This document shows, in pieces, positions 1 to 42,198 of a DNA stretch of 42,198 nt. Position 1 is the stretch's first letter, and every line of letters begins with the position of its first letter. The notes under the pieces were generated by a model. That model searched no databases. It saw only the letters and a program-made list of their open reading frames with translations, and was not told where the DNA came from. This DNA is from a virus: IMG/VR virus record IMGVR_UViG_3300030333_004210, positions 1 to 42,198 of that record; one strand, given 5' to 3'. The position numbers and the translations under genes were made by a program.

Positions 1-79
1 CGCTTTACGCATCAGCCATCACATCAACTGGCACACTCACAGTTGGTTCACTCGACATCGGTCACGGTTTAGGTGGTGA
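1..79 (+). repeat. Left copy of a 79-bp exact direct repeat (other copy 41413-41491)
   Basis: Bases 1-79 are identical to 41413-41491, and both encode the same stretch of the fibre (LYASAITSTG to GHGLGG). The sequences diverge at base 80. It is best explained as the constant edge of a variable fibre segment seen twice because the contig closes on itself, rather than as a terminal redundancy made by packaging. Confidence 0.85.
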
Positions 80-3000
80 CACATCGTGTACTGCTGTTGG
101 TACTGATGCGTTAGACGCGAGTCTTTCCGGTTCGCTTAACAATACTGCGATCGGTAAAAACGCATTAACCGCAGTAAACCATATCAATGCCGACAATAAC
201 GTAGCTGTTGGTTCAAATGCTGGTGACGCGATTACTTCAGGATCAAACAATACTGCGGTTGGCCACGCTGCGCTTGGGGGAACAGATGACGGAGTTAGAA
301 ACGTAGCGGTTGGCAGAGGTTCTTTATTGGCTAACTGTTCGGACAACAACGTCGCTGTTGGTTATGAAGCACTAAACGACTATACCGGCTCAAACGCAGT
401 TGCCGTTGGTTATGGTGCTGCTGATGCTTTAACAACTGGCGGCTTTAATACTGCTGTCGGAAAAGACGCGCTTGGTGCAACTGATGATGGCCAATATAAT
501 GTTGCCGTTGGTTATCAAGCGTTGAACGCAAATTGTGGTGATAGCAATGTTAGTGTTGGATTTGAGGCGCTTGAAGTATTCACCGGCGCAAATGCAGTAG
601 CAATCGGTGCGGCTGCAGCATCGGCAGCAACGAGCGCATCAAATCTAACTGCGGTTGGCGAAAACGCTTTGGCTGCTTGTACAGAAGGCAACTACAATAC
701 TGCGGTAGGGACAGGTGCGCTTGCATCAATTACAACTGGTGACGACTGCGCTGCACTAGGTTCAGGTGCGGGTAATCGCATGACCGGCAGCAGAAGTGTT
801 TTGCTGGGTTCAGATGCTGGTTATTTTGCAACAAGCGCAAGCGATACAATAGCAATCGGGGCGCAAGCTTTTAGAGGCGATGGTGTAACCGCACCAACTG
901 GCGACTCCAACATAGCAATTGGTAGTTACGCACTTGATGCAGTAACTACAGCTTCGCAAAACGTAGCGATTGGTTACAATGCGTTAACATCGGCCACCAC
1001 TAACGGATACAATACGTGCATTGGTCATGCGGCGGGTTTGGATTTAACGGGTTCATCAAATGTGTTGATTGGCCGTTTTGCTGGTTACGATGCAACAGCA
1101 GTTGATAACAGTGTTGCGATTGGGCGTGATGCTTTGCGAGGCGACGGCACAACAGCACCAACTGGTGACGAAAACGTAGCGATTGGCAGTTTCAGTCTTG
1201 ATGCAGCGACTACGGGACACTCAAATGTTGCCATTGGGTACAACGCTGGTACTGCAATTACGTCAGCCAACCAGAATGTTGCGATAGGTAGTCACGCACT
1301 CAAGACTGAAGACCAAGGCGGCAACACCGTAGCTATTGGTTTTCATGCCTTGTTTGATCAAAACGTAAACTCCGCAAACAACACGGCGGTTGGGAGTCAA
1401 GCTGGCCTAAACTTAACTACGGGAACCGATAATGTTTTTGTCGGGTACAACGCTTCTGCTAATGCCACAGTCACGGGTGACGATAATGTAGTTGTTGGTA
1501 AAACCGCTGGTTACGATCTGACAAGCGGGTATCGCAACGTGCTACTTGGAAGTGGCGCTGGCGCAAACATCACGGACAACCACACTAATGTTGCGATTGG
1601 TCACAACGCATTTCTGTCGGCTAACTCTGGTGAAAGCCTCAATGTTGCTATTGGTGGTAATGCCTTATACAGCGAAGCATCGGGTGCAGATAGTTGTATC
1701 GCGATTGGCTATACGTCGCTACAAGGTCAAAACGCTAGTGTTCAAAACGTCGGTATTGGTACTTATGCGCTTGGGCATAACAAGTCAGGTAATGCCAGCA
1801 CTGCGATAGGTCATGGTGCTGGATACGCAAACGTAGACGGTTACAATACTTGGGTCGGCCACCAAGCTGGGCATCGAACCGGTCACGCTGCGGCTAACAC
1901 AACACTTGGCTATCGCACTTATTTTAGTTCCTCATTCAGCGACGGTACTTGCGACTTAAACGGATCAACAACCATAACGTGTGACACATCGGCTGACATT
2001 GCAGTTGGCCAATCGGTAGAGGGTAGTGGCATTCCGTATGGTGCTTACGTTGCAACAGTTAACAGCGCGGGATCGGTTACGTCGTTTACGATAAACGAAG
2101 CTGCGACAACTACAGCCGCTAACCAGACGCTGACGTTCTACCAAGGAACCGGCGACGGCAACACCTGTATTGGGTTTTCGGCGGGTGAAGATCTAACGAC
2201 AGGGAACTCCAACGTACTTATTGGGCGTGAAGCGGGTAGAAATTTTGTAACCAATGCAAACAACGTAGTCATTGGCGCATACGCAATGGACGCAGCTAAT
2301 GCTGGCGAAAACTACAACATTGCGATTGGGGTGAATGCGTTGACCGCTGAAACATCTGGTGCTGATTACTGCGTAGCTGTCGGTCATTCAGCATTAGGCG
2401 CACAAAACGCCAACGTCAAAAACACTGCCGTTGGTGGACTCGCGGGTGATGCGATTACGACATCGGGTAGCAACACGTTGGTAGGATATTTGGCGGGTTC
2501 CTCGTTAGACACTAGCGCCAACGGTGACCAAAACACGGCAATCGGCCACGCTGCGATGAACGCTAAAAAGGGTACAATGAACGTAGCTGTTGGCTACGCC
2601 GCATTGGACGCTGCTGGAACAGCAAATTACAACGTAGCGATAGGTCATAGTGCTGGAACCGAAATAACAGACGGCCCCGGCAACGTACTCATCGGCAGAA
2701 ATGCTGGTGCTGCAATGACTACCGGCGATTACAACGTCGCCATCGGTTATAGTTCATGTTCTTCAATGACTGGTGACAGTGACAGCAATGTTGCGATCGG
2801 TAGTGGTACATTGGCAACTGAAGCCAGCGGTGCTGATAATTGTATTGCTATTGGGCGTGATGCACTAGCGACTCAAAACGATGCGTCAGCAGTCAACTTG
2901 GCTATCGGAAAGGCTGCCGGTGACGCAATTACGGATGGTTCAAAAAACGTACTAATTGGCCATCAAGCTGGAAGCGCACTGGTTACTGCGGATGAATCTG

Positions 3001-4682
3001 TTGCGCTTGGTTATCTAGCACTCAAAGCGGCTACTGGGGGTCACAATACTGCAATTGGTTCACAAGCATTGGACGCTGTAGTTGCAGGAACTCACAACAC
3101 AGCAGTTGGTTCTAATGCAATGGGTCAAGCTGCCGGCGGTGAGTCAAAAAACACAGCGATAGGACAAGCTGCATTGTTTGCACTAAACAACGATGCCGCT
3201 GACAACAATGTTGCAGTAGGATTTGAAGCCGGTCGCTACCACGAAACAGACCCATCATCAACGCCGGGTTCAGCATCTGAAGACGGCGACAATACGGGTG
3301 GCGCTAATTCAATTTACATTGGGTACGATACTCGCGCCTCATCGACGGCTCCCACTAATGAAATCGTCATTGGTTATACGGCTGTATCCAACGGTGACAA
3401 CACGATCACACTTGGCAACGATGACACAGGCGCAATTCACTGCGCGGATACATCAATCGCCGCGCTATCGGATCGCCGCATCAAGCGTGACATTAAGGAC
3501 ACGAATGTTGGCTTGTCGTTTGTTGATAAGCTAACCGCTGTTGAATACAAGCGACTCAACCCCGCCGATTGGCCAGAGGAAATTCGCAGTCACCGTTACC
3601 GAGTTGAGGAACGGCAGGAAATTGTCACTCCAGCAGTTGAAGCTGCTGAAGCCGTGTACGAGGACGTTGTCGTTGTTGCGGCGCGTGAAGCTGTTGAGGA
3701 AGTTACCGAAACGATTGAACACCCAGCGAAAGAAGCGGTTTGGGAGGACGTAATTATTCCTGCTGTTGAGGAACTTTCGGAAGAACGGGTTACTCAAACC
3801 GCGCAGGAGGAAATTACCGAGGAACGTGTGGTTCAAGAAGCACGCGAGGAAGTACGCGGCGAACGTCAAAAGCACACCGAAACTGAAGTTACCGAAACTG
3901 TCACTCGCGAGGAGATCGTTGAAATTGATGGCAAGTGGGTGCGTCGCGAAGTCAGCGAGGAAGTTACTCGCACCGAACGCACGCCGGTTTACGAGGAGTG
4001 CGACTTGTACAATGAGGACGGTACACAGTGTATGTGCTGCGTGACCGAGGCGCGTGATGCAGTGACGGAGGAGCGCCAAGTCGTTGACGAAAACGGTGAC
4101 GGTGTTGTTGGTGAGGACGGGAATCCCGTGATGGAAACCGTTGAAATCGAACCAGCAGTTGAAGCGGTACACGAACCCATGAAGCACAAAGTGCCGGTCA
4201 TGGAGGAGTACGTTGTGCAAGAAGCGCAAGAGGAGGTGCGCGAGACTGTTGTTGTGCAGGAGGCACGCGAGGAGGTTCGCGAGATGGTGGTGGTACGCGA
4301 AGCTGAACCGGAACGTACTGAACGCCGTTTGGTATCACCGGCTGTTCCAGCACGAACTGAAGTGCGCGTAATTACACCAGCCGAACCAGCAGTTGAGGAA
4401 GTTGTTGAACGCCGTTTGGTCAAGGAGGCGGTTGAGGCACAAGAAGCTGTTTACAAGACGGTGACTGTACCGGCTGACGAACGTCCAGACGATGATGACA
4501 CGGTGCGCTTGGGACTGATCGCGCAGGATGTGCAGACGGCTATGAGTGATGCCGGTGTTGAGTTTGATTTGGTGACTACCGGCGCGAACGGAAAGCTGGC
4601 GGTGAAGTACAGCAACTTGGTGATTCCGCTGTTGAAAGCAGTGCAGGAGTTGAGTGCTGAAGTGAAGGCGTTGAAGGGGTAA
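1..4682 (+). CDS. Tail fibre / trimeric adhesin with YadA-like head repeats and C-terminal S74 chaperone (5' part missing)
   Basis: The frame is open from position 3 with no start, so the gene begins outside the left edge; joining it to 40887-41412 gives one in-frame ORF of about 1735 residues. Positions 80-3450 encode dozens of 'N-x-x-[AV]-[IV]-G-x-x-A' repeats like the head of trimeric autotransporters (YadA/Hep_Hag), which trimerise into a beta-roll. An unrelated beta-sandwich-like segment of about 75 residues interrupts them at about 1924-2146. At 3466 'SDRRIKRDI' begins a Peptidase_S74 intramolecular chaperone, which in known fibres helps trimer folding and cuts itself off at that Ser. 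Its end, 'LGLIAQDVQ' to 'LLKAVQELSAEVKAL', is canonical. Between them, about 3571-4490, lies a 300-residue Glu/Val/Arg-rich insertion. Role: host receptor binding at the tail or capsid surface. An internal ATG at 327 is not the true start. Confidence 0.88.
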   Translation, partial: LYASAITSTGTLTVGSLDIGHGLGGDTSCTAVGTDALDASLSGSLNNTAIGKNALTAVNHINADNNVAVGSNAGDAITSGSNNTAVGHAALGGTDDGVRNVAVGRGSLLANCSDNNVAVGYEALNDYTGSNAVAVGYGAADALTTGGFNTAVGKDALGATDDGQYNVAVGYQALNANCGDSNVSVGFEALEVFTGANAVAIGAAAASAATSASNLTAVGENALAACTEGNYNTAVGTGALASITTGDDCAALGSGAGNRMTGSRSVLLGSDAGYFATSASDTIAIGAQAFRGDGVTAPTGDSNIAIGSYALDAVTTASQNVAIGYNALTSATTNGYNTCIGHAAGLDLTGSSNVLIGRFAGYDATAVDNSVAIGRDALRGDGTTAPTGDENVAIGSFSLDAATTGHSNVAIGYNAGTAITSANQNVAIGSHALKTEDQGGNTVAIGFHALFDQNVNSANNTAVGSQAGLNLTTGTDNVFVGYNASANATVTGDDNVVVGKTAGYDLTSGYRNVLLGSGAGANITDNHTNVAIGHNAFLSANSGESLNVAIGGNALYSEASGADSCIAIGYTSLQGQNASVQNVGIGTYALGHNKSGNASTAIGHGAGYANVDGYNTWVGHQAGHRTGHAAANTTLGYRTYFSSSFSDGTCDLNGSTTITCDTSADIAVGQSVEGSGIPYGAYVATVNSAGSVTSFTINEAATTTAANQTLTFYQGTGDGNTCIGFSAGEDLTTGNSNVLIGREAGRNFVTNANNVVIGAYAMDAANAGENYNIAIGVNALTAETSGADYCVAVGHSALGAQNANVKNTAVGGLAGDAITTSGSNTLVGYLAGSSLDTSANGDQNTAIGHAAMNAKKGTMNVAVGYAALDAAGTANYNVAIGHSAGTEITDGPGNVLIGRNAGAAMTTGDYNVAIGYSSCSSMTGDSDSNVAIGSGTLATEASGADNCIAIGRDALATQNDASAVNLAIGKAAGDAITDGSKNVLIGHQAGSALVTADESVALGYLALKAATGGHNTAIGSQALDAVVAGTHNTAVGSNAMGQAAGGESKNTAIGQAALFALNNDAADNNVAVGFEAGRYHETDPSSTPGSASEDGDNTGGANSIYIGYDTRASSTAPTNEIVIGYTAVSNGDNTITLGNDDTGAIHCADTSIAALSDRRIKRDIKDTNVGLSFVDKLTAVEYKRLNPADWPEEIRSHRYRVEERQEIVTPAVEAAEAVYEDVVVVAAREAVEEVTETIEHPAKEAVWEDVIIPAVEELSEERVTQTAQEEITEERVVQEAREEVRGERQKHTETEVTETVTREEIVEIDGKWVRREVSEEVTRTERTPVYEECDLYNEDGTQCMCCVTEARDAVTEERQVVDENGDGVVGEDGNPVMETVEIEPAVEAVHEPMKHKVPVMEEYVVQEAQEEVRETVVVQEAREEVREMVVVREAEPERTERRLVSPAVPARTEVRVITPAEPAVEEVVERRLVKEAVEAQEAVYKTVTVPADERPDDDDTVRLGLIAQDVQTAMSDAGVEFDLVTTGANGKLAVKYSNLVIPLLKAVQELSAEVKALKG

Positions 4683-4685
4683 TGG

Positions 4686-4985
4686 GTGGATGTCGAAACA
4701 ATAAAAACGCTTGGTTTTCCAGCGGCTGCTTCAGTTGCATTGGGTTATTATATATGGCGAATGACCCAATTTTTGCTGAATGATTTAAAAAATAGCCTTG
4801 GCGAAAATCGTGATATTTTAATAAAATTAATAGACGCTATAAACAATGTTAAAGCCGACCAAACGCACCGAATTTGCGAACTCGAACAACGGGTCGCGGA
4901 AATGCGCGAACAACATCGCAATTATAATAATTTGCTTATGGGCAATGCTGGTGGGGATCGGGTGCATAAGTCTGAAAGACGCTAA
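4686..4985 (+). CDS. Small membrane protein with coiled coil, i-spanin- or BhlA/UviB-holin-like
   Basis: A 99-residue protein starting at GTG, 3 bases after the fibre stop. Residues about 10-30 (FPAAASVALGYYIWRM) form one membrane segment, followed by a charged helical region (residues 35-80) likely to be a coiled coil. That shape fits either a BhlA/UviB-type holin-like protein or an inner-membrane spanin (N-in, periplasmic helix). The spanin reading is supported by a lipoprotein-like ORF in another frame overlapping its 3' half (4846-5058), the usual Rz/Rz1 arrangement. Position downstream of the fibre and among other small membrane proteins suits a lysis role. No enzyme motif is present. 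The exact class is uncertain. Confidence 0.6.
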   Translation: MDVETIKTLGFPAAASVALGYYIWRMTQFLLNDLKNSLGENRDILIKLIDAINNVKADQTHRICELEQRVAEMREQHRNYNNLLMGNAGGDRVHKSERR

Positions 4986-5058
4986 AAGTTTTGAAATTGA
5001 TAGTCCATTCGTGGACATCGAGTACGAAGCAAAACAAAATGGAAACAACGGAAACTAA
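4846..5058 (+). CDS. Overlapping lipoprotein-like small ORF, candidate o-spanin
   Basis: A 70-residue ORF in the +1 frame relative to 4686-4985, overlapping its last 140 bases and then running on alone to 5058. Hydrophobic 'NIAIIIICLWAMLVGIGC' followed by 'ISLKDAKSFEID' looks like a signal peptide with a Cys at the processing site, though the lipobox (G-I-G-C) is not ideal because position -3 is Gly. The non-overlapping tail (SPFVDIEYEAK) is protein-like, and its stop overlaps the next ATG (5039). If real it would be an outer-membrane lipoprotein partner of the upstream membrane protein in outer-membrane disruption. The start is uncertain; ATG 4846 is the only in-frame ATG. Confidence 0.42.
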   Translation: MLKPTKRTEFANSNNGSRKCANNIAIIIICLWAMLVGIGCISLKDAKSFEIDSPFVDIEYEAKQNGNNGN

Positions 5059-5266
5059 ATCGGAAACCGTTAGCATTAACGGGGTTGAACACAACGTGGC
5101 TGATTTGTCGCCACAGCAATTGACACTTGTCCAACACGTCAGTGACTTGGATGGCAAGGCGCGTCAAATAAACTTCAACTTGGAACAGACGCTGGGTGCG
5201 CGAAACCATTTTATGGGATTGCTCACGCAGTCGTTTGAAGAACCAGTTGAGTCGGACAGCGAGTGA
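5039..5266 (+). CDS. Small conserved phage protein (DUF6447-like)
   Basis: A 75-residue protein. ATG 5039 is preferred over the upstream ATG 4991 because the METTETKSETV start overlaps the stop of the preceding ORF. The order 'INGVEHNVADLSPQQ' followed by an amphipathic helix that ends 'QTLGARNHFMGLL' resembles the small DUF6447-type proteins (I-N-G-x-x-Y/H ... L-S-x-x-A/Q ... about 25-residue helix) common near phage structural genes. The function of that family is unknown. The protein is acidic, with no membrane segment or Cys. The gene is part of a run of short genes, each overlapping or nearly touching the next. Confidence 0.6.
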   Translation: METTETKSETVSINGVEHNVADLSPQQLTLVQHVSDLDGKARQINFNLEQTLGARNHFMGLLTQSFEEPVESDSE

Positions 5267-5412
5267 TAGTGCTTGATGACATCAAAGTTTGCCTAGCTTC
5301 CGTCACGAGCGTCGGAACGTGGTGGCTGAACATGGATATTATATTGAAGTGTGCAGTTAGCTTGGCAACTTTGGTGTACATCATCATTAAAATCTTGAAG
5401 TTGATAAAATAA
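5263..5412 (+). CDS. 49-residue membrane protein, holin candidate
   Basis: GTG ATA GTG CTT GAT GAC start at 5263 (or the in-frame GTG at 5269), overlapping the previous stop; its TAA overlaps the next ATG (TAATG at 5410-5414). The protein reads 'LDDIKVCLASVTSVGTWWLN', an amphipathic part, then a single strong membrane segment 'MDIILKCAVSLATLVYIII' and a basic tail KILKLIK. Small single-span proteins with a Lys-rich tail behind the fibre gene are typical of pinholin or T7-type holins. It is coupled on both sides, which argues that it is translated. The class is inferred from shape and location only. Confidence 0.6.
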   Translation: MIVLDDIKVCLASVTSVGTWWLNMDIILKCAVSLATLVYIIIKILKLIK

Positions 5413-5660
5413 TGTCGATTCCAAAAGCATATAATAAGCCGCGTCGCATCAAAAAAGGCGAACCAGGATATGGTCGCAAAAAATTTGTTGTTAACGCAAA
5501 GCAGGGGTCGAAAACCAAAGTGATTCGATATGGTGATGCGAACATGGAAATCAAGAAGGATAATCCAAAGCGCCGCAGCAACTTTCGATCACGTCACCGT
5601 TGCGATAGTAGTCCACCCAGCAAATTAAGCGCACGCTATTGGTCGTGTAAAAAATGGTAA
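5412..5660 (+). CDS. Small basic conserved phage protein
   Basis: An 82-residue, very basic protein. The pattern 'KKGEPGYGRKKFVV', 'KTKVIRYGDANMEIKK', 'RSNFRSRHRCD' and a final 'ARYWSCKKW' is a recognisable signature of small proteins found in many marine phages and some algal viruses. No biochemical function is established. The paired Cys (RCD, SCKKW) and the high Arg/Lys content suggest a compact nucleic-acid-binding or virion protein, but that is inference. The start is fixed by the TAATG overlap with the holin candidate upstream. Confidence 0.7.
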   Translation: MSIPKAYNKPRRIKKGEPGYGRKKFVVNAKQGSKTKVIRYGDANMEIKKDNPKRRSNFRSRHRCDSSPPSKLSARYWSCKKW

Positions 5661-5661
5661 T

Positions 5662-5802
5662 ATGAGTCTGTATAAAAACATAAACGCTAGGAAAAAAGCG
5701 GGAACTTCACGTTCCAAAAAAAATACAACTATATCGGCTAAAACGTATGCAAATATGAAAGCTGGTAAAGGCGGGTTCGCAAAAAAACGAAGCAAAAAAT
5801 AA
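5662..5802 (+). CDS. 46-residue lysine-rich phage protein
   Basis: ATG AGT CTG TAT AAA AAC at 5662, one base after the preceding stop, encoding a 46-residue peptide with a 'KNINARKKAGTSRSKKNT' core, a 'AYANMKAG'-like middle (here TYANMKAG) and an FAKKRSKK tail. Very similar Lys/Arg-rich micro-proteins are common in marine phage genomes near structural genes; their role is unknown. With more than a third basic residues and no hydrophobic core, it could coat DNA or bind a capsid surface. Support comes from tight packing between neighbours and from the recognisable pattern. Confidence 0.62.
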   Translation: MSLYKNINARKKAGTSRSKKNTTISAKTYANMKAGKGGFAKKRSKK

Positions 5803-5803
5803 T

Positions 5804-5917
5804 ATGCCAAACGTAAAAGGCAAAAAGTTCGGGTACGGTAAAAAAGGAATGGCTGCTGCAAAAAAGCACGCGGCTAAAACCGGCTCAAAAATGACAATGA
5901 CAAAAAAACGAAAGTGA
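5804..5917 (+). CDS. 37-residue basic micro-protein
   Basis: ATG at 5804, one base after the previous stop, encoding 'MPNVKGKKFGYGKKGMAAAK' and then a basic tail ending MTKKRK. 'V-x-G-x-K-F-x-Y-x-K-x-G' openings are seen in other short phage proteins, but no function is known. It continues the run of Lys-rich peptides (5412-5917), and all are probably translated from one late message. The size makes it a weak call on its own; the regular spacing is the main support. Confidence 0.5.
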   Translation: MPNVKGKKFGYGKKGMAAAKKHAAKTGSKMTMTKKRK

Positions 5918-5924
5918 TTATAAA

Positions 5925-6098
5925 ATGTTGAAAGGTAAAAAAACTTACTTCACTGCCGGTGCGGCCGTAATGACAGCGCTGGGATTATATTTCGGCGGGG
6001 AGGCTGATTTGACAGTTACGATCAACAGCATATTCGGTGCGCTGATGGTGATATTTTTGCGGAAGGGGGTAGCTTCTTCCGAAAAAATGAATTCGTAA
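5925..6098 (+). CDS. 57-residue two-span membrane protein, holin-like
   Basis: ATG at 5925, ending TAA 6096-6098, just before the tailspike. After MLKGKKTY come two hydrophobic stretches, residues 9-24 (FTAGAAVMTALGLYFG) and 35-46 (INSIFGALMVIFL), separated by 'GEADLTVT' and closed by a basic RKG turn. This small two-helix layout with a short acidic loop is frequent among putative phage holins, which open the inner membrane at lysis. A second holin-like gene lies at 5263, so one may be an antiholin or a structural membrane protein. Assignment rests on topology and position. Confidence 0.58.
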   Translation: MLKGKKTYFTAGAAVMTALGLYFGGEADLTVTINSIFGALMVIFLRKGVASSEKMNS

Positions 6099-6107
6099 AA
6101 TACTGAC

Positions 6108-9100
6108 ATGCCGGACATACAAATACGCACCGCTGACGAGTTGCAAACTGGAGTTTCGCTGCAACCAGCGGACTTTCACAATTTAGTCAACAACGCCTCG
6201 GTGCAGTCCGGTGTGATTGCTGACCAAAACGAAGTTTCTTCGCTGGAATCAGCAGACGAAATATTAGTTAAGGAAAACAGCAGTGGGGCGCTACGTAAAA
6301 TACAATGGTCAAACGTAGCGGCTGAAGTTGCTGCTGATTTTTCACTGACTACCAGCAGTGTTGACGAGGGTAAGTCAGACTTTTACGAGAACTGGGATAC
6401 CCCTGACACTGCCAAGTCGCGATTGGTGACTGATGGGTTTTTGCCTATCACAAAAGCAGCCACGTCGGAACATCCTGTCATCGATGTGATGGCATATGGC
6501 GCGTTGGCTGATAACACCGGCACGGTTGTGGCCCAGTGGCTGACAGGCGGCACGTATGATCGTGGTTATTCAAACTTGGCTGCGATCCAAGCGGATTATC
6601 CGTGGGTTGAATCATTATTTGATACCATTGATTTTGCAGCGTGCCAAAAGGCGCTTGATGTTGCGTGGCAAAAAATTAAAGCCACTTATGGCAAGGGCGA
6701 AAACACGGCTGGCGGTTTGCAAGCGCAGTCCAGCAGTGACAGTGAATTGGATAAATCACGCACTGCACGGGCTGTCACTGTTTTGTTTCCGGCTGGTTGG
6801 TACAAAATCAACAAGACGCTAATTGTACCACCAAGCTGCAATGTTCAAGGTTCAGGGTCTGGCAGCACGGTTATTCGTTATACCGGTGACACATTCACTA
6901 GCACCGGAGTCAAAAAAACCACTGACTACACTGATTCGATCACCGTTGGGGGAACGACATACAATTTAAGCCGCACGTTAAACGAGCGTAAGTGGAAGTA
7001 TTATTCGGATAAAACTGATTACAAAGTTCCGCTACGAATCAACGGCATGCATTCGGTCATGCTGGTGCGTGATGAACTGACCTATACTGCCGCTAATGCG
7101 ACTACTGGTATTTACCATGCAGTTGGAACGGTAACCGCAGGGGCCAGCCTATCAGCAGCAACGACGTTCACAGTTAATAACGCAAGCGGGTATGCTGAAG
7201 GTGCTACATCAATTGCATACGACAGCGGTTCAACGCTTTCAGCAACTACCTTTTACGCTGAAGGAGGCAGTTACTACACCAGCACAAACGACCTAGCTTC
7301 AAGCGGCACACTCACGGGTGGTACGTTAACAAATCCGTTTAGCGGCGCTTATTACGAAGACGGGGTTGACGACAATGAAAAGTTTTATGCACAACAAAGC
7401 CTAACTGTTTCATCAACTGGTCAACGCATATATCCTGGAACTAAAATTAATTTTCCAAACGGTGTGTTTGTTGTAGCCGCAAACGAAGCGGCATCATCAA
7501 CTGCATTAGTTGGGTACGTTGAGTCTGGTTCAATCGCCAGCAGCGATGTAGGAACCATCGATGTTTACTCGCAGGGGTATAACCCAACTGGGTCTGAACA
7601 AGCTGCTGATGAATCGTTAGCCGGAAATAAAAACCGTGTGCGCGACATGGACGCCGGTATCAGTGGCATCCAGTTCAGCAGCTACGTTGAGGATAATACG
7701 ATTGGATTGTGGTTGCCGGGTTTTACGCACGAAAACAACAAGTACAATGACTTGGCGTTTCGCGGTTTCAACTCGTTTTCCAGCAGTGACATCAGCGGAA
7801 CTCCCAGCAATGCAAGCAAGGGAATGTTTGGGGTAATGCTTAACAGCGGTAGCTCAAATCAAACTCGCACGCTTGGTGTTGATTTAAAATTTTTAGCCAA
7901 CAAGTTTGAGGCATGTTATGTGGGACTGTTGGCGACCGGCGATTCGCAGGGGATCATATTTAGCGACAATCATATTCGGTACTCGCGTTTCGGCGTCCGC
8001 ATGAACGGATTGCATCACACGGTATCGAACAACCGATTTGACGGGTTCACTGCAAGCGGCAGCGGCGACGACTACATCCCCCATCGCATCGGTGAAACTG
8101 CTGTTTACTTGCGGTATCCGGTTGGATGCATAATCAACGGTAACAGCATTGAACACCAGCAGCGTGCAGTTGAGTTGTACGGCACGACCAACGTCAGTGT
8201 TAATGGCAACTCGATAACCGTTCCCGATCCGTCTGGCCGAACCGGTACGAGTCACGACTACACACAAACGCATGGATTTGTTGTACATGCGACGGCTGTT
8301 ACTTACGCGTATGCGGAGGACGGTGACGGCGATGCATACCGGCACAACGCTGGGCTGTTGGTCACCGGTAACAACTGGAAATACAACGACTACACACCGG
8401 CAACATATTCGCCGCTGTATATTAACGGACTTACCACAAACCGCGTTTACGGTTCAGCTTATGGCAATGGCAGTTGGCCAACCAACATAGCAATTGAAAC
8501 GCTGCGTACTGACAGTGCGTCGAACCCAAATCACAGTCAGCATTTTGTTGTAGATGAAAACGGGCTGAACAAAATACATACTGTTTTCACTAACAAGGGA
8601 CTGCACACTGCGCGTAATTACGGGTTGTTAAGTATTGCGGATTGTTACGGGATTGTGCGTGGAACAATTACCACAACAGCCGGTGATTACATTGTCATAC
8701 TGCCAAATCCAAAGTTAAACGATGCGCCTACCAACCCAATGTTGTCGGGTAACAAGTTTGATTTGAGTGTCGCTTCAGCCGGTACAATGTCTGACAGTGA
8801 TAATACTTCAATTAAAGTCCGAACTGGGTCAACAATTACAGCATTGGCGAAAGTTGGAGGTGGTGATAATCGATTAAAAGTTACCACTGGCACAATGCAC
8901 GGGTTGGAAGTTGGTGACAAAGTGGACATAATTGATGTTTCAAACACGGGCGAATCCAGTGGAACTTTCAACGCGGAACACACAGTTGCTGTAGTTGATA
9001 GCTCAACACAATTTACAGTTAACACAACAATCAGCGGTGCAATTAGTGCGGCAACTTCAAGTGGCGTCATGGGCGCTGCACTTACGCAAAACGGCATTAC

Positions 9101-9227
9101 AAATGGCTCAACAATAGGAAACGAAGTGCAACTTTATCACGGTGGTAGCGCTTTCGCTTTAAAAACATTTAGCGGTATCACATTGGACAACATTGCTGGG
9201 GAATCCGGTCATTACGCAATTAAATGA
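6108..9227 (+). CDS. Tailspike, pectate-lyase-like right-handed beta-helix
   Basis: A 1039-residue protein. The N-terminus (about 1-120) looks like a virion-anchoring region ('LQPADFHNLVNNASV'). At about residue 125 the 'VIDVMAYGALADNT' motif marks the start of a pectate-lyase/glycosyl-hydrolase-28-like beta-helix, and later strands carry the usual Asn-ladder turns ('DNHIRYSRFGVRMNGLHHTVSNNRF' region, about 620-660). Two beta-rich inserts follow the style of phage carbohydrate-binding or Ig-like modules: about 345-415 and about 918-985 ('HGLEVGDKVDI...TQFTVNTT'). The expected role is binding and possibly cutting a host surface polysaccharide; no catalytic residues can be assigned by eye. The next gene starts inside its stop (ATGA at 9224). 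Confidence 0.8.
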   Translation: MPDIQIRTADELQTGVSLQPADFHNLVNNASVQSGVIADQNEVSSLESADEILVKENSSGALRKIQWSNVAAEVAADFSLTTSSVDEGKSDFYENWDTPDTAKSRLVTDGFLPITKAATSEHPVIDVMAYGALADNTGTVVAQWLTGGTYDRGYSNLAAIQADYPWVESLFDTIDFAACQKALDVAWQKIKATYGKGENTAGGLQAQSSSDSELDKSRTARAVTVLFPAGWYKINKTLIVPPSCNVQGSGSGSTVIRYTGDTFTSTGVKKTTDYTDSITVGGTTYNLSRTLNERKWKYYSDKTDYKVPLRINGMHSVMLVRDELTYTAANATTGIYHAVGTVTAGASLSAATTFTVNNASGYAEGATSIAYDSGSTLSATTFYAEGGSYYTSTNDLASSGTLTGGTLTNPFSGAYYEDGVDDNEKFYAQQSLTVSSTGQRIYPGTKINFPNGVFVVAANEAASSTALVGYVESGSIASSDVGTIDVYSQGYNPTGSEQAADESLAGNKNRVRDMDAGISGIQFSSYVEDNTIGLWLPGFTHENNKYNDLAFRGFNSFSSSDISGTPSNASKGMFGVMLNSGSSNQTRTLGVDLKFLANKFEACYVGLLATGDSQGIIFSDNHIRYSRFGVRMNGLHHTVSNNRFDGFTASGSGDDYIPHRIGETAVYLRYPVGCIINGNSIEHQQRAVELYGTTNVSVNGNSITVPDPSGRTGTSHDYTQTHGFVVHATAVTYAYAEDGDGDAYRHNAGLLVTGNNWKYNDYTPATYSPLYINGLTTNRVYGSAYGNGSWPTNIAIETLRTDSASNPNHSQHFVVDENGLNKIHTVFTNKGLHTARNYGLLSIADCYGIVRGTITTTAGDYIVILPNPKLNDAPTNPMLSGNKFDLSVASAGTMSDSDNTSIKVRTGSTITALAKVGGGDNRLKVTTGTMHGLEVGDKVDIIDVSNTGESSGTFNAEHTVAVVDSSTQFTVNTTISGAISAATSSGVMGAALTQNGITNGSTIGNEVQLYHGGSAFALKTFSGITLDNIAGESGHYAIK

Positions 9228-9880
9228 CGAAACTCGAAATAGCTAATTACGTTGGCGAAAAGGTGCATAGCACTGACAGCGATAGCATCGCCGTTTTCAA
9301 GCAGTTTGTGGATCGTCGTTACGAGATGATTTGGAACGCCGAGTTGTGGCGCGAATCGCTTGGCACGTATTCAACAACTGTAAGTGCTGGCACGGATACA
9401 GTTGATTTAACAATTGAAATGGATTTTCCAGTATCTGCGTACTGGGATGAGCGCGAAATTACACCAGTTGATTACCAGCGCGTTTTTCAAATTAACCCAG
9501 CTTTACTGGATGAGAGTGGGACGCCAACCGACTTCATTGTGTTGTCCAAGTCAGTAAGCGCCAGCGGCACACGTCCACGAATCAAGCTGGTGCGAGTGCC
9601 TGACCAAACTAAAACGCTGTTAGTGTTGGGCAAGCTAGTCATTACGCCGTTAGGTGATTCCGACTCGCCTACAATTAGCGGGATCGACAACGCGCTGGTT
9701 ACATACGTTGAAGCTGATGCGTTGGAGTATTTGCAGCAGTACGCAAAGGCACAGGCGAAGTTGCAGGAGGCGGGAGCGCACATGCAACTCATGCGGGACA
9801 TGGAAAAAAATCAATCAGCGCGGATGATCCAGCTTGTGCCGGATGTTGAGGTTGCGTGGACACAAAATGATTTCCGATAA
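9224..9880 (+). CDS. Head-tail adaptor / tail tubular protein A-like
   Basis: A 218-residue protein whose opening 'MTKLEIANYVGEKV' and the following helical pair (FKQFVDRRYEMIWNAELWRE), then a beta-rich middle and a helical C-terminus (DALEYLQQYAKAQAKLQEAG), fit the T7 gp11 / P22 gp4-type adaptor that rings the portal in short-tailed phages. It sits directly before the nozzle-like protein, as in those phages, and overlaps both neighbours (ATGA at 9224; the next start is at 9880). Family membership is inferred from fold pattern and order, not from a diagnostic motif. Confidence 0.62.
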   Translation: MTKLEIANYVGEKVHSTDSDSIAVFKQFVDRRYEMIWNAELWRESLGTYSTTVSAGTDTVDLTIEMDFPVSAYWDEREITPVDYQRVFQINPALLDESGTPTDFIVLSKSVSASGTRPRIKLVRVPDQTKTLLVLGKLVITPLGDSDSPTISGIDNALVTYVEADALEYLQQYAKAQAKLQEAGAHMQLMRDMEKNQSARMIQLVPDVEVAWTQNDFR

Positions 9881-11481
9881 TGCCACGATTTGCGTCCAAC
9901 CAGCTTGATGAGCCGCTAGTTTTTGACGACACAATTTCATTTGTCGGAGGGCAAGTCAGTGATGTTCGCCCAAATCTCCTAAACGACAACCAGTACAGTG
10001 ACGCAAAAAACATGGACGTTGATACGTTCGGAACTGTCGTCACACGTAAAGGAACGGTCAAACACCCAAGCACAGCGCTAACCAATAACATTCAAGGTTT
10101 AGCGTATTATGACCGTCCAGTTACATCGGTTGAAAAACTGGCATGTGTATCGAACGGTGGCTTTTATTTAGCTGGTGCAAGCGACTCAAGCTGGACGCAA
10201 GTCACCGGCACGAACAGTTCGTTTAACACTAGCAACATGGTGGACATGGTTCAGTTTGTGGACAAATTGTTCATCGTTGATGGCGCAAACAACTTGCGTT
10301 ATTACGATCCTGCTGCCTCTCCCAACATCCAGCAAATAGGCAGCCCAACTGGGTTGAATTTAATCATGGACGGGCTGGTGTCGCACGGCAACAGGCTGTT
10401 TGGTTTCGGTGTTGATGGTCAGGAAAATGACGCCATCATTCACAGCAAGGTAATTGACGCTGACCAAACGTCATCGTGGTCAAACAATCAGCAGTTTCGA
10501 GTTGGCGGCCATTCCGGTGATCCGGTGGTCGCGTTGTACAGTTGGGCTAACAACAATTTAGTTGTGTTGAAGGAGGCCAGCGTCTACCTAGTCAACGCTG
10601 ACCCGTCCCTACTGGTTGCATCCAATTTTACAATTACGCAAATCAGTGATCGTTTTGGTTGCGTTGGTCGCCGCACGGTCGCCGGAGTAAGTGGTGACGT
10701 GTTTTATTTGTCGCGCTTTGGCGTCATGTCAATTGGCCAAATATTGAATGGCGCACAAACCATCGTGCAACCGCAGCCAGTATCAACTCCGATTCGCGAT
10801 TACATTGAGCGCATCAACTGGGATCATGCATCAAAAGCGTGCGCCACTTTCTGGAACAATCGTTATTTGCTGTCCGTTCCAATAGACGCATCGACGACCA
10901 ACAATTACACGTTTTGTTTCAATACGATTACAAAATCCTGGACAGGATATTGGACAGGATGGACGCCGACAGTTTTTGCGGCGAGCGCATTTAGCGGACA
11001 GTTGCGACTGAACTTTGGTCAGCACGACGGCAAAACGCTGAAGTGGCTTGAGTACACGGCGCAAAACGATGAATCCGACAGCACATTCAAGGACGATGGC
11101 GCGTTTTATCCGTCGTTTGTTAAGAGCCGTGGGTTCGTGTTTCGCGAGCAGCTAAACGACAAAATAGGTCGTAACGCTGAATTTGAATTTAACAACAGTC
11201 GTGCGCTGGTTGACGTGTTCCAAATACGGGATGACGTGCTGACCGAACAGCGGCTGAACACTGAAAAAATTGACACGGCTGCTGGTAGCGGAGTGGTGCT
11301 GCCAAAAGCCTTGCCGTTTGCGTTTGGCCAGACAGAGGTGGTGAAACGCGCCTACTCAACGATCAGCAAAGGCACATTCAACCAAGTGCAATATCGAGTT
11401 GAAGCTGATGAAAACAAAATCCAACTGCGTGGCATCAAGGCGAGCGCCATTGTCATGGGTCTGGATGCTGAAAAGCGGTAG
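9880..11481 (+). CDS. Tail nozzle / stabilisation protein (beta-propeller type)
   Basis: A 533-residue protein. The N-terminal 'FVGGQVSDVRPNLLNDNQYSDAKNM' with a following 'TRKGT' is the hallmark opening of P22 gp10/T7 gp12-like tail nozzle proteins ('GG.....P..L...... NV....G...RRG'). Repeated blade-like segments follow: 'VDKLFIVDGANNLRYYD', 'HGNRLFGFGVDG', 'NNLVVLKEASVYLV', 'GDVFYLSRFGVMSI', 'WNNRYLLSVP'. In relatives it forms the hexameric channel below the adaptor through which DNA leaves. Its start overlaps the adaptor stop, and the two proteins are expected to contact each other. Confidence 0.75.
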   Translation: MPRFASNQLDEPLVFDDTISFVGGQVSDVRPNLLNDNQYSDAKNMDVDTFGTVVTRKGTVKHPSTALTNNIQGLAYYDRPVTSVEKLACVSNGGFYLAGASDSSWTQVTGTNSSFNTSNMVDMVQFVDKLFIVDGANNLRYYDPAASPNIQQIGSPTGLNLIMDGLVSHGNRLFGFGVDGQENDAIIHSKVIDADQTSSWSNNQQFRVGGHSGDPVVALYSWANNNLVVLKEASVYLVNADPSLLVASNFTITQISDRFGCVGRRTVAGVSGDVFYLSRFGVMSIGQILNGAQTIVQPQPVSTPIRDYIERINWDHASKACATFWNNRYLLSVPIDASTTNNYTFCFNTITKSWTGYWTGWTPTVFAASAFSGQLRLNFGQHDGKTLKWLEYTAQNDESDSTFKDDGAFYPSFVKSRGFVFREQLNDKIGRNAEFEFNNSRALVDVFQIRDDVLTEQRLNTEKIDTAAGSGVVLPKALPFAFGQTEVVKRAYSTISKGTFNQVQYRVEADENKIQLRGIKASAIVMGLDAEKR

Positions 11482-11518
11482 CTGGAGGGATGTAAGATGG
11501 TAGGTAAGATTTGGTTTT

Positions 11519-11890
11519 ATGGAACTGCTAAACAAAATGCCGGTTGTAAGACCGGTCAAGGATAGGGATGAGTTTATACGGTTAAACAATGAAGCATTTG
11601 CTGATGATCATTTTGCCATTACCCCAACTCACGTTTTTGAAAAAGGCGGTGAAATTGTTGGGTATGCCAATGTTGGCACAATGGTTCCGGTAAACACTTG
11701 GTTTCATTCAAAAAAATGTAAAGCAAGGGACAGTATGCAGATTATTAATGTATTGGAAAACATGGTTCGGGTAAACGGCGCAAACATGCTGGTAGTACCG
11801 GTGTCAAATCAGTCGCCGTTTCTTCCAGTGATGAACCGTCTGGACTATGTAAATATGGGAAGTGCGAATTTAATGATCAAAAGTTTATAG
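11519..11890 (+). CDS. Small GNAT-fold-like protein
   Basis: A 123-residue protein. The order 'VRPVKDRDEFIRLNNEAF', then 'VFEKGGEIVGYANVGTM', then a helix and 'GANMLVVPV..QSPFLPVMNRLDYVNMGS' follows the beta-alpha layout of GNAT acetyltransferases, with 'GEIVGYANV' as the central strand and 'NRLDYVNMG' as the usual C-terminal 'LGF' element. The acetyl-CoA loop (R/Q-x-x-G-x-G/A) is not evident, so it may be a degenerate, structural member. Small GNAT-like genes at this point, between tail and internal-protein genes, occur in other podoviruses. ATG 11519 has no good ribosome site. Confidence 0.5.
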   Translation: MELLNKMPVVRPVKDRDEFIRLNNEAFADDHFAITPTHVFEKGGEIVGYANVGTMVPVNTWFHSKKCKARDSMQIINVLENMVRVNGANMLVVPVSNQSPFLPVMNRLDYVNMGSANLMIKSL

Positions 11891-11894
11891 TAAA

Positions 11895-12758
11895 ATGGGA
11901 TGTTGTTCAGACGAACCCGATTACGGCGCAGCGGCACGCGAAACAGCGGCTGCTGATATTGAAACGCTTGAGGCGCGAAAAAAAATGGATCGCTTGGCAA
12001 GGCTGGGCGAAAAGGGACTTGTTGAATACAAGGATGCGTCGGGCCGAAGCAGAGTCACTGAAGCTGATTTTACCGGCATTGGCGACATCGATTTGTCGCG
12101 TGCTGATTTGGACTACTACATCGAAGCCGCTGACCGAATCGCTGAAGCCGGTTTAGAAAGTGCTGAAAAGTTTGGCGTTGCCGTAGTCGAACAGCGCCGC
12201 CGTGAACTGGAAGCAGCCGATCCGGAGGGGTTCAAGATGCGGCAGGATATGGCCAAAAAGATTATGGAGGGGCCGGAAAAATATTTTACCCAAGCAGCAG
12301 AAGCAGCAATTCAAGGCACACGCGGCGCACAAGCGGCACGCGGTAATTTGTTTGGCAATGCACCTAGCGTGCAGGAGGCGATGGCAGTTGGTGATGTCGG
12401 TTATCGCATGTACCAGCAGCAGCTTGCAAACATGGGTGCGTTTGGCGCGGGAGTGGCTCCGACAGCGCAGTTTGGTCAATTGAGCGGAGCGCAGCAAGGT
12501 GCTGCACCGTTTCAAGGCACGGGTATCCAACAGTCCAATGTCGGTGTGATGAGTAACAATCAGTTCGCACAAACTGCTGGAAATATTTACGGAAACCAAA
12601 TGCAACTAGCACAACAGGGAAGTCCGTTTAGCCAAGTGGCTGGCATGGCTGCTGGGTTGGGGCTGACGGCGTTGACCGGCGGTGCTGCCGGTATGGCTGG
12701 AGGTATTGGATTTGGTAAAGGAGTGGGCAATATTTTTGGGGTAACTCAACCAACGTAA
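11895..12758 (+). CDS. Internal virion / DNA-ejection protein
   Basis: A 287-residue protein. It opens 'MGCCSDEPDYGAAA' and has a helical N-terminal two-thirds, an Ala/Gln/Gly-rich stretch (residues 130-245) and a hydrophobic Gly/Ala C-terminus (about 248-280, 'VAGMAAGLGLTALTGGAAG') able to insert in a membrane. This matches the first of the three ejected proteins in podoviruses (T7 gp14-, P22 gp7-like), which are expelled ahead of the DNA to build a channel in the host envelope. It is followed 1 base later by a second helical protein and then the giant third one. The Cys-Cys pair at residues 3-4 is unusual. Confidence 0.6.
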   Translation: MGCCSDEPDYGAAARETAAADIETLEARKKMDRLARLGEKGLVEYKDASGRSRVTEADFTGIGDIDLSRADLDYYIEAADRIAEAGLESAEKFGVAVVEQRRRELEAADPEGFKMRQDMAKKIMEGPEKYFTQAAEAAIQGTRGAQAARGNLFGNAPSVQEAMAVGDVGYRMYQQQLANMGAFGAGVAPTAQFGQLSGAQQGAAPFQGTGIQQSNVGVMSNNQFAQTAGNIYGNQMQLAQQGSPFSQVAGMAAGLGLTALTGGAAGMAGGIGFGKGVGNIFGVTQPT

Positions 12759-12759
12759 C

Positions 12760-13623
12760 ATGTCGGAATCATTTTCAAGAGGGCTAGGCATGGGCATGAA
12801 TTTGGCCCGTGATATACGGTCAGCAAATTTAGCTGCTGCTGAACGACGTGAGCGAAGCAAGTATCGTGACCGCGAGGATGCGCGTGCTGAACGTGCTGCT
12901 ACCCGTGCTGATAAAGCGCTGGCGTTACAAGAGAATCGGGACAAGCGTGATGAACGCGCAAGCAAACGAAGCAAGCGTGAAAGCGATATACGTATCAAGT
13001 CGCTAAAAAGCGGTATGAAGCGCGACAGTAAAAAGGACAAACGTCAGGCGCGTGAATCCAAACTATCGCAGCAGTTGTTGGGACAGCAGTTGCAAGCTGC
13101 TAAACGAAAAAACAGGCAATCGAAAAACCCAACCATTAACAAGTTCCGCGAAAACGCTGCGGCGTTGGAAGACTATAAAAAAATGCTGCAAGCTGCTGAT
13201 GCCAGACACGCAGCGCAACTGGCTCCGGTGTTGCAACAGCTAAAAGAAATGGAAGCTGCTGGTAACATGGTTCCGCGCAATGAGTATTTTAATATTGTTG
13301 CAGTGCGGGACAGCATGATTAACCAGCACAAGGACTTTAAAGCGGGATTGGAACAGGCGTTTATGTCGGCATCTAGCCAACCGCATACGGGTTCATATTC
13401 AATCAGACCGTTTCAAGACCCGTTTGGTGGCGGCATCAGCTACGGAGTCGTTGGCGAGGGAATGTCAGCATCTGAAGTGGAAGCAACGCTTGGTAAATTT
13501 CGTGCAGCCGGTACTCCTGCGACTTTCGGAAATACTGGCACACCAGCGCAGCCGGTTCAGCCATCATTTGAAGACACTATAATCAATGACATAAACGCCC
13601 AGCGGCAAGGAGTGCGTAATTAA
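12760..13623 (+). CDS. Internal virion protein, highly charged coiled coil
   Basis: A 287-residue protein. Residues about 20-130 are almost entirely Arg/Lys/Glu/Ala helix (a long charged coiled coil with several 'KR' clusters), followed by a second helix and a Gly/Pro-rich C-terminal part. No enzyme motif is present. By position (between the ejection protein at 11895 and the giant protein at 13629) and by composition, it corresponds to the middle ejection protein of P22/T7-like phages. It could equally be an internal scaffold for the core. The high positive charge would allow DNA contact inside the capsid. Confidence 0.5.
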   Translation: MSESFSRGLGMGMNLARDIRSANLAAAERRERSKYRDREDARAERAATRADKALALQENRDKRDERASKRSKRESDIRIKSLKSGMKRDSKKDKRQARESKLSQQLLGQQLQAAKRKNRQSKNPTINKFRENAAALEDYKKMLQAADARHAAQLAPVLQQLKEMEAAGNMVPRNEYFNIVAVRDSMINQHKDFKAGLEQAFMSASSQPHTGSYSIRPFQDPFGGGISYGVVGEGMSASEVEATLGKFRAAGTPATFGNTGTPAQPVQPSFEDTIINDINAQRQGVRN

Positions 13624-13628
13624 AATTT

Positions 13629-16600
13629 ATGAACAGTGTCGTCGAATCAGCGCGTAGGCAGTACGGCGAAAAGTTTGCAGACTTTAGCGACGAGGAACTA
13701 ACACTATCAATCGGCAAAAACTACCCAAAGCTGCTGGGTAAATTTGATGATTTTGCTGACGACTTTAGTTCGATTCAAGCTGACCGTAACGAGGACAGTG
13801 GATTTTTTAACAGCATCCGTAACGCATGGTTGCGTGGATCAAACCAAGCTGCCGTTGCGGACGTTTTAGTTGGCGAAACATACGGGGGGCGCTTCACCGA
13901 CGAGGATCGTTTCGAGGAAATGGCGCTGGCTAATCGCCGTTCGGAAGCACTGAAAGGCAGTGAAGCGTATATCCAGTTTACGCAAGCACCGGAAAGCGAA
14001 AAAATTGGTCGCTTCTTTACTGACCCGTTTGAAATTGGTGGTCAGATCATAATTGAATCACTTGCTGCACAAGTAAACTTTGGGGCTACCCGAACTGCCG
14101 TTGGAATGGGTGCTGGTGCTGCTGCTGGTTCGATAGTTCCTGGAGTCGGTACAGTCGCTGGTGCTGGTGTTGGTTTTGTTTCCGGTCAGGCGATCACCAC
14201 GCTGGGTGTTTCGTATGGCAGCAAGTTCAACGAGATGCTGATCAACGAGGGGGTTGATGTACGCGATGCCGACGCAATTCGTGACTCATTACAAGACCCG
14301 CAGTTTGTAGCCAGCTTGCGTGACAAGTCGCTGAAGTACGGCGTGCCGGTTGCAGTGGTTGACGTGCTAACGATGAAGCTGGGCGGCTTGGTGACTGCCC
14401 CAGCTAAAAAACTGGGAGTTGAATCGGTGGGTGGTTCCGCTGGTGAAGCTGCTGGTCAGTTGGTTTCGGAAGGTGAAATCACTTCACCCAGCGAAGTGCT
14501 AATTGAAGGCATTGCCGAGCTAGGTGTTGGTGGCGCACAACAGTCTGCACTGTCCGGCATCAACATGTTGAAGGACAAGCAAGTTCAGCAGGACTTGAAG
14601 GAGACGCAAAGCAAATCCGACGAGTTGCGTAACGCACGCGAAAAGGAGGTGCTGGATGCGTATAACGCTGAACTGGAGGCGCAACAAACTGTTGATCCGG
14701 AACTTGGCCCAATGACGGAAGTCGAGGGGGTCACGGTCACCAACATCGATGCGAATGCCGGTGAAATTTTGCAGGAAGGATCGGTTCCGAACAAAGTCGT
14801 CAAGGAGCTGGATGCCACCAAGTTTAGTGATTTCAATGAAGTCGTGTTCATCGACAATGATGACCACACAATGGCTGGCGTCACGGGGATTGGCCGGTTG
14901 GTAATCAACGTCGGTAAACTCAAAAAGCACATAAAAGACAATGGGCTGGATGCTGACGAATATATCCAGAAACTGATACAAGAAGAGGCGATACATGATG
15001 CACACCTAAAAAGCATACTGGGTGAGTACGACGCCAATACGACGAAACAATCATTTAGCGAGTTTGCAGCCGAACGCTTTCAGCGGATTGCAGACGAAAT
15101 GACCGACGAACAAAAAGCGTATGTCCGCGAAGTTTACGGTCAGGATTTGGAAGACGCATCGATGGGTGCGGAGTATGTTCGCATGCTGGTGCAGGAGCGC
15201 CGTCATGGGAGTATCACTGAAAGTTTATTGTGGAACGAATTGGGACTAAAACCAGCGCCAGCCACACGCAACTACTTCCGTCGCGCATTTGATTTTATTA
15301 GGCGGCGCGTCAAACGGGACAACGTCGATCCGGACACTATCCAAAACGAAGTCAACAACCTCGTTGGCATATTGCAGGATATTGAAGACCGGTCGAACGA
15401 TATGGGCGACGTGGAAATGAACCGCGCCCAAGCTGCTGAAACAGCGGAGTCAGTTCAGCGTCAGGAACAAGTTGAACTGCAACGTGCTGAAGATGCGCCG
15501 ACTAGTGCTGGCATGGAACAGCAAGCCGGTATCGAGGAGCAGCGTGCTGCCACGCAAACTGATCCGCAAATGGAACAGCAAGCAGCAGTGGAACAGCAAC
15601 GTGCTGATGCGCCTGTTACTGATCCGGAAGTTGCGCGACAGGAACAAATTGAAATGGAACGCGCCCAACGTCGTGACGTTACAGGCGTGCGCCAAACACA
15701 AGACCCAATTGGGCCGACTCGACCTCCAGTTAGATTGGAGTGGCAGTCGTTGGAGGACATTTTAAATGAACCATTGGTTGTTACCGGATCGCCTAAAGTG
15801 ATTCCCAGCAGCGACGTGATTGACCAGCGCCGCACTAAACAAGTTGAAGCTGGCAAACTGGATCAACAACCAGGATTTCAACGCACAGCGGAACAGTCTG
15901 TTGAACTTGAACAAAAGCAATTTACCGAACAGCAGGAACAACGAGGTGAAGCTGAACGGGTGCAACCGGAGCCGTTACGACCGCCGGAAGGCGCTTTTCA
16001 AGAAGCGCAAACGACTGCTGAACCAACGACTGAAACGCAGCAGCAACCGACGCAGCAGGAACAAGTGCTGACTGACGAGGAAAATCAGTTTGTTGAAAAT
16101 ATTTCCAACGCATATGCCGGTAAAAGATTTTTCAACCAGACTGCGAGGGTCGATGCCGCTGCAAGTGTTTCCACGGACACAAAATTGGCGCTATTAAAAA
16201 TGCGGCAAAGCGGCAAGCTGGACGAAGCGCAATTCCAGCAAATGGCTCGTACCATAGCAGCAAACAAAGCGCGTGACATTGGTCGTGTGCAAAAACGTCG
16301 ATCAAAAGAAACGACGGTGGACGAAAACGAAACCGGTCAAACAGTATTTGATCGCGAGGAGGCGACAGCGCCTTCACCGGAACAAATAACTCGCAAGCGC
16401 GAACGGTTACAGCGAGTTTCAAAAGCGATTGATGAGTTGCCAGCAGCGCAGCGCGAAGTCATGCAGCTTACAGCGCAGGGACTTTCGCCAGCCGAAATAG
16501 TCGAACAAACCGGCAAGTCGCGCCAAGCAGTGGATACCAACTTGTCACGGGCGCGAGCGAAGCTGATGAAGCAGCCGGACTTGATGCTGGAAGCAAGCAC

Positions 16601-19505
16601 GCAGGGCAAACCGGATGCAGCAAAAGCCAAGTCTGAACTGCGTGAAGTGTTGAACGAGGTGAAGGAGTTGATGAAAACCGCTCCGTTCGCTGTACACAAC
16701 ATGCCGGTCGAACAGGCGATCCGTCAGGTGCTGGACGCGCAGTCACCGGAACAGCAACGCACACTGGACGCTGAAGTAGGCGTCAAGACGATGGACGATG
16801 TTGACCGGATATTTTCACCGCTTGAACCCGATAAACCGTCATTGGGTGAGCGCCTACGATCAGCAATCGAATCATTCAGCACGAATTTCCTGACACGGTT
16901 TGCGCCGTTGAAGCAGCTTGAAAGCAAGGTGTTTAAGGTGATGGGTAAAAAAGCACCGCGCCTTGACCTCGCACGTAAGTTTGAACAGTTGGCCGGATCA
17001 CCAGCCCGTGCTGAAAAGATGATGATGGATTTCCACAACGCAGTGGTTAAACCCATCAAGGGTCTGGAGCAGCAGTTTAATCGACTGATGTTTTTACGGC
17101 GCACACGCCAGCGCTTGCAGGACAATCCGGATCGCAAACGGGTGGCTGATTATTCGCTGTCGGATGTAACAAAGTTGTTGGAGGAACTGGAAGCATCGAT
17201 GTCGCCGCAACAGATGCAGCAACTTGAGTCGGCTGTTGATCAGTACCAGGAATTCATGGCTGCGATACTTCGCATGCAAATGAACAGCGGACGCATATCG
17301 CAGGAGACGCTGAACAACATAGTTGAGTCGAATGATTTTTACGCGCCGTTTGTAGTGCTGAAGCATTTGGAAGACTCGGAGTCAACTTCAGCAACTGGTC
17401 AGCGCATCGATACCACAAAGCAGTTGGCGCAAATGATCACCGGCATCGATGACACGGATTTCCGCTTGGGTAATTTTATTGATGCTGCATACGAGCGAAT
17501 ATTGACCGGCTACATGTTGGCCGACAAAAATCTCAAGATGCAGGAACTGTATGCGCTGTCACAAATCGATGAGTCTGGATTGGTTCGCGAATTGAAGGAG
17601 ACGAAAGTCGGAGCCAAAAAGACGGTGCGTGAAAAAGCTGATCACGAAGTGTCCGTGTTTGTTGACGGTGAACAAAAGCACTTGGCTGTTAACCGTGAAG
17701 TGGCACGTTCCATCGAGGGGTTGAACGCGCAAACAACCGGCATGTTGACAAAGGCAATGGCGATTGGCGCAATCCCAATGAAAGCTGGCGCAACAACATT
17801 CAATTTGGCATTTCAGTTCGTAAACTTATTTGCTGCTGATATGCCACGGTTGGCGATGGTAAGTAAGTACGGGTTTCGTAGTCCTGTTGATTTGATCCGA
17901 CTGCCATTGGACTACACGTATGCATTGTTCAGTTCAATAACAGGCAACTTTGGCAAACCAAACGCACTGTATAAGGACTTTTTAAATAGCGGTGCAGCAC
18001 GATCAACATTGCAGCGCGAACTAACTCCCGAACTGTTTGAAGTAAAACCCACTGAACGTGATTTCAAATTAACACCGAAAGGAATGATTCGGGCGCTGGT
18101 GCAAGTGGCGAGCAGCATCGAGGAAACGTCGAAGCTGGTTGGACTCAAGCGCGGGATGCGAATTGAAAAGCTGGCTGGCATGACTCCGGAGCAGCAGCGT
18201 GAACGCATGGGTGAAATAGTGGCTGAAGTAAGGAACTTCGCCGGATCACCAGACTTTGGGCGGCAAGGTGCTTTGACACGGGCCGGTCAATTGAACTTGG
18301 TGTTTATGTACTTCAACGCACGCATACAAGGTGTTGCTGCTGACTTGGGTCGCTTGGCTGGAAGAGACGGTGGCAAAAACGCAGCGTTGGTTCATGCGCG
18401 ATTGGCCGCTGCTGTTGGGATTCCGACTGTCACATTATGGGCGCTCAATAACAGCGACGAGTACAAGGAGGATTACGAGGAGATACCGGATCGGGACAAG
18501 GAAAACTATTGGCACATCCCCACTGACCAGTTTTTTGTGAACGACGAGGGTAAGCGGATTCGCGACTACTACCGGATACCAAAACGCGAAGTGTCCAAGT
18601 TGTTTGCCAACATCGTTGAGTCGTCGCTGAAGTTTTTGGAAACCCGCGAACCGAAAGCGTTGAAGGAAATGGGGGTGGTGTTTTTGGAAAACATCATGCC
18701 GGTCAGTGTGACAGGCGAAAACATGGATGAACGTGTTGAGTCAGTTATCAGTAGTTTAAATCCGCTTTTTAAAGGAATGCTGGAATATGGGTTGAATCGG
18801 AACACTTGGCAGCATCGCGACATCATTCCTGAAAACCTAAAAGCGCGGTCACCGGAAAATCAATATTTCAAAAGCACACCGCAAATATTCCGCACAATTG
18901 CCAAGGAGATGCCGGAGGCTTTGCCGGAATCGTTCCGTTCCCCGCTGATGCTAAAGCAGTTGACCGGCACAATGACGGCTGGATTGTTCACGCAGTTTTT
19001 GCCGCCACGGGAAACCAACCGCAAACCGCTTGGTGTGTTCAGCGATCAATCACCGCTGTTTCGGCGCTTCATTCGCAGTCCGTATGTGAACGAATCCGAA
19101 ACCGAAAAGCAATTGGAAGCAATTGAGCGAACGGAAGCGGATCGTCAGTTCAAGGAGCGCGAAGCCGTTGATCAGTTTATTGAAGACACGAAGGGGATGT
19201 CATCGATGAACCGTATGATCCGCGCTCGCCAAGCCAGTGGTGGAAGTCGGACGCTTTTTCAAAAATACAAAAAGGCGATTGAAGACGATTCCAATCTGAC
19301 CACACGCCTCGACAAGCGCGTTCGCGGACTGCCGGTTTCGAGCGGTGCGCGATCCATGTTCATCATGCAGCAAATGGAAGGCATGCAGTACGCTGGCAAG
19401 GTTGAGTACTTGCGCGGACTGTTCCAAAAGCGGGTGATCAGTGGGCAAGTTGCACAACAAATTTTCGCTGAAACCGGCATCAGTCCGAGCGAATATACCC
19501 GCTAA
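13629..19505 (+). CDS. Giant internal/ejected polyvalent protein containing an ECF sigma factor-like segment
   Basis: A 1958-residue protein, the largest product. Order seen: residues 1-330, helical with a Gly/Ala membrane-active stretch (about 160-195); about 440-470, a metal-site-like 'EEAIHDAH'; about 590-810, Gln/Glu-rich spacer; about 814-985, an ECF sigma factor pattern, with region 2-like helices (R840 onward) ending 'MARTIAANKARDIGRVQKRR' (871-890), an acidic linker, and region 4 'RERLQRVSKAIDELPAAQRE' from 924 with helix-turn-helix 'LSPAEIVEQTGKSRQAVDTN'. Residues about 1370-1660 resemble the LPD38-type domain of phage polyvalent proteins ('NFAGSPDFGRQG', 'VFMYFNARIQGV', 'DKENYWHIPTDQF'). 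Position and size fit the third ejection protein. The sigma part would act on host RNA polymerase; that is inferred from sequence only. Confidence 0.72.
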   Translation: MNSVVESARRQYGEKFADFSDEELTLSIGKNYPKLLGKFDDFADDFSSIQADRNEDSGFFNSIRNAWLRGSNQAAVADVLVGETYGGRFTDEDRFEEMALANRRSEALKGSEAYIQFTQAPESEKIGRFFTDPFEIGGQIIIESLAAQVNFGATRTAVGMGAGAAAGSIVPGVGTVAGAGVGFVSGQAITTLGVSYGSKFNEMLINEGVDVRDADAIRDSLQDPQFVASLRDKSLKYGVPVAVVDVLTMKLGGLVTAPAKKLGVESVGGSAGEAAGQLVSEGEITSPSEVLIEGIAELGVGGAQQSALSGINMLKDKQVQQDLKETQSKSDELRNAREKEVLDAYNAELEAQQTVDPELGPMTEVEGVTVTNIDANAGEILQEGSVPNKVVKELDATKFSDFNEVVFIDNDDHTMAGVTGIGRLVINVGKLKKHIKDNGLDADEYIQKLIQEEAIHDAHLKSILGEYDANTTKQSFSEFAAERFQRIADEMTDEQKAYVREVYGQDLEDASMGAEYVRMLVQERRHGSITESLLWNELGLKPAPATRNYFRRAFDFIRRRVKRDNVDPDTIQNEVNNLVGILQDIEDRSNDMGDVEMNRAQAAETAESVQRQEQVELQRAEDAPTSAGMEQQAGIEEQRAATQTDPQMEQQAAVEQQRADAPVTDPEVARQEQIEMERAQRRDVTGVRQTQDPIGPTRPPVRLEWQSLEDILNEPLVVTGSPKVIPSSDVIDQRRTKQVEAGKLDQQPGFQRTAEQSVELEQKQFTEQQEQRGEAERVQPEPLRPPEGAFQEAQTTAEPTTETQQQPTQQEQVLTDEENQFVENISNAYAGKRFFNQTARVDAAASVSTDTKLALLKMRQSGKLDEAQFQQMARTIAANKARDIGRVQKRRSKETTVDENETGQTVFDREEATAPSPEQITRKRERLQRVSKAIDELPAAQREVMQLTAQGLSPAEIVEQTGKSRQAVDTNLSRARAKLMKQPDLMLEASTQGKPDAAKAKSELREVLNEVKELMKTAPFAVHNMPVEQAIRQVLDAQSPEQQRTLDAEVGVKTMDDVDRIFSPLEPDKPSLGERLRSAIESFSTNFLTRFAPLKQLESKVFKVMGKKAPRLDLARKFEQLAGSPARAEKMMMDFHNAVVKPIKGLEQQFNRLMFLRRTRQRLQDNPDRKRVADYSLSDVTKLLEELEASMSPQQMQQLESAVDQYQEFMAAILRMQMNSGRISQETLNNIVESNDFYAPFVVLKHLEDSESTSATGQRIDTTKQLAQMITGIDDTDFRLGNFIDAAYERILTGYMLADKNLKMQELYALSQIDESGLVRELKETKVGAKKTVREKADHEVSVFVDGEQKHLAVNREVARSIEGLNAQTTGMLTKAMAIGAIPMKAGATTFNLAFQFVNLFAADMPRLAMVSKYGFRSPVDLIRLPLDYTYALFSSITGNFGKPNALYKDFLNSGAARSTLQRELTPELFEVKPTERDFKLTPKGMIRALVQVASSIEETSKLVGLKRGMRIEKLAGMTPEQQRERMGEIVAEVRNFAGSPDFGRQGALTRAGQLNLVFMYFNARIQGVAADLGRLAGRDGGKNAALVHARLAAAVGIPTVTLWALNNSDEYKEDYEEIPDRDKENYWHIPTDQFFVNDEGKRIRDYYRIPKREVSKLFANIVESSLKFLETREPKALKEMGVVFLENIMPVSVTGENMDERVESVISSLNPLFKGMLEYGLNRNTWQHRDIIPENLKARSPENQYFKSTPQIFRTIAKEMPEALPESFRSPLMLKQLTGTMTAGLFTQFLPPRETNRKPLGVFSDQSPLFRRFIRSPYVNESETEKQLEAIERTEADRQFKEREAVDQFIEDTKGMSSMNRMIRARQASGGSRTLFQKYKKAIEDDSNLTTRLDKRVRGLPVSSGARSMFIMQQMEGMQYAGKVEYLRGLFQKRVISGQVAQQIFAETGISPSEYTR

Positions 19506-19517
19506 TAATCCGCAAAC

Positions 19518-19536
19518 GGTTCACGTCAGGTTCACG
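19518..19536 (+). repeat. Paired GGTTCACG direct repeats, possible integrase arm sites
   Basis: GGTTCACG occurs at 19518-19525 and 19529-19536 (11-bp step), and again at 19769-19776 inside the 3' end of the integrase gene. Short direct repeats flanking the attP core are typical arm-type integrase binding sites. The assignment is positional. Confidence 0.35.
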
Positions 19537-19542
19537 CTGGCC

Positions 19543-19557
19543 CCTGCCTTATGCAGG
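19543..19557. other. Small stem-loop after the late operon
   Basis: CCTGC-CTTAT-GCAGG forms a 5-bp hairpin 38 bases beyond the stop of the giant protein. It lacks a T-tract on either strand, so it is only a weak terminator candidate between convergent transcription units. Confidence 0.25.
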
Positions 19558-19591
19558 AAATTTGCGTATTTACTCCGGAAAAGTAAAATTT

Positions 19592-19616
19592 AGTACCAGT
19601 GGAGGGACTCGAACCC
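19592..19616 (-). other. attP core: 3' end of a tRNA gene (T-loop and acceptor strand)
   Basis: On the minus strand this reads GGGTTCGAGTCCC, then TCCACTGGTA: a T-loop (TTCGAGT) with three pairable stem bases, followed by a seven-base acceptor 3' strand and discriminator A. The 5' remainder of a tRNA is absent (T-stem positions 49-50 do not pair), so it is not a complete tRNA gene. A tRNA 3' end about 100 bp from the 3' end of a tyrosine integrase gene is the classic attP core; integration would rebuild the host tRNA. The acceptor strand implies a host tRNA starting ACCAGTG. Its amino acid cannot be told from this part. Confidence 0.75.
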
Positions 19617-19718
19617 AGAGTAATGCAGGTGTAGTACATTGTGCTTTTTTAAACCAAACCGGAACAAATAATGTCAATATGTTTGGAGTGTATTTTGTAC
19701 TACAATTTAGCGCGTTTA

Positions 19719-20879
19719 TCAACTGGCTGATTTGTAAATACTTACGTTACCGCCGTTATCCTGCACGCGGTTCACGTTGAGTACACGTTCGATTTGGTCA
19801 GCATATTTCCAAGCCATATTGTGGTTGTACAGTTCGTGGATTTTAGCCGAGCTATGACCCACGATATTCATGCTAACGCGCTGATCCAGTTCCTGAGTCA
19901 TGCGTGTGATGTAGGTGTTACGCACGTCATGCGGCGTCGCCTTGACTCCAATTTTTGCCGCAAACTTTGGCCACATTTGAGTCCAATATTTCGTGCGAGT
20001 TGACCCCTTCCACGGTGCTTTCAAATACATGCCGCTGCCATGTTCGCTTTCCGGTCTGTAATTTTCCAGGAAGTCGTGCAGCGCTTGCGGCATGTAGGCG
20101 TTGTGGTCATCGGAGTTTTTATTCAGCAACCACACAACCTTGTCCTCAAATATTGCACTGCCAATTTTTAGTTCCGACGCTGCGCTGATTCGTGCGCCAG
20201 TGTAATACATGATCATGGTCACAAACATCCACTCGTTGTACCACGGCAAATTTGCAAACTGCTGGCTACCAAACAGCAACAGTTCCACCTCGTCGTCATT
20301 TAGTGACCGGTGTTTGTTTACAGTTTTCGCTTTTTTGTAGTAAGCGTCTGACCAGTAGTTTTTGCAGTCGATCCCCAACTTGTCCTTCGCAAATGTCCAT
20401 AGCTGGCCCAAGTCGGTGCATTCACGGTTCCATGTATGCTGCGTCACGGGATCGCCGTTCGGGTTATCATTTTTTTTGCGGTTGTTGCGGTACGTCAATG
20501 TCAGTTCCGGCGTCAGCGACTTGACCCCAGTAATGCCGTGTGCCAAACAACGCTTGAGCCACAACTTGGATCGCTCCTTGATTTTGACGTAAGTCAACTC
20601 CTTGACCGCACCAGCTTCAAACTGTTGTTGGTAGTGGCTAACGTATTTTGGGATCAATTCAGTAAGCGCAATGTCGTGTACTGTACTAATTCCTAGCTGT
20701 TTAAAAGCCAGCTCGTTTTCAAATTTAATTAACCACGTTTCGGCGGCGCTGCCAGCAGCCGGACGCTTACCACGGCTGTTGCCAATACGAATGCCGGTGG
20801 ACATGCGTTTCAATATTCCGTTGCGCCTAAACGCACACCACCAGTACGGGCTGTCGGGTCGTCGGTATAATTCAGCCAT
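19719..20879 (-). CDS. int: Tyrosine recombinase (phage integrase)
   Basis: A 386-residue protein. The N-terminal part (1-60) is a basic arm-binding-like region, 75-175 a core-binding SAM-like helical domain, and 190-370 the catalytic domain. Catalytic residues are visible: R230 in 'YYTGARIS', a Lys in the following beta-hairpin (about 254), H317-x-x-R320 in 'PHDVRNTYI', H342 in 'IVGHSS', and nucleophile Y351 in 'HELYNHN'. The set is complete, so the enzyme should be active in recombining attP (19592-19616) with a host tRNA gene. It is read leftward and its start overlaps the stop of the upstream regulator-like gene (TAATG at 20881-20877), so the two are translationally coupled. Confidence 0.95.
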   Translation of the reverse strand: MAELYRRPDSPYWWCAFRRNGILKRMSTGIRIGNSRGKRPAAGSAAETWLIKFENELAFKQLGISTVHDIALTELIPKYVSHYQQQFEAGAVKELTYVKIKERSKLWLKRCLAHGITGVKSLTPELTLTYRNNRKKNDNPNGDPVTQHTWNRECTDLGQLWTFAKDKLGIDCKNYWSDAYYKKAKTVNKHRSLNDDEVELLLFGSQQFANLPWYNEWMFVTMIMYYTGARISAASELKIGSAIFEDKVVWLLNKNSDDHNAYMPQALHDFLENYRPESEHGSGMYLKAPWKGSTRTKYWTQMWPKFAAKIGVKATPHDVRNTYITRMTQELDQRVSMNIVGHSSAKIHELYNHNMAWKYADQIERVLNVNRVQDNGGNVSIYKSAS

Positions 20880-21136
20880 TATTTTTTCCAGCTAGTTCCC
20901 CTGTTTGCTTTCATAAATTGACCCACTTTCACCAGTTCCAAATCACTGGCATGTGGTAATTTTTTTGGATCGCAGTCGATTAAATCGACGATTGTTTTTA
21001 CAGCGGCATTAGTAAAACCATTGAGGGACATACCCAACAGTTCAGCAACTTTGATGTAATTGTCACGGTCACCGTGCGATACTCGCATGCTGTAATTCGT
21101 GTCGAGGTTTTTGTCCCTATTACGTGGTCTTGCCAT
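20879..21136 (-). CDS. Small DNA-binding-like protein coupled to integrase (possible ribbon-helix-helix regulator)
   Basis: An 85-residue basic protein. 'NYSMRVSHGDRDNYIKVAEL' followed by 'LGMSLNGFTNAAVKTIVDLI' resembles a ribbon-helix-helix unit: a short strand, then two helices with the 'S-x-x-x-F-x-x-x-A' pattern of Arc/CopG-type proteins. It is the first gene of the leftward integrase unit and lies next to the divergent control region, so it may regulate integration or the lytic/lysogenic switch, or act as an excisionase. No direct motif proves this. No other repressor candidate was recognised in the window. Confidence 0.5.
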   Translation of the reverse strand: MARPRNRDKNLDTNYSMRVSHGDRDNYIKVAELLGMSLNGFTNAAVKTIVDLIDCDPKKLPHASDLELVKVGQFMKANRGTSWKK

Positions 21137-21342
21137 GTCAGGGCTGCATTGTGCTATCGCACTGTCAACAAGTCAACAAGTAAGTTTAGTAAATAATTTT
21201 AATATGTGTGCTGCATATAAAATTGCATAGGACAGCCATTGTCCCTTCCGTGTGGTATTGTCCTTTTGTTGAGTTTTTTTAAAGCATACAAAAAAATGTT
21301 GACACATACCGAAACTAACCTAAAACTGACGGCGACCGAAAG
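21137..21342. promoter_or_regulatory. Divergent control region with operator-like repeats
   Basis: Between the leftward integrase unit and the rightward replication unit. It holds tandem GTCAACAA at 21164-21171 and 21172-21179; GGACA-N5-TGTCC, a perfect inverted repeat, at 21230-21244; ATTGTCC again at 21257-21263; and TGTTGAC at 21298-21304. A rightward -35-like TTGACA lies at 21300-21305 with a weak -10 (TAAAAC, 21322-21327). Leftward, TTGACT (21176-21171) has CACAAT 17 bases on. The AT-rich middle (21181-21225) separates them. This is the likely early switch. Confidence 0.5.
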
Positions 21343-21531
21343 ATGGAAGCGTATTGTTGGGAAATAATACACAAAAGGACGGGGTTAAAATTGAGTGGAT
21401 CGTACACTCAAAGCAAAAGTAACACCGATGAAATATGGAAACATTACATTACAAATATGTTAATGGATTTTAAAAACTTTATTGGGTACGGGGAGGACGA
21501 CGACTATGAAATCAAAATCACGAAAAATTAA
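21343..21531 (+). CDS. Small protein of unknown function, first rightward gene
   Basis: A 62-residue protein, 'MEAYCWEIIHKRTGLKLSGS' then a helical 'TDEIWKHYITNMLMDFKNFI' and an acidic-basic tail. ATG follows the promoter-like sequence at 21300 by 37 bases. It overlaps the next gene by 26 bases. I do not recognise a family. A start region of alternating strands and a helix would suit a small folded protein; it could be a Cro-like or anti-host early protein by position, but nothing in the sequence shows that. Confidence 0.5.
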   Translation: MEAYCWEIIHKRTGLKLSGSYTQSKSNTDEIWKHYITNMLMDFKNFIGYGEDDDYEIKITKN

Positions 21532-21898
21532 TTCGCGCCGCAAAGGCAAGGAAGGCGAATTGGAATTTGCTCATTTACTCAATGATCGCTTTGGGCCGAC
21601 AGCAAACGCTAGGCGCTCGCAACAATTTATGGGAACAGCGCAGTCGGCTGACATCACCAGTAATTTGCCGTTCCATTTTGAGGTGAAGCGCTGCGACAAG
21701 CTGATGTTCCGCGATTGGTGGTCGCAGCTACGCAGCGAAGCTACTGAAAAAATGGGTGTGCTTGCTTTTCGCTGGAACAATGGCCCGTGGATCATTGCAA
21801 TGGACGCTGACGACTGGTGTAACGTCGTCCGTGAATCCGATTTTTTTTGCACTGAATGTGCTACAACTACCGAAACTAATCATGGCAGCAAAAACTAA
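21506..21898 (+). CDS. PD-(D/E)XK nuclease, Hjc/phage-resolvase-like
   Basis: A 130-residue protein starting at ATG 21506, which has GGAGG at 21491-21495; the longer ORF from 21482 lacks this. The sequence shows 'RRKGKEGELEFAHLLNDRFG' (catalytic Glu helix), 'GTAQSADITS' (Asp), then 'FHFEVKRCDKL' (E-x-K), then 'WIIAMDADDW'. This is the E...D...ExK core of Holliday-junction-resolvase-like and recombination endonucleases. It leads directly into the Rad52-like annealing protein with a 17-base overlap, so it probably serves recombination, branch resolution or packaging debranching. Confidence 0.7.
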   Translation: MKSKSRKINSRRKGKEGELEFAHLLNDRFGPTANARRSQQFMGTAQSADITSNLPFHFEVKRCDKLMFRDWWSQLRSEATEKMGVLAFRWNNGPWIIAMDADDWCNVVRESDFFCTECATTTETNHGSKN

Positions 21899-22490
21899 AA
21901 AAACGGCTACGGCAAAACTGACCGTGGATGACATACTGAACCGCCCATTGCCGAAAGAAGCATTGCGTGAACTCCCCCATAAAAAAGGCATGACCGCGAT
22001 CACGCCAATTTATGTGACGGATCGCCTAAACGAAGCGTTTGGGCTGGGTGGCTGGCAGTTTGAACCGGAAATAATCAGCGACTCGGAAAAAATGGTAATA
22101 ATTAAAGGGGTGTTGACCGTGCCGGAAATGAACATTCGCATCGTTCAATTTGGTGGAAACGATAACCGTGATCGAGGCGATGCCTACAAAGGCGCTGCGA
22201 CCGACGCGTTGGTCAAGTGCGCCAGCTACATGGGGATTGGCGCACATGTGTGGCGGGACGATGCGCCTAGCGAGCGCGATGCGGCGAACGCTGATTTTAA
22301 TCGCGTGGCAAAGCTGGAGGAGTTACTTGAAAAACATGAAGCTGATGTAAACCACTTTTTGAAGGAGTGTCATTGGATCGAAATCGACCAGACATTTCGT
22401 GACCTCAACAGCAGACGTGCTGGTGAAATACTGGAACGTCCGTCCGATTTTTTGGCGACCGTGCTGGCTGATAACAAGGAGGCCGCGTGA
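21882..22490 (+). CDS. Rad52-like single-strand annealing protein
   Basis: A 202-residue protein starting at ATG 21882 (MAAKTKKTATAKL). The core 'ITPIYVTDRLNEAFGLGGWQ', then 'VQFGGNDNRDRGDAYKGAAT' and 'DALVKCASYMGIGAHVW' is diagnostic of the Rad52/Sak-type phage annealing family (the 'G..A.KGA.TDALK..A..LGIG' element). These rings pair complementary single strands during phage recombination. The next gene is a RecB/Cas4-like nuclease, giving the usual exonuclease plus annealase pair, and an SSB-like gene follows. The C-terminal 70 residues are helical. Stop overlaps the next GTG start (GTGA at 22487). Confidence 0.85.
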   Translation: MAAKTKKTATAKLTVDDILNRPLPKEALRELPHKKGMTAITPIYVTDRLNEAFGLGGWQFEPEIISDSEKMVIIKGVLTVPEMNIRIVQFGGNDNRDRGDAYKGAATDALVKCASYMGIGAHVWRDDAPSERDAANADFNRVAKLEELLEKHEADVNHFLKECHWIEIDQTFRDLNSRRAGEILERPSDFLATVLADNKEAA

Positions 22491-23505
22491 GCGAGGAGCG
22501 CGAACACCATCCGCACTCCCCTAGCAGTTGGGCGAAATGGCTGAGTTGCGCGGTTTACAAAAGCGGCCCAGTGGGGTTCGCGGCGTATCGAGGAACTGCC
22601 ATGCATGACGAGTGGCAAAAACAACATCTGAAAAAATGCAAATCGAACTCACGCACGACGACCGCGAGCAAATAGGTTGGGCAACGAACTACACGCTTGA
22701 ACAGTGCGGGTCGTCGCCGGTTGAGGTCGAAACGAAACTCGACATCCACGTTGACGGTAAATTTTTCACGTTCGGCTACGTAGACATGTACTGCGGGGCA
22801 AAGCGTAAAATGTTTGATCTGAAAACCGGCAACCGCTACGACGACAGAATCCAAATGATGGGCTACGCGCTGGGTATCATGCAGCGCGACGATGTCATGG
22901 AGGTGGAGGTGCATATCATGTACTCCAAATCGCAAACTGTTGACCGGTTTGTGGTAACCCGCAGTGAGTGTGAGGACGTTGCACGCCAAGTGCGAGGTGC
23001 AGTTACAAACCCCACTAAAGCGCCTATGCCGTGCGATTATTGCGGCTGGTGCGAACACCAACTGTACTGCACTGCTGTTAGTGGAGCGGCACTGACTGTC
23101 ATTGATCAGCAGGACGTGTTGGCGCAAGCGCGTGATCCGCGTGAAATCACAAACCCACTACTGGCGGCAAGGCTACGCGCCTACGTGCCGTCGATTGAGG
23201 CATGGATCAAAGCGCTGAAAGACAAGTGCGAGGAGTTTGATGAGTTGCCTGGATTTCAACGTGTGAAACGTCAGGCGACGCCGAAAATAAAGGACGTGCG
23301 AGCGGTGTATTTGAAAATGGCCGGACACAACATTGATACTTATGGCATGCTGGACGCGTGCGACGTTAAATTTTCAAATTTAGTGCAGTTGTACAGTGAA
23401 GCTAACAAGTGCAGTAAAAGCGAAGCCGAACAATCCCTCACCGAGTTGTTAGGCGAATTATTGGAAGTCGGTGGAACCAGCCAATACTGGCGTAAAACTA
23501 AATAG
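22487..23505 (+). CDS. DUF2800-type PD-(D/E)XK nuclease interrupted by a frameshift
   Basis: The N-terminal part reads from GTG 22487: 'HSPSSWAKWLSCAVYKSG' and 'YRGTAMHDEW', the standard DUF2800 opening ('S.S...RWL.C......A..GT..H'). The remainder is in the -1 frame to 23505: 'VDMYCGAKRKMFDLKTGNRY' (Asp and D-x-K), 'DRIQMMGYALG' (Q-x-x-x-Y-A), and the Cys cluster 'CDYCGWCEHQLYC'. Together they make one RecB/Cas4-like Fe-S nuclease of about 339 residues. The switch falls at A6 (22631-22636); one more A would restore the frame. It is probably a sequencing or assembly error or a mutation; a programmed -1 shift is possible. It is the exonuclease partner of the Rad52-like protein. Confidence 0.75.
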
Positions 23506-23524
23506 TACATTACATTACAATAAT

Positions 23525-23761
23525 ATGTCGGATAGTTACAAGGCGAGCGACAAACCAGACAAAGGAGCGTTGTTCCCAAATAAAAAAAAGGAAAAGGAGA
23601 CTCAACCGGATTTGACCGGAACACTTAACGTGGACGGAAAAATGTATTGGGTATCCGCATGGAAAAACAAAGCGCAGTCGAACGGAGTTGATTATCTAAA
23701 ACTCGCGGTCACGGCGCAGGAGGAACAGTCATCGACGAAAGGCAGCGACAAGCTGTTTTAA
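23525..23761 (+). CDS. Small OB-like / DUF736-like protein, possible ssDNA-binding
   Basis: A 78-residue protein starting at ATG 23525 (MSDSYKASDKPDKGALF). The 'GALFPNKKKEKETQPDLTG' then 'VDGKMYWVSAWKNKAQ' then 'YLKLAVTAQ' pattern is that of small phage proteins related to DUF736, thought to adopt an OB-like barrel. Location after the annealase and nuclease suits a single-strand DNA-binding accessory. The longer frame from 23471 overlaps the nuclease gene and is less likely. TAGTACATTACATTAC lies immediately upstream (23504-23519). Confidence 0.65.
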   Translation: MSDSYKASDKPDKGALFPNKKKEKETQPDLTGTLNVDGKMYWVSAWKNKAQSNGVDYLKLAVTAQEEQSSTKGSDKLF

Positions 23762-23771
23762 ATGATGACGA

Positions 23772-23803
23772 GGGGCTGGCCGGTGCTGATGTCGGCCAGC
23801 CCC
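23772..23803. other. Perfect 10-bp stem-loop after the SSB-like gene
   Basis: GGGGCTGGCC (23772-23781), a 12-base loop, GGCCAGCCCC (23794-23803). No T-tract follows on either strand, so an intrinsic terminator is doubtful. An mRNA-stabilising hairpin, attenuator or origin structure (it lies between recombination and initiator genes) are alternatives. Confidence 0.5.
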
Positions 23804-23838
23804 AACTATCTATCGCCTCATGCCATTACGAATTAGCA

Positions 23839-24147
23839 ATGGCCGTAATTCGCAGCGGGATATTAAGTTACATTCATTGGCGGCGATGCGGTTACATACG
23901 AGACGACGGATCAATAAACTGGGTAAGGTATTGGCGCGAGTGGAAAAAAAAACGAGCGGGTTGGAACTTCCGAACAATGGCTCCGAACAAAGCACGCATT
24001 CGACTTCGCGCTGTTATCATCGATAATGAATTTTACAAAAACGGAATACATATTTACTTAAAACTAATCGGTTATGAAAACGAAAACGAATGGTTACACG
24101 ACCAAATTGCCTCGCGCATACACGGATCGCACGAAGAGGATCATTGA
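23839..24147 (+). CDS. Hypothetical Trp/Arg-rich protein
   Basis: A 102-residue ORF, 'MAVIRSGILSYIHWRRCGYI' onward, with six Trp and many Arg/Lys residues and an acidic-His tail. No family is recognised. The frame fills an otherwise empty 300-base interval between two real genes, and its composition is protein-like, but it overlaps the start of the DnaA-like gene by 74 bases. A rival ORF (23820-24026) in another frame looks less natural. Call supported mainly by context. Confidence 0.42.
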   Translation: MAVIRSGILSYIHWRRCGYIRDDGSINWVRYWREWKKKRAGWNFRTMAPNKARIRLRAVIIDNEFYKNGIHIYLKLIGYENENEWLHDQIASRIHGSHEEDH

Positions 24148-24409
24148 CGCTGTAGTCGAGGAGTATAATTTTAAAAACGAACGCGAGATGTGGAAGTCGC
24201 CGCGCACACCGCACAACTGTAGTGCGAGGTGGATCGTGTGGCACTACATGCGAGAGATGGGGATGCCATTTGAAATGATAAGCGGTTACACGGGTCATTC
24301 GCACGGCACTGTCATGCACGGTATTGACAGACTCAAATCGGATTTGGAATTGCGATCAAACGAAATGCTTCGCACGATTTATAAAAATATTAAAGCAACA
24401 TTGGCGTGA
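24074..24409 (+). CDS. Stand-alone DnaA domain IV-like DNA-binding protein
   Basis: A 111-residue protein. Residues about 38-95 match the C-terminal DNA-binding domain of DnaA: a start resembling 'R-x-P-R' (KSPRTPHNCSARWIVWHYM), a helix 'REMGMPFEMISGYTG' (the S-x-x-x-I-G-x-x-x-G equivalent) and the signature 'GHSHGTVMHGIDRL' (DnaA: G-R-D-H-S-T-V). The AAA+ ATPase and domains I-II of DnaA are missing, so it may bind DnaA-box-like sites and guide or block the host initiator. It sits right before an O-like initiator and a DnaC-like loader, overlapping the next start by ATGA-type coupling (GTGA at 24406). Confidence 0.72.
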   Translation: MKTKTNGYTTKLPRAYTDRTKRIIDAVVEEYNFKNEREMWKSPRTPHNCSARWIVWHYMREMGMPFEMISGYTGHSHGTVMHGIDRLKSDLELRSNEMLRTIYKNIKATLA

Positions 24410-24957
24410 GTTTGGAGGCGATAACGTGGGCGTTTCGGCAGCAACTAACCCCCAGCGAGAAGCTGGTGCTGCTGACGCTTGCGGATTACGCCGACGACGA
24501 AAACAAATGCTGGCCCCGTCAGGACACGCTGGCCGAACGCACCGGACTCACTCGCCAAACCGTAAACGTCAAACTGTCATCGCTTGAAAAGGCCGGATTA
24601 ATACGACGCGAACCGCGATGCCATACAAGCAACATTACTCACCTAAATATAATCAATGAAAAACCAAAAAAAACTAAACCACGAAAAGCCGCATTCGCCC
24701 CGCCGTCGCTTGACGCCGTGCGCGAATATGCGAAAAGCCGGAATGTTGAATCGCTCGCTGCTGGATTCCATGAATACTTCACGGCTGGCAACTGGGTCGA
24801 TTCGCGTGGAAATAAAGTAAGGAACTGGAAGCAGAAGTTTCTGACGTGGGAAAAATACAGCAATGACCGATCCCCAAAAACTAGCAGCCGTAATAACGGG
24901 ACGTTCGCCGGAGCGAGCGACTATGCCGCCGCAGCAGTTAAAGCCGGAAACGCTTGA
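24406..24957 (+). CDS. Replication initiator, phage O-like with N-terminal winged helix
   Basis: A 183-residue protein with a GTG start overlapping the previous stop. Residues 1-70 are an HTH_36-type winged helix ('TPSEKLVLLTLADYADDENK', 'WPRQDTLAERTGLTRQTVNV', 'LEKAGLIRRE'). Residues about 98-150 match the C-terminal element of phage replisome organisers ('VREYAKSR', 'FHEYFTAGNW', 'GNKVRNWKQKFLTW'). In relatives the winged helix binds the origin and the C-terminal part brings in the helicase loader, which here is the next gene (overlap 95 bases). No iterons are seen inside the gene by eye. Confidence 0.75.
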   Translation: MSLEAITWAFRQQLTPSEKLVLLTLADYADDENKCWPRQDTLAERTGLTRQTVNVKLSSLEKAGLIRREPRCHTSNITHLNIINEKPKKTKPRKAAFAPPSLDAVREYAKSRNVESLAAGFHEYFTAGNWVDSRGNKVRNWKQKFLTWEKYSNDRSPKTSSRNNGTFAGASDYAAAAVKAGNA

Positions 24958-25471
24958 ATGGTATCGTGAGTTTTTATCGTTCGACACACACGGCGACACG
25001 GTGCTTGAAGACATGCTGACGCGCACCGCTGCGTTCATCAACGCATTTACGCATCACGACCACCGCAAGCGCTATTGGCTGACGCTGGCTGGGACGTGTG
25101 GAGTTGGCAAAACGCACCTAGCAAAAGCGGTGGCGAAAACGCATCAGAACGTAGCCGAAACACCAGGAAAGTTTGTTCGATGGATCGACGCACTGAACTA
25201 CATGCGGGACGGTCACCACAATTATGCCACCGAACTAGCACGCGAGTCGCTGCTTGTCATCGATGACATCGGAGCGGAACACGGGAGTGAGTACGGCAGT
25301 CAAAAACTGTTAGAGGTGTTGGACAAGCGGCTGGGTAAATGGACGTTCATTACATCGAACTTAACGATGGAACGCTTTGCTGAAATTGACCGGCGAATAG
25401 CCAGCCGATTGGTGAGGGATAACAACCAAGTGTTGGAGTGTGTGACAACGGATTACGCACTGCGTAACTAG
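24863..25471 (+). CDS. DnaC-like AAA+ helicase loader
   Basis: A 202-residue protein. Walker A 'AGTCGVGKTH' (76-85), Walker B 'LLVIDDIGAE' (130-139), sensor I 'FITSNLTME' and an arginine-finger region 'DRRIASRL' are all present, in the order of DnaC/IstB-type loaders. It would load the host DnaB helicase on the phage origin opened by the upstream initiator. The long overlap with the initiator gene is typical of this pair. No phage helicase or polymerase gene follows, so host replication enzymes are presumably used. Confidence 0.88.
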   Translation: MTDPQKLAAVITGRSPERATMPPQQLKPETLEWYREFLSFDTHGDTVLEDMLTRTAAFINAFTHHDHRKRYWLTLAGTCGVGKTHLAKAVAKTHQNVAETPGKFVRWIDALNYMRDGHHNYATELARESLLVIDDIGAEHGSEYGSQKLLEVLDKRLGKWTFITSNLTMERFAEIDRRIASRLVRDNNQVLECVTTDYALRN

Positions 25472-25502
25472 ACATGACTATAAAATCATACACCATTCCT
25501 AC

Positions 25503-25886
25503 GTGGGGGAACATCGCGCACACATTGGTGCAGCCGCTGAGTCATTGGTCGTCACGCGATTACTGGTTCACGGACATACTCCTCTTAACCCACGGGTCAC
25601 TGAAGCGTTTGACATTGCCGCGCTCACGGACAAGCGACGGTTTCGCAAGTTGCAAGTCAAGGGAAGTACGTACACAAACCGAAGCGGGTATTACGAATTT
25701 AACACTCGACGAGCGGACGGGAGGTTGTACCAAAAATGCGATGTCGATTACTGCGTTGCGGTCGCGATGGATATTGAAATGTGTTGGGTCATTCCGATCA
25801 GCAAAATTAAAGTTAAAAAAATTAATATCAACCCGAACAAACACAACCAGTGGTCGCGGTATTTGGAGCGCTGGCAACTGCATTAG
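25503..25886 (+). CDS. PD-(D/E)XK endonuclease-like protein
   Basis: A 127-residue protein with a GTG start at 25503. 'IGAAAESLVVTRLLVHGHTP' (Glu helix), 'TEAFDIAALTD' (Asp) and 'RKLQVKGSTY' (Q-x-K) form the catalytic core, followed by 'VDYCVAVAMD' and 'CWVIPISKI'. This is the layout of the PDDEXK group that includes intron-homing-like and resolvase-like enzymes. It is the second such small nuclease in the replication unit (see 21506), and may be a junction resolvase or restriction-like factor. The overlapping frame 25474-25926 is a shadow. Confidence 0.62.
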   Translation: MGEHRAHIGAAAESLVVTRLLVHGHTPLNPRVTEAFDIAALTDKRRFRKLQVKGSTYTNRSGYYEFNTRRADGRLYQKCDVDYCVAVAMDIEMCWVIPISKIKVKKININPNKHNQWSRYLERWQLH

Positions 25887-26101
25887 TACAGTACATGACA
25901 CGCGAGGAAAGGCGGCAGGATCGTGAGCGAAAAAGGTTTTGGCACGAACGTGGTCAGGCGCTCCTGCACGACAACAAAGCCACCGGCAGCGAACTCCGCG
26001 CAGCAGCCATTGGTGTGCGCCGAATGGACGCCAAGCTGGCTGACGAACTTGAATCAAAAGCGCAAATTGAAATTGCGCGATTTAACCAAAAACACAAATG
26101 A
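25850..26101 (+). CDS. Small charged protein, possible short N-terminal membrane segment
   Basis: 83 residues if started at GTG 25850 ('VAVFGALATALVQYM' then a highly charged helix), or 68 residues from ATG 25895. The long form overlaps the nuclease gene by 37 bases and would add a short hydrophobic leader. The charged part (REERRQDRERKRFWHERGQ) and 'RAAAIGVRRMDAKLADELES' are helical. No family recognised. A TTAGTACAGTACA motif (25883-25895) runs into the internal ATG. Its stop overlaps the next ATG (ATGA). Confidence 0.5.
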   Translation: MVAVFGALATALVQYMTREERRQDRERKRFWHERGQALLHDNKATGSELRAAAIGVRRMDAKLADELESKAQIEIARFNQKHK

Positions 26102-26301
26102 AAAACAACGAACACAAACTGGGACATGAGTCCGACACAATGGATGACGCGCTGTACGCAAACGCATTAAGCAGCCGCAAGTTTAGTAAAAGCATCGGGG
26201 CGAAAGCGGACATGGGCGGCATTTACGTTACTCATTGCCGCCCTGCTGGATCGAACAAAACGCGTGCAACTAACCGGCAAAAGAAACGGAGGCGCAAATG
26301 A
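26098..26301 (+). CDS. Small hypothetical protein with basic C-terminus
   Basis: 67 residues, starting in the ATGA overlap at 26098. The middle 'YANALSSRKFSKSIGAKADM' and the tail 'RATNRQKKRRRK' are basic. No known family. Its stop overlaps the next start (ATGA at 26298), so it belongs to a chain of four coupled genes ending in the methyltransferase. Confidence 0.45.
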   Translation: MKNNEHKLGHESDTMDDALYANALSSRKFSKSIGAKADMGGIYVTHCRPAGSNKTRATNRQKKRRRK

Positions 26302-26453
26302 GTTACGACGATTATGACGATGACTACACCGAATGGGAAGATCAGTGCAGCAGTTGCGGGTCTAAATTTTTAAACGAGGGAATGCACGGAGGCGTTGATT
26401 GCCCACACTGCATTGAAGCTGATGAAAAAATTGATGCACAAGATGATGACTGA
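26298..26453 (+). CDS. 51-residue zinc-ribbon-like acidic protein
   Basis: ATG at 26298 overlaps the previous stop. The sequence 'MSYDDYDDDYTEWEDQCSSC' is followed by 'G.KF..G..GGVDCPHC', so there are two C-x-x-C pairs about 18 residues apart, a zinc-ribbon pattern, with strongly acidic ends. Such tiny zinc proteins are common in phage early regions, often as inhibitors or adaptors of host enzymes, but no target can be inferred here. Confidence 0.58.
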   Translation: MSYDDYDDDYTEWEDQCSSCGSKFLNEGMHGGVDCPHCIEADEKIDAQDDD

Positions 26454-26664
26454 TCACGAAATAATGGACATTGCACTAGCTGAGTTTCAGCATTTTGCTG
26501 CGAAAAAATTCAAGGCTGGAATCCAGGAACACAATCCGTTTGGAGACAAGGGGCTGGATCGCATGGAAATGTTGCAAAAAATCAAAGCCTGTCAGGAGGA
26601 AGTGATCGACTTGTGGTTTTATTTAAAGGCATTGGAAATCCATGAACGAAAACGGGAAGCGTGA
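26443..26664 (+). CDS. MazG-like small helical protein
   Basis: About 73 residues from ATG 26443 (or 26446). The longer ORF from 26395 overlaps the zinc-ribbon gene. 'AAKKFKAGIQEHNPFGDKGL' then 'IKACQEEVIDLWFYLKALEI' resembles the all-alpha nucleotide pyrophosphohydrolases: E-E-x-x-D-L-x-x-Y-L supplies metal-binding acids. Only one such E-E-x-x-D element is visible, so it may be a minimal or inactive form. The stop overlaps the GTG start of the methyltransferase. Confidence 0.5.
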   Translation: MMTDHEIMDIALAEFQHFAAKKFKAGIQEHNPFGDKGLDRMEMLQKIKACQEEVIDLWFYLKALEIHERKREA

Positions 26665-27428
26665 CTCACGTCGATTTATTCAGCGGCATCGGGGGATTCG
26701 CATTAGCCTGTCGCCACGTCGGCTTGAAAACTATTTGCTTTTGCGAAAGCGATCCATTCTGCCACCGGATTTTGGCCAAGCATTGGCCGGACGTTCCGAT
26801 CATCGATGACGTTAAACAGTTCAACGGAAACGAATGGCAGCGGCCAACTTTGCTTACCGCTGGATTCCCCTGTCAGGACGCCAGCATCGCGCAAACACGA
26901 CGTGATCGATCCGGATTGGATGGCGAGCGCACGGGCTTATGGAGCGAGTTGGTGCGAATTATTGGCGAGGCTAGACCGAAAGTTGCGCTGCTGGAAAACG
27001 TCCCAAACTTGCTTAACGGAGACGGGGGAGATTGGTTCGGACGAATACTGTCAGACTTGGCCGCGATCCGGTATGATGCGGAATGGCATTGCATACCGGC
27101 TTCCCACGTTGGCGCGAAGCACCAGCGGGACAGACTCTGGATCGTGGCCAACCCCCACGGCGAGGGATTGGAAGGACACGGGGAAAATGGAAAACGTGCC
27201 GGTCAATGGTTTGCTGGGTCGAGTTTTCCGGAAAAAATTTGGGATGAATTTGATCCCGAACTTTTGCGAGTGGCTGATGGGATTCCCAAGCGATTGGACA
27301 AACGCATCGAGCGACTCCGGTCGCTAGGCAATGCCGTTTGCGTTCCCCTCGTCATCGAAATACTCCGCGCTATTTTCGATCATCAGCCCAGCGTCGGCCA
27401 GCGTTCCCCGAATCCGTTGCCTGATTAA
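26661..27428 (+). CDS. C5-cytosine DNA methyltransferase
   Basis: 255 residues, GTG start overlapping the previous stop. The motifs are complete: I 'DLFSGIGGF' (5-13), IV 'GFPCQD' with nucleophile C71, VI 'ENV' (112-114), VIII 'QRDRLW' (155-160), and IX-X 'RLRSLGNAV' (218-226). It transfers methyl from S-adenosylmethionine to cytosine C5. The target-recognition part between VIII and IX is very short (about 50 residues), so the specificity is not predictable. A phage methyltransferase with no partner restriction enzyme usually protects phage DNA from host restriction. The +1 frame over 26806-27327 also encodes a family-like protein. The 3' end overlaps a convergent gene by about 105 bases. Confidence 0.93.
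   Translation: MTHVDLFSGIGGFALACRHVGLKTICFCESDPFCHRILAKHWPDVPIIDDVKQFNGNEWQRPTLLTAGFPCQDASIAQTRRDRSGLDGERTGLWSELVRIIGEARPKVALLENVPNLLNGDGGDWFGRILSDLAAIRYDAEWHCIPASHVGAKHQRDRLWIVANPHGEGLEGHGENGKRAGQWFAGSSFPEKIWDEFDPELLRVADGIPKRLDKRIERLRSLGNAVCVPLVIEILRAIFDHQPSVGQRSPNPLPD
26806..27327 (+). other. Second family-like reading frame inside the methyltransferase gene (possible overprinting)
   Basis: The +1 frame is open for 173 codons. It reads 'LPLDSPVRTPAS', 'CWKTSQTC', 'WPRSGMMRNGIAYRLPTL', 'SGTDSGSWPTPTARDWKD' and 'NFCEWLMGFPSDWT'. These are the marks of proteins often found in phages next to cytosine methyltransferases. Here they come from the same bases as the methyltransferase motifs (DSPVRT is the shifted GFPCQD; SWPTPTARDW is the shifted LWIVANPHGEGL). 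Whether it is translated is unknown. It has an ATG but no separate ribosome site that I can identify. Confidence 0.4.
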
Positions 27429-27593
27429 TTCAAGCGTCTGTTTGGAGTAGTACGTTCCCTCCAATTCTAGGAGATCGGTAATTAACGCATCCACCTCGAT
27501 TATCGTGTCGCGGTACACCACTGACCGGCTGGCTTCCGTGGCCATGCGTTCAAATATTACCGCGTTGCGCCGTTTAGTTTTTTCAGCATCCAT
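27324..27593 (-). CDS. Small helical hypothetical protein, convergent with the methyltransferase
   Basis: 89 residues from ATG 27593 (MDAEKTKRRNAVIFERM), helical with an acidic end. The start lies inside the preceding metallopeptidase gene (37-base overlap). Its last about 35 codons are antisense to the methyltransferase 3' end. No family recognised. It is the last gene of the leftward block. The longer start at 27629 is less likely. Confidence 0.55.
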   Translation of the reverse strand: MDAEKTKRRNAVIFERMATEASRSVVYRDTIIEVDALITDLLELEGTYYSKQTLELIRQRIRGTLADAGLMIENSAEYFDDEGNANGIA

Positions 27594-27895
27594 TTCACAA
27601 AATCCGGATTGTCGCGCATGACGGTGCATTGACCCGTAGTCATAAGCGTCACGATCCGTTCCTCCGTCAGTTCGCCGGTCATGTGTAATCCGGCAAACAG
27701 TGCGTGATTAATTTCATGCCAAATCGTGTCAGCCATTGCTGTCGGTTTTTGATCGCGGCAAACAACGATTGTTTGCGTGCTCGTATCACACGATCCGTGT
27801 GAGTCGGTAGCCGTTTCGATATCCCGATTCACCCACACTAAATCGTAATCCAGATTTAGGATTTTAAGGCGTTTTGGGTATACGTCGGCGCTCAT
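27557..27895 (-). CDS. Small zinc metallopeptidase-like protein (HEINH)
   Basis: 112 residues from ATG 27895 (MSADVYPKRLKILNLDY); the 32 codons upstream translate a hairpin and are discarded. 'ADTIWHEINHALFAGL' places the zincin motif H-E-x-x-H at 60-64, followed by 'TEERIVTLMTTGQCTVMRDNPDFVKW', where an Glu could be the third ligand. The order ('YDLVWVNRDI', 'G.CD....TIVV', 'HE..HA') matches a family of small phage proteins of unknown substrate. It sits downstream of a terminator-like hairpin. Confidence 0.7.
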   Translation of the reverse strand: MSADVYPKRLKILNLDYDLVWVNRDIETATDSHGSCDTSTQTIVVCRDQKPTAMADTIWHEINHALFAGLHMTGELTEERIVTLMTTGQCTVMRDNPDFVKWMLKKLNGATR

Positions 27896-27941
27896 TGGGT
27901 TGGATTGTAATTTAAACGCGTTACAGCGCAAACTGGGGCCA

Positions 27942-27974
27942 TAAAAACAGCAACCCCCGCCTGTCCAACGGGGG
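27942..27974 (-). terminator. Leftward intrinsic terminator
   Basis: On the minus strand a CCCCCG / CGGGGG stem (27974-27969 with 27959-27954, 9-base loop) is followed after six bases by TTTTT (27947-27943). It would end or attenuate transcription of the leftward block before the last two genes (27895 and 27593). Confidence 0.5.
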
Positions 27975-28043
27975 CAACTGTCCTTAACCAATCAATGAAT
28001 ATTACTAACAATAAGCGCAGCGTTGCACTGCTGTAGAACGGGG

Positions 28044-28271
28044 CTAATGTACTACAATGTCCTCACTTTCGTCAACTACAATCAACGGCGGCGTGCAGTC
28101 ACAAAACAGCGCCGCATCGATGCCGAGTTGAACACCGGCACGAAACGCGTGCGCCTCCGGTTCGGTATCAAACTCATGTTGCCGGATATCGCTTTTGTCC
28201 AGCAGTTCGGGGTCTTCATGCAGCATCCACGAAGTGGCTGACAGCCCGTGCAGTGTGGTTACTGTTACCAT
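28044..28271 (-). CDS. Small acidic hypothetical protein
   Basis: 75 residues, ATG in an ATGA overlap with the stop of the RlpA-like gene. 'FDTEPEAHAFRAGVQLGIDA' resembles the 'F-x-T-x-x-E-x-x-A-F-x-x-G-V' helix of several short phage proteins that end with an acidic strand (here 'PPLIVVDESEDIVV'). Function unknown. Coupling to the upstream gene makes it a credible gene. Confidence 0.55.
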   Translation of the reverse strand: MVTVTTLHGLSATSWMLHEDPELLDKSDIRQHEFDTEPEAHAFRAGVQLGIDAALFCDCTPPLIVVDESEDIVVH

Positions 28272-28636
28272 CAGTCGAGAATTGTAATGGTTACGGGAAT
28301 CAAGCCGAGTCGAGTGTCAGCCAAGCGCTCAAAACTGGCTTGCGACAAATCAATCCCCCGTTCGGTAAACCGTTTGTTTGGGCCACGATCATTAATTTTG
28401 CAAATTACGCTTCGACCGTTGTGTTCAACAAGTACCGACGTTCCAAACGGGACATCCCACATCGCTGCCGTGAAGGCGGTGGGGTCAAACGGCTCCCCGC
28501 TCGCCGTGGGTTTTTTCGCGTACCGAGCGCCATAGTAGCTGGCGATGGTTTCCCATTTTTTAGGTGGCTGTTCGTATGGCTGCGATACAACCCAAGTGAA
28601 CACTGCGGCGCTCAATAAAATAGTGATTACTTTCAT
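28271..28636 (-). CDS. RlpA-like double-psi beta-barrel protein, candidate cell-wall lytic enzyme
   Basis: 121 residues with an N-terminal hydrophobic signal or anchor (residues 3-18). The DPBB core is clear: 'ASYYGARYAKKPTASGEPFD' (32-51), 'TAAMWDVPFGTSVLV' (56-70), 'ICKINDRGPNKRF' with D83, 'GIDLSQASFERLA' (94-106). RlpA proteins cut naked-glycan peptidoglycan as lytic transglycosylases. D83 is the conserved Asp. The His normally in 'TAAH' is Met59 here, so activity may be altered. No other endolysin was recognised, making this the best lysis enzyme candidate, but it lies in the leftward block rather than with the holin-like genes. ATGA overlaps on both sides. Confidence 0.82.
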   Translation of the reverse strand: MKVITILLSAAVFTWVVSQPYEQPPKKWETIASYYGARYAKKPTASGEPFDPTAFTAAMWDVPFGTSVLVEHNGRSVICKINDRGPNKRFTERGIDLSQASFERLADTRLGLIPVTITILD

Positions 28637-28881
28637 GCGCTGTACTGTACTAATTCGTGTGCATTACGGATCAACCAATGCTGATTCCAGCGTGGCTTCG
28701 CCTTGAACTTATCAAGTTGTTCCTGGTTTTTCCAGTTAGCCAGTTTGATAAACTTTTTAACGTGTTTTGCTTTCAGCGATCCGGCAAGACCGTGTTCGGC
28801 CAGCCATGCGCGATGCGCCTCGATGTCCGCTTGAATCCGGCGCAATTCAAGCCGGAACTGTCGTGTGTTATTAATCATCAT
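28633..28881 (-). CDS. Small basic hypothetical protein
   Basis: 82 residues from ATG 28881, which overlaps the upstream stop as ATGA (28881-28878). 'TRQFRLELRRIQADIEAHRA' and the following 'LKAKHVKKFIKLANWKNQEQ' are amphipathic basic helices with several Trp. No family recognised. The C-terminal codons ELVQYS carry a copy of the TTAGTACAGTAC motif. The longer start at 28944 would lie deep inside the preceding gene and is rejected. Confidence 0.52.
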   Translation of the reverse strand: MMINNTRQFRLELRRIQADIEAHRAWLAEHGLAGSLKAKHVKKFIKLANWKNQEQLDKFKAKPRWNQHWLIRNAHELVQYSA

Positions 28882-29222
28882 AATGCTATTTGACAAATTG
28901 GATCGCCGCCAATCGCTTCCGACAAGTCGGTATCGCGACTGCATTCATATATAAATATCATATCCTCGCCGTCCCAGTAGCTGACAGCATGGTAATCGCC
29001 TACGCGCACTGTCATCGATGTACCGGCGCTGTCGCTTTGTGTTTCAATGTCAAGTTGTCCATACTCAATCCAATTAGGTGACATATTTAAAAAGACAAGG
29101 TTTTCAAGACGTGTCCAAAAACCAGTGTCGTCGCTCGATTCCGAATCGCGTGATTCAATTATCGCTGTTTCCCATCTATGAGCCAGTGTGGCTGCGTTTA
29201 GTAGTGATTTTGATTTAGTCAT
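28878..29222 (-). CDS. Hypothetical acidic beta-rich protein
   Basis: 114 residues from ATG 29222, in an ATGA overlap with the gene before. A helical start ('KSLLNAATLAHRWETAII') is followed by strands 'MTVRVGDYHAVSYWDGEDMI' and 'FIYECSRDTDLSEAIGGDP'. No recognised domain. The ORF extension to 29327 is Arg/Ser-rich shadow of the neighbouring gene. Confidence 0.55.
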   Translation of the reverse strand: MTKSKSLLNAATLAHRWETAIIESRDSESSDDTGFWTRLENLVFLNMSPNWIEYGQLDIETQSDSAGTSMTVRVGDYHAVSYWDGEDMIFIYECSRDTDLSEAIGGDPICQIAL

Positions 29223-29569
29223 GGTCGAACTCCTGTCGCTTGTTCCAGTGCATCGGCCGCTTGATCGGCAATGTCCTGCACGACGTGATTGTCGAGTGGA
29301 TTGGCTGACATGTTGCCGGTTTTGCACAAGTCTTCAAATACGTCGTAAGTACTATGCAGCGTGGCAACCAATTGCTGCACCGCTGTCAGTAGATCGGGCG
29401 ATGCTGCGATTAGCCGTGTATTGGCGTGCGCGTTTTCGTGGCCCGTGTAAACGTCTGCTATTATCCCTTTGGGTTTGCGCGAATATTTTTCATATTCATC
29501 AGTTGCTACTCGGAGTCGGTATTTTTCATCCGCCACCATCCACGGGCCGTTTGTGTGTTTAGTTTTCAT
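29219..29569 (-). CDS. Conserved phage early protein with 'NTRLIAASPDLLTAV' motif
   Basis: 116 residues from ATG 29569 (MKTKHTNGPWMVADEKYR). 'HANTRLIAASPDLLTAVQQL' is the signature of a very common family of small phage proteins ('AN.RLI..APELL..L') of unknown function, usually found in accessory early regions. ATG 29569 is preferred over ATG 29587 because the promoter-like element at 29593-29621 places its -10 only 24 bases upstream of 29569. Stop overlaps the next start. Confidence 0.72.
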   Translation of the reverse strand: MKTKHTNGPWMVADEKYRLRVATDEYEKYSRKPKGIIADVYTGHENAHANTRLIAASPDLLTAVQQLVATLHSTYDVFEDLCKTGNMSANPLDNHVVQDIADQAADALEQATGVRP

Positions 29570-29592
29570 ATTATTGGCTATTGCCATTTGTT

Positions 29593-29621
29593 ATTACGTA
29601 TCAAATTTTAGTTTCTTACAG
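29593..29621 (-). promoter_or_regulatory. Leftward promoter-like element A (CTGTAA-N17-CGTAAT)
   Basis: Minus strand CTGTAA (29621-29616), 17 bases, CGTAAT (29598-29593), then AACAAATGGC. Shares its layout with elements at 31106, 31597 and 33129. ATG 29569 lies 24 bases past the -10-like box. Confidence 0.55.
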
Positions 29622-29955
29622 GGATTTCGCGTGGTTCGTCGTGCGTCATCCAATCGTGCATGCTGTTTGTATGATTCACAGCCAACTCCACTGCCTGGAA
29701 TGGTTCACCATGCATGTCGCAGTAATATCGAACGCGGTACATGACAGCCATGCCGCACGTCGCTTCTTTACTCCATCGCTGCCAGATGCGCCTCGCTTTT
29801 GCGAAACTTTTAGTCGTGCGCCATTCAGTCGGCCCGTCGGCGTCGAACTCCGCGTAATCCGTTCCAAAGTTGCGAATACCAAAGCGCTCGACGGCGTATC
29901 GGTTTTCGATTGATGCGACTACTCGCCCGTATTCGTTTTTGTCTCCAATTTGCAT
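29608..29955 (-). CDS. Hypothetical protein
   Basis: 115 residues from ATG 29955 (MQIGDKNEYGRVVASIENRY). The N-terminal strands and 'AEFDADGPTEWRTTKSFAKA' then 'YRVRYYCDMHGEPFQAVELA' suggest an alpha/beta fold. No family recognised. Its start lies three bases below the stop of the YkgJ-like gene; the alternative ATG 29991 would overlap that gene by 34 bases. Promoter element A overlaps its 3' end, so transcription of the next gene is boosted from within it. Confidence 0.55.
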   Translation of the reverse strand: MQIGDKNEYGRVVASIENRYAVERFGIRNFGTDYAEFDADGPTEWRTTKSFAKARRIWQRWSKEATCGMAVMYRVRYYCDMHGEPFQAVELAVNHTNSMHDWMTHDEPREIPVRN

Positions 29956-29957
29956 AA

Positions 29958-30221
29958 TTATCCGATTCTGTTTTTTACTACTTTTCTCCAATTATTAAAT
30001 AATGGGGCGCAGCAGCCAGCGCCGATTGAAAGTGATTTTTTAAGGCGATCCGCTTCAACGCGATCAGCGTCCATGATCAGTCCGCATACGTGGCGCTCGC
30101 CGTTCCACCGCAGCGAGGGACACGGGCCAAATTTGTGATTTGGGTTGGCCCGTTGCCCCTCATGGCAAATTGCCTTGTGGCAGCAATATCCGGAACCCAA
30201 GCATGGTTTTGGATCGTCCAT
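29958..30221 (-). CDS. Cys-rich YkgJ-like (zinc/iron-chelating) protein
   Basis: 87 residues. 'PCLGSGYCCHKAICHEG', 'GPCPSLRW', 'HVCGLI' and 'IGAGCCAPLFNNWR' give eight clustered Cys residues in the order of the YkgJ-type metal-chelating family, a form often met in phage genomes ('P-C-L-G-x-G-x-C-C' start, 'G-A-G-C-C-x-P-L-F-N' end). It probably binds zinc or an Fe-S centre; the role is unknown. The start codon abuts the stop of the upstream gene at 30221. Confidence 0.75.
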   Translation of the reverse strand: MDDPKPCLGSGYCCHKAICHEGQRANPNHKFGPCPSLRWNGERHVCGLIMDADRVEADRLKKSLSIGAGCCAPLFNNWRKVVKNRIG

Positions 30222-30535
30222 TATTTTACAGTTACGTATAAAAATAAATTATGTCCGCTGTAACAATCAGCATACGGCGCGTGCTTTTTTATCACACGAT
30301 CCTGCGCTGCATACAACATGCCCAGCCACGGACATCCGTCACTTGACGGTTGAAATTCATCGGCTGCGACTAATACTGACATGTCATATTTTTGTGCGTA
30401 ATAAATCGCCAATTTGGTTTTAGTCGATAGTTTTTCAAACCAATCGCCAAGCGCCTCGACGCATCGATCCCGATCCTCAAGCGTGTCCGGATTGGTTCCC
30501 CAATCCATCGAATCAATTTCGTATGTGATTTTCAT
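30221..30535 (-). CDS. Hypothetical protein
   Basis: 104 residues from ATG 30535 (MKITYEIDSMDWGTNP), chosen because it forms an ATGA overlap with the upstream stop at 30532. 'RDRCVEALGDWFEKLSTKTK' and 'LAIYYAQKYDMSVLVAADEF' are helical; three Cys are scattered. No family recognised. Confidence 0.52.
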   Translation of the reverse strand: MKITYEIDSMDWGTNPDTLEDRDRCVEALGDWFEKLSTKTKLAIYYAQKYDMSVLVAADEFQPSSDGCPWLGMLYAAQDRVIKKHAPYADCYSGHNLFLYVTVK

Positions 30536-30750
30536 AAAAAGTAAGTGACGTTTCCAGTGTTCCAAGGTGCATTTGCAAACGGAATAAATACATCGTCGTC
30601 AAACACGTAGTATTCGTGCTGCTGATCGATTTTATTCCACACGTACAGATAAGTTTTGCCGTCGCTGTACAACATTGGCGTTTCGTTGCCGCCGCATGCC
30701 ACGTCGTAATTTGCGTGGCTAAACGGCGACCATGTTTTTTGCGTGTTCAT
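30532..30750 (-). CDS. Hypothetical small protein
   Basis: 72 residues, aromatic-rich beta pattern ('MLYSDGKTYLYVWNKI', 'HEYYVFDDDVFIPFANAPWN'). ATG 30750 follows a hairpin-containing gap. No family recognised; coupled to the following gene by ATGA. Confidence 0.5.
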   Translation of the reverse strand: MNTQKTWSPFSHANYDVACGGNETPMLYSDGKTYLYVWNKIDQQHEYYVFDDDVFIPFANAPWNTGNVTYFL

Positions 30751-30769
30751 ATTAATTGGTGCGGCTGAT

Positions 30770-30802
30770 GCACCGCGATCCGCGCTCCGTAGAACGCGGT
30801 GC
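30770..30802. other. 8-bp perfect stem-loop between genes of the leftward block
   Basis: GCACCGCG (30770-30777) pairs with CGCGGTGC (30795-30802) around a 17-base loop. No T-tract on the minus strand. It may slow transcription or protect the processed 5' end of the message of gene 30750. Confidence 0.4.
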
Positions 30803-30810
30803 GCGATGCA

Positions 30811-31080
30811 CTAGAAACTTTCCTCGAATACAATGCCGTGCTTTTTGCATAGCAATTGCAGTTCGTACAAAAATCCCGTTGCTGATTTTTCGTCCGGTGC
30901 GGCTGCACGTTGCTTGGCTAGTTCCACGTCAAAAACTTCACTGCCGTCCGACAGTGTCCATTGCGTGGCGTCTCCAAAAAACGATGCCGGATTCGATGCG
31001 AGATCGGGATTAGCGCTGTACATTTCCAATATTTCGCAACTGTTATAGTCGATTGATTTTTCCGTTGTTGTATTATTCAT
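30811..31080 (-). CDS. Hypothetical acidic protein
   Basis: 89 residues, 'SIDYNSCEILEMYSANPDLA' and 'DGSEVFDVELAKQRAAAPDE', helical and acidic. ATG 31080 lies 26 bases past the -10-like box of promoter element B. No family recognised. Confidence 0.5.
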   Translation of the reverse strand: MNNTTTEKSIDYNSCEILEMYSANPDLASNPASFFGDATQWTLSDGSEVFDVELAKQRAAAPDEKSATGFLYELQLLCKKHGIVFEESF

Positions 31081-31105
31081 GTTGATTGGCTTGTTGCCGT
31101 TGTTT

Positions 31106-31134
31106 ATTACGATTGATTTTGCAGATTCTTACCA
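31106..31134 (-). promoter_or_regulatory. Leftward promoter-like element B (TGGTAA-N17-CGTAAT)
   Basis: Minus strand TGGTAA (31134-31129), 17 bases, CGTAAT (31111-31106), then AAACAACGGC, the same ten bases as in element C. Overlaps the stop of the upstream gene by its -35-like box. Gene 30811-31080 starts 26 bases beyond. Confidence 0.58.
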
Positions 31135-31572
31135 ACCAAGCGCACGCTTCCAATTATTGGCCGCTTGGCTTCCATTGCACAAAAGCATTGCCATCGATGT
31201 CAGTTCGTCGAATAGCTGCTCGCCTGTTAGTGCGCCGATCATGCGCTTGTCATTGGCCATCGGCCCGTGCGTGGCTTTGTCGTCAAATTTGGCCAGCGTT
31301 TCGCAATCCCATTTGACCGAAAATAATCCGTGCAAATTGCCCACGGATTGATTCCACCGAACGAGCCGGTGCAAAAGCGATCCAAGCGGCCGCTTGTGGA
31401 ACGTCGGCGCTTTGGCCAGCAATCCGCCCGTGCGGTTATTTAAAGCGCCTTCCAGCGCCGTGCGTGCTATCGCTTCGCACGGGAAGTGTACGCCGTCGCT
31501 CGACTCCCGTGCCGCCTTAACGCGTGCGACCATGCCGTCAACGCGTTCCTGTTTTTTAGTTTTAGTTTTCAT
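31129..31572 (-). CDS. Hypothetical protein
   Basis: 147 residues from ATG 31572 (MKTKTKKQERVDGMV); the upstream frame to 31731 runs into the neighbouring gene and lacks a promoter. Mixed helical sequence, 'FPCEAIARTALEGALNNRTG' and 'NDKRMIGALTGEQLFDELTS'. No family recognised. ATG is 25 bases past promoter element C. Its opening bases (ATGAAAACTAAA) equal those of gene 29569, which has the same promoter type. Confidence 0.55.
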   Translation of the reverse strand: MKTKTKKQERVDGMVARVKAARESSDGVHFPCEAIARTALEGALNNRTGGLLAKAPTFHKRPLGSLLHRLVRWNQSVGNLHGLFSVKWDCETLAKFDDKATHGPMANDKRMIGALTGEQLFDELTSMAMLLCNGSQAANNWKRALGW

Positions 31573-31596
31573 ATTTTTGGCGTCGTGCCGTTGTTT

Positions 31597-31625
31597 ATTA
31601 CGATTCAATTTTTCGTTTCTTACAA
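31597..31625 (-). promoter_or_regulatory. Leftward promoter-like element C (TTGTAA-N17-CGTAAT)
   Basis: Minus strand TTGTAA (31625-31620), 17 bases, CGTAAT (31602-31597), then AAACAACGGC. This is the best copy of the four. It lies in a true intergenic gap, 25 bases upstream of ATG 31572. Confidence 0.62.
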
Positions 31626-31637
31626 TGTAATGTGCTT

Positions 31638-32480
31638 TTAGTGAATACCAATTGCGATAGTCACTGCCTGGAATTTGTTTAACCCGCACGCATGGCCGGA
31701 TTTTGTACATTCGCCGCATTTGCCGGGGCAAACGAACACGCGATCATGTCCAAGCGCTTTGGCGCTTTCGCGCACGCTTGCCGCGTATTCGCGCCGATTG
31801 TCGCTTGTCGCCTTAATGCTAGGCACGGCGATGAATTGCCCACGGTATACCGGCAACGATTCAAGCTGTTTTGCCACGTCGTCGCCGTAACGACTCCCGC
31901 TTGACAAATTCAAACGGTAATTTGACGGGAAAGCCGCGTCGCCAAACGCACGCTTGAATTGCAAAAATATTGGCCATGATTTGCTGTAACCATACGCCGA
32001 AATATCCGGCCGTGCGCGTAATTGATCAAACCAGAAACAAAGTGTTTTGACGCTGTCAATGTCGCCGTCCACGTACAATCGTACAGTGACGCCGTGCGGT
32101 AGCGCTTGGAACGCTTCGCGCAATTCCGGCGCTTGGCGCAGGATCAAAAGCGTGTTTTGACACTGGCGAAAAAAAGCGGCCGGATATCGCCACGCTTTAA
32201 GGCTGTAACAAAATTTGGCGCATGCGCCAGCGCCGGGGCAAGTGACAAGCGGCAAGGCGCTGAAAGCGTAAAAAGGCAATTTGCTGTTACCGCGTGCAAA
32301 AATAGTAAACGGCGCTTCACCGTCGCTTTCAAGCCAATCGGCAAAGCGCTTGGCCCAATGCGCCCACGTCCCGCGCTTGTCGGCATCGCCAGCCGCTTGG
32401 ATCGCACGGACGGCCGGAATTAAATCCGGCGAGTCCGTGGCGACTAGTCGCGCCAGTTTGATAAGTTGCTGGCGTTTCAT
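31638..32480 (-). CDS. GP88-like Cys-cluster protein
   Basis: 280 residues from ATG 32480 (MKRQQLIKLARLV), in an ATGA overlap with the upstream stop. 'LVTCPGAGACAKFCYSLKAW' gives C81, C87 and C91, and a C-terminal 'VFVCPGKCGECTKSGHACGL' gives five more Cys; between them lies 'VRLYVDGDIDS'. This is the arrangement of the phage gene product 88-type family (mycobacteriophage L5 gp88 and relatives), whose 'CP....C...CY' motif suggests a metal or Fe-S centre. The biochemical role is unknown. It is the largest gene of the leftward block. Confidence 0.72.
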   Translation of the reverse strand: MKRQQLIKLARLVATDSPDLIPAVRAIQAAGDADKRGTWAHWAKRFADWLESDGEAPFTIFARGNSKLPFYAFSALPLVTCPGAGACAKFCYSLKAWRYPAAFFRQCQNTLLILRQAPELREAFQALPHGVTVRLYVDGDIDSVKTLCFWFDQLRARPDISAYGYSKSWPIFLQFKRAFGDAAFPSNYRLNLSSGSRYGDDVAKQLESLPVYRGQFIAVPSIKATSDNRREYAASVRESAKALGHDRVFVCPGKCGECTKSGHACGLNKFQAVTIAIGIH

Positions 32481-32725
32481 GCGGTGAAATAATTTTTGAG
32501 CAACTCCGCGAACATGTTTTCGATGGCTTCGCGGTCGATGCATGGCAAATCCCAAGCGACATTGTCCGGCGTCGTCGGGCTGTCAATTTCGCGCATAAAT
32601 TCGCGGAATGAATCAAAATCGCCGCGATCCAATGCCAATTGATACAAGCCTTGATCGTTTTGAATCCAAAGCGCCACGTTCCACGTTTCGTAATTGCGCC
32701 AGCCGTTGTATGTTTTTTCGGTCAT
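32477..32725 (-). CDS. Conserved small phage protein ('NGWRNYETWNVALWI')
   Basis: 82 residues. 'YNGWRNYETWNVALWIQNDQ' is a very common opening among short phage proteins of unknown function (DUF7249-like). The C-terminal half is an acidic helix 'IDREAIENMFAELLKNYF'. ATGA overlaps on both sides show translational coupling. Confidence 0.72.
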   Translation of the reverse strand: MTEKTYNGWRNYETWNVALWIQNDQGLYQLALDRGDFDSFREFMREIDSPTTPDNVAWDLPCIDREAIENMFAELLKNYFTA

Positions 32726-33021
32726 GCTTTAGCGCCTCCCGTGACTGTGATGCGGCCAGCTTGAAAAATTACGTTAACGCGGTCATGGCCAGCGAATATG
32801 GCGGCGACGGCTTGGCCGCTTATGTCGATGATGGGACGCGAATCCGTACCGGCGACGCCGAACCGGCCAACTTCGCCAGCTGTTAGCGTGATTTTGTTGG
32901 CTTGAACTAGTTTCTCGTAACGAACGCCGCGAACGAATCCGGCCGCTGTCAGGCGCTTGCCTTCAATCCACACACGGCGTCCGCCGCGATGGTGGCCAAG
33001 TTTGTAATTGTATTTTTTCAT
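32722..33021 (-). CDS. Small protein with SymE/AbrB-like N-terminal pattern
   Basis: 99 residues. 'RRVWIEGKRLTAAGFVRGVR' then 'YEKLVQANKITLTAGEVGRF' resembles the swapped-hairpin barrel of SymE/AbrB-type proteins ('R-x-x-I-x-G-x-x-L-x-x-x-G-F-x-x-G'). The second half repeats a strand-rich pattern 'PIIDISGQAVAAIFAGHDRV'. It may bind nucleic acid; the match is short, so this is a suggestion. Starts in ATGA overlap with the micro-ORF at 33018. Confidence 0.5.
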   Translation of the reverse strand: MKKYNYKLGHHRGGRRVWIEGKRLTAAGFVRGVRYEKLVQANKITLTAGEVGRFGVAGTDSRPIIDISGQAVAAIFAGHDRVNVIFQAGRITVTGGAKA

Positions 33022-33098
33022 AGTGCTAGGATCAACAAACCGAGCGCGAATAGCGAAACAACGAAAAACGCGTCGGCGATTATTTGTGTGATTTTCAT
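33018..33098 (-). CDS. 26-residue single-span membrane peptide
   Basis: ATG AAA ATC ACA CAA at 33098, encoding 'MKITQIIADAFFVVSLFALG' and then LLILAL, stop TGA at 33018-33020 inside an ATGA overlap with the next ATG. The whole peptide is one membrane helix after a single Lys. Promoter-like element D lies 31 bases upstream, making it the first gene of the leftward block. Function unknown. Confidence 0.5.
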   Translation of the reverse strand: MKITQIIADAFFVVSLFALGLLILAL

Positions 33099-33128
33099 TT
33101 GATTGGGCCGATACTGTCGGCGCTGTTG

Positions 33129-33158
33129 TTTACGGCTGGCGCTGCGCGGTTCTTACAA
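33129..33158 (-). promoter_or_regulatory. Leftward promoter-like element D (TTGTAA-N18-CGTAAA)
   Basis: Minus strand TTGTAAGAACC (33158 down), then CGTAAA (33134-33129) and CAACAGCGCC. Same -35-like TTGTAAGAA and CGTAA core as elements A-C, but with an 18-base spacer and a GC-rich spacer sequence. Heads the whole leftward block. Confidence 0.5.
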
Positions 33159-33177
33159 AGTAGCTAGTCGGGCCGCA

Positions 33178-33194
33178 TACTTTCGGGGAAAGTA
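33178..33194. promoter_or_regulatory. Perfect palindrome over the terS ribosome site
   Basis: TACTTTC-GGG-GAAAGTA, 7-bp arms, ends 6 bases before ATG 33201. The right arm includes the purine-rich GGGGAAAG that would serve as ribosome site. It could be a DNA operator or an mRNA hairpin limiting terminase expression. Confidence 0.5.
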
Positions 33195-33200
33195 GCCCAC

Positions 33201-33617
33201 ATGGCGAAAACAGGACGGCCGACGAAACGCACGCCGGAACTTGAAGCAAAAATATTTCGAGCGCTTGGCAATGGCCTTTCGCGTGATTCTGCTAGTAAAT
33301 ACGCCGGAATTGGGCGGGAGACACTATCGCGATGGGAAAAACGGGATGCTACTTTTGGGGCCAAATTGGCTGAAATTGAAGCGGCTTGGGAGTTGGCGAT
33401 GGTAGAAGCGGCAACGGAAGGCATTGCCAAGCAGCCGAAACTCGCCGTCGATTTGCTGGAGCGCCGTCGGCCAAGTTGGAATCGCGAAGCGCAAGCGGCG
33501 CAAGCCACTGCTAGTCAACGGAATACAATCGCCCCGCAACTAGTAATAGCGCTTTGCAATGTCCCCGAAAAACACGTTGAGTTCACGGAAAAGCCGCAAG
33601 TCATTGATATTCAGTGA
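33201..33617 (+). CDS. terS: Terminase small subunit-like, HTH
   Basis: 138 residues. 'KTGRPTKRTPELEAKIFRAL' then 'GLSRDSASKYAGIGRETLSR' and 'WEKRDATFGAKLAEIEAAWE' is the helix-turn-helix plus helical pattern of small terminase subunits ('A..AGIS..TLYRW...DP.F...' type). TerS binds the packaging site and recruits TerL. It precedes terL by 321 bases, an interval filled with palindromic repeats. The C-terminal 45 residues are Thr/Val-rich and probably contact TerL. Confidence 0.75.
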   Translation: MAKTGRPTKRTPELEAKIFRALGNGLSRDSASKYAGIGRETLSRWEKRDATFGAKLAEIEAAWELAMVEAATEGIAKQPKLAVDLLERRRPSWNREAQAAQATASQRNTIAPQLVIALCNVPEKHVEFTEKPQVIDIQ

Positions 33618-33938
33618 CGAAGGGATTCCGGCATGGAGTATCGAACAACATTGCATTGCAACACAACAGCAGCTTGATTGGCCAATGTTTACGCCTGGAA
33701 TTACCATGTAATTCCAACCGCTTACCCCACACGACACGGGGTGCGGTACACCCCCACGGGGCGGGTATCATCAATATATATCCCCCAAAAATCACAGCCC
33801 CCAAATTTCACCAATGTCAATAACCCTAATGTCAAAAAATCCGACAGCCAATGTCAAATATTCCGACACCCAATGTCGGATAATCCGACACTAATATCTT
33901 ACCTTATACTTTAACCCCCATATAACCATTTACTTACT
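33618..33938 (+). other. 321-base non-coding interval between terS and terL
   Basis: Contains GC-rich runs at 33724-33771 (several CCCC/GGGG pairs able to fold), an AT-rich patch 33772-33790, the repeat array at 33830-33890, and an AT-rich lead to terL. ORFs across it are low-complexity shadows. Candidate packaging or control site. Confidence 0.55.
33830..33890. repeat. Three 17-bp palindromic repeats at 22-bp period
   Basis: TGTCAAAAAATCCGACA (33830-33846), TGTCAAATATTCCGACA (33852-33868) and TGTCGGATAATCCGACA (33874-33890), each step exactly 22 bp. The third is a perfect palindrome around one central A; the others keep the outer TGTC...CCGACA. AATGTC occurs twice more just upstream (33813, 33828). 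Spacing of about two helix turns suggests cooperative protein binding. Confidence 0.8.
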
Positions 33939-35567
33939 ATGGCGAATGAAACCAAAAAAAGCGGGATACGGGTCAGCAAGCGGACAGTGGACGAAATCAA
34001 AGCTGACGGTGCTGAAGTACAGTACACTAAAGTAGGCGCACGCAAGAAGCGCGTAGTGACCCGTAAAGGGGGTCAGGCGACGTTTGAAAGCGGCAAGAAG
34101 GTGGGAAGACCCCGAAAAGCCAAAACGCCGTCAGAAACGAAATTTGACCCACTAAAAGCGGATACGTCAAAACCAAGTCCGGAACTGATAGAATATGCCG
34201 CGCAATTACACAATTTCCCCGAAATGTTCCTTGGCATCAAACCGTACCAGTGGCAGTACGACGTATTGAAGGCGATCAACAACAAGGAGTGTAAAGTAGC
34301 GCTGAAAGCGGCGAATGGTTCCGGTAAGACGAGTATGGTGGCTGCGTGTGCGGTAATATGGCATTGCATGCGGTTTCCGGAAAGTACGTGTGTCACGACG
34401 GCTGGGGTGTTTCGTCAGGTGAAGGATCAGTTGTTTCCGTATATCCGAAAGTACGTGAGCGGGTTGAATGGCGGCGAGGGGTGGACGGTAAACGCGACGG
34501 ATGTCCGGTTTCAGAACGGGAGTAAGGCGATTGGGTTTAGTACCAGTGATGGTGGACGTTTCGAGGGGTGGCATAGGACGGGGTCAACGTCGAATTTGTT
34601 GATGATCGTGGATGAGGCGAAAACGGTTCCGGATACCATCGCTGAAGCAATATCCCGCTGTCAGCCGAGTCGGCTGGTGTTGATGTCATCGCCGGGAGCC
34701 ACGGAAGGCTTTTTTTACCGTGCATTTACTAAAGAAGCGCACATATGGGATTCGTTCACGGTTACTTCATACGATTGTCCACACATACCGGAAAGCTGGA
34801 TAAACGAACAGTTTGAGCGATATGGCAAGGATCATCCACTGGTGCGGTCGATGGTGTTTGGCGAGTTCATGGACATTGGCGAGGAGTCGGTGGTCGTGCC
34901 GTACAATTCGTTGCAGCATTGTTTGACGAATCCACCGACACATATCGGACAGGAAAAAACAGCGTTTTGTGACTTTGCGGCGGGTGGAGACGAGAACGTG
35001 TTGGCGATCCGAGTCGGTAACAAAATCGACAAGCTGCTTTGTTGGACGGAGCGGGACACGATGTCGGCAGTTGGGCGGTTTATCATGGAGTTTCAGCGTA
35101 ATGGACTAAAGCCGGAGGAAATTTATGCGGATGCCGGTGGATTGGGTATTCCGATGTGCGATGCGTTGTCGGAAGCAGGATGGGACGTGCATCGAGTAAA
35201 CAACGGTGAACGTGCATATGACGACAGGCACTTCGCCAATCGAGGTGCTGAAATATGGTTTAAGGCGGCACGGGCCATCGAGTTGTGCGAAGTCATTTTG
35301 CCGGATGACGACTTACTGCATTCACAACTGACGACGCGCCGGACGAAACACAACAGTAAGGGGAAGTTGCAGTTGGAGCCGAAAGACCAGATGCGGAGTC
35401 GCGGACTCCCCTCCCCTGACCGTGCGGATGCGGTGCTGGGAGCCATATCGTGTGGTGGCGCTGGGTCAGCATTGCAGTTGGAGCCGCGACCCAGCTTCAT
35501 GGAAGCGTTGGCTGAAATGGAACCGGTTGGCATGGAGTTAGACAGTGGATTCAATGCGGGGTACTGA
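33939..35567 (+). CDS. terL: Terminase large subunit
   Basis: 542 residues. Residues 1-75 are an unusual basic extension including an AT-hook-like 'GRPRK' (56-60). ATPase: adenine/Q-like 'YQWQYDVL' (103-110), Walker A 'AANGSGKT' (124-131), Walker B 'LLMIVDEA' (220-227), coupling 'MSSPGATEGFFYR'. Nuclease (RNase H-like): 'AFCDFAAGGDE' with Asp, 'EIYADAGGLG' and the last acid in 'SPDRADAVLG'. All parts of a packaging motor are present. It pumps DNA into the prohead through the portal (36000). Its stop overlaps the next micro-ORF. Confidence 0.93.
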   Translation: MANETKKSGIRVSKRTVDEIKADGAEVQYTKVGARKKRVVTRKGGQATFESGKKVGRPRKAKTPSETKFDPLKADTSKPSPELIEYAAQLHNFPEMFLGIKPYQWQYDVLKAINNKECKVALKAANGSGKTSMVAACAVIWHCMRFPESTCVTTAGVFRQVKDQLFPYIRKYVSGLNGGEGWTVNATDVRFQNGSKAIGFSTSDGGRFEGWHRTGSTSNLLMIVDEAKTVPDTIAEAISRCQPSRLVLMSSPGATEGFFYRAFTKEAHIWDSFTVTSYDCPHIPESWINEQFERYGKDHPLVRSMVFGEFMDIGEESVVVPYNSLQHCLTNPPTHIGQEKTAFCDFAAGGDENVLAIRVGNKIDKLLCWTERDTMSAVGRFIMEFQRNGLKPEEIYADAGGLGIPMCDALSEAGWDVHRVNNGERAYDDRHFANRGAEIWFKAARAIELCEVILPDDDLLHSQLTTRRTKHNSKGKLQLEPKDQMRSRGLPSPDRADAVLGAISCGGAGSALQLEPRPSFMEALAEMEPVGMELDSGFNAGY

Positions 35568-35686
35568 TGGAACGGCGGCATGGTGTTGTGTTGATTGGGG
35601 AGATCCCAATAACGGTTGTTTCGTTGAGTCTCTGGACGTTTGGGCCGCATGAATCAGTAGCCATGTCCGCTTGTAGCTTTATATGA
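35567..35686 (+). CDS. 39-residue hydrophobic micro-protein
   Basis: ATG 35567 overlaps the terL stop, and its TGA overlaps ATG 35683. Encodes 'MERRHGVVLIGEIPITVVSL' then a short hydrophobic tail. Double coupling suggests translation, but there is no recognisable family, so it may only be a reinitiation bridge. Confidence 0.35.
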   Translation: MERRHGVVLIGEIPITVVSLSLWTFGPHESVAMSACSFI

Positions 35687-35874
35687 ACGCGATATTGGTT
35701 TTACTCGCAAAAGTAGCCGACATGCTAGGCGCATGGTTCGGTGATCGTGAACAGAGACGTGAGGATAAAAAAACGGATCGCACCGCTGAAATACATTCCG
35801 ATAACGCTGCTGCCATTGATGCTGCTTTGGACGGGATGTCGGACGGTGGATCATCCGGTGACACGGCTGACTGA
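35683..35874 (+). CDS. Small N-terminally anchored protein, candidate i-spanin or lysis accessory
   Basis: 63 residues. A weak membrane or amphipathic segment 'MNAILVLLAKVADMLGAWFG' is followed by a charged helix 'REQRREDKKTDRTAEIHSDN' and an acidic Gly/Ser tail. An unmistakable lipoprotein ORF (35741-36019) starts inside it in another frame. The pair resembles an embedded or overlapped i-/o-spanin set, although the coiled coil is short. Confidence 0.55.
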   Translation: MNAILVLLAKVADMLGAWFGDREQRREDKKTDRTAEIHSDNAAAIDAALDGMSDGGSSGDTAD

Positions 35875-36019
35875 CGGGAATGTCAAACGGCTGATGGAGC
35901 AACCGGAATTTAGTGACGTGCAACAGTCTACCCAGTCGGTAAAACGCTGGGCGCGGGAGGCGCTGCACACTGTAAATGATTTGGAGTACCAATTGAGAAA
36001 TGTACGAAAGCAGAAATGA
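35741..36019 (+). CDS. Lipoprotein, o-spanin-like
   Basis: 92 residues from GTG 35741, or more likely 86 from GTG 35759 (read MRIKKRIAPLKY). A basic n-region, hydrophobic 'IPITLLPLMLLWTGC' with Cys at the signal-peptidase II site, then 'RTVDHPVTRLTDGNVKRLM' and a C-terminal helix 'ALHTVNDLEYQLRNV'. It overlaps 35683-35874 by 116-134 bases and the portal start by 20. A lipoprotein overlapping a short anchored protein is the usual spanin layout; outer-membrane location is inferred from the signal. Confidence 0.65.
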   Translation: MIVNRDVRIKKRIAPLKYIPITLLPLMLLWTGCRTVDHPVTRLTDGNVKRLMEQPEFSDVQQSTQSVKRWAREALHTVNDLEYQLRNVRKQK

Positions 36020-37862
36020 CATGTATGAGGCGGTTTTGGAAAGTATCCATGACCGCGCAAAATGGGAGCGACGACAGGGACTTTATTACCAAATGCGGCA
36101 TGACGGGCTGCGACGTAAGAATAAACCATTTCCTGGTGCTTCCGACTTACACTTTCCGTTAATTGACACGTCAATCGCAAAGCTAAAACCGTTTTACTAC
36201 CAGCAAATAACGGGACGCGATACGTTGTGTTCATTTGTTCCGATGCGCCAGCAACTGGCTCCGTTGACCACTGCGGTCGAGCGCTGGTTTGATTATCACA
36301 TCAAGGAGAAAAGTAACTTTCAAGAGGAGGCGCTGACATGGATTGACCACATGCTGATGACCGGTCACTCCGTCATCAAGGTGTTTTGGGATGACGACAA
36401 CAAGCGCTGCAAGTTTGAGGCTGTTGATCCGCTTTACTGGATAGTTCCGGAATACACATCCAAGTTGGAAGAAGCTGATTGGATGGTGCAAATCATGCCG
36501 ATGAGTGTCAGTGCGTTCATGCGGGATGAGCGGTATGATCATTCAGTGGTGGACAAGATTCGTGGTAATGGACGCGATGAAAGTACCAACTCCACATACC
36601 GCGACAACGAGAAGTTTTTACGCGAGGGACTGACATACAGTGACGATGATAACATGGTCATTGTGTGGGAACACTGGAAGCGGGACGAGGATGGTGGTTG
36701 GATGGTTTGCACCTACTCGCCACTGATGCCGGATTACGATTTGCGTCCGGTGATGAAGCTGCCATATAGGCACGGGGATGCGCCGTTTGTCGATGCCGCT
36801 TACGAGATGAAGGACAAGGGGTGGTATTCAAGCCGTGGCATTCCGGAATTGGTAGCTCCGGAAGAAGCGTACTTGAACAAGCTGATGAACGGTAAGGCTG
36901 ATTCAATTTCGTTCTACAACAGCCCAATGTTCCGCAGTGAGCGCGACATTCCGAACAGCAGCAACATACGCTTTCGACCGGGGCAAATACTGCCATACGG
37001 ATTGCAGCCGGTGGGGATGCCGCAACCGCCAATTAGTTGGGAACAGGAGATTGTGCAGACGCGCATGATTGCTGAACAGCGCTTGGCGATGCCGGATTTC
37101 GGGATGGGTCAAATGATCAACACCCGCGAGCGCCGAACTGCCACTGAAGTGAATGCAATTGGTGGCATGATGGAGCGCAGTGTGGATTTGCGTGCGCGGA
37201 TATTCCGCTTGGCGCTGGCCCGTGTGTACCGTCAGGCTTATTCGCTTTATTTGCAGTACTCACCGCAAAACTTAATGTTCCGGTATTTGGAAGATGCCAC
37301 CAGCTTGCAAGCCGATGCGTTGCATGACGATTACACAATTGAGCCGAAAGGCGGTGTGGACGGCGTGGATCGTACCATGCTGATGCAGCGTGCAATCATG
37401 CGGAAACAGTTGATGGCGCAGTCACCGTGGATTGACCAAATCGAATTGGACAAATCCATACTGGAACTGGACGACCCAAGTCTGGTCAAGCGGTTGGTGC
37501 GTGATCCGCAATTCAAGGCTGCGGACGAAGCGGAAGACGAGGCGCACAACATTTCGATCATGGAACGGGGTTACACGCCGGTTCCGAATCAAGGCGACAG
37601 CGCAGCCGAGCGCTTGCCGGTGCTGTTGGATTACATCAATCGCATGAGCCAACAGGGGCAACAGTTTGGGCCGGAAGCGCAACAGGCGTTCGTCAGCCGC
37701 ATAAACACTTTATTGGAGCAGCTTGAGCAAGTTGATCCCAACTCCGCTCGACAACTCCGTAAACAACTAGATGATGCTTATTCAAGAGACACACAAGCGG
37801 GTGCTGCACCTAATGGCCAAGCCATTGCGATGGGTCAACCAGCCCAAATGGGACAAGGATGA
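36000..37862 (+). CDS. Portal protein
   Basis: 620 residues. 'KPFPGASDLHFPLIDTSIAK' near the N-terminus, 'MLMTGHSVIKVFWDDDNKRC' and 'DPLYWIVPEYTSKLEEADWM' in the wing, a long helix with 'NTRERRTATEVNAIGGMMER' (the stem-clip 'E.RTATEV' element of many podovirus portals), and a Gln/Glu-rich C-terminus. Portals form the dodecamer through which DNA enters and leaves. Order terL-portal-scaffold-capsid is standard. The start overlaps the lipoprotein gene by 20 bases. Confidence 0.88.
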   Translation: MYESRNDMYEAVLESIHDRAKWERRQGLYYQMRHDGLRRKNKPFPGASDLHFPLIDTSIAKLKPFYYQQITGRDTLCSFVPMRQQLAPLTTAVERWFDYHIKEKSNFQEEALTWIDHMLMTGHSVIKVFWDDDNKRCKFEAVDPLYWIVPEYTSKLEEADWMVQIMPMSVSAFMRDERYDHSVVDKIRGNGRDESTNSTYRDNEKFLREGLTYSDDDNMVIVWEHWKRDEDGGWMVCTYSPLMPDYDLRPVMKLPYRHGDAPFVDAAYEMKDKGWYSSRGIPELVAPEEAYLNKLMNGKADSISFYNSPMFRSERDIPNSSNIRFRPGQILPYGLQPVGMPQPPISWEQEIVQTRMIAEQRLAMPDFGMGQMINTRERRTATEVNAIGGMMERSVDLRARIFRLALARVYRQAYSLYLQYSPQNLMFRYLEDATSLQADALHDDYTIEPKGGVDGVDRTMLMQRAIMRKQLMAQSPWIDQIELDKSILELDDPSLVKRLVRDPQFKAADEAEDEAHNISIMERGYTPVPNQGDSAAERLPVLLDYINRMSQQGQQFGPEAQQAFVSRINTLLEQLEQVDPNSARQLRKQLDDAYSRDTQAGAAPNGQAIAMGQPAQMGQG

Positions 37863-38100
37863 TGAAAAGGCGCTGCTTACTTTTTTCCGCACTAAAAGCG
37901 GTAAGAAACTAAAGGCATGGATGCTAAACGCAGCACTGCAACACAACGCCACGGCGACCGAGTGCGGTGGGGAGCTTGCGTGGAAAGCGGGTTATGCTAA
38001 TGGATTTCGTGGGGCAATTGCGACATTGGATGCGCTGATGTCCCAAACCGAAACATTGGAGCCGGACGCTGCCGATGATTTCGATTACTTGCGTCCATAA
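37813..38100 (+). CDS. Small protein downstream of portal
   Basis: 95 residues from ATG 37813 (an ATG 42 bases upstream would extend the overlap with the portal gene). 'DKDDEKALLTFFRTKSGKKL' then 'KAWMLNAALQHNATATECGG' and 'AWKAGYANGFRGAIATLDAL' is a conserved-looking pattern seen in short genes between portal and capsid of other phages. No function known. Overlaps portal by 50 bases. Confidence 0.6.
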   Translation: MAKPLRWVNQPKWDKDDEKALLTFFRTKSGKKLKAWMLNAALQHNATATECGGELAWKAGYANGFRGAIATLDALMSQTETLEPDAADDFDYLRP

Positions 38101-38103
38101 CTA

Positions 38104-38134
38104 CAGTGCTGAACTGGTGCGATCAGTGCTGAAC
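38104..38134 (+). repeat. Tandem CAGTGCTGAAC repeat before the scaffold gene
   Basis: CAGTGCTGAAC at 38104-38114 and 38124-38134, a 20-bp step, in the 95-base gap before 38196. Could be a two-site operator or part of a late promoter; no clear -35/-10 pair seen. Confidence 0.3.
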
Positions 38135-38195
38135 CAAAGCGCCACTACAGCGTGCAGCGTATGCGATGCATGGCTGAATTGAAGCATACAAACAA

Positions 38196-39122
38196 ATGGC
38201 TGAAAAAGAGACGACGATGGAAGAGCTTACCGCAATTGCGAAAGCGATGGATAGCGGTAAGAGCTTGGATGAGGCGAGGAAAAGTTATGTTCCAGCGCCA
38301 CCGGAACCGGAAGCGGAAGCAGTAGCGGAACCGGAAACACAAGCTGATCCACCGCCGGAACCGGAACAGCCGAAACAGGATGAGTCTGCGCCGAGTGGTG
38401 CAGAAGGTTCTTTGACAGAAAAGACGGAGCAGAAGAAACCGGACGTTTCCCGCGAAGCGAAGGACATGGAGCGAAAGATGCGTTCCTGGAAATCGCTTAA
38501 CGACGAAAAGGAACAGTTTCAAAAGGAACGCGAGGAGTTTGAGCAGCAAAAAGAAAAGTGGCGTGTTCAACAGTTGTCCGAAACAAACGAAATTCGTGAT
38601 GACGAGGGGTACAGTGCCAAGGACTACGATAAAGCTGCGAAGGAGTTTCGCGATGATGGTGAGGTCGATTTAGCCGTAGACGCGGAGGAAAAAGCTAACA
38701 AGCTGCGAGAGCAGGAAAGCGAAACAGCCAAAAAGCTGCAAGCTGACAAGTTTAGCAAGGACTTCCGCAGTAACTACGAACAAGCTAGGGCGACATATCC
38801 GGATTTAGCGGATCACGACAGCGAATTGTTTAAGCGAACCGAGCAAGTATTTTTGTACTATCCGGAATTGTTAGGTGACGCCGACGGGCCGCGCAAAGCT
38901 GCATGGGTCGCATCACGGGACATACTGGCATCTCAAGCCGAGTCTTTTCGAGACGAGAACCAACAACTCAAAAACGAGTTGGAGGAGTACAAGTCGAAGT
39001 TATCGATTAGCGGTTCACAACCAGCGCCACGACCAGCGAGCAAGGAGTTCATGGAAATGGATGCGGAAGCACGGTTTCAGATGCTTGCCGATCAAGCTGC
39101 ACAAATGGACAACGACCGATAA
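38196..39122 (+). CDS. Scaffolding protein
   Basis: 308 residues, extremely acidic and helical: a Pro/Glu/Ala-rich N-terminal third (residues 30-90), then long coiled-coil stretches ('NDEKEQFQKEREEFEQQKEK', 'AVDAEEKANKLREQESETAK', 'FRDENQQLKNELEEYKSKL'). Location immediately before the capsid gene plus this composition is typical of scaffolds that guide prohead assembly. It has no protease motif, and no separate prohead protease is visible nearby. Confidence 0.78.
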   Translation: MAEKETTMEELTAIAKAMDSGKSLDEARKSYVPAPPEPEAEAVAEPETQADPPPEPEQPKQDESAPSGAEGSLTEKTEQKKPDVSREAKDMERKMRSWKSLNDEKEQFQKEREEFEQQKEKWRVQQLSETNEIRDDEGYSAKDYDKAAKEFRDDGEVDLAVDAEEKANKLREQESETAKKLQADKFSKDFRSNYEQARATYPDLADHDSELFKRTEQVFLYYPELLGDADGPRKAAWVASRDILASQAESFRDENQQLKNELEEYKSKLSISGSQPAPRPASKEFMEMDAEARFQMLADQAAQMDNDR

Positions 39123-39128
39123 CGCTGA

Positions 39129-39143
39129 TTAGTACAGTACATT
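39129..39143 (+). promoter_or_regulatory. TTAGTACAGTACATT motif upstream of capsid gene
   Basis: Odd-length near-palindrome (GTAC-A-GTAC core) 31 bases upstream of ATG 39175, followed by AT-rich TATATAACATTT. The core AGTACAGTACA is repeated at 20677 (-), 25885, 28641 (-) and 34016. Only this copy is fully intergenic. Confidence 0.35.
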
Positions 39144-39174
39144 ATATAACATTTAAAAATAGAAAGGTTAAGTT

Positions 39175-40251
39175 ATGGCAGATGCAATGACACTATCCAG
39201 TGACTTGAGTTCGCAGTATCGCGAGCATTTCGAGTCCCAACTGCTTACATACGCAGTTCAAGCCACCCGCAAAGCGGAGTTTGGTCAAAAAGCACCTTTA
39301 CCCAAAGGCGTAGGATCGAAGCAAATCAGCTTCTTCAAGTACGGCGCACCGGATGCCACGATGATAAAAGACATTACGTCTAGCGGTGATGAGGTTTTGG
39401 CGAGTACGGCTTATAACCCGATTGACGTGTTTAACACTAGCGCCAGCACTGGTGACGGTGTTCGTCAGTTGTCGCTTTCCAAAGTGACTGCTACGCTTGA
39501 GCAAATCGGACAAGTCGTGGTTATTTCGGACGTGTTGAACAATACCGAGTTTTTGAACTCGCTTGCTCAGGCAACGAAAACCAACGGCGAAGATGCTGCG
39601 CTGAAATGCGACAACATTGTTCGCGACCAGTTGTGTAAGACAGTTGCTGGTGGCGGTGGTGCTACCAACTTGTCAAGTGGTGCTGAAGGTGGAAACACAA
39701 TGTTTGCTGGCGCTGCTGATGATCTAACTGCTTTAGGAGGCAGTGCAAAGTGTTCAGCCGCAGACGTGTTGGACGTGGTTACCCAGTTGCGGATTAATCG
39801 CGCTCCGGAAATCAACGGGGGTTACGTTTCTATCGCTGCACCGCAAGTGCTTCGCGACTTGATGCGTGACAGTGATTGGTTGAATGCTGCCACACGTTCC
39901 AATGTAGGCGCATTGTACAACGGTGAAGTTGGTTCGCTGTACGGCGTCCGCTTTGTGGAAGACACTAACCCGCATCGCGTGGATGATGCTGCTGATGCGA
40001 ATCACGACACATTCGCCGCAACGGGCGATGCTTTTTGCACCTTGTTTTTAGGTGGGGAAGCGTTTGGTGTTCCAGCGTTGAGCGGTGACAGTCCAATGAG
40101 TCCGTCCATTCAGATTGTGGATACTCCGGACAAAAAAGACCCGCTGAACCAAGTGGTCACGGTTGGTTTCAAGACCATGTACACCGCCAAGGTGCTGACT
40201 CCGAATTACTACATTCGGTACTTTAGCAACGTCGGTTACACTGGTCTGTAA
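39175..40251 (+). CDS. Major capsid protein, N4-gp56 type
   Basis: 358 residues with AGAAAGG as ribosome site 10 bases upstream. 'LSKVTATLEQIGQVVVISDV' then 'AALKCDNIVRDQLCKTVAGG', 'LDVVTQLRINRAPEINGGYV', 'IAAPQVLRDLMRDSDWLNAA' and 'YNGEVGSLYGVRFVEDTNPH' follow, in order, the core of the N4 gp56 capsid family (HK97 fold). It forms the icosahedral shell. It is preceded by the scaffold and followed by a strong terminator, so it is likely among the most abundant messages. Confidence 0.93.
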   Translation: MADAMTLSSDLSSQYREHFESQLLTYAVQATRKAEFGQKAPLPKGVGSKQISFFKYGAPDATMIKDITSSGDEVLASTAYNPIDVFNTSASTGDGVRQLSLSKVTATLEQIGQVVVISDVLNNTEFLNSLAQATKTNGEDAALKCDNIVRDQLCKTVAGGGGATNLSSGAEGGNTMFAGAADDLTALGGSAKCSAADVLDVVTQLRINRAPEINGGYVSIAAPQVLRDLMRDSDWLNAATRSNVGALYNGEVGSLYGVRFVEDTNPHRVDDAADANHDTFAATGDAFCTLFLGGEAFGVPALSGDSPMSPSIQIVDTPDKKDPLNQVVTVGFKTMYTAKVLTPNYYIRYFSNVGYTGL

Positions 40252-40259
40252 TTCATCAT

Positions 40260-40301
40260 GGGATGGGGTGGCTTGCGTGCTGCCCCATCCCACTTATTTT
40301 T
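40260..40301 (+). terminator. Intrinsic terminator after the capsid gene
   Basis: GGGATGGGG (40260-40268), 14-base loop, CCCCATCCC (40283-40291), then TTATTTTT. Begins 9 bases after the capsid stop. Read-through would feed the fibre genes. Confidence 0.85.
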
Positions 40302-40306
40302 AACAA

Positions 40307-40567
40307 GTGCCGGTTTACGAATATCAATCCGATACGGGTGAAGTGATCGAACTGGAACGTCCAATCACTGAACGCGACAACGCGCCTGACGGCTATACGC
40401 GTGTCGATTTTCCGAGTCGAATCAGTGTGCCGAATGGTGCAATGGACGAAAATGGAATGAACAAGGAGACAATACGCAGGGGTTACTACAACCAGGAAAT
40501 CAAACTGGGAAGCCGGTGGCGATCCAAGCATTCAGTAAAATCCATAAAAAAAGCGTGGGGAATTTAA
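40307..40567 (+). CDS. FmdB-like small phage protein without cysteines
   Basis: 86 residues, GTG start. 'PVYEYQSDTGEVIELERPIT' copies the opening of FmdB-type zinc ribbons (P-x-Y-E-Y-x-C), but the Cys positions are absent, so no zinc site. The C-terminal half is basic (GSRWRSKHSVKSIKKAWG). Similar genes sit next to capsid genes in other phages; function unknown. Confidence 0.6.
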   Translation: MPVYEYQSDTGEVIELERPITERDNAPDGYTRVDFPSRISVPNGAMDENGMNKETIRRGYYNQEIKLGSRWRSKHSVKSIKKAWGI

Positions 40568-40568
40568 A

Positions 40569-40883
40569 ATGAGTTATCAAAACGAAAGATTCAGAAGTTT
40601 CGACAGTGTAACGCAGCGTATTGTTGCCGTTAGCGGAACTGCCGCTGATGTAGTGACCAGTGCGCCGCATCATTTGACTATACAGAATTTAGGCACAACA
40701 CCGGTTTACTTGAAGCTGGGAGCCACTGCCACAACCAGCACTGGTGGATTCAGCTATATATTAGCTGGCGGCGGTGCTGCAAACGATGGAACCGGCGCAT
40801 TGGCAAACATTAGCGGATACGTCGGAACCATCAGCGTTATCACAGCAAGCGGCACATCAAATGTCGTAGTTAGCAACGGTTAA
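40569..40883 (+). CDS. Small beta-rich virion protein
   Basis: 104 residues, 'QRIVAVSGTAADVVTSAPHH', 'LTIQNLGTTPVYLKLGATAT', then Gly/Ala-rich strands to 'TASGTSNVVVSNG'. The pattern of 'I-x-N-x-G-x-x-P-V-Y-L-x-x-G' is common in small phage capsid-decoration or head-associated proteins. Its place between the capsid and fibre genes fits this. The next gene starts 3 bases after. Confidence 0.55.
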   Translation: MSYQNERFRSFDSVTQRIVAVSGTAADVVTSAPHHLTIQNLGTTPVYLKLGATATTSTGGFSYILAGGGAANDGTGALANISGYVGTISVITASGTSNVVVSNG

Positions 40884-40886
40884 AAA

Positions 40887-42198
40887 ATGAGCGCATCAAT
40901 TTCATCATCGGGTTTTATCAAAAGCGCTGGCGTCACGGTCGAAAACGAACCCATCATTTTGTCGGATGGTGTCGGCTCAGTAACGCAATGGGATAACAGC
41001 ACCCAAGGCGCTGGCAAGGGTATTTACTTTGTCGAAGGCGGCAGTGCCGGTGATCCGTTGCGGTTGGGTATCGGAGTCGCTGCGCCGGGAGCGCAATTAG
41101 ACGTTACTTCAGGCGCAACAGATGTTGTCGCCAACTTTGCATCAACAGACGCAAGAGCGTGGATACAATTTAGAGACAATTCGACGACCGACACGGCCGT
41201 TATGATTGGCGCGGAAGGTGATGCCTTGAATCTCCGCGCTGGCAGCAATACTCGTCTCACCATAGCCAGCACCGGCGCGATCAGTATTCCAAGTTCAGCG
41301 GGTACTCACGTTGCACTTACTGTAAAAGGCGGCAACGACCTTGTTGACAATATCGCTTTTAACGTAACGAACCAGTCAGGAACAGGAGTTGCCAACATAC
41401 GGAACAACGGTGCGCTTTACGCATCAGCCATCACATCAACTGGCACACTCACAGTTGGTTCACTCGACATCGGTCACGGTTTAGGTGGTGATGTGAACAG
41501 CGTGGCAATCGGAAATGATGCGCTGGACGCTACAACTGCACATTGTTTGCACAACACGGCTGTTGGAAATAATGCTTTAAGCGGCTTAAACTCAAGTGCG
41601 TCATCAAATGATGCTGGAGACTTCAATACGTCGGTAGGCAGCAATTCAAGTTCATCAATGACGACAGGCCACAGCAATACTGCTGTAGGTAGAAACGCAC
41701 TAGGAACTGATGATGGAGTGCGTAACGTGTCAATTGGGATGGGGTCGTTGGATGCAAACTGCGCTGATGACAACACTGCGCTTGGTTATAACGCATTAGC
41801 CGCATACACCGGATCAGACGCAGTTGCCGTTGGTAGTGGTGCAGCCGATGCAGCAACAAGTGCAACCAATTTAACTGCGGTTGGACAAGGCGCTTTAAGC
41901 ACAACCATTGACGGTAATTACAACACGGCAGTTGGTACTACCGCATTAGGTACTGGCGATTGTGGCGATGAGAATACGGGAATTGGTTATGCAGCACTTT
42001 ATGCATTTACGGGTGCTAATGCAACAGTAGTCGGTTCACACGCAGCAGATGCAGCAACGAGTGCCGCTAATTTAACTGCTGTTGGTCAAGCCGCATTGGG
42101 TGCGTGTACAGACGGCAACTACAATACTGCGGTAGGGACAGGTGCGCTTGCATCAATTACAACTGGTGACGATTGCACTGCACTAGGTTCAGGTGCGG
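40887..42198 (+). CDS. Tail fibre N-terminal part and first YadA-like repeats (3' end cut by window)
   Basis: 437 codons, open at the right edge. Residues 1-170 are a non-repetitive virion-proximal part ('LRLGIGVAAPGAQLDVTSGA', 'NTRLTIASTGAISIP' as in other S74 fibres), followed from about 41440 by 'NTAVG..AL'-type repeats. Bases 41413-42198 correspond to 1-771 with identical outer edges and a divergent middle; joining at either edge keeps the frame. It is thus the front of the gene continued at 1-4682. It lacks its own chaperone only because of the cut. Confidence 0.85.
   Translation, partial: MSASISSSGFIKSAGVTVENEPIILSDGVGSVTQWDNSTQGAGKGIYFVEGGSAGDPLRLGIGVAAPGAQLDVTSGATDVVANFASTDARAWIQFRDNSTTDTAVMIGAEGDALNLRAGSNTRLTIASTGAISIPSSAGTHVALTVKGGNDLVDNIAFNVTNQSGTGVANIRNNGALYASAITSTGTLTVGSLDIGHGLGGDVNSVAIGNDALDATTAHCLHNTAVGNNALSGLNSSASSNDAGDFNTSVGSNSSSSMTTGHSNTAVGRNALGTDDGVRNVSIGMGSLDANCADDNTALGYNALAAYTGSDAVAVGSGAADAATSATNLTAVGQGALSTTIDGNYNTAVGTTALGTGDCGDENTGIGYAALYAFTGANATVVGSHAADAATSAANLTAVGQAALGACTDGNYNTAVGTGALASITTGDDCTALGSGA

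Follow-up and report, generated by a model that had tools for sequence, protein, structure and literature searches.

Phages must start transcription on arrival, and they can do so through host promoters, through an injected polymerase as in phage N4, or through injected enzymes that modify the host polymerase. The N4 virion RNA polymerase is a giant ejected protein which starts early transcription (PMC4496689). As means by which polyvalent proteins start transcription, Iyer et al. 2017 mentions protein-modifying enzymes and N4-like RNA polymerase; the word 'sigma' is absent from its main text. A processing zincin metallopeptidase domain is common in such proteins, though not universal. The LPD38 domain is confined to phage-type polyvalent proteins (PMC5512222). 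In ECF promoters, a spacer of about 16 separates two boxes, and the -10 box is often of the CGT type; for example, ECF41 uses TGTCACA-n16-CGTC with a spacer of 16 +/- 1 (PMC3426412). The phage protein described here follows the same logic as the N4 polymerase, in that a predicted transcription specificity factor lies inside a giant, probably ejected protein. However, no polymerase domain was found in it, the host core enzyme would be needed, and the two sequences are unrelated. It resembles the polyvalent proteins in its giant multidomain make-up, its LPD38 domain and its typical position and size. Compared with the ECF (group 4) sigmas CnrH, SigW and SigH and with the free sigmas of crAss-like phages, its central segment has the same sigma2-linker-sigma4 layout, with profile and fold matches alike, and a motif of the same phage is bipartite with a 15-16 bp spacer, as ECF promoters are. 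ECF sigmas are free proteins of about 180 aa, whereas the segment here is internal to a 1958-aa virion-type protein; in addition, its clade has a degenerate region 2.2, and no anti-sigma was identified.

The window, which is the whole stretch of DNA analysed, is the IMG/VR record IMGVR_UViG_3300030333_004210 (42,198 nt, positions 1 to 42,198), and its gene content is that of a temperate podovirus-like phage (Table 1). It encodes an integrase (19719-20879, minus strand), an Erf-like annealing protein, an exonuclease, a replication initiator, a DnaC-like loader, a DNA methyltransferase, a terminase, a portal/adaptor and a major head protein; none of the window proteins that were scanned was identified as an RNA polymerase. 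The virion operon begins in the terminase region, continues across the end and start of the record and finishes with the gene of the giant protein. When genome_contigs was scanned with the giant protein and then with the 533-aa virion protein, no relative was found.

Table 1 Features of the window discussed in the text (positions in nt; residues refer to the giant protein).
Feature	Position	Strand	Basis or remark
533-aa virion structural protein	9880..11481	+	phrog_3287 / phrog_511; same operon as giant protein; query for relatives
Giant ejection/polyvalent-type protein (probable), 1958 aa, last virion-operon gene	13629..19505	+	Intact ORF; LPD38; C-terminal homology
ECF sigma-like segment, residues 812-985	16062..16583	+	TIGR02937 61 bits, PF08281 47 bits, AF2, Foldseek
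Sigma2-like three-helix part, residues 816-894, region 2.4 = TIAANKARDIGRVQKRR	16074..16310	+	AF2 helices 5-22, 26-50, 55-83
Sigma4-like part with helix-turn-helix, residues 917-980	16377..16568	+	PF08281 above cut-off; AF2 helices 106-169
LPD38 domain, residues 1613-1788	18465..18992	+	PF18857 78 bits, cut-off 27
Leftward operon, small mostly unknown genes, proposed sigma target	27324..33098	-	Gene calls, motif positions
Motif copy 4, GTAAGA-N15-CGTAA	29594..29619	-	Upstream of gene ending at 29219
Motif copy 3, GTAAGA-N15-CGTAA	31107..31132	-	26 nt before ATG of next gene
Motif copy 2, GTAAGA-N15-CGTAA	31598..31623	-	25 nt before ATG of next gene
GP88-family gene (PF17338), in leftward operon	31638..32480	-	74 related loci among viral contigs
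Motif copy 1, GTAAGA-N16-CGTAA	33130..33156	-	Leftward-operon head; 31 nt before ATG of 26-aa leader ORF at 33098

The giant protein is probably an ejection-type virion protein, and its presence in the virion and delivery would follow from that class. First, its gene comes after the tail genes in the virion operon, where podoviruses have their ejection proteins. Second, its single ORF holds several unrelated domains, LPD38 and the sigma segment, as polyvalent proteins do. Third, its C-terminal half is homologous (20-28% identity) to giant proteins of Pelagibacter and Bacillus podophages, and in the Pelagibacter phage Lederberg the homologous giant comes after tail tubular protein B and an internal virion protein. 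Because of this gene order, the LPD38 domain and the homology to Pelagibacter giants at the internal-virion-protein position, we regard the protein as one of the injected kind, which agrees with the original prediction, made from the sequence alone, that the flanks of the sigma segment belong to an ejection/polyvalent protein. The LPD38 giants of Lederberg_8, HTVC010P and Pascal (gp19) share the homologous C-terminal half and the same position in the virion operon, but they are without sigma region 4 and their genomes are without GTAAGA-N15/16-CGTAA. No single-subunit RNA polymerase domain of the N4 type was found in the giant protein by Pfam, PHROG or PDB matches, nor was an N4-like polymerase found in two larger sister giants. 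For the C-terminal 883 aa, AF2 gave an unusable model (pLDDT 38). Residues 1-600 had no Pfam match, and no proven protease domain was found in the giant protein; a QEExIHDAHLK stretch is invariant at residues 447-460 (EExIHDAH at 452-459), and it recalls a zincin helix, although it is not the canonical HExxH.

Residues 812-985 are confirmed as an ECF sigma-type domain (sigma2-linker-sigma4), set between two flexible linkers. The original prediction had read a whole ECF sigma factor in 16068-16580, which corresponds to residues 814-984, and the peptide strings that it quoted are present in the giant protein. In profile searches of the kind that it had proposed, the TIGR02937 sigma70-ECF model gave 52-61 bits (61.3 at best, cut-off 42.9) over model positions 34-163 of 165, and PF08281 (sigma region 4) gave 44-47 bits against a cut-off of 25.7, which is far beyond chance. 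By contrast, the Pfam Sigma70_r2 model (PF04542) had no match in the window protein, which leaves region 2 with little sequence support ahead of residue about 850. The segment also matches phrog_1740, 'RNA polymerase sigma factor' (2e-15), and, in the PDB sequences, CnrH (1.4e-6). The AlphaFold model of the segment alone, another check proposed at the outset, came out with the expected layout: in the AF2 model (pLDDT 76), helices 5-22, 26-50 and 55-83 are followed by helices 106-124, 128-138, 143-150 and 154-169, and a disordered linker (80-102) joins sigma2 and sigma4, the only two domains. Foldseek against the PDB gave sigma-factor chains or sigma domains among the matches listed, the ECF ones first. 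Global TM-scores were only 0.3-0.4, as would be expected when a flexible linker joins two domains, and single-domain fits reached 0.8, with a good fit to, e.g., 3vfz. In the viral fold library, the matches were dominated by annotated phage sigma factors, and a tblastn search of named phages with the segment returned solely free crAss-type sigmas and unannotated gut phages. The sigma domain is without a start codon of its own, and it must therefore act within the giant protein or after proteolysis.

The word 'whole' in that prediction has to be given up for one element. Region 2.2 is the usual RNA-polymerase grip of sigma factors, and its canonical ECF form is DAEDLVQEVFLRLW. At this place (residues 842-856), the window protein has DAAASVSTDTKLALL, the relative L008 has DVAGDVALQTRKEI and G026, of a second clade, has DADAQDVWTHLWEKA. 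In comparison with the canonical form, the core-binding helix is thus eroded in the window clade: the three-helix fold and region 2.4 are present, but region 2.2 no longer has its D/Q/E signature, and on these sequences core RNA polymerase binding by the window-clade domain may be weak. This loss, together with the failure of Sigma70_r2 to match, could suggest a passenger without function, taken up from an ECF sigma factor of a bacterium or phage and now in decay. The conservation of the domain makes such a passenger highly improbable. The domain is present in all full-length relatives, and at 49-92% identity the segment is retained in each of the IMG/VR relatives L002, L003, L004, L006 and L008, with most of the invariant residues in regions 4 and 2.4. 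Across the segment pN/pS is mostly 0.1-0.4, i.e., selection is mostly purifying, with the exceptions of sigma4 between the window and L004 (0.61, from small samples) and sigma2 between more distant subclades (0.7). A motif private to the lineage, described below, also argues against a passenger.

Further evidence against decay came from the second clade (G024-G026), which was found with the neighbouring 533-aa virion protein as the query. Its giants have about the first 600 residues in common with the window protein and a different C-terminal half, so that the domain persists in two clades whose C-termini differ. The segment has diverged there and is missed by PF08281, but it aligns by profile to that of the window (hhalign 95%, E 1.9e-8). 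The G026 segment matches TIGR02937 over positions 9-165 of 165 with 35.7 bits (E 6e-9), less than the curated cut-off of 42.9, and this extent suggests that the ancestral domain had region 2; in G026, region 2.2 is canonical and the motif is kept. Between the clades, identity is highest in region 2.4 (0.43), and it is 0.18 in the first two helices. The G026 giant (L127:13587-19985) also carries, at residues about 690-880, an extra segment (IDSGAFRAF...VVMPDIIG) which is found in L118 as well; by eye it is like a tRNA-guanine transglycosylase/DpdA-type barrel, and Pfam gave no such match at E<=1. In the distant LPD38 giants of G028, G030, G031, G034, G040 and G045 (L216-L221), as well as Lederberg, HTVC010P and Pascal, the sigma segment was undetectable. 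The L216-L221 proteins are larger members of the family (2725-3635 aa), and the three of these giants that were scanned have LPD38 and no other Pfam domain above cut-off; the middle regions of the larger sister giants may hold other cargo.

As for a possible target of the sigma domain, a blind repeat search of the window gave three 47-nt repeats upstream of leftward-operon genes, and their common core, GTAAGA-N15/16-CGTAA, led to a fourth copy at the operon head. Within the window the motif has four exact copies, each just ahead of an ORF of the leftward operon and on the same strand as that operon; dinucleotide shuffles of the window gave 0.02 copies on average and never more than 1. In an unbiased two-box count of the window alone, the motif was not singled out among low-complexity and self-overlapping pairs; the case for it rests on the distinct positions, the strand, the place before ORFs and the cross-genome pattern. 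No sigma70-like hexamers were found at the motif sites. A sigma70 reading, TTGTAA-17-CGTAAT, was rejected, as its invariant CG stands in place of the A at position 2 of the -10 box, a position where A is important. Several other features were seen around these sites. At the operon head, a 26-aa leader ORF (MKITQIIADAFFVVS..., 33018-33098, minus strand) overlaps the next gene by ATGA, and a similar 26-aa ORF comes after the motif in G004 and G007. At many motif sites, in the window (29569-33098, minus strand) and in relatives, a short GGC-GCC hairpin lies just before the ATG, and a Shine-Dalgarno sequence is not evident for the genes behind the motif.

The motif is restricted to this lineage. 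There are 23 exact copies in eight lineage contigs (four each in the window, G007 and G009, three in G004, and two each in G002, G003, G008 and G026), and G026 has one near-copy besides. All 23 lie on the operon strand, 0-46 nt upstream of an ORF start, although copies at orthologous genes are not independent events. When spacings of 5-35 were scanned, 15 and 16 alone occurred, save one stray at 35. The strict 17-base form was present in 4 contigs among 2.9 million, three of the four from this lineage; a lone strict match in G006/L041 was set aside as chance, since no real ORF lies behind it and the record is without the giant protein. Records with related operon genes or virion proteins and no sigma segment gave one copy in about 1.5 Mb, with no real ORF behind it, and the motif was not found in the genomes of Lederberg_8, HTVC010P and Bacillus phage Pascal. 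Motif and sigma segment occur on one contig in G000, G002, G003, G004 and G026. G007-G009 are short contigs without the giant gene and are tied to the sigma domain by lineage only, and G001, G005, G024 and G025, which carry the domain without the motif, are incomplete contigs (10-20 kb) that stop short of the leftward operon or give no evidence of extending to it.

The same motif could be the operator or promoter of another factor, such as a small leftward-operon protein or an alternative sigma of the host, with the sigma-like domain doing something else, for example DNA binding in packaging or ejection, or sequestering of host RNA polymerase. The degenerate region 2.2 of the window clade would fit such a role. 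In addition, region 4 of the G026 clade has diverged strongly though the motif is the same, so another factor could read it, and both boxes contain GTAA, which makes a direct-repeat binder possible. However, the leftward-operon proteins that were tested yielded no other regulator, the 15-16 bp spacing and the box sequences are ECF-like, and region 2.4, the promoter-reading part, is the part best conserved between clades. We therefore consider another reader of the motif unlikely. A sigma function is further supported by the retention of the domain under purifying selection and by the G026 clade, in which the segment is kept, and the motif with it in G026.

The layout of the motif is like that of ECF promoters. 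The simplest account is that the sigma domain of the giant protein reads it with the host core RNA polymerase, and a protein of the injected kind would bring this sigma factor in along with the DNA. We propose that a virion-delivered ECF sigma directs host RNA polymerase to the leftward operon through GTAAGA/CGTAA promoters, a reading to which we give slightly better than an even chance. Synthesis of the giant protein would be late, and the protein would then be packaged into the virion and travel into the next host together with the DNA. There, its sigma domain would bind the host core RNA polymerase and lead it to promoters in which 15-16 bp separate a GTAAGA box from a CGTAA box, so that the leftward operon would be switched on immediately upon entry. 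This operon would lie at the last-packaged end, and would enter first, if the terminase small-subunit gene (33201) is near the starting point of packaging. Alternatively, the sigma domain could be real and read the motif, but act where it is made, in late lytic growth or induction, with the leftward operon as a late operon. The domain does sit in a late virion gene, and the link between protein and motif fits this equally well; a free sigma gene would serve that purpose better, however, and the fusion to an ejection-type protein argues for delivery, so that we give action at the site of synthesis a low probability. For the delivered sigma, the original claim that the phage brings its own promoter-specificity factor has gained a private, ECF-spaced motif upstream of an operon of the same phages; the delivery that it assumed we infer from the kind of protein.

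We also suggest, more tentatively and at a little less than an even chance, that the domain activates an early operon whose private promoters are unreadable by host sigmas, so that its genes would be expressed only on arrival of the virion and stay silent in the prophage. Searches of the open-access literature turned up no virion-borne sigma factor, although this does not prove that none has been described. Given the predicted promoter motif, the idea could be tested directly in vitro, with short DNA and the segment of about 180 residues. If true, a virion-borne sigma would be a further route by which phages start transcription, and an economical one, as it only redirects the enzyme of the host. 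With it, a temperate phage could tell infection from prophage life.
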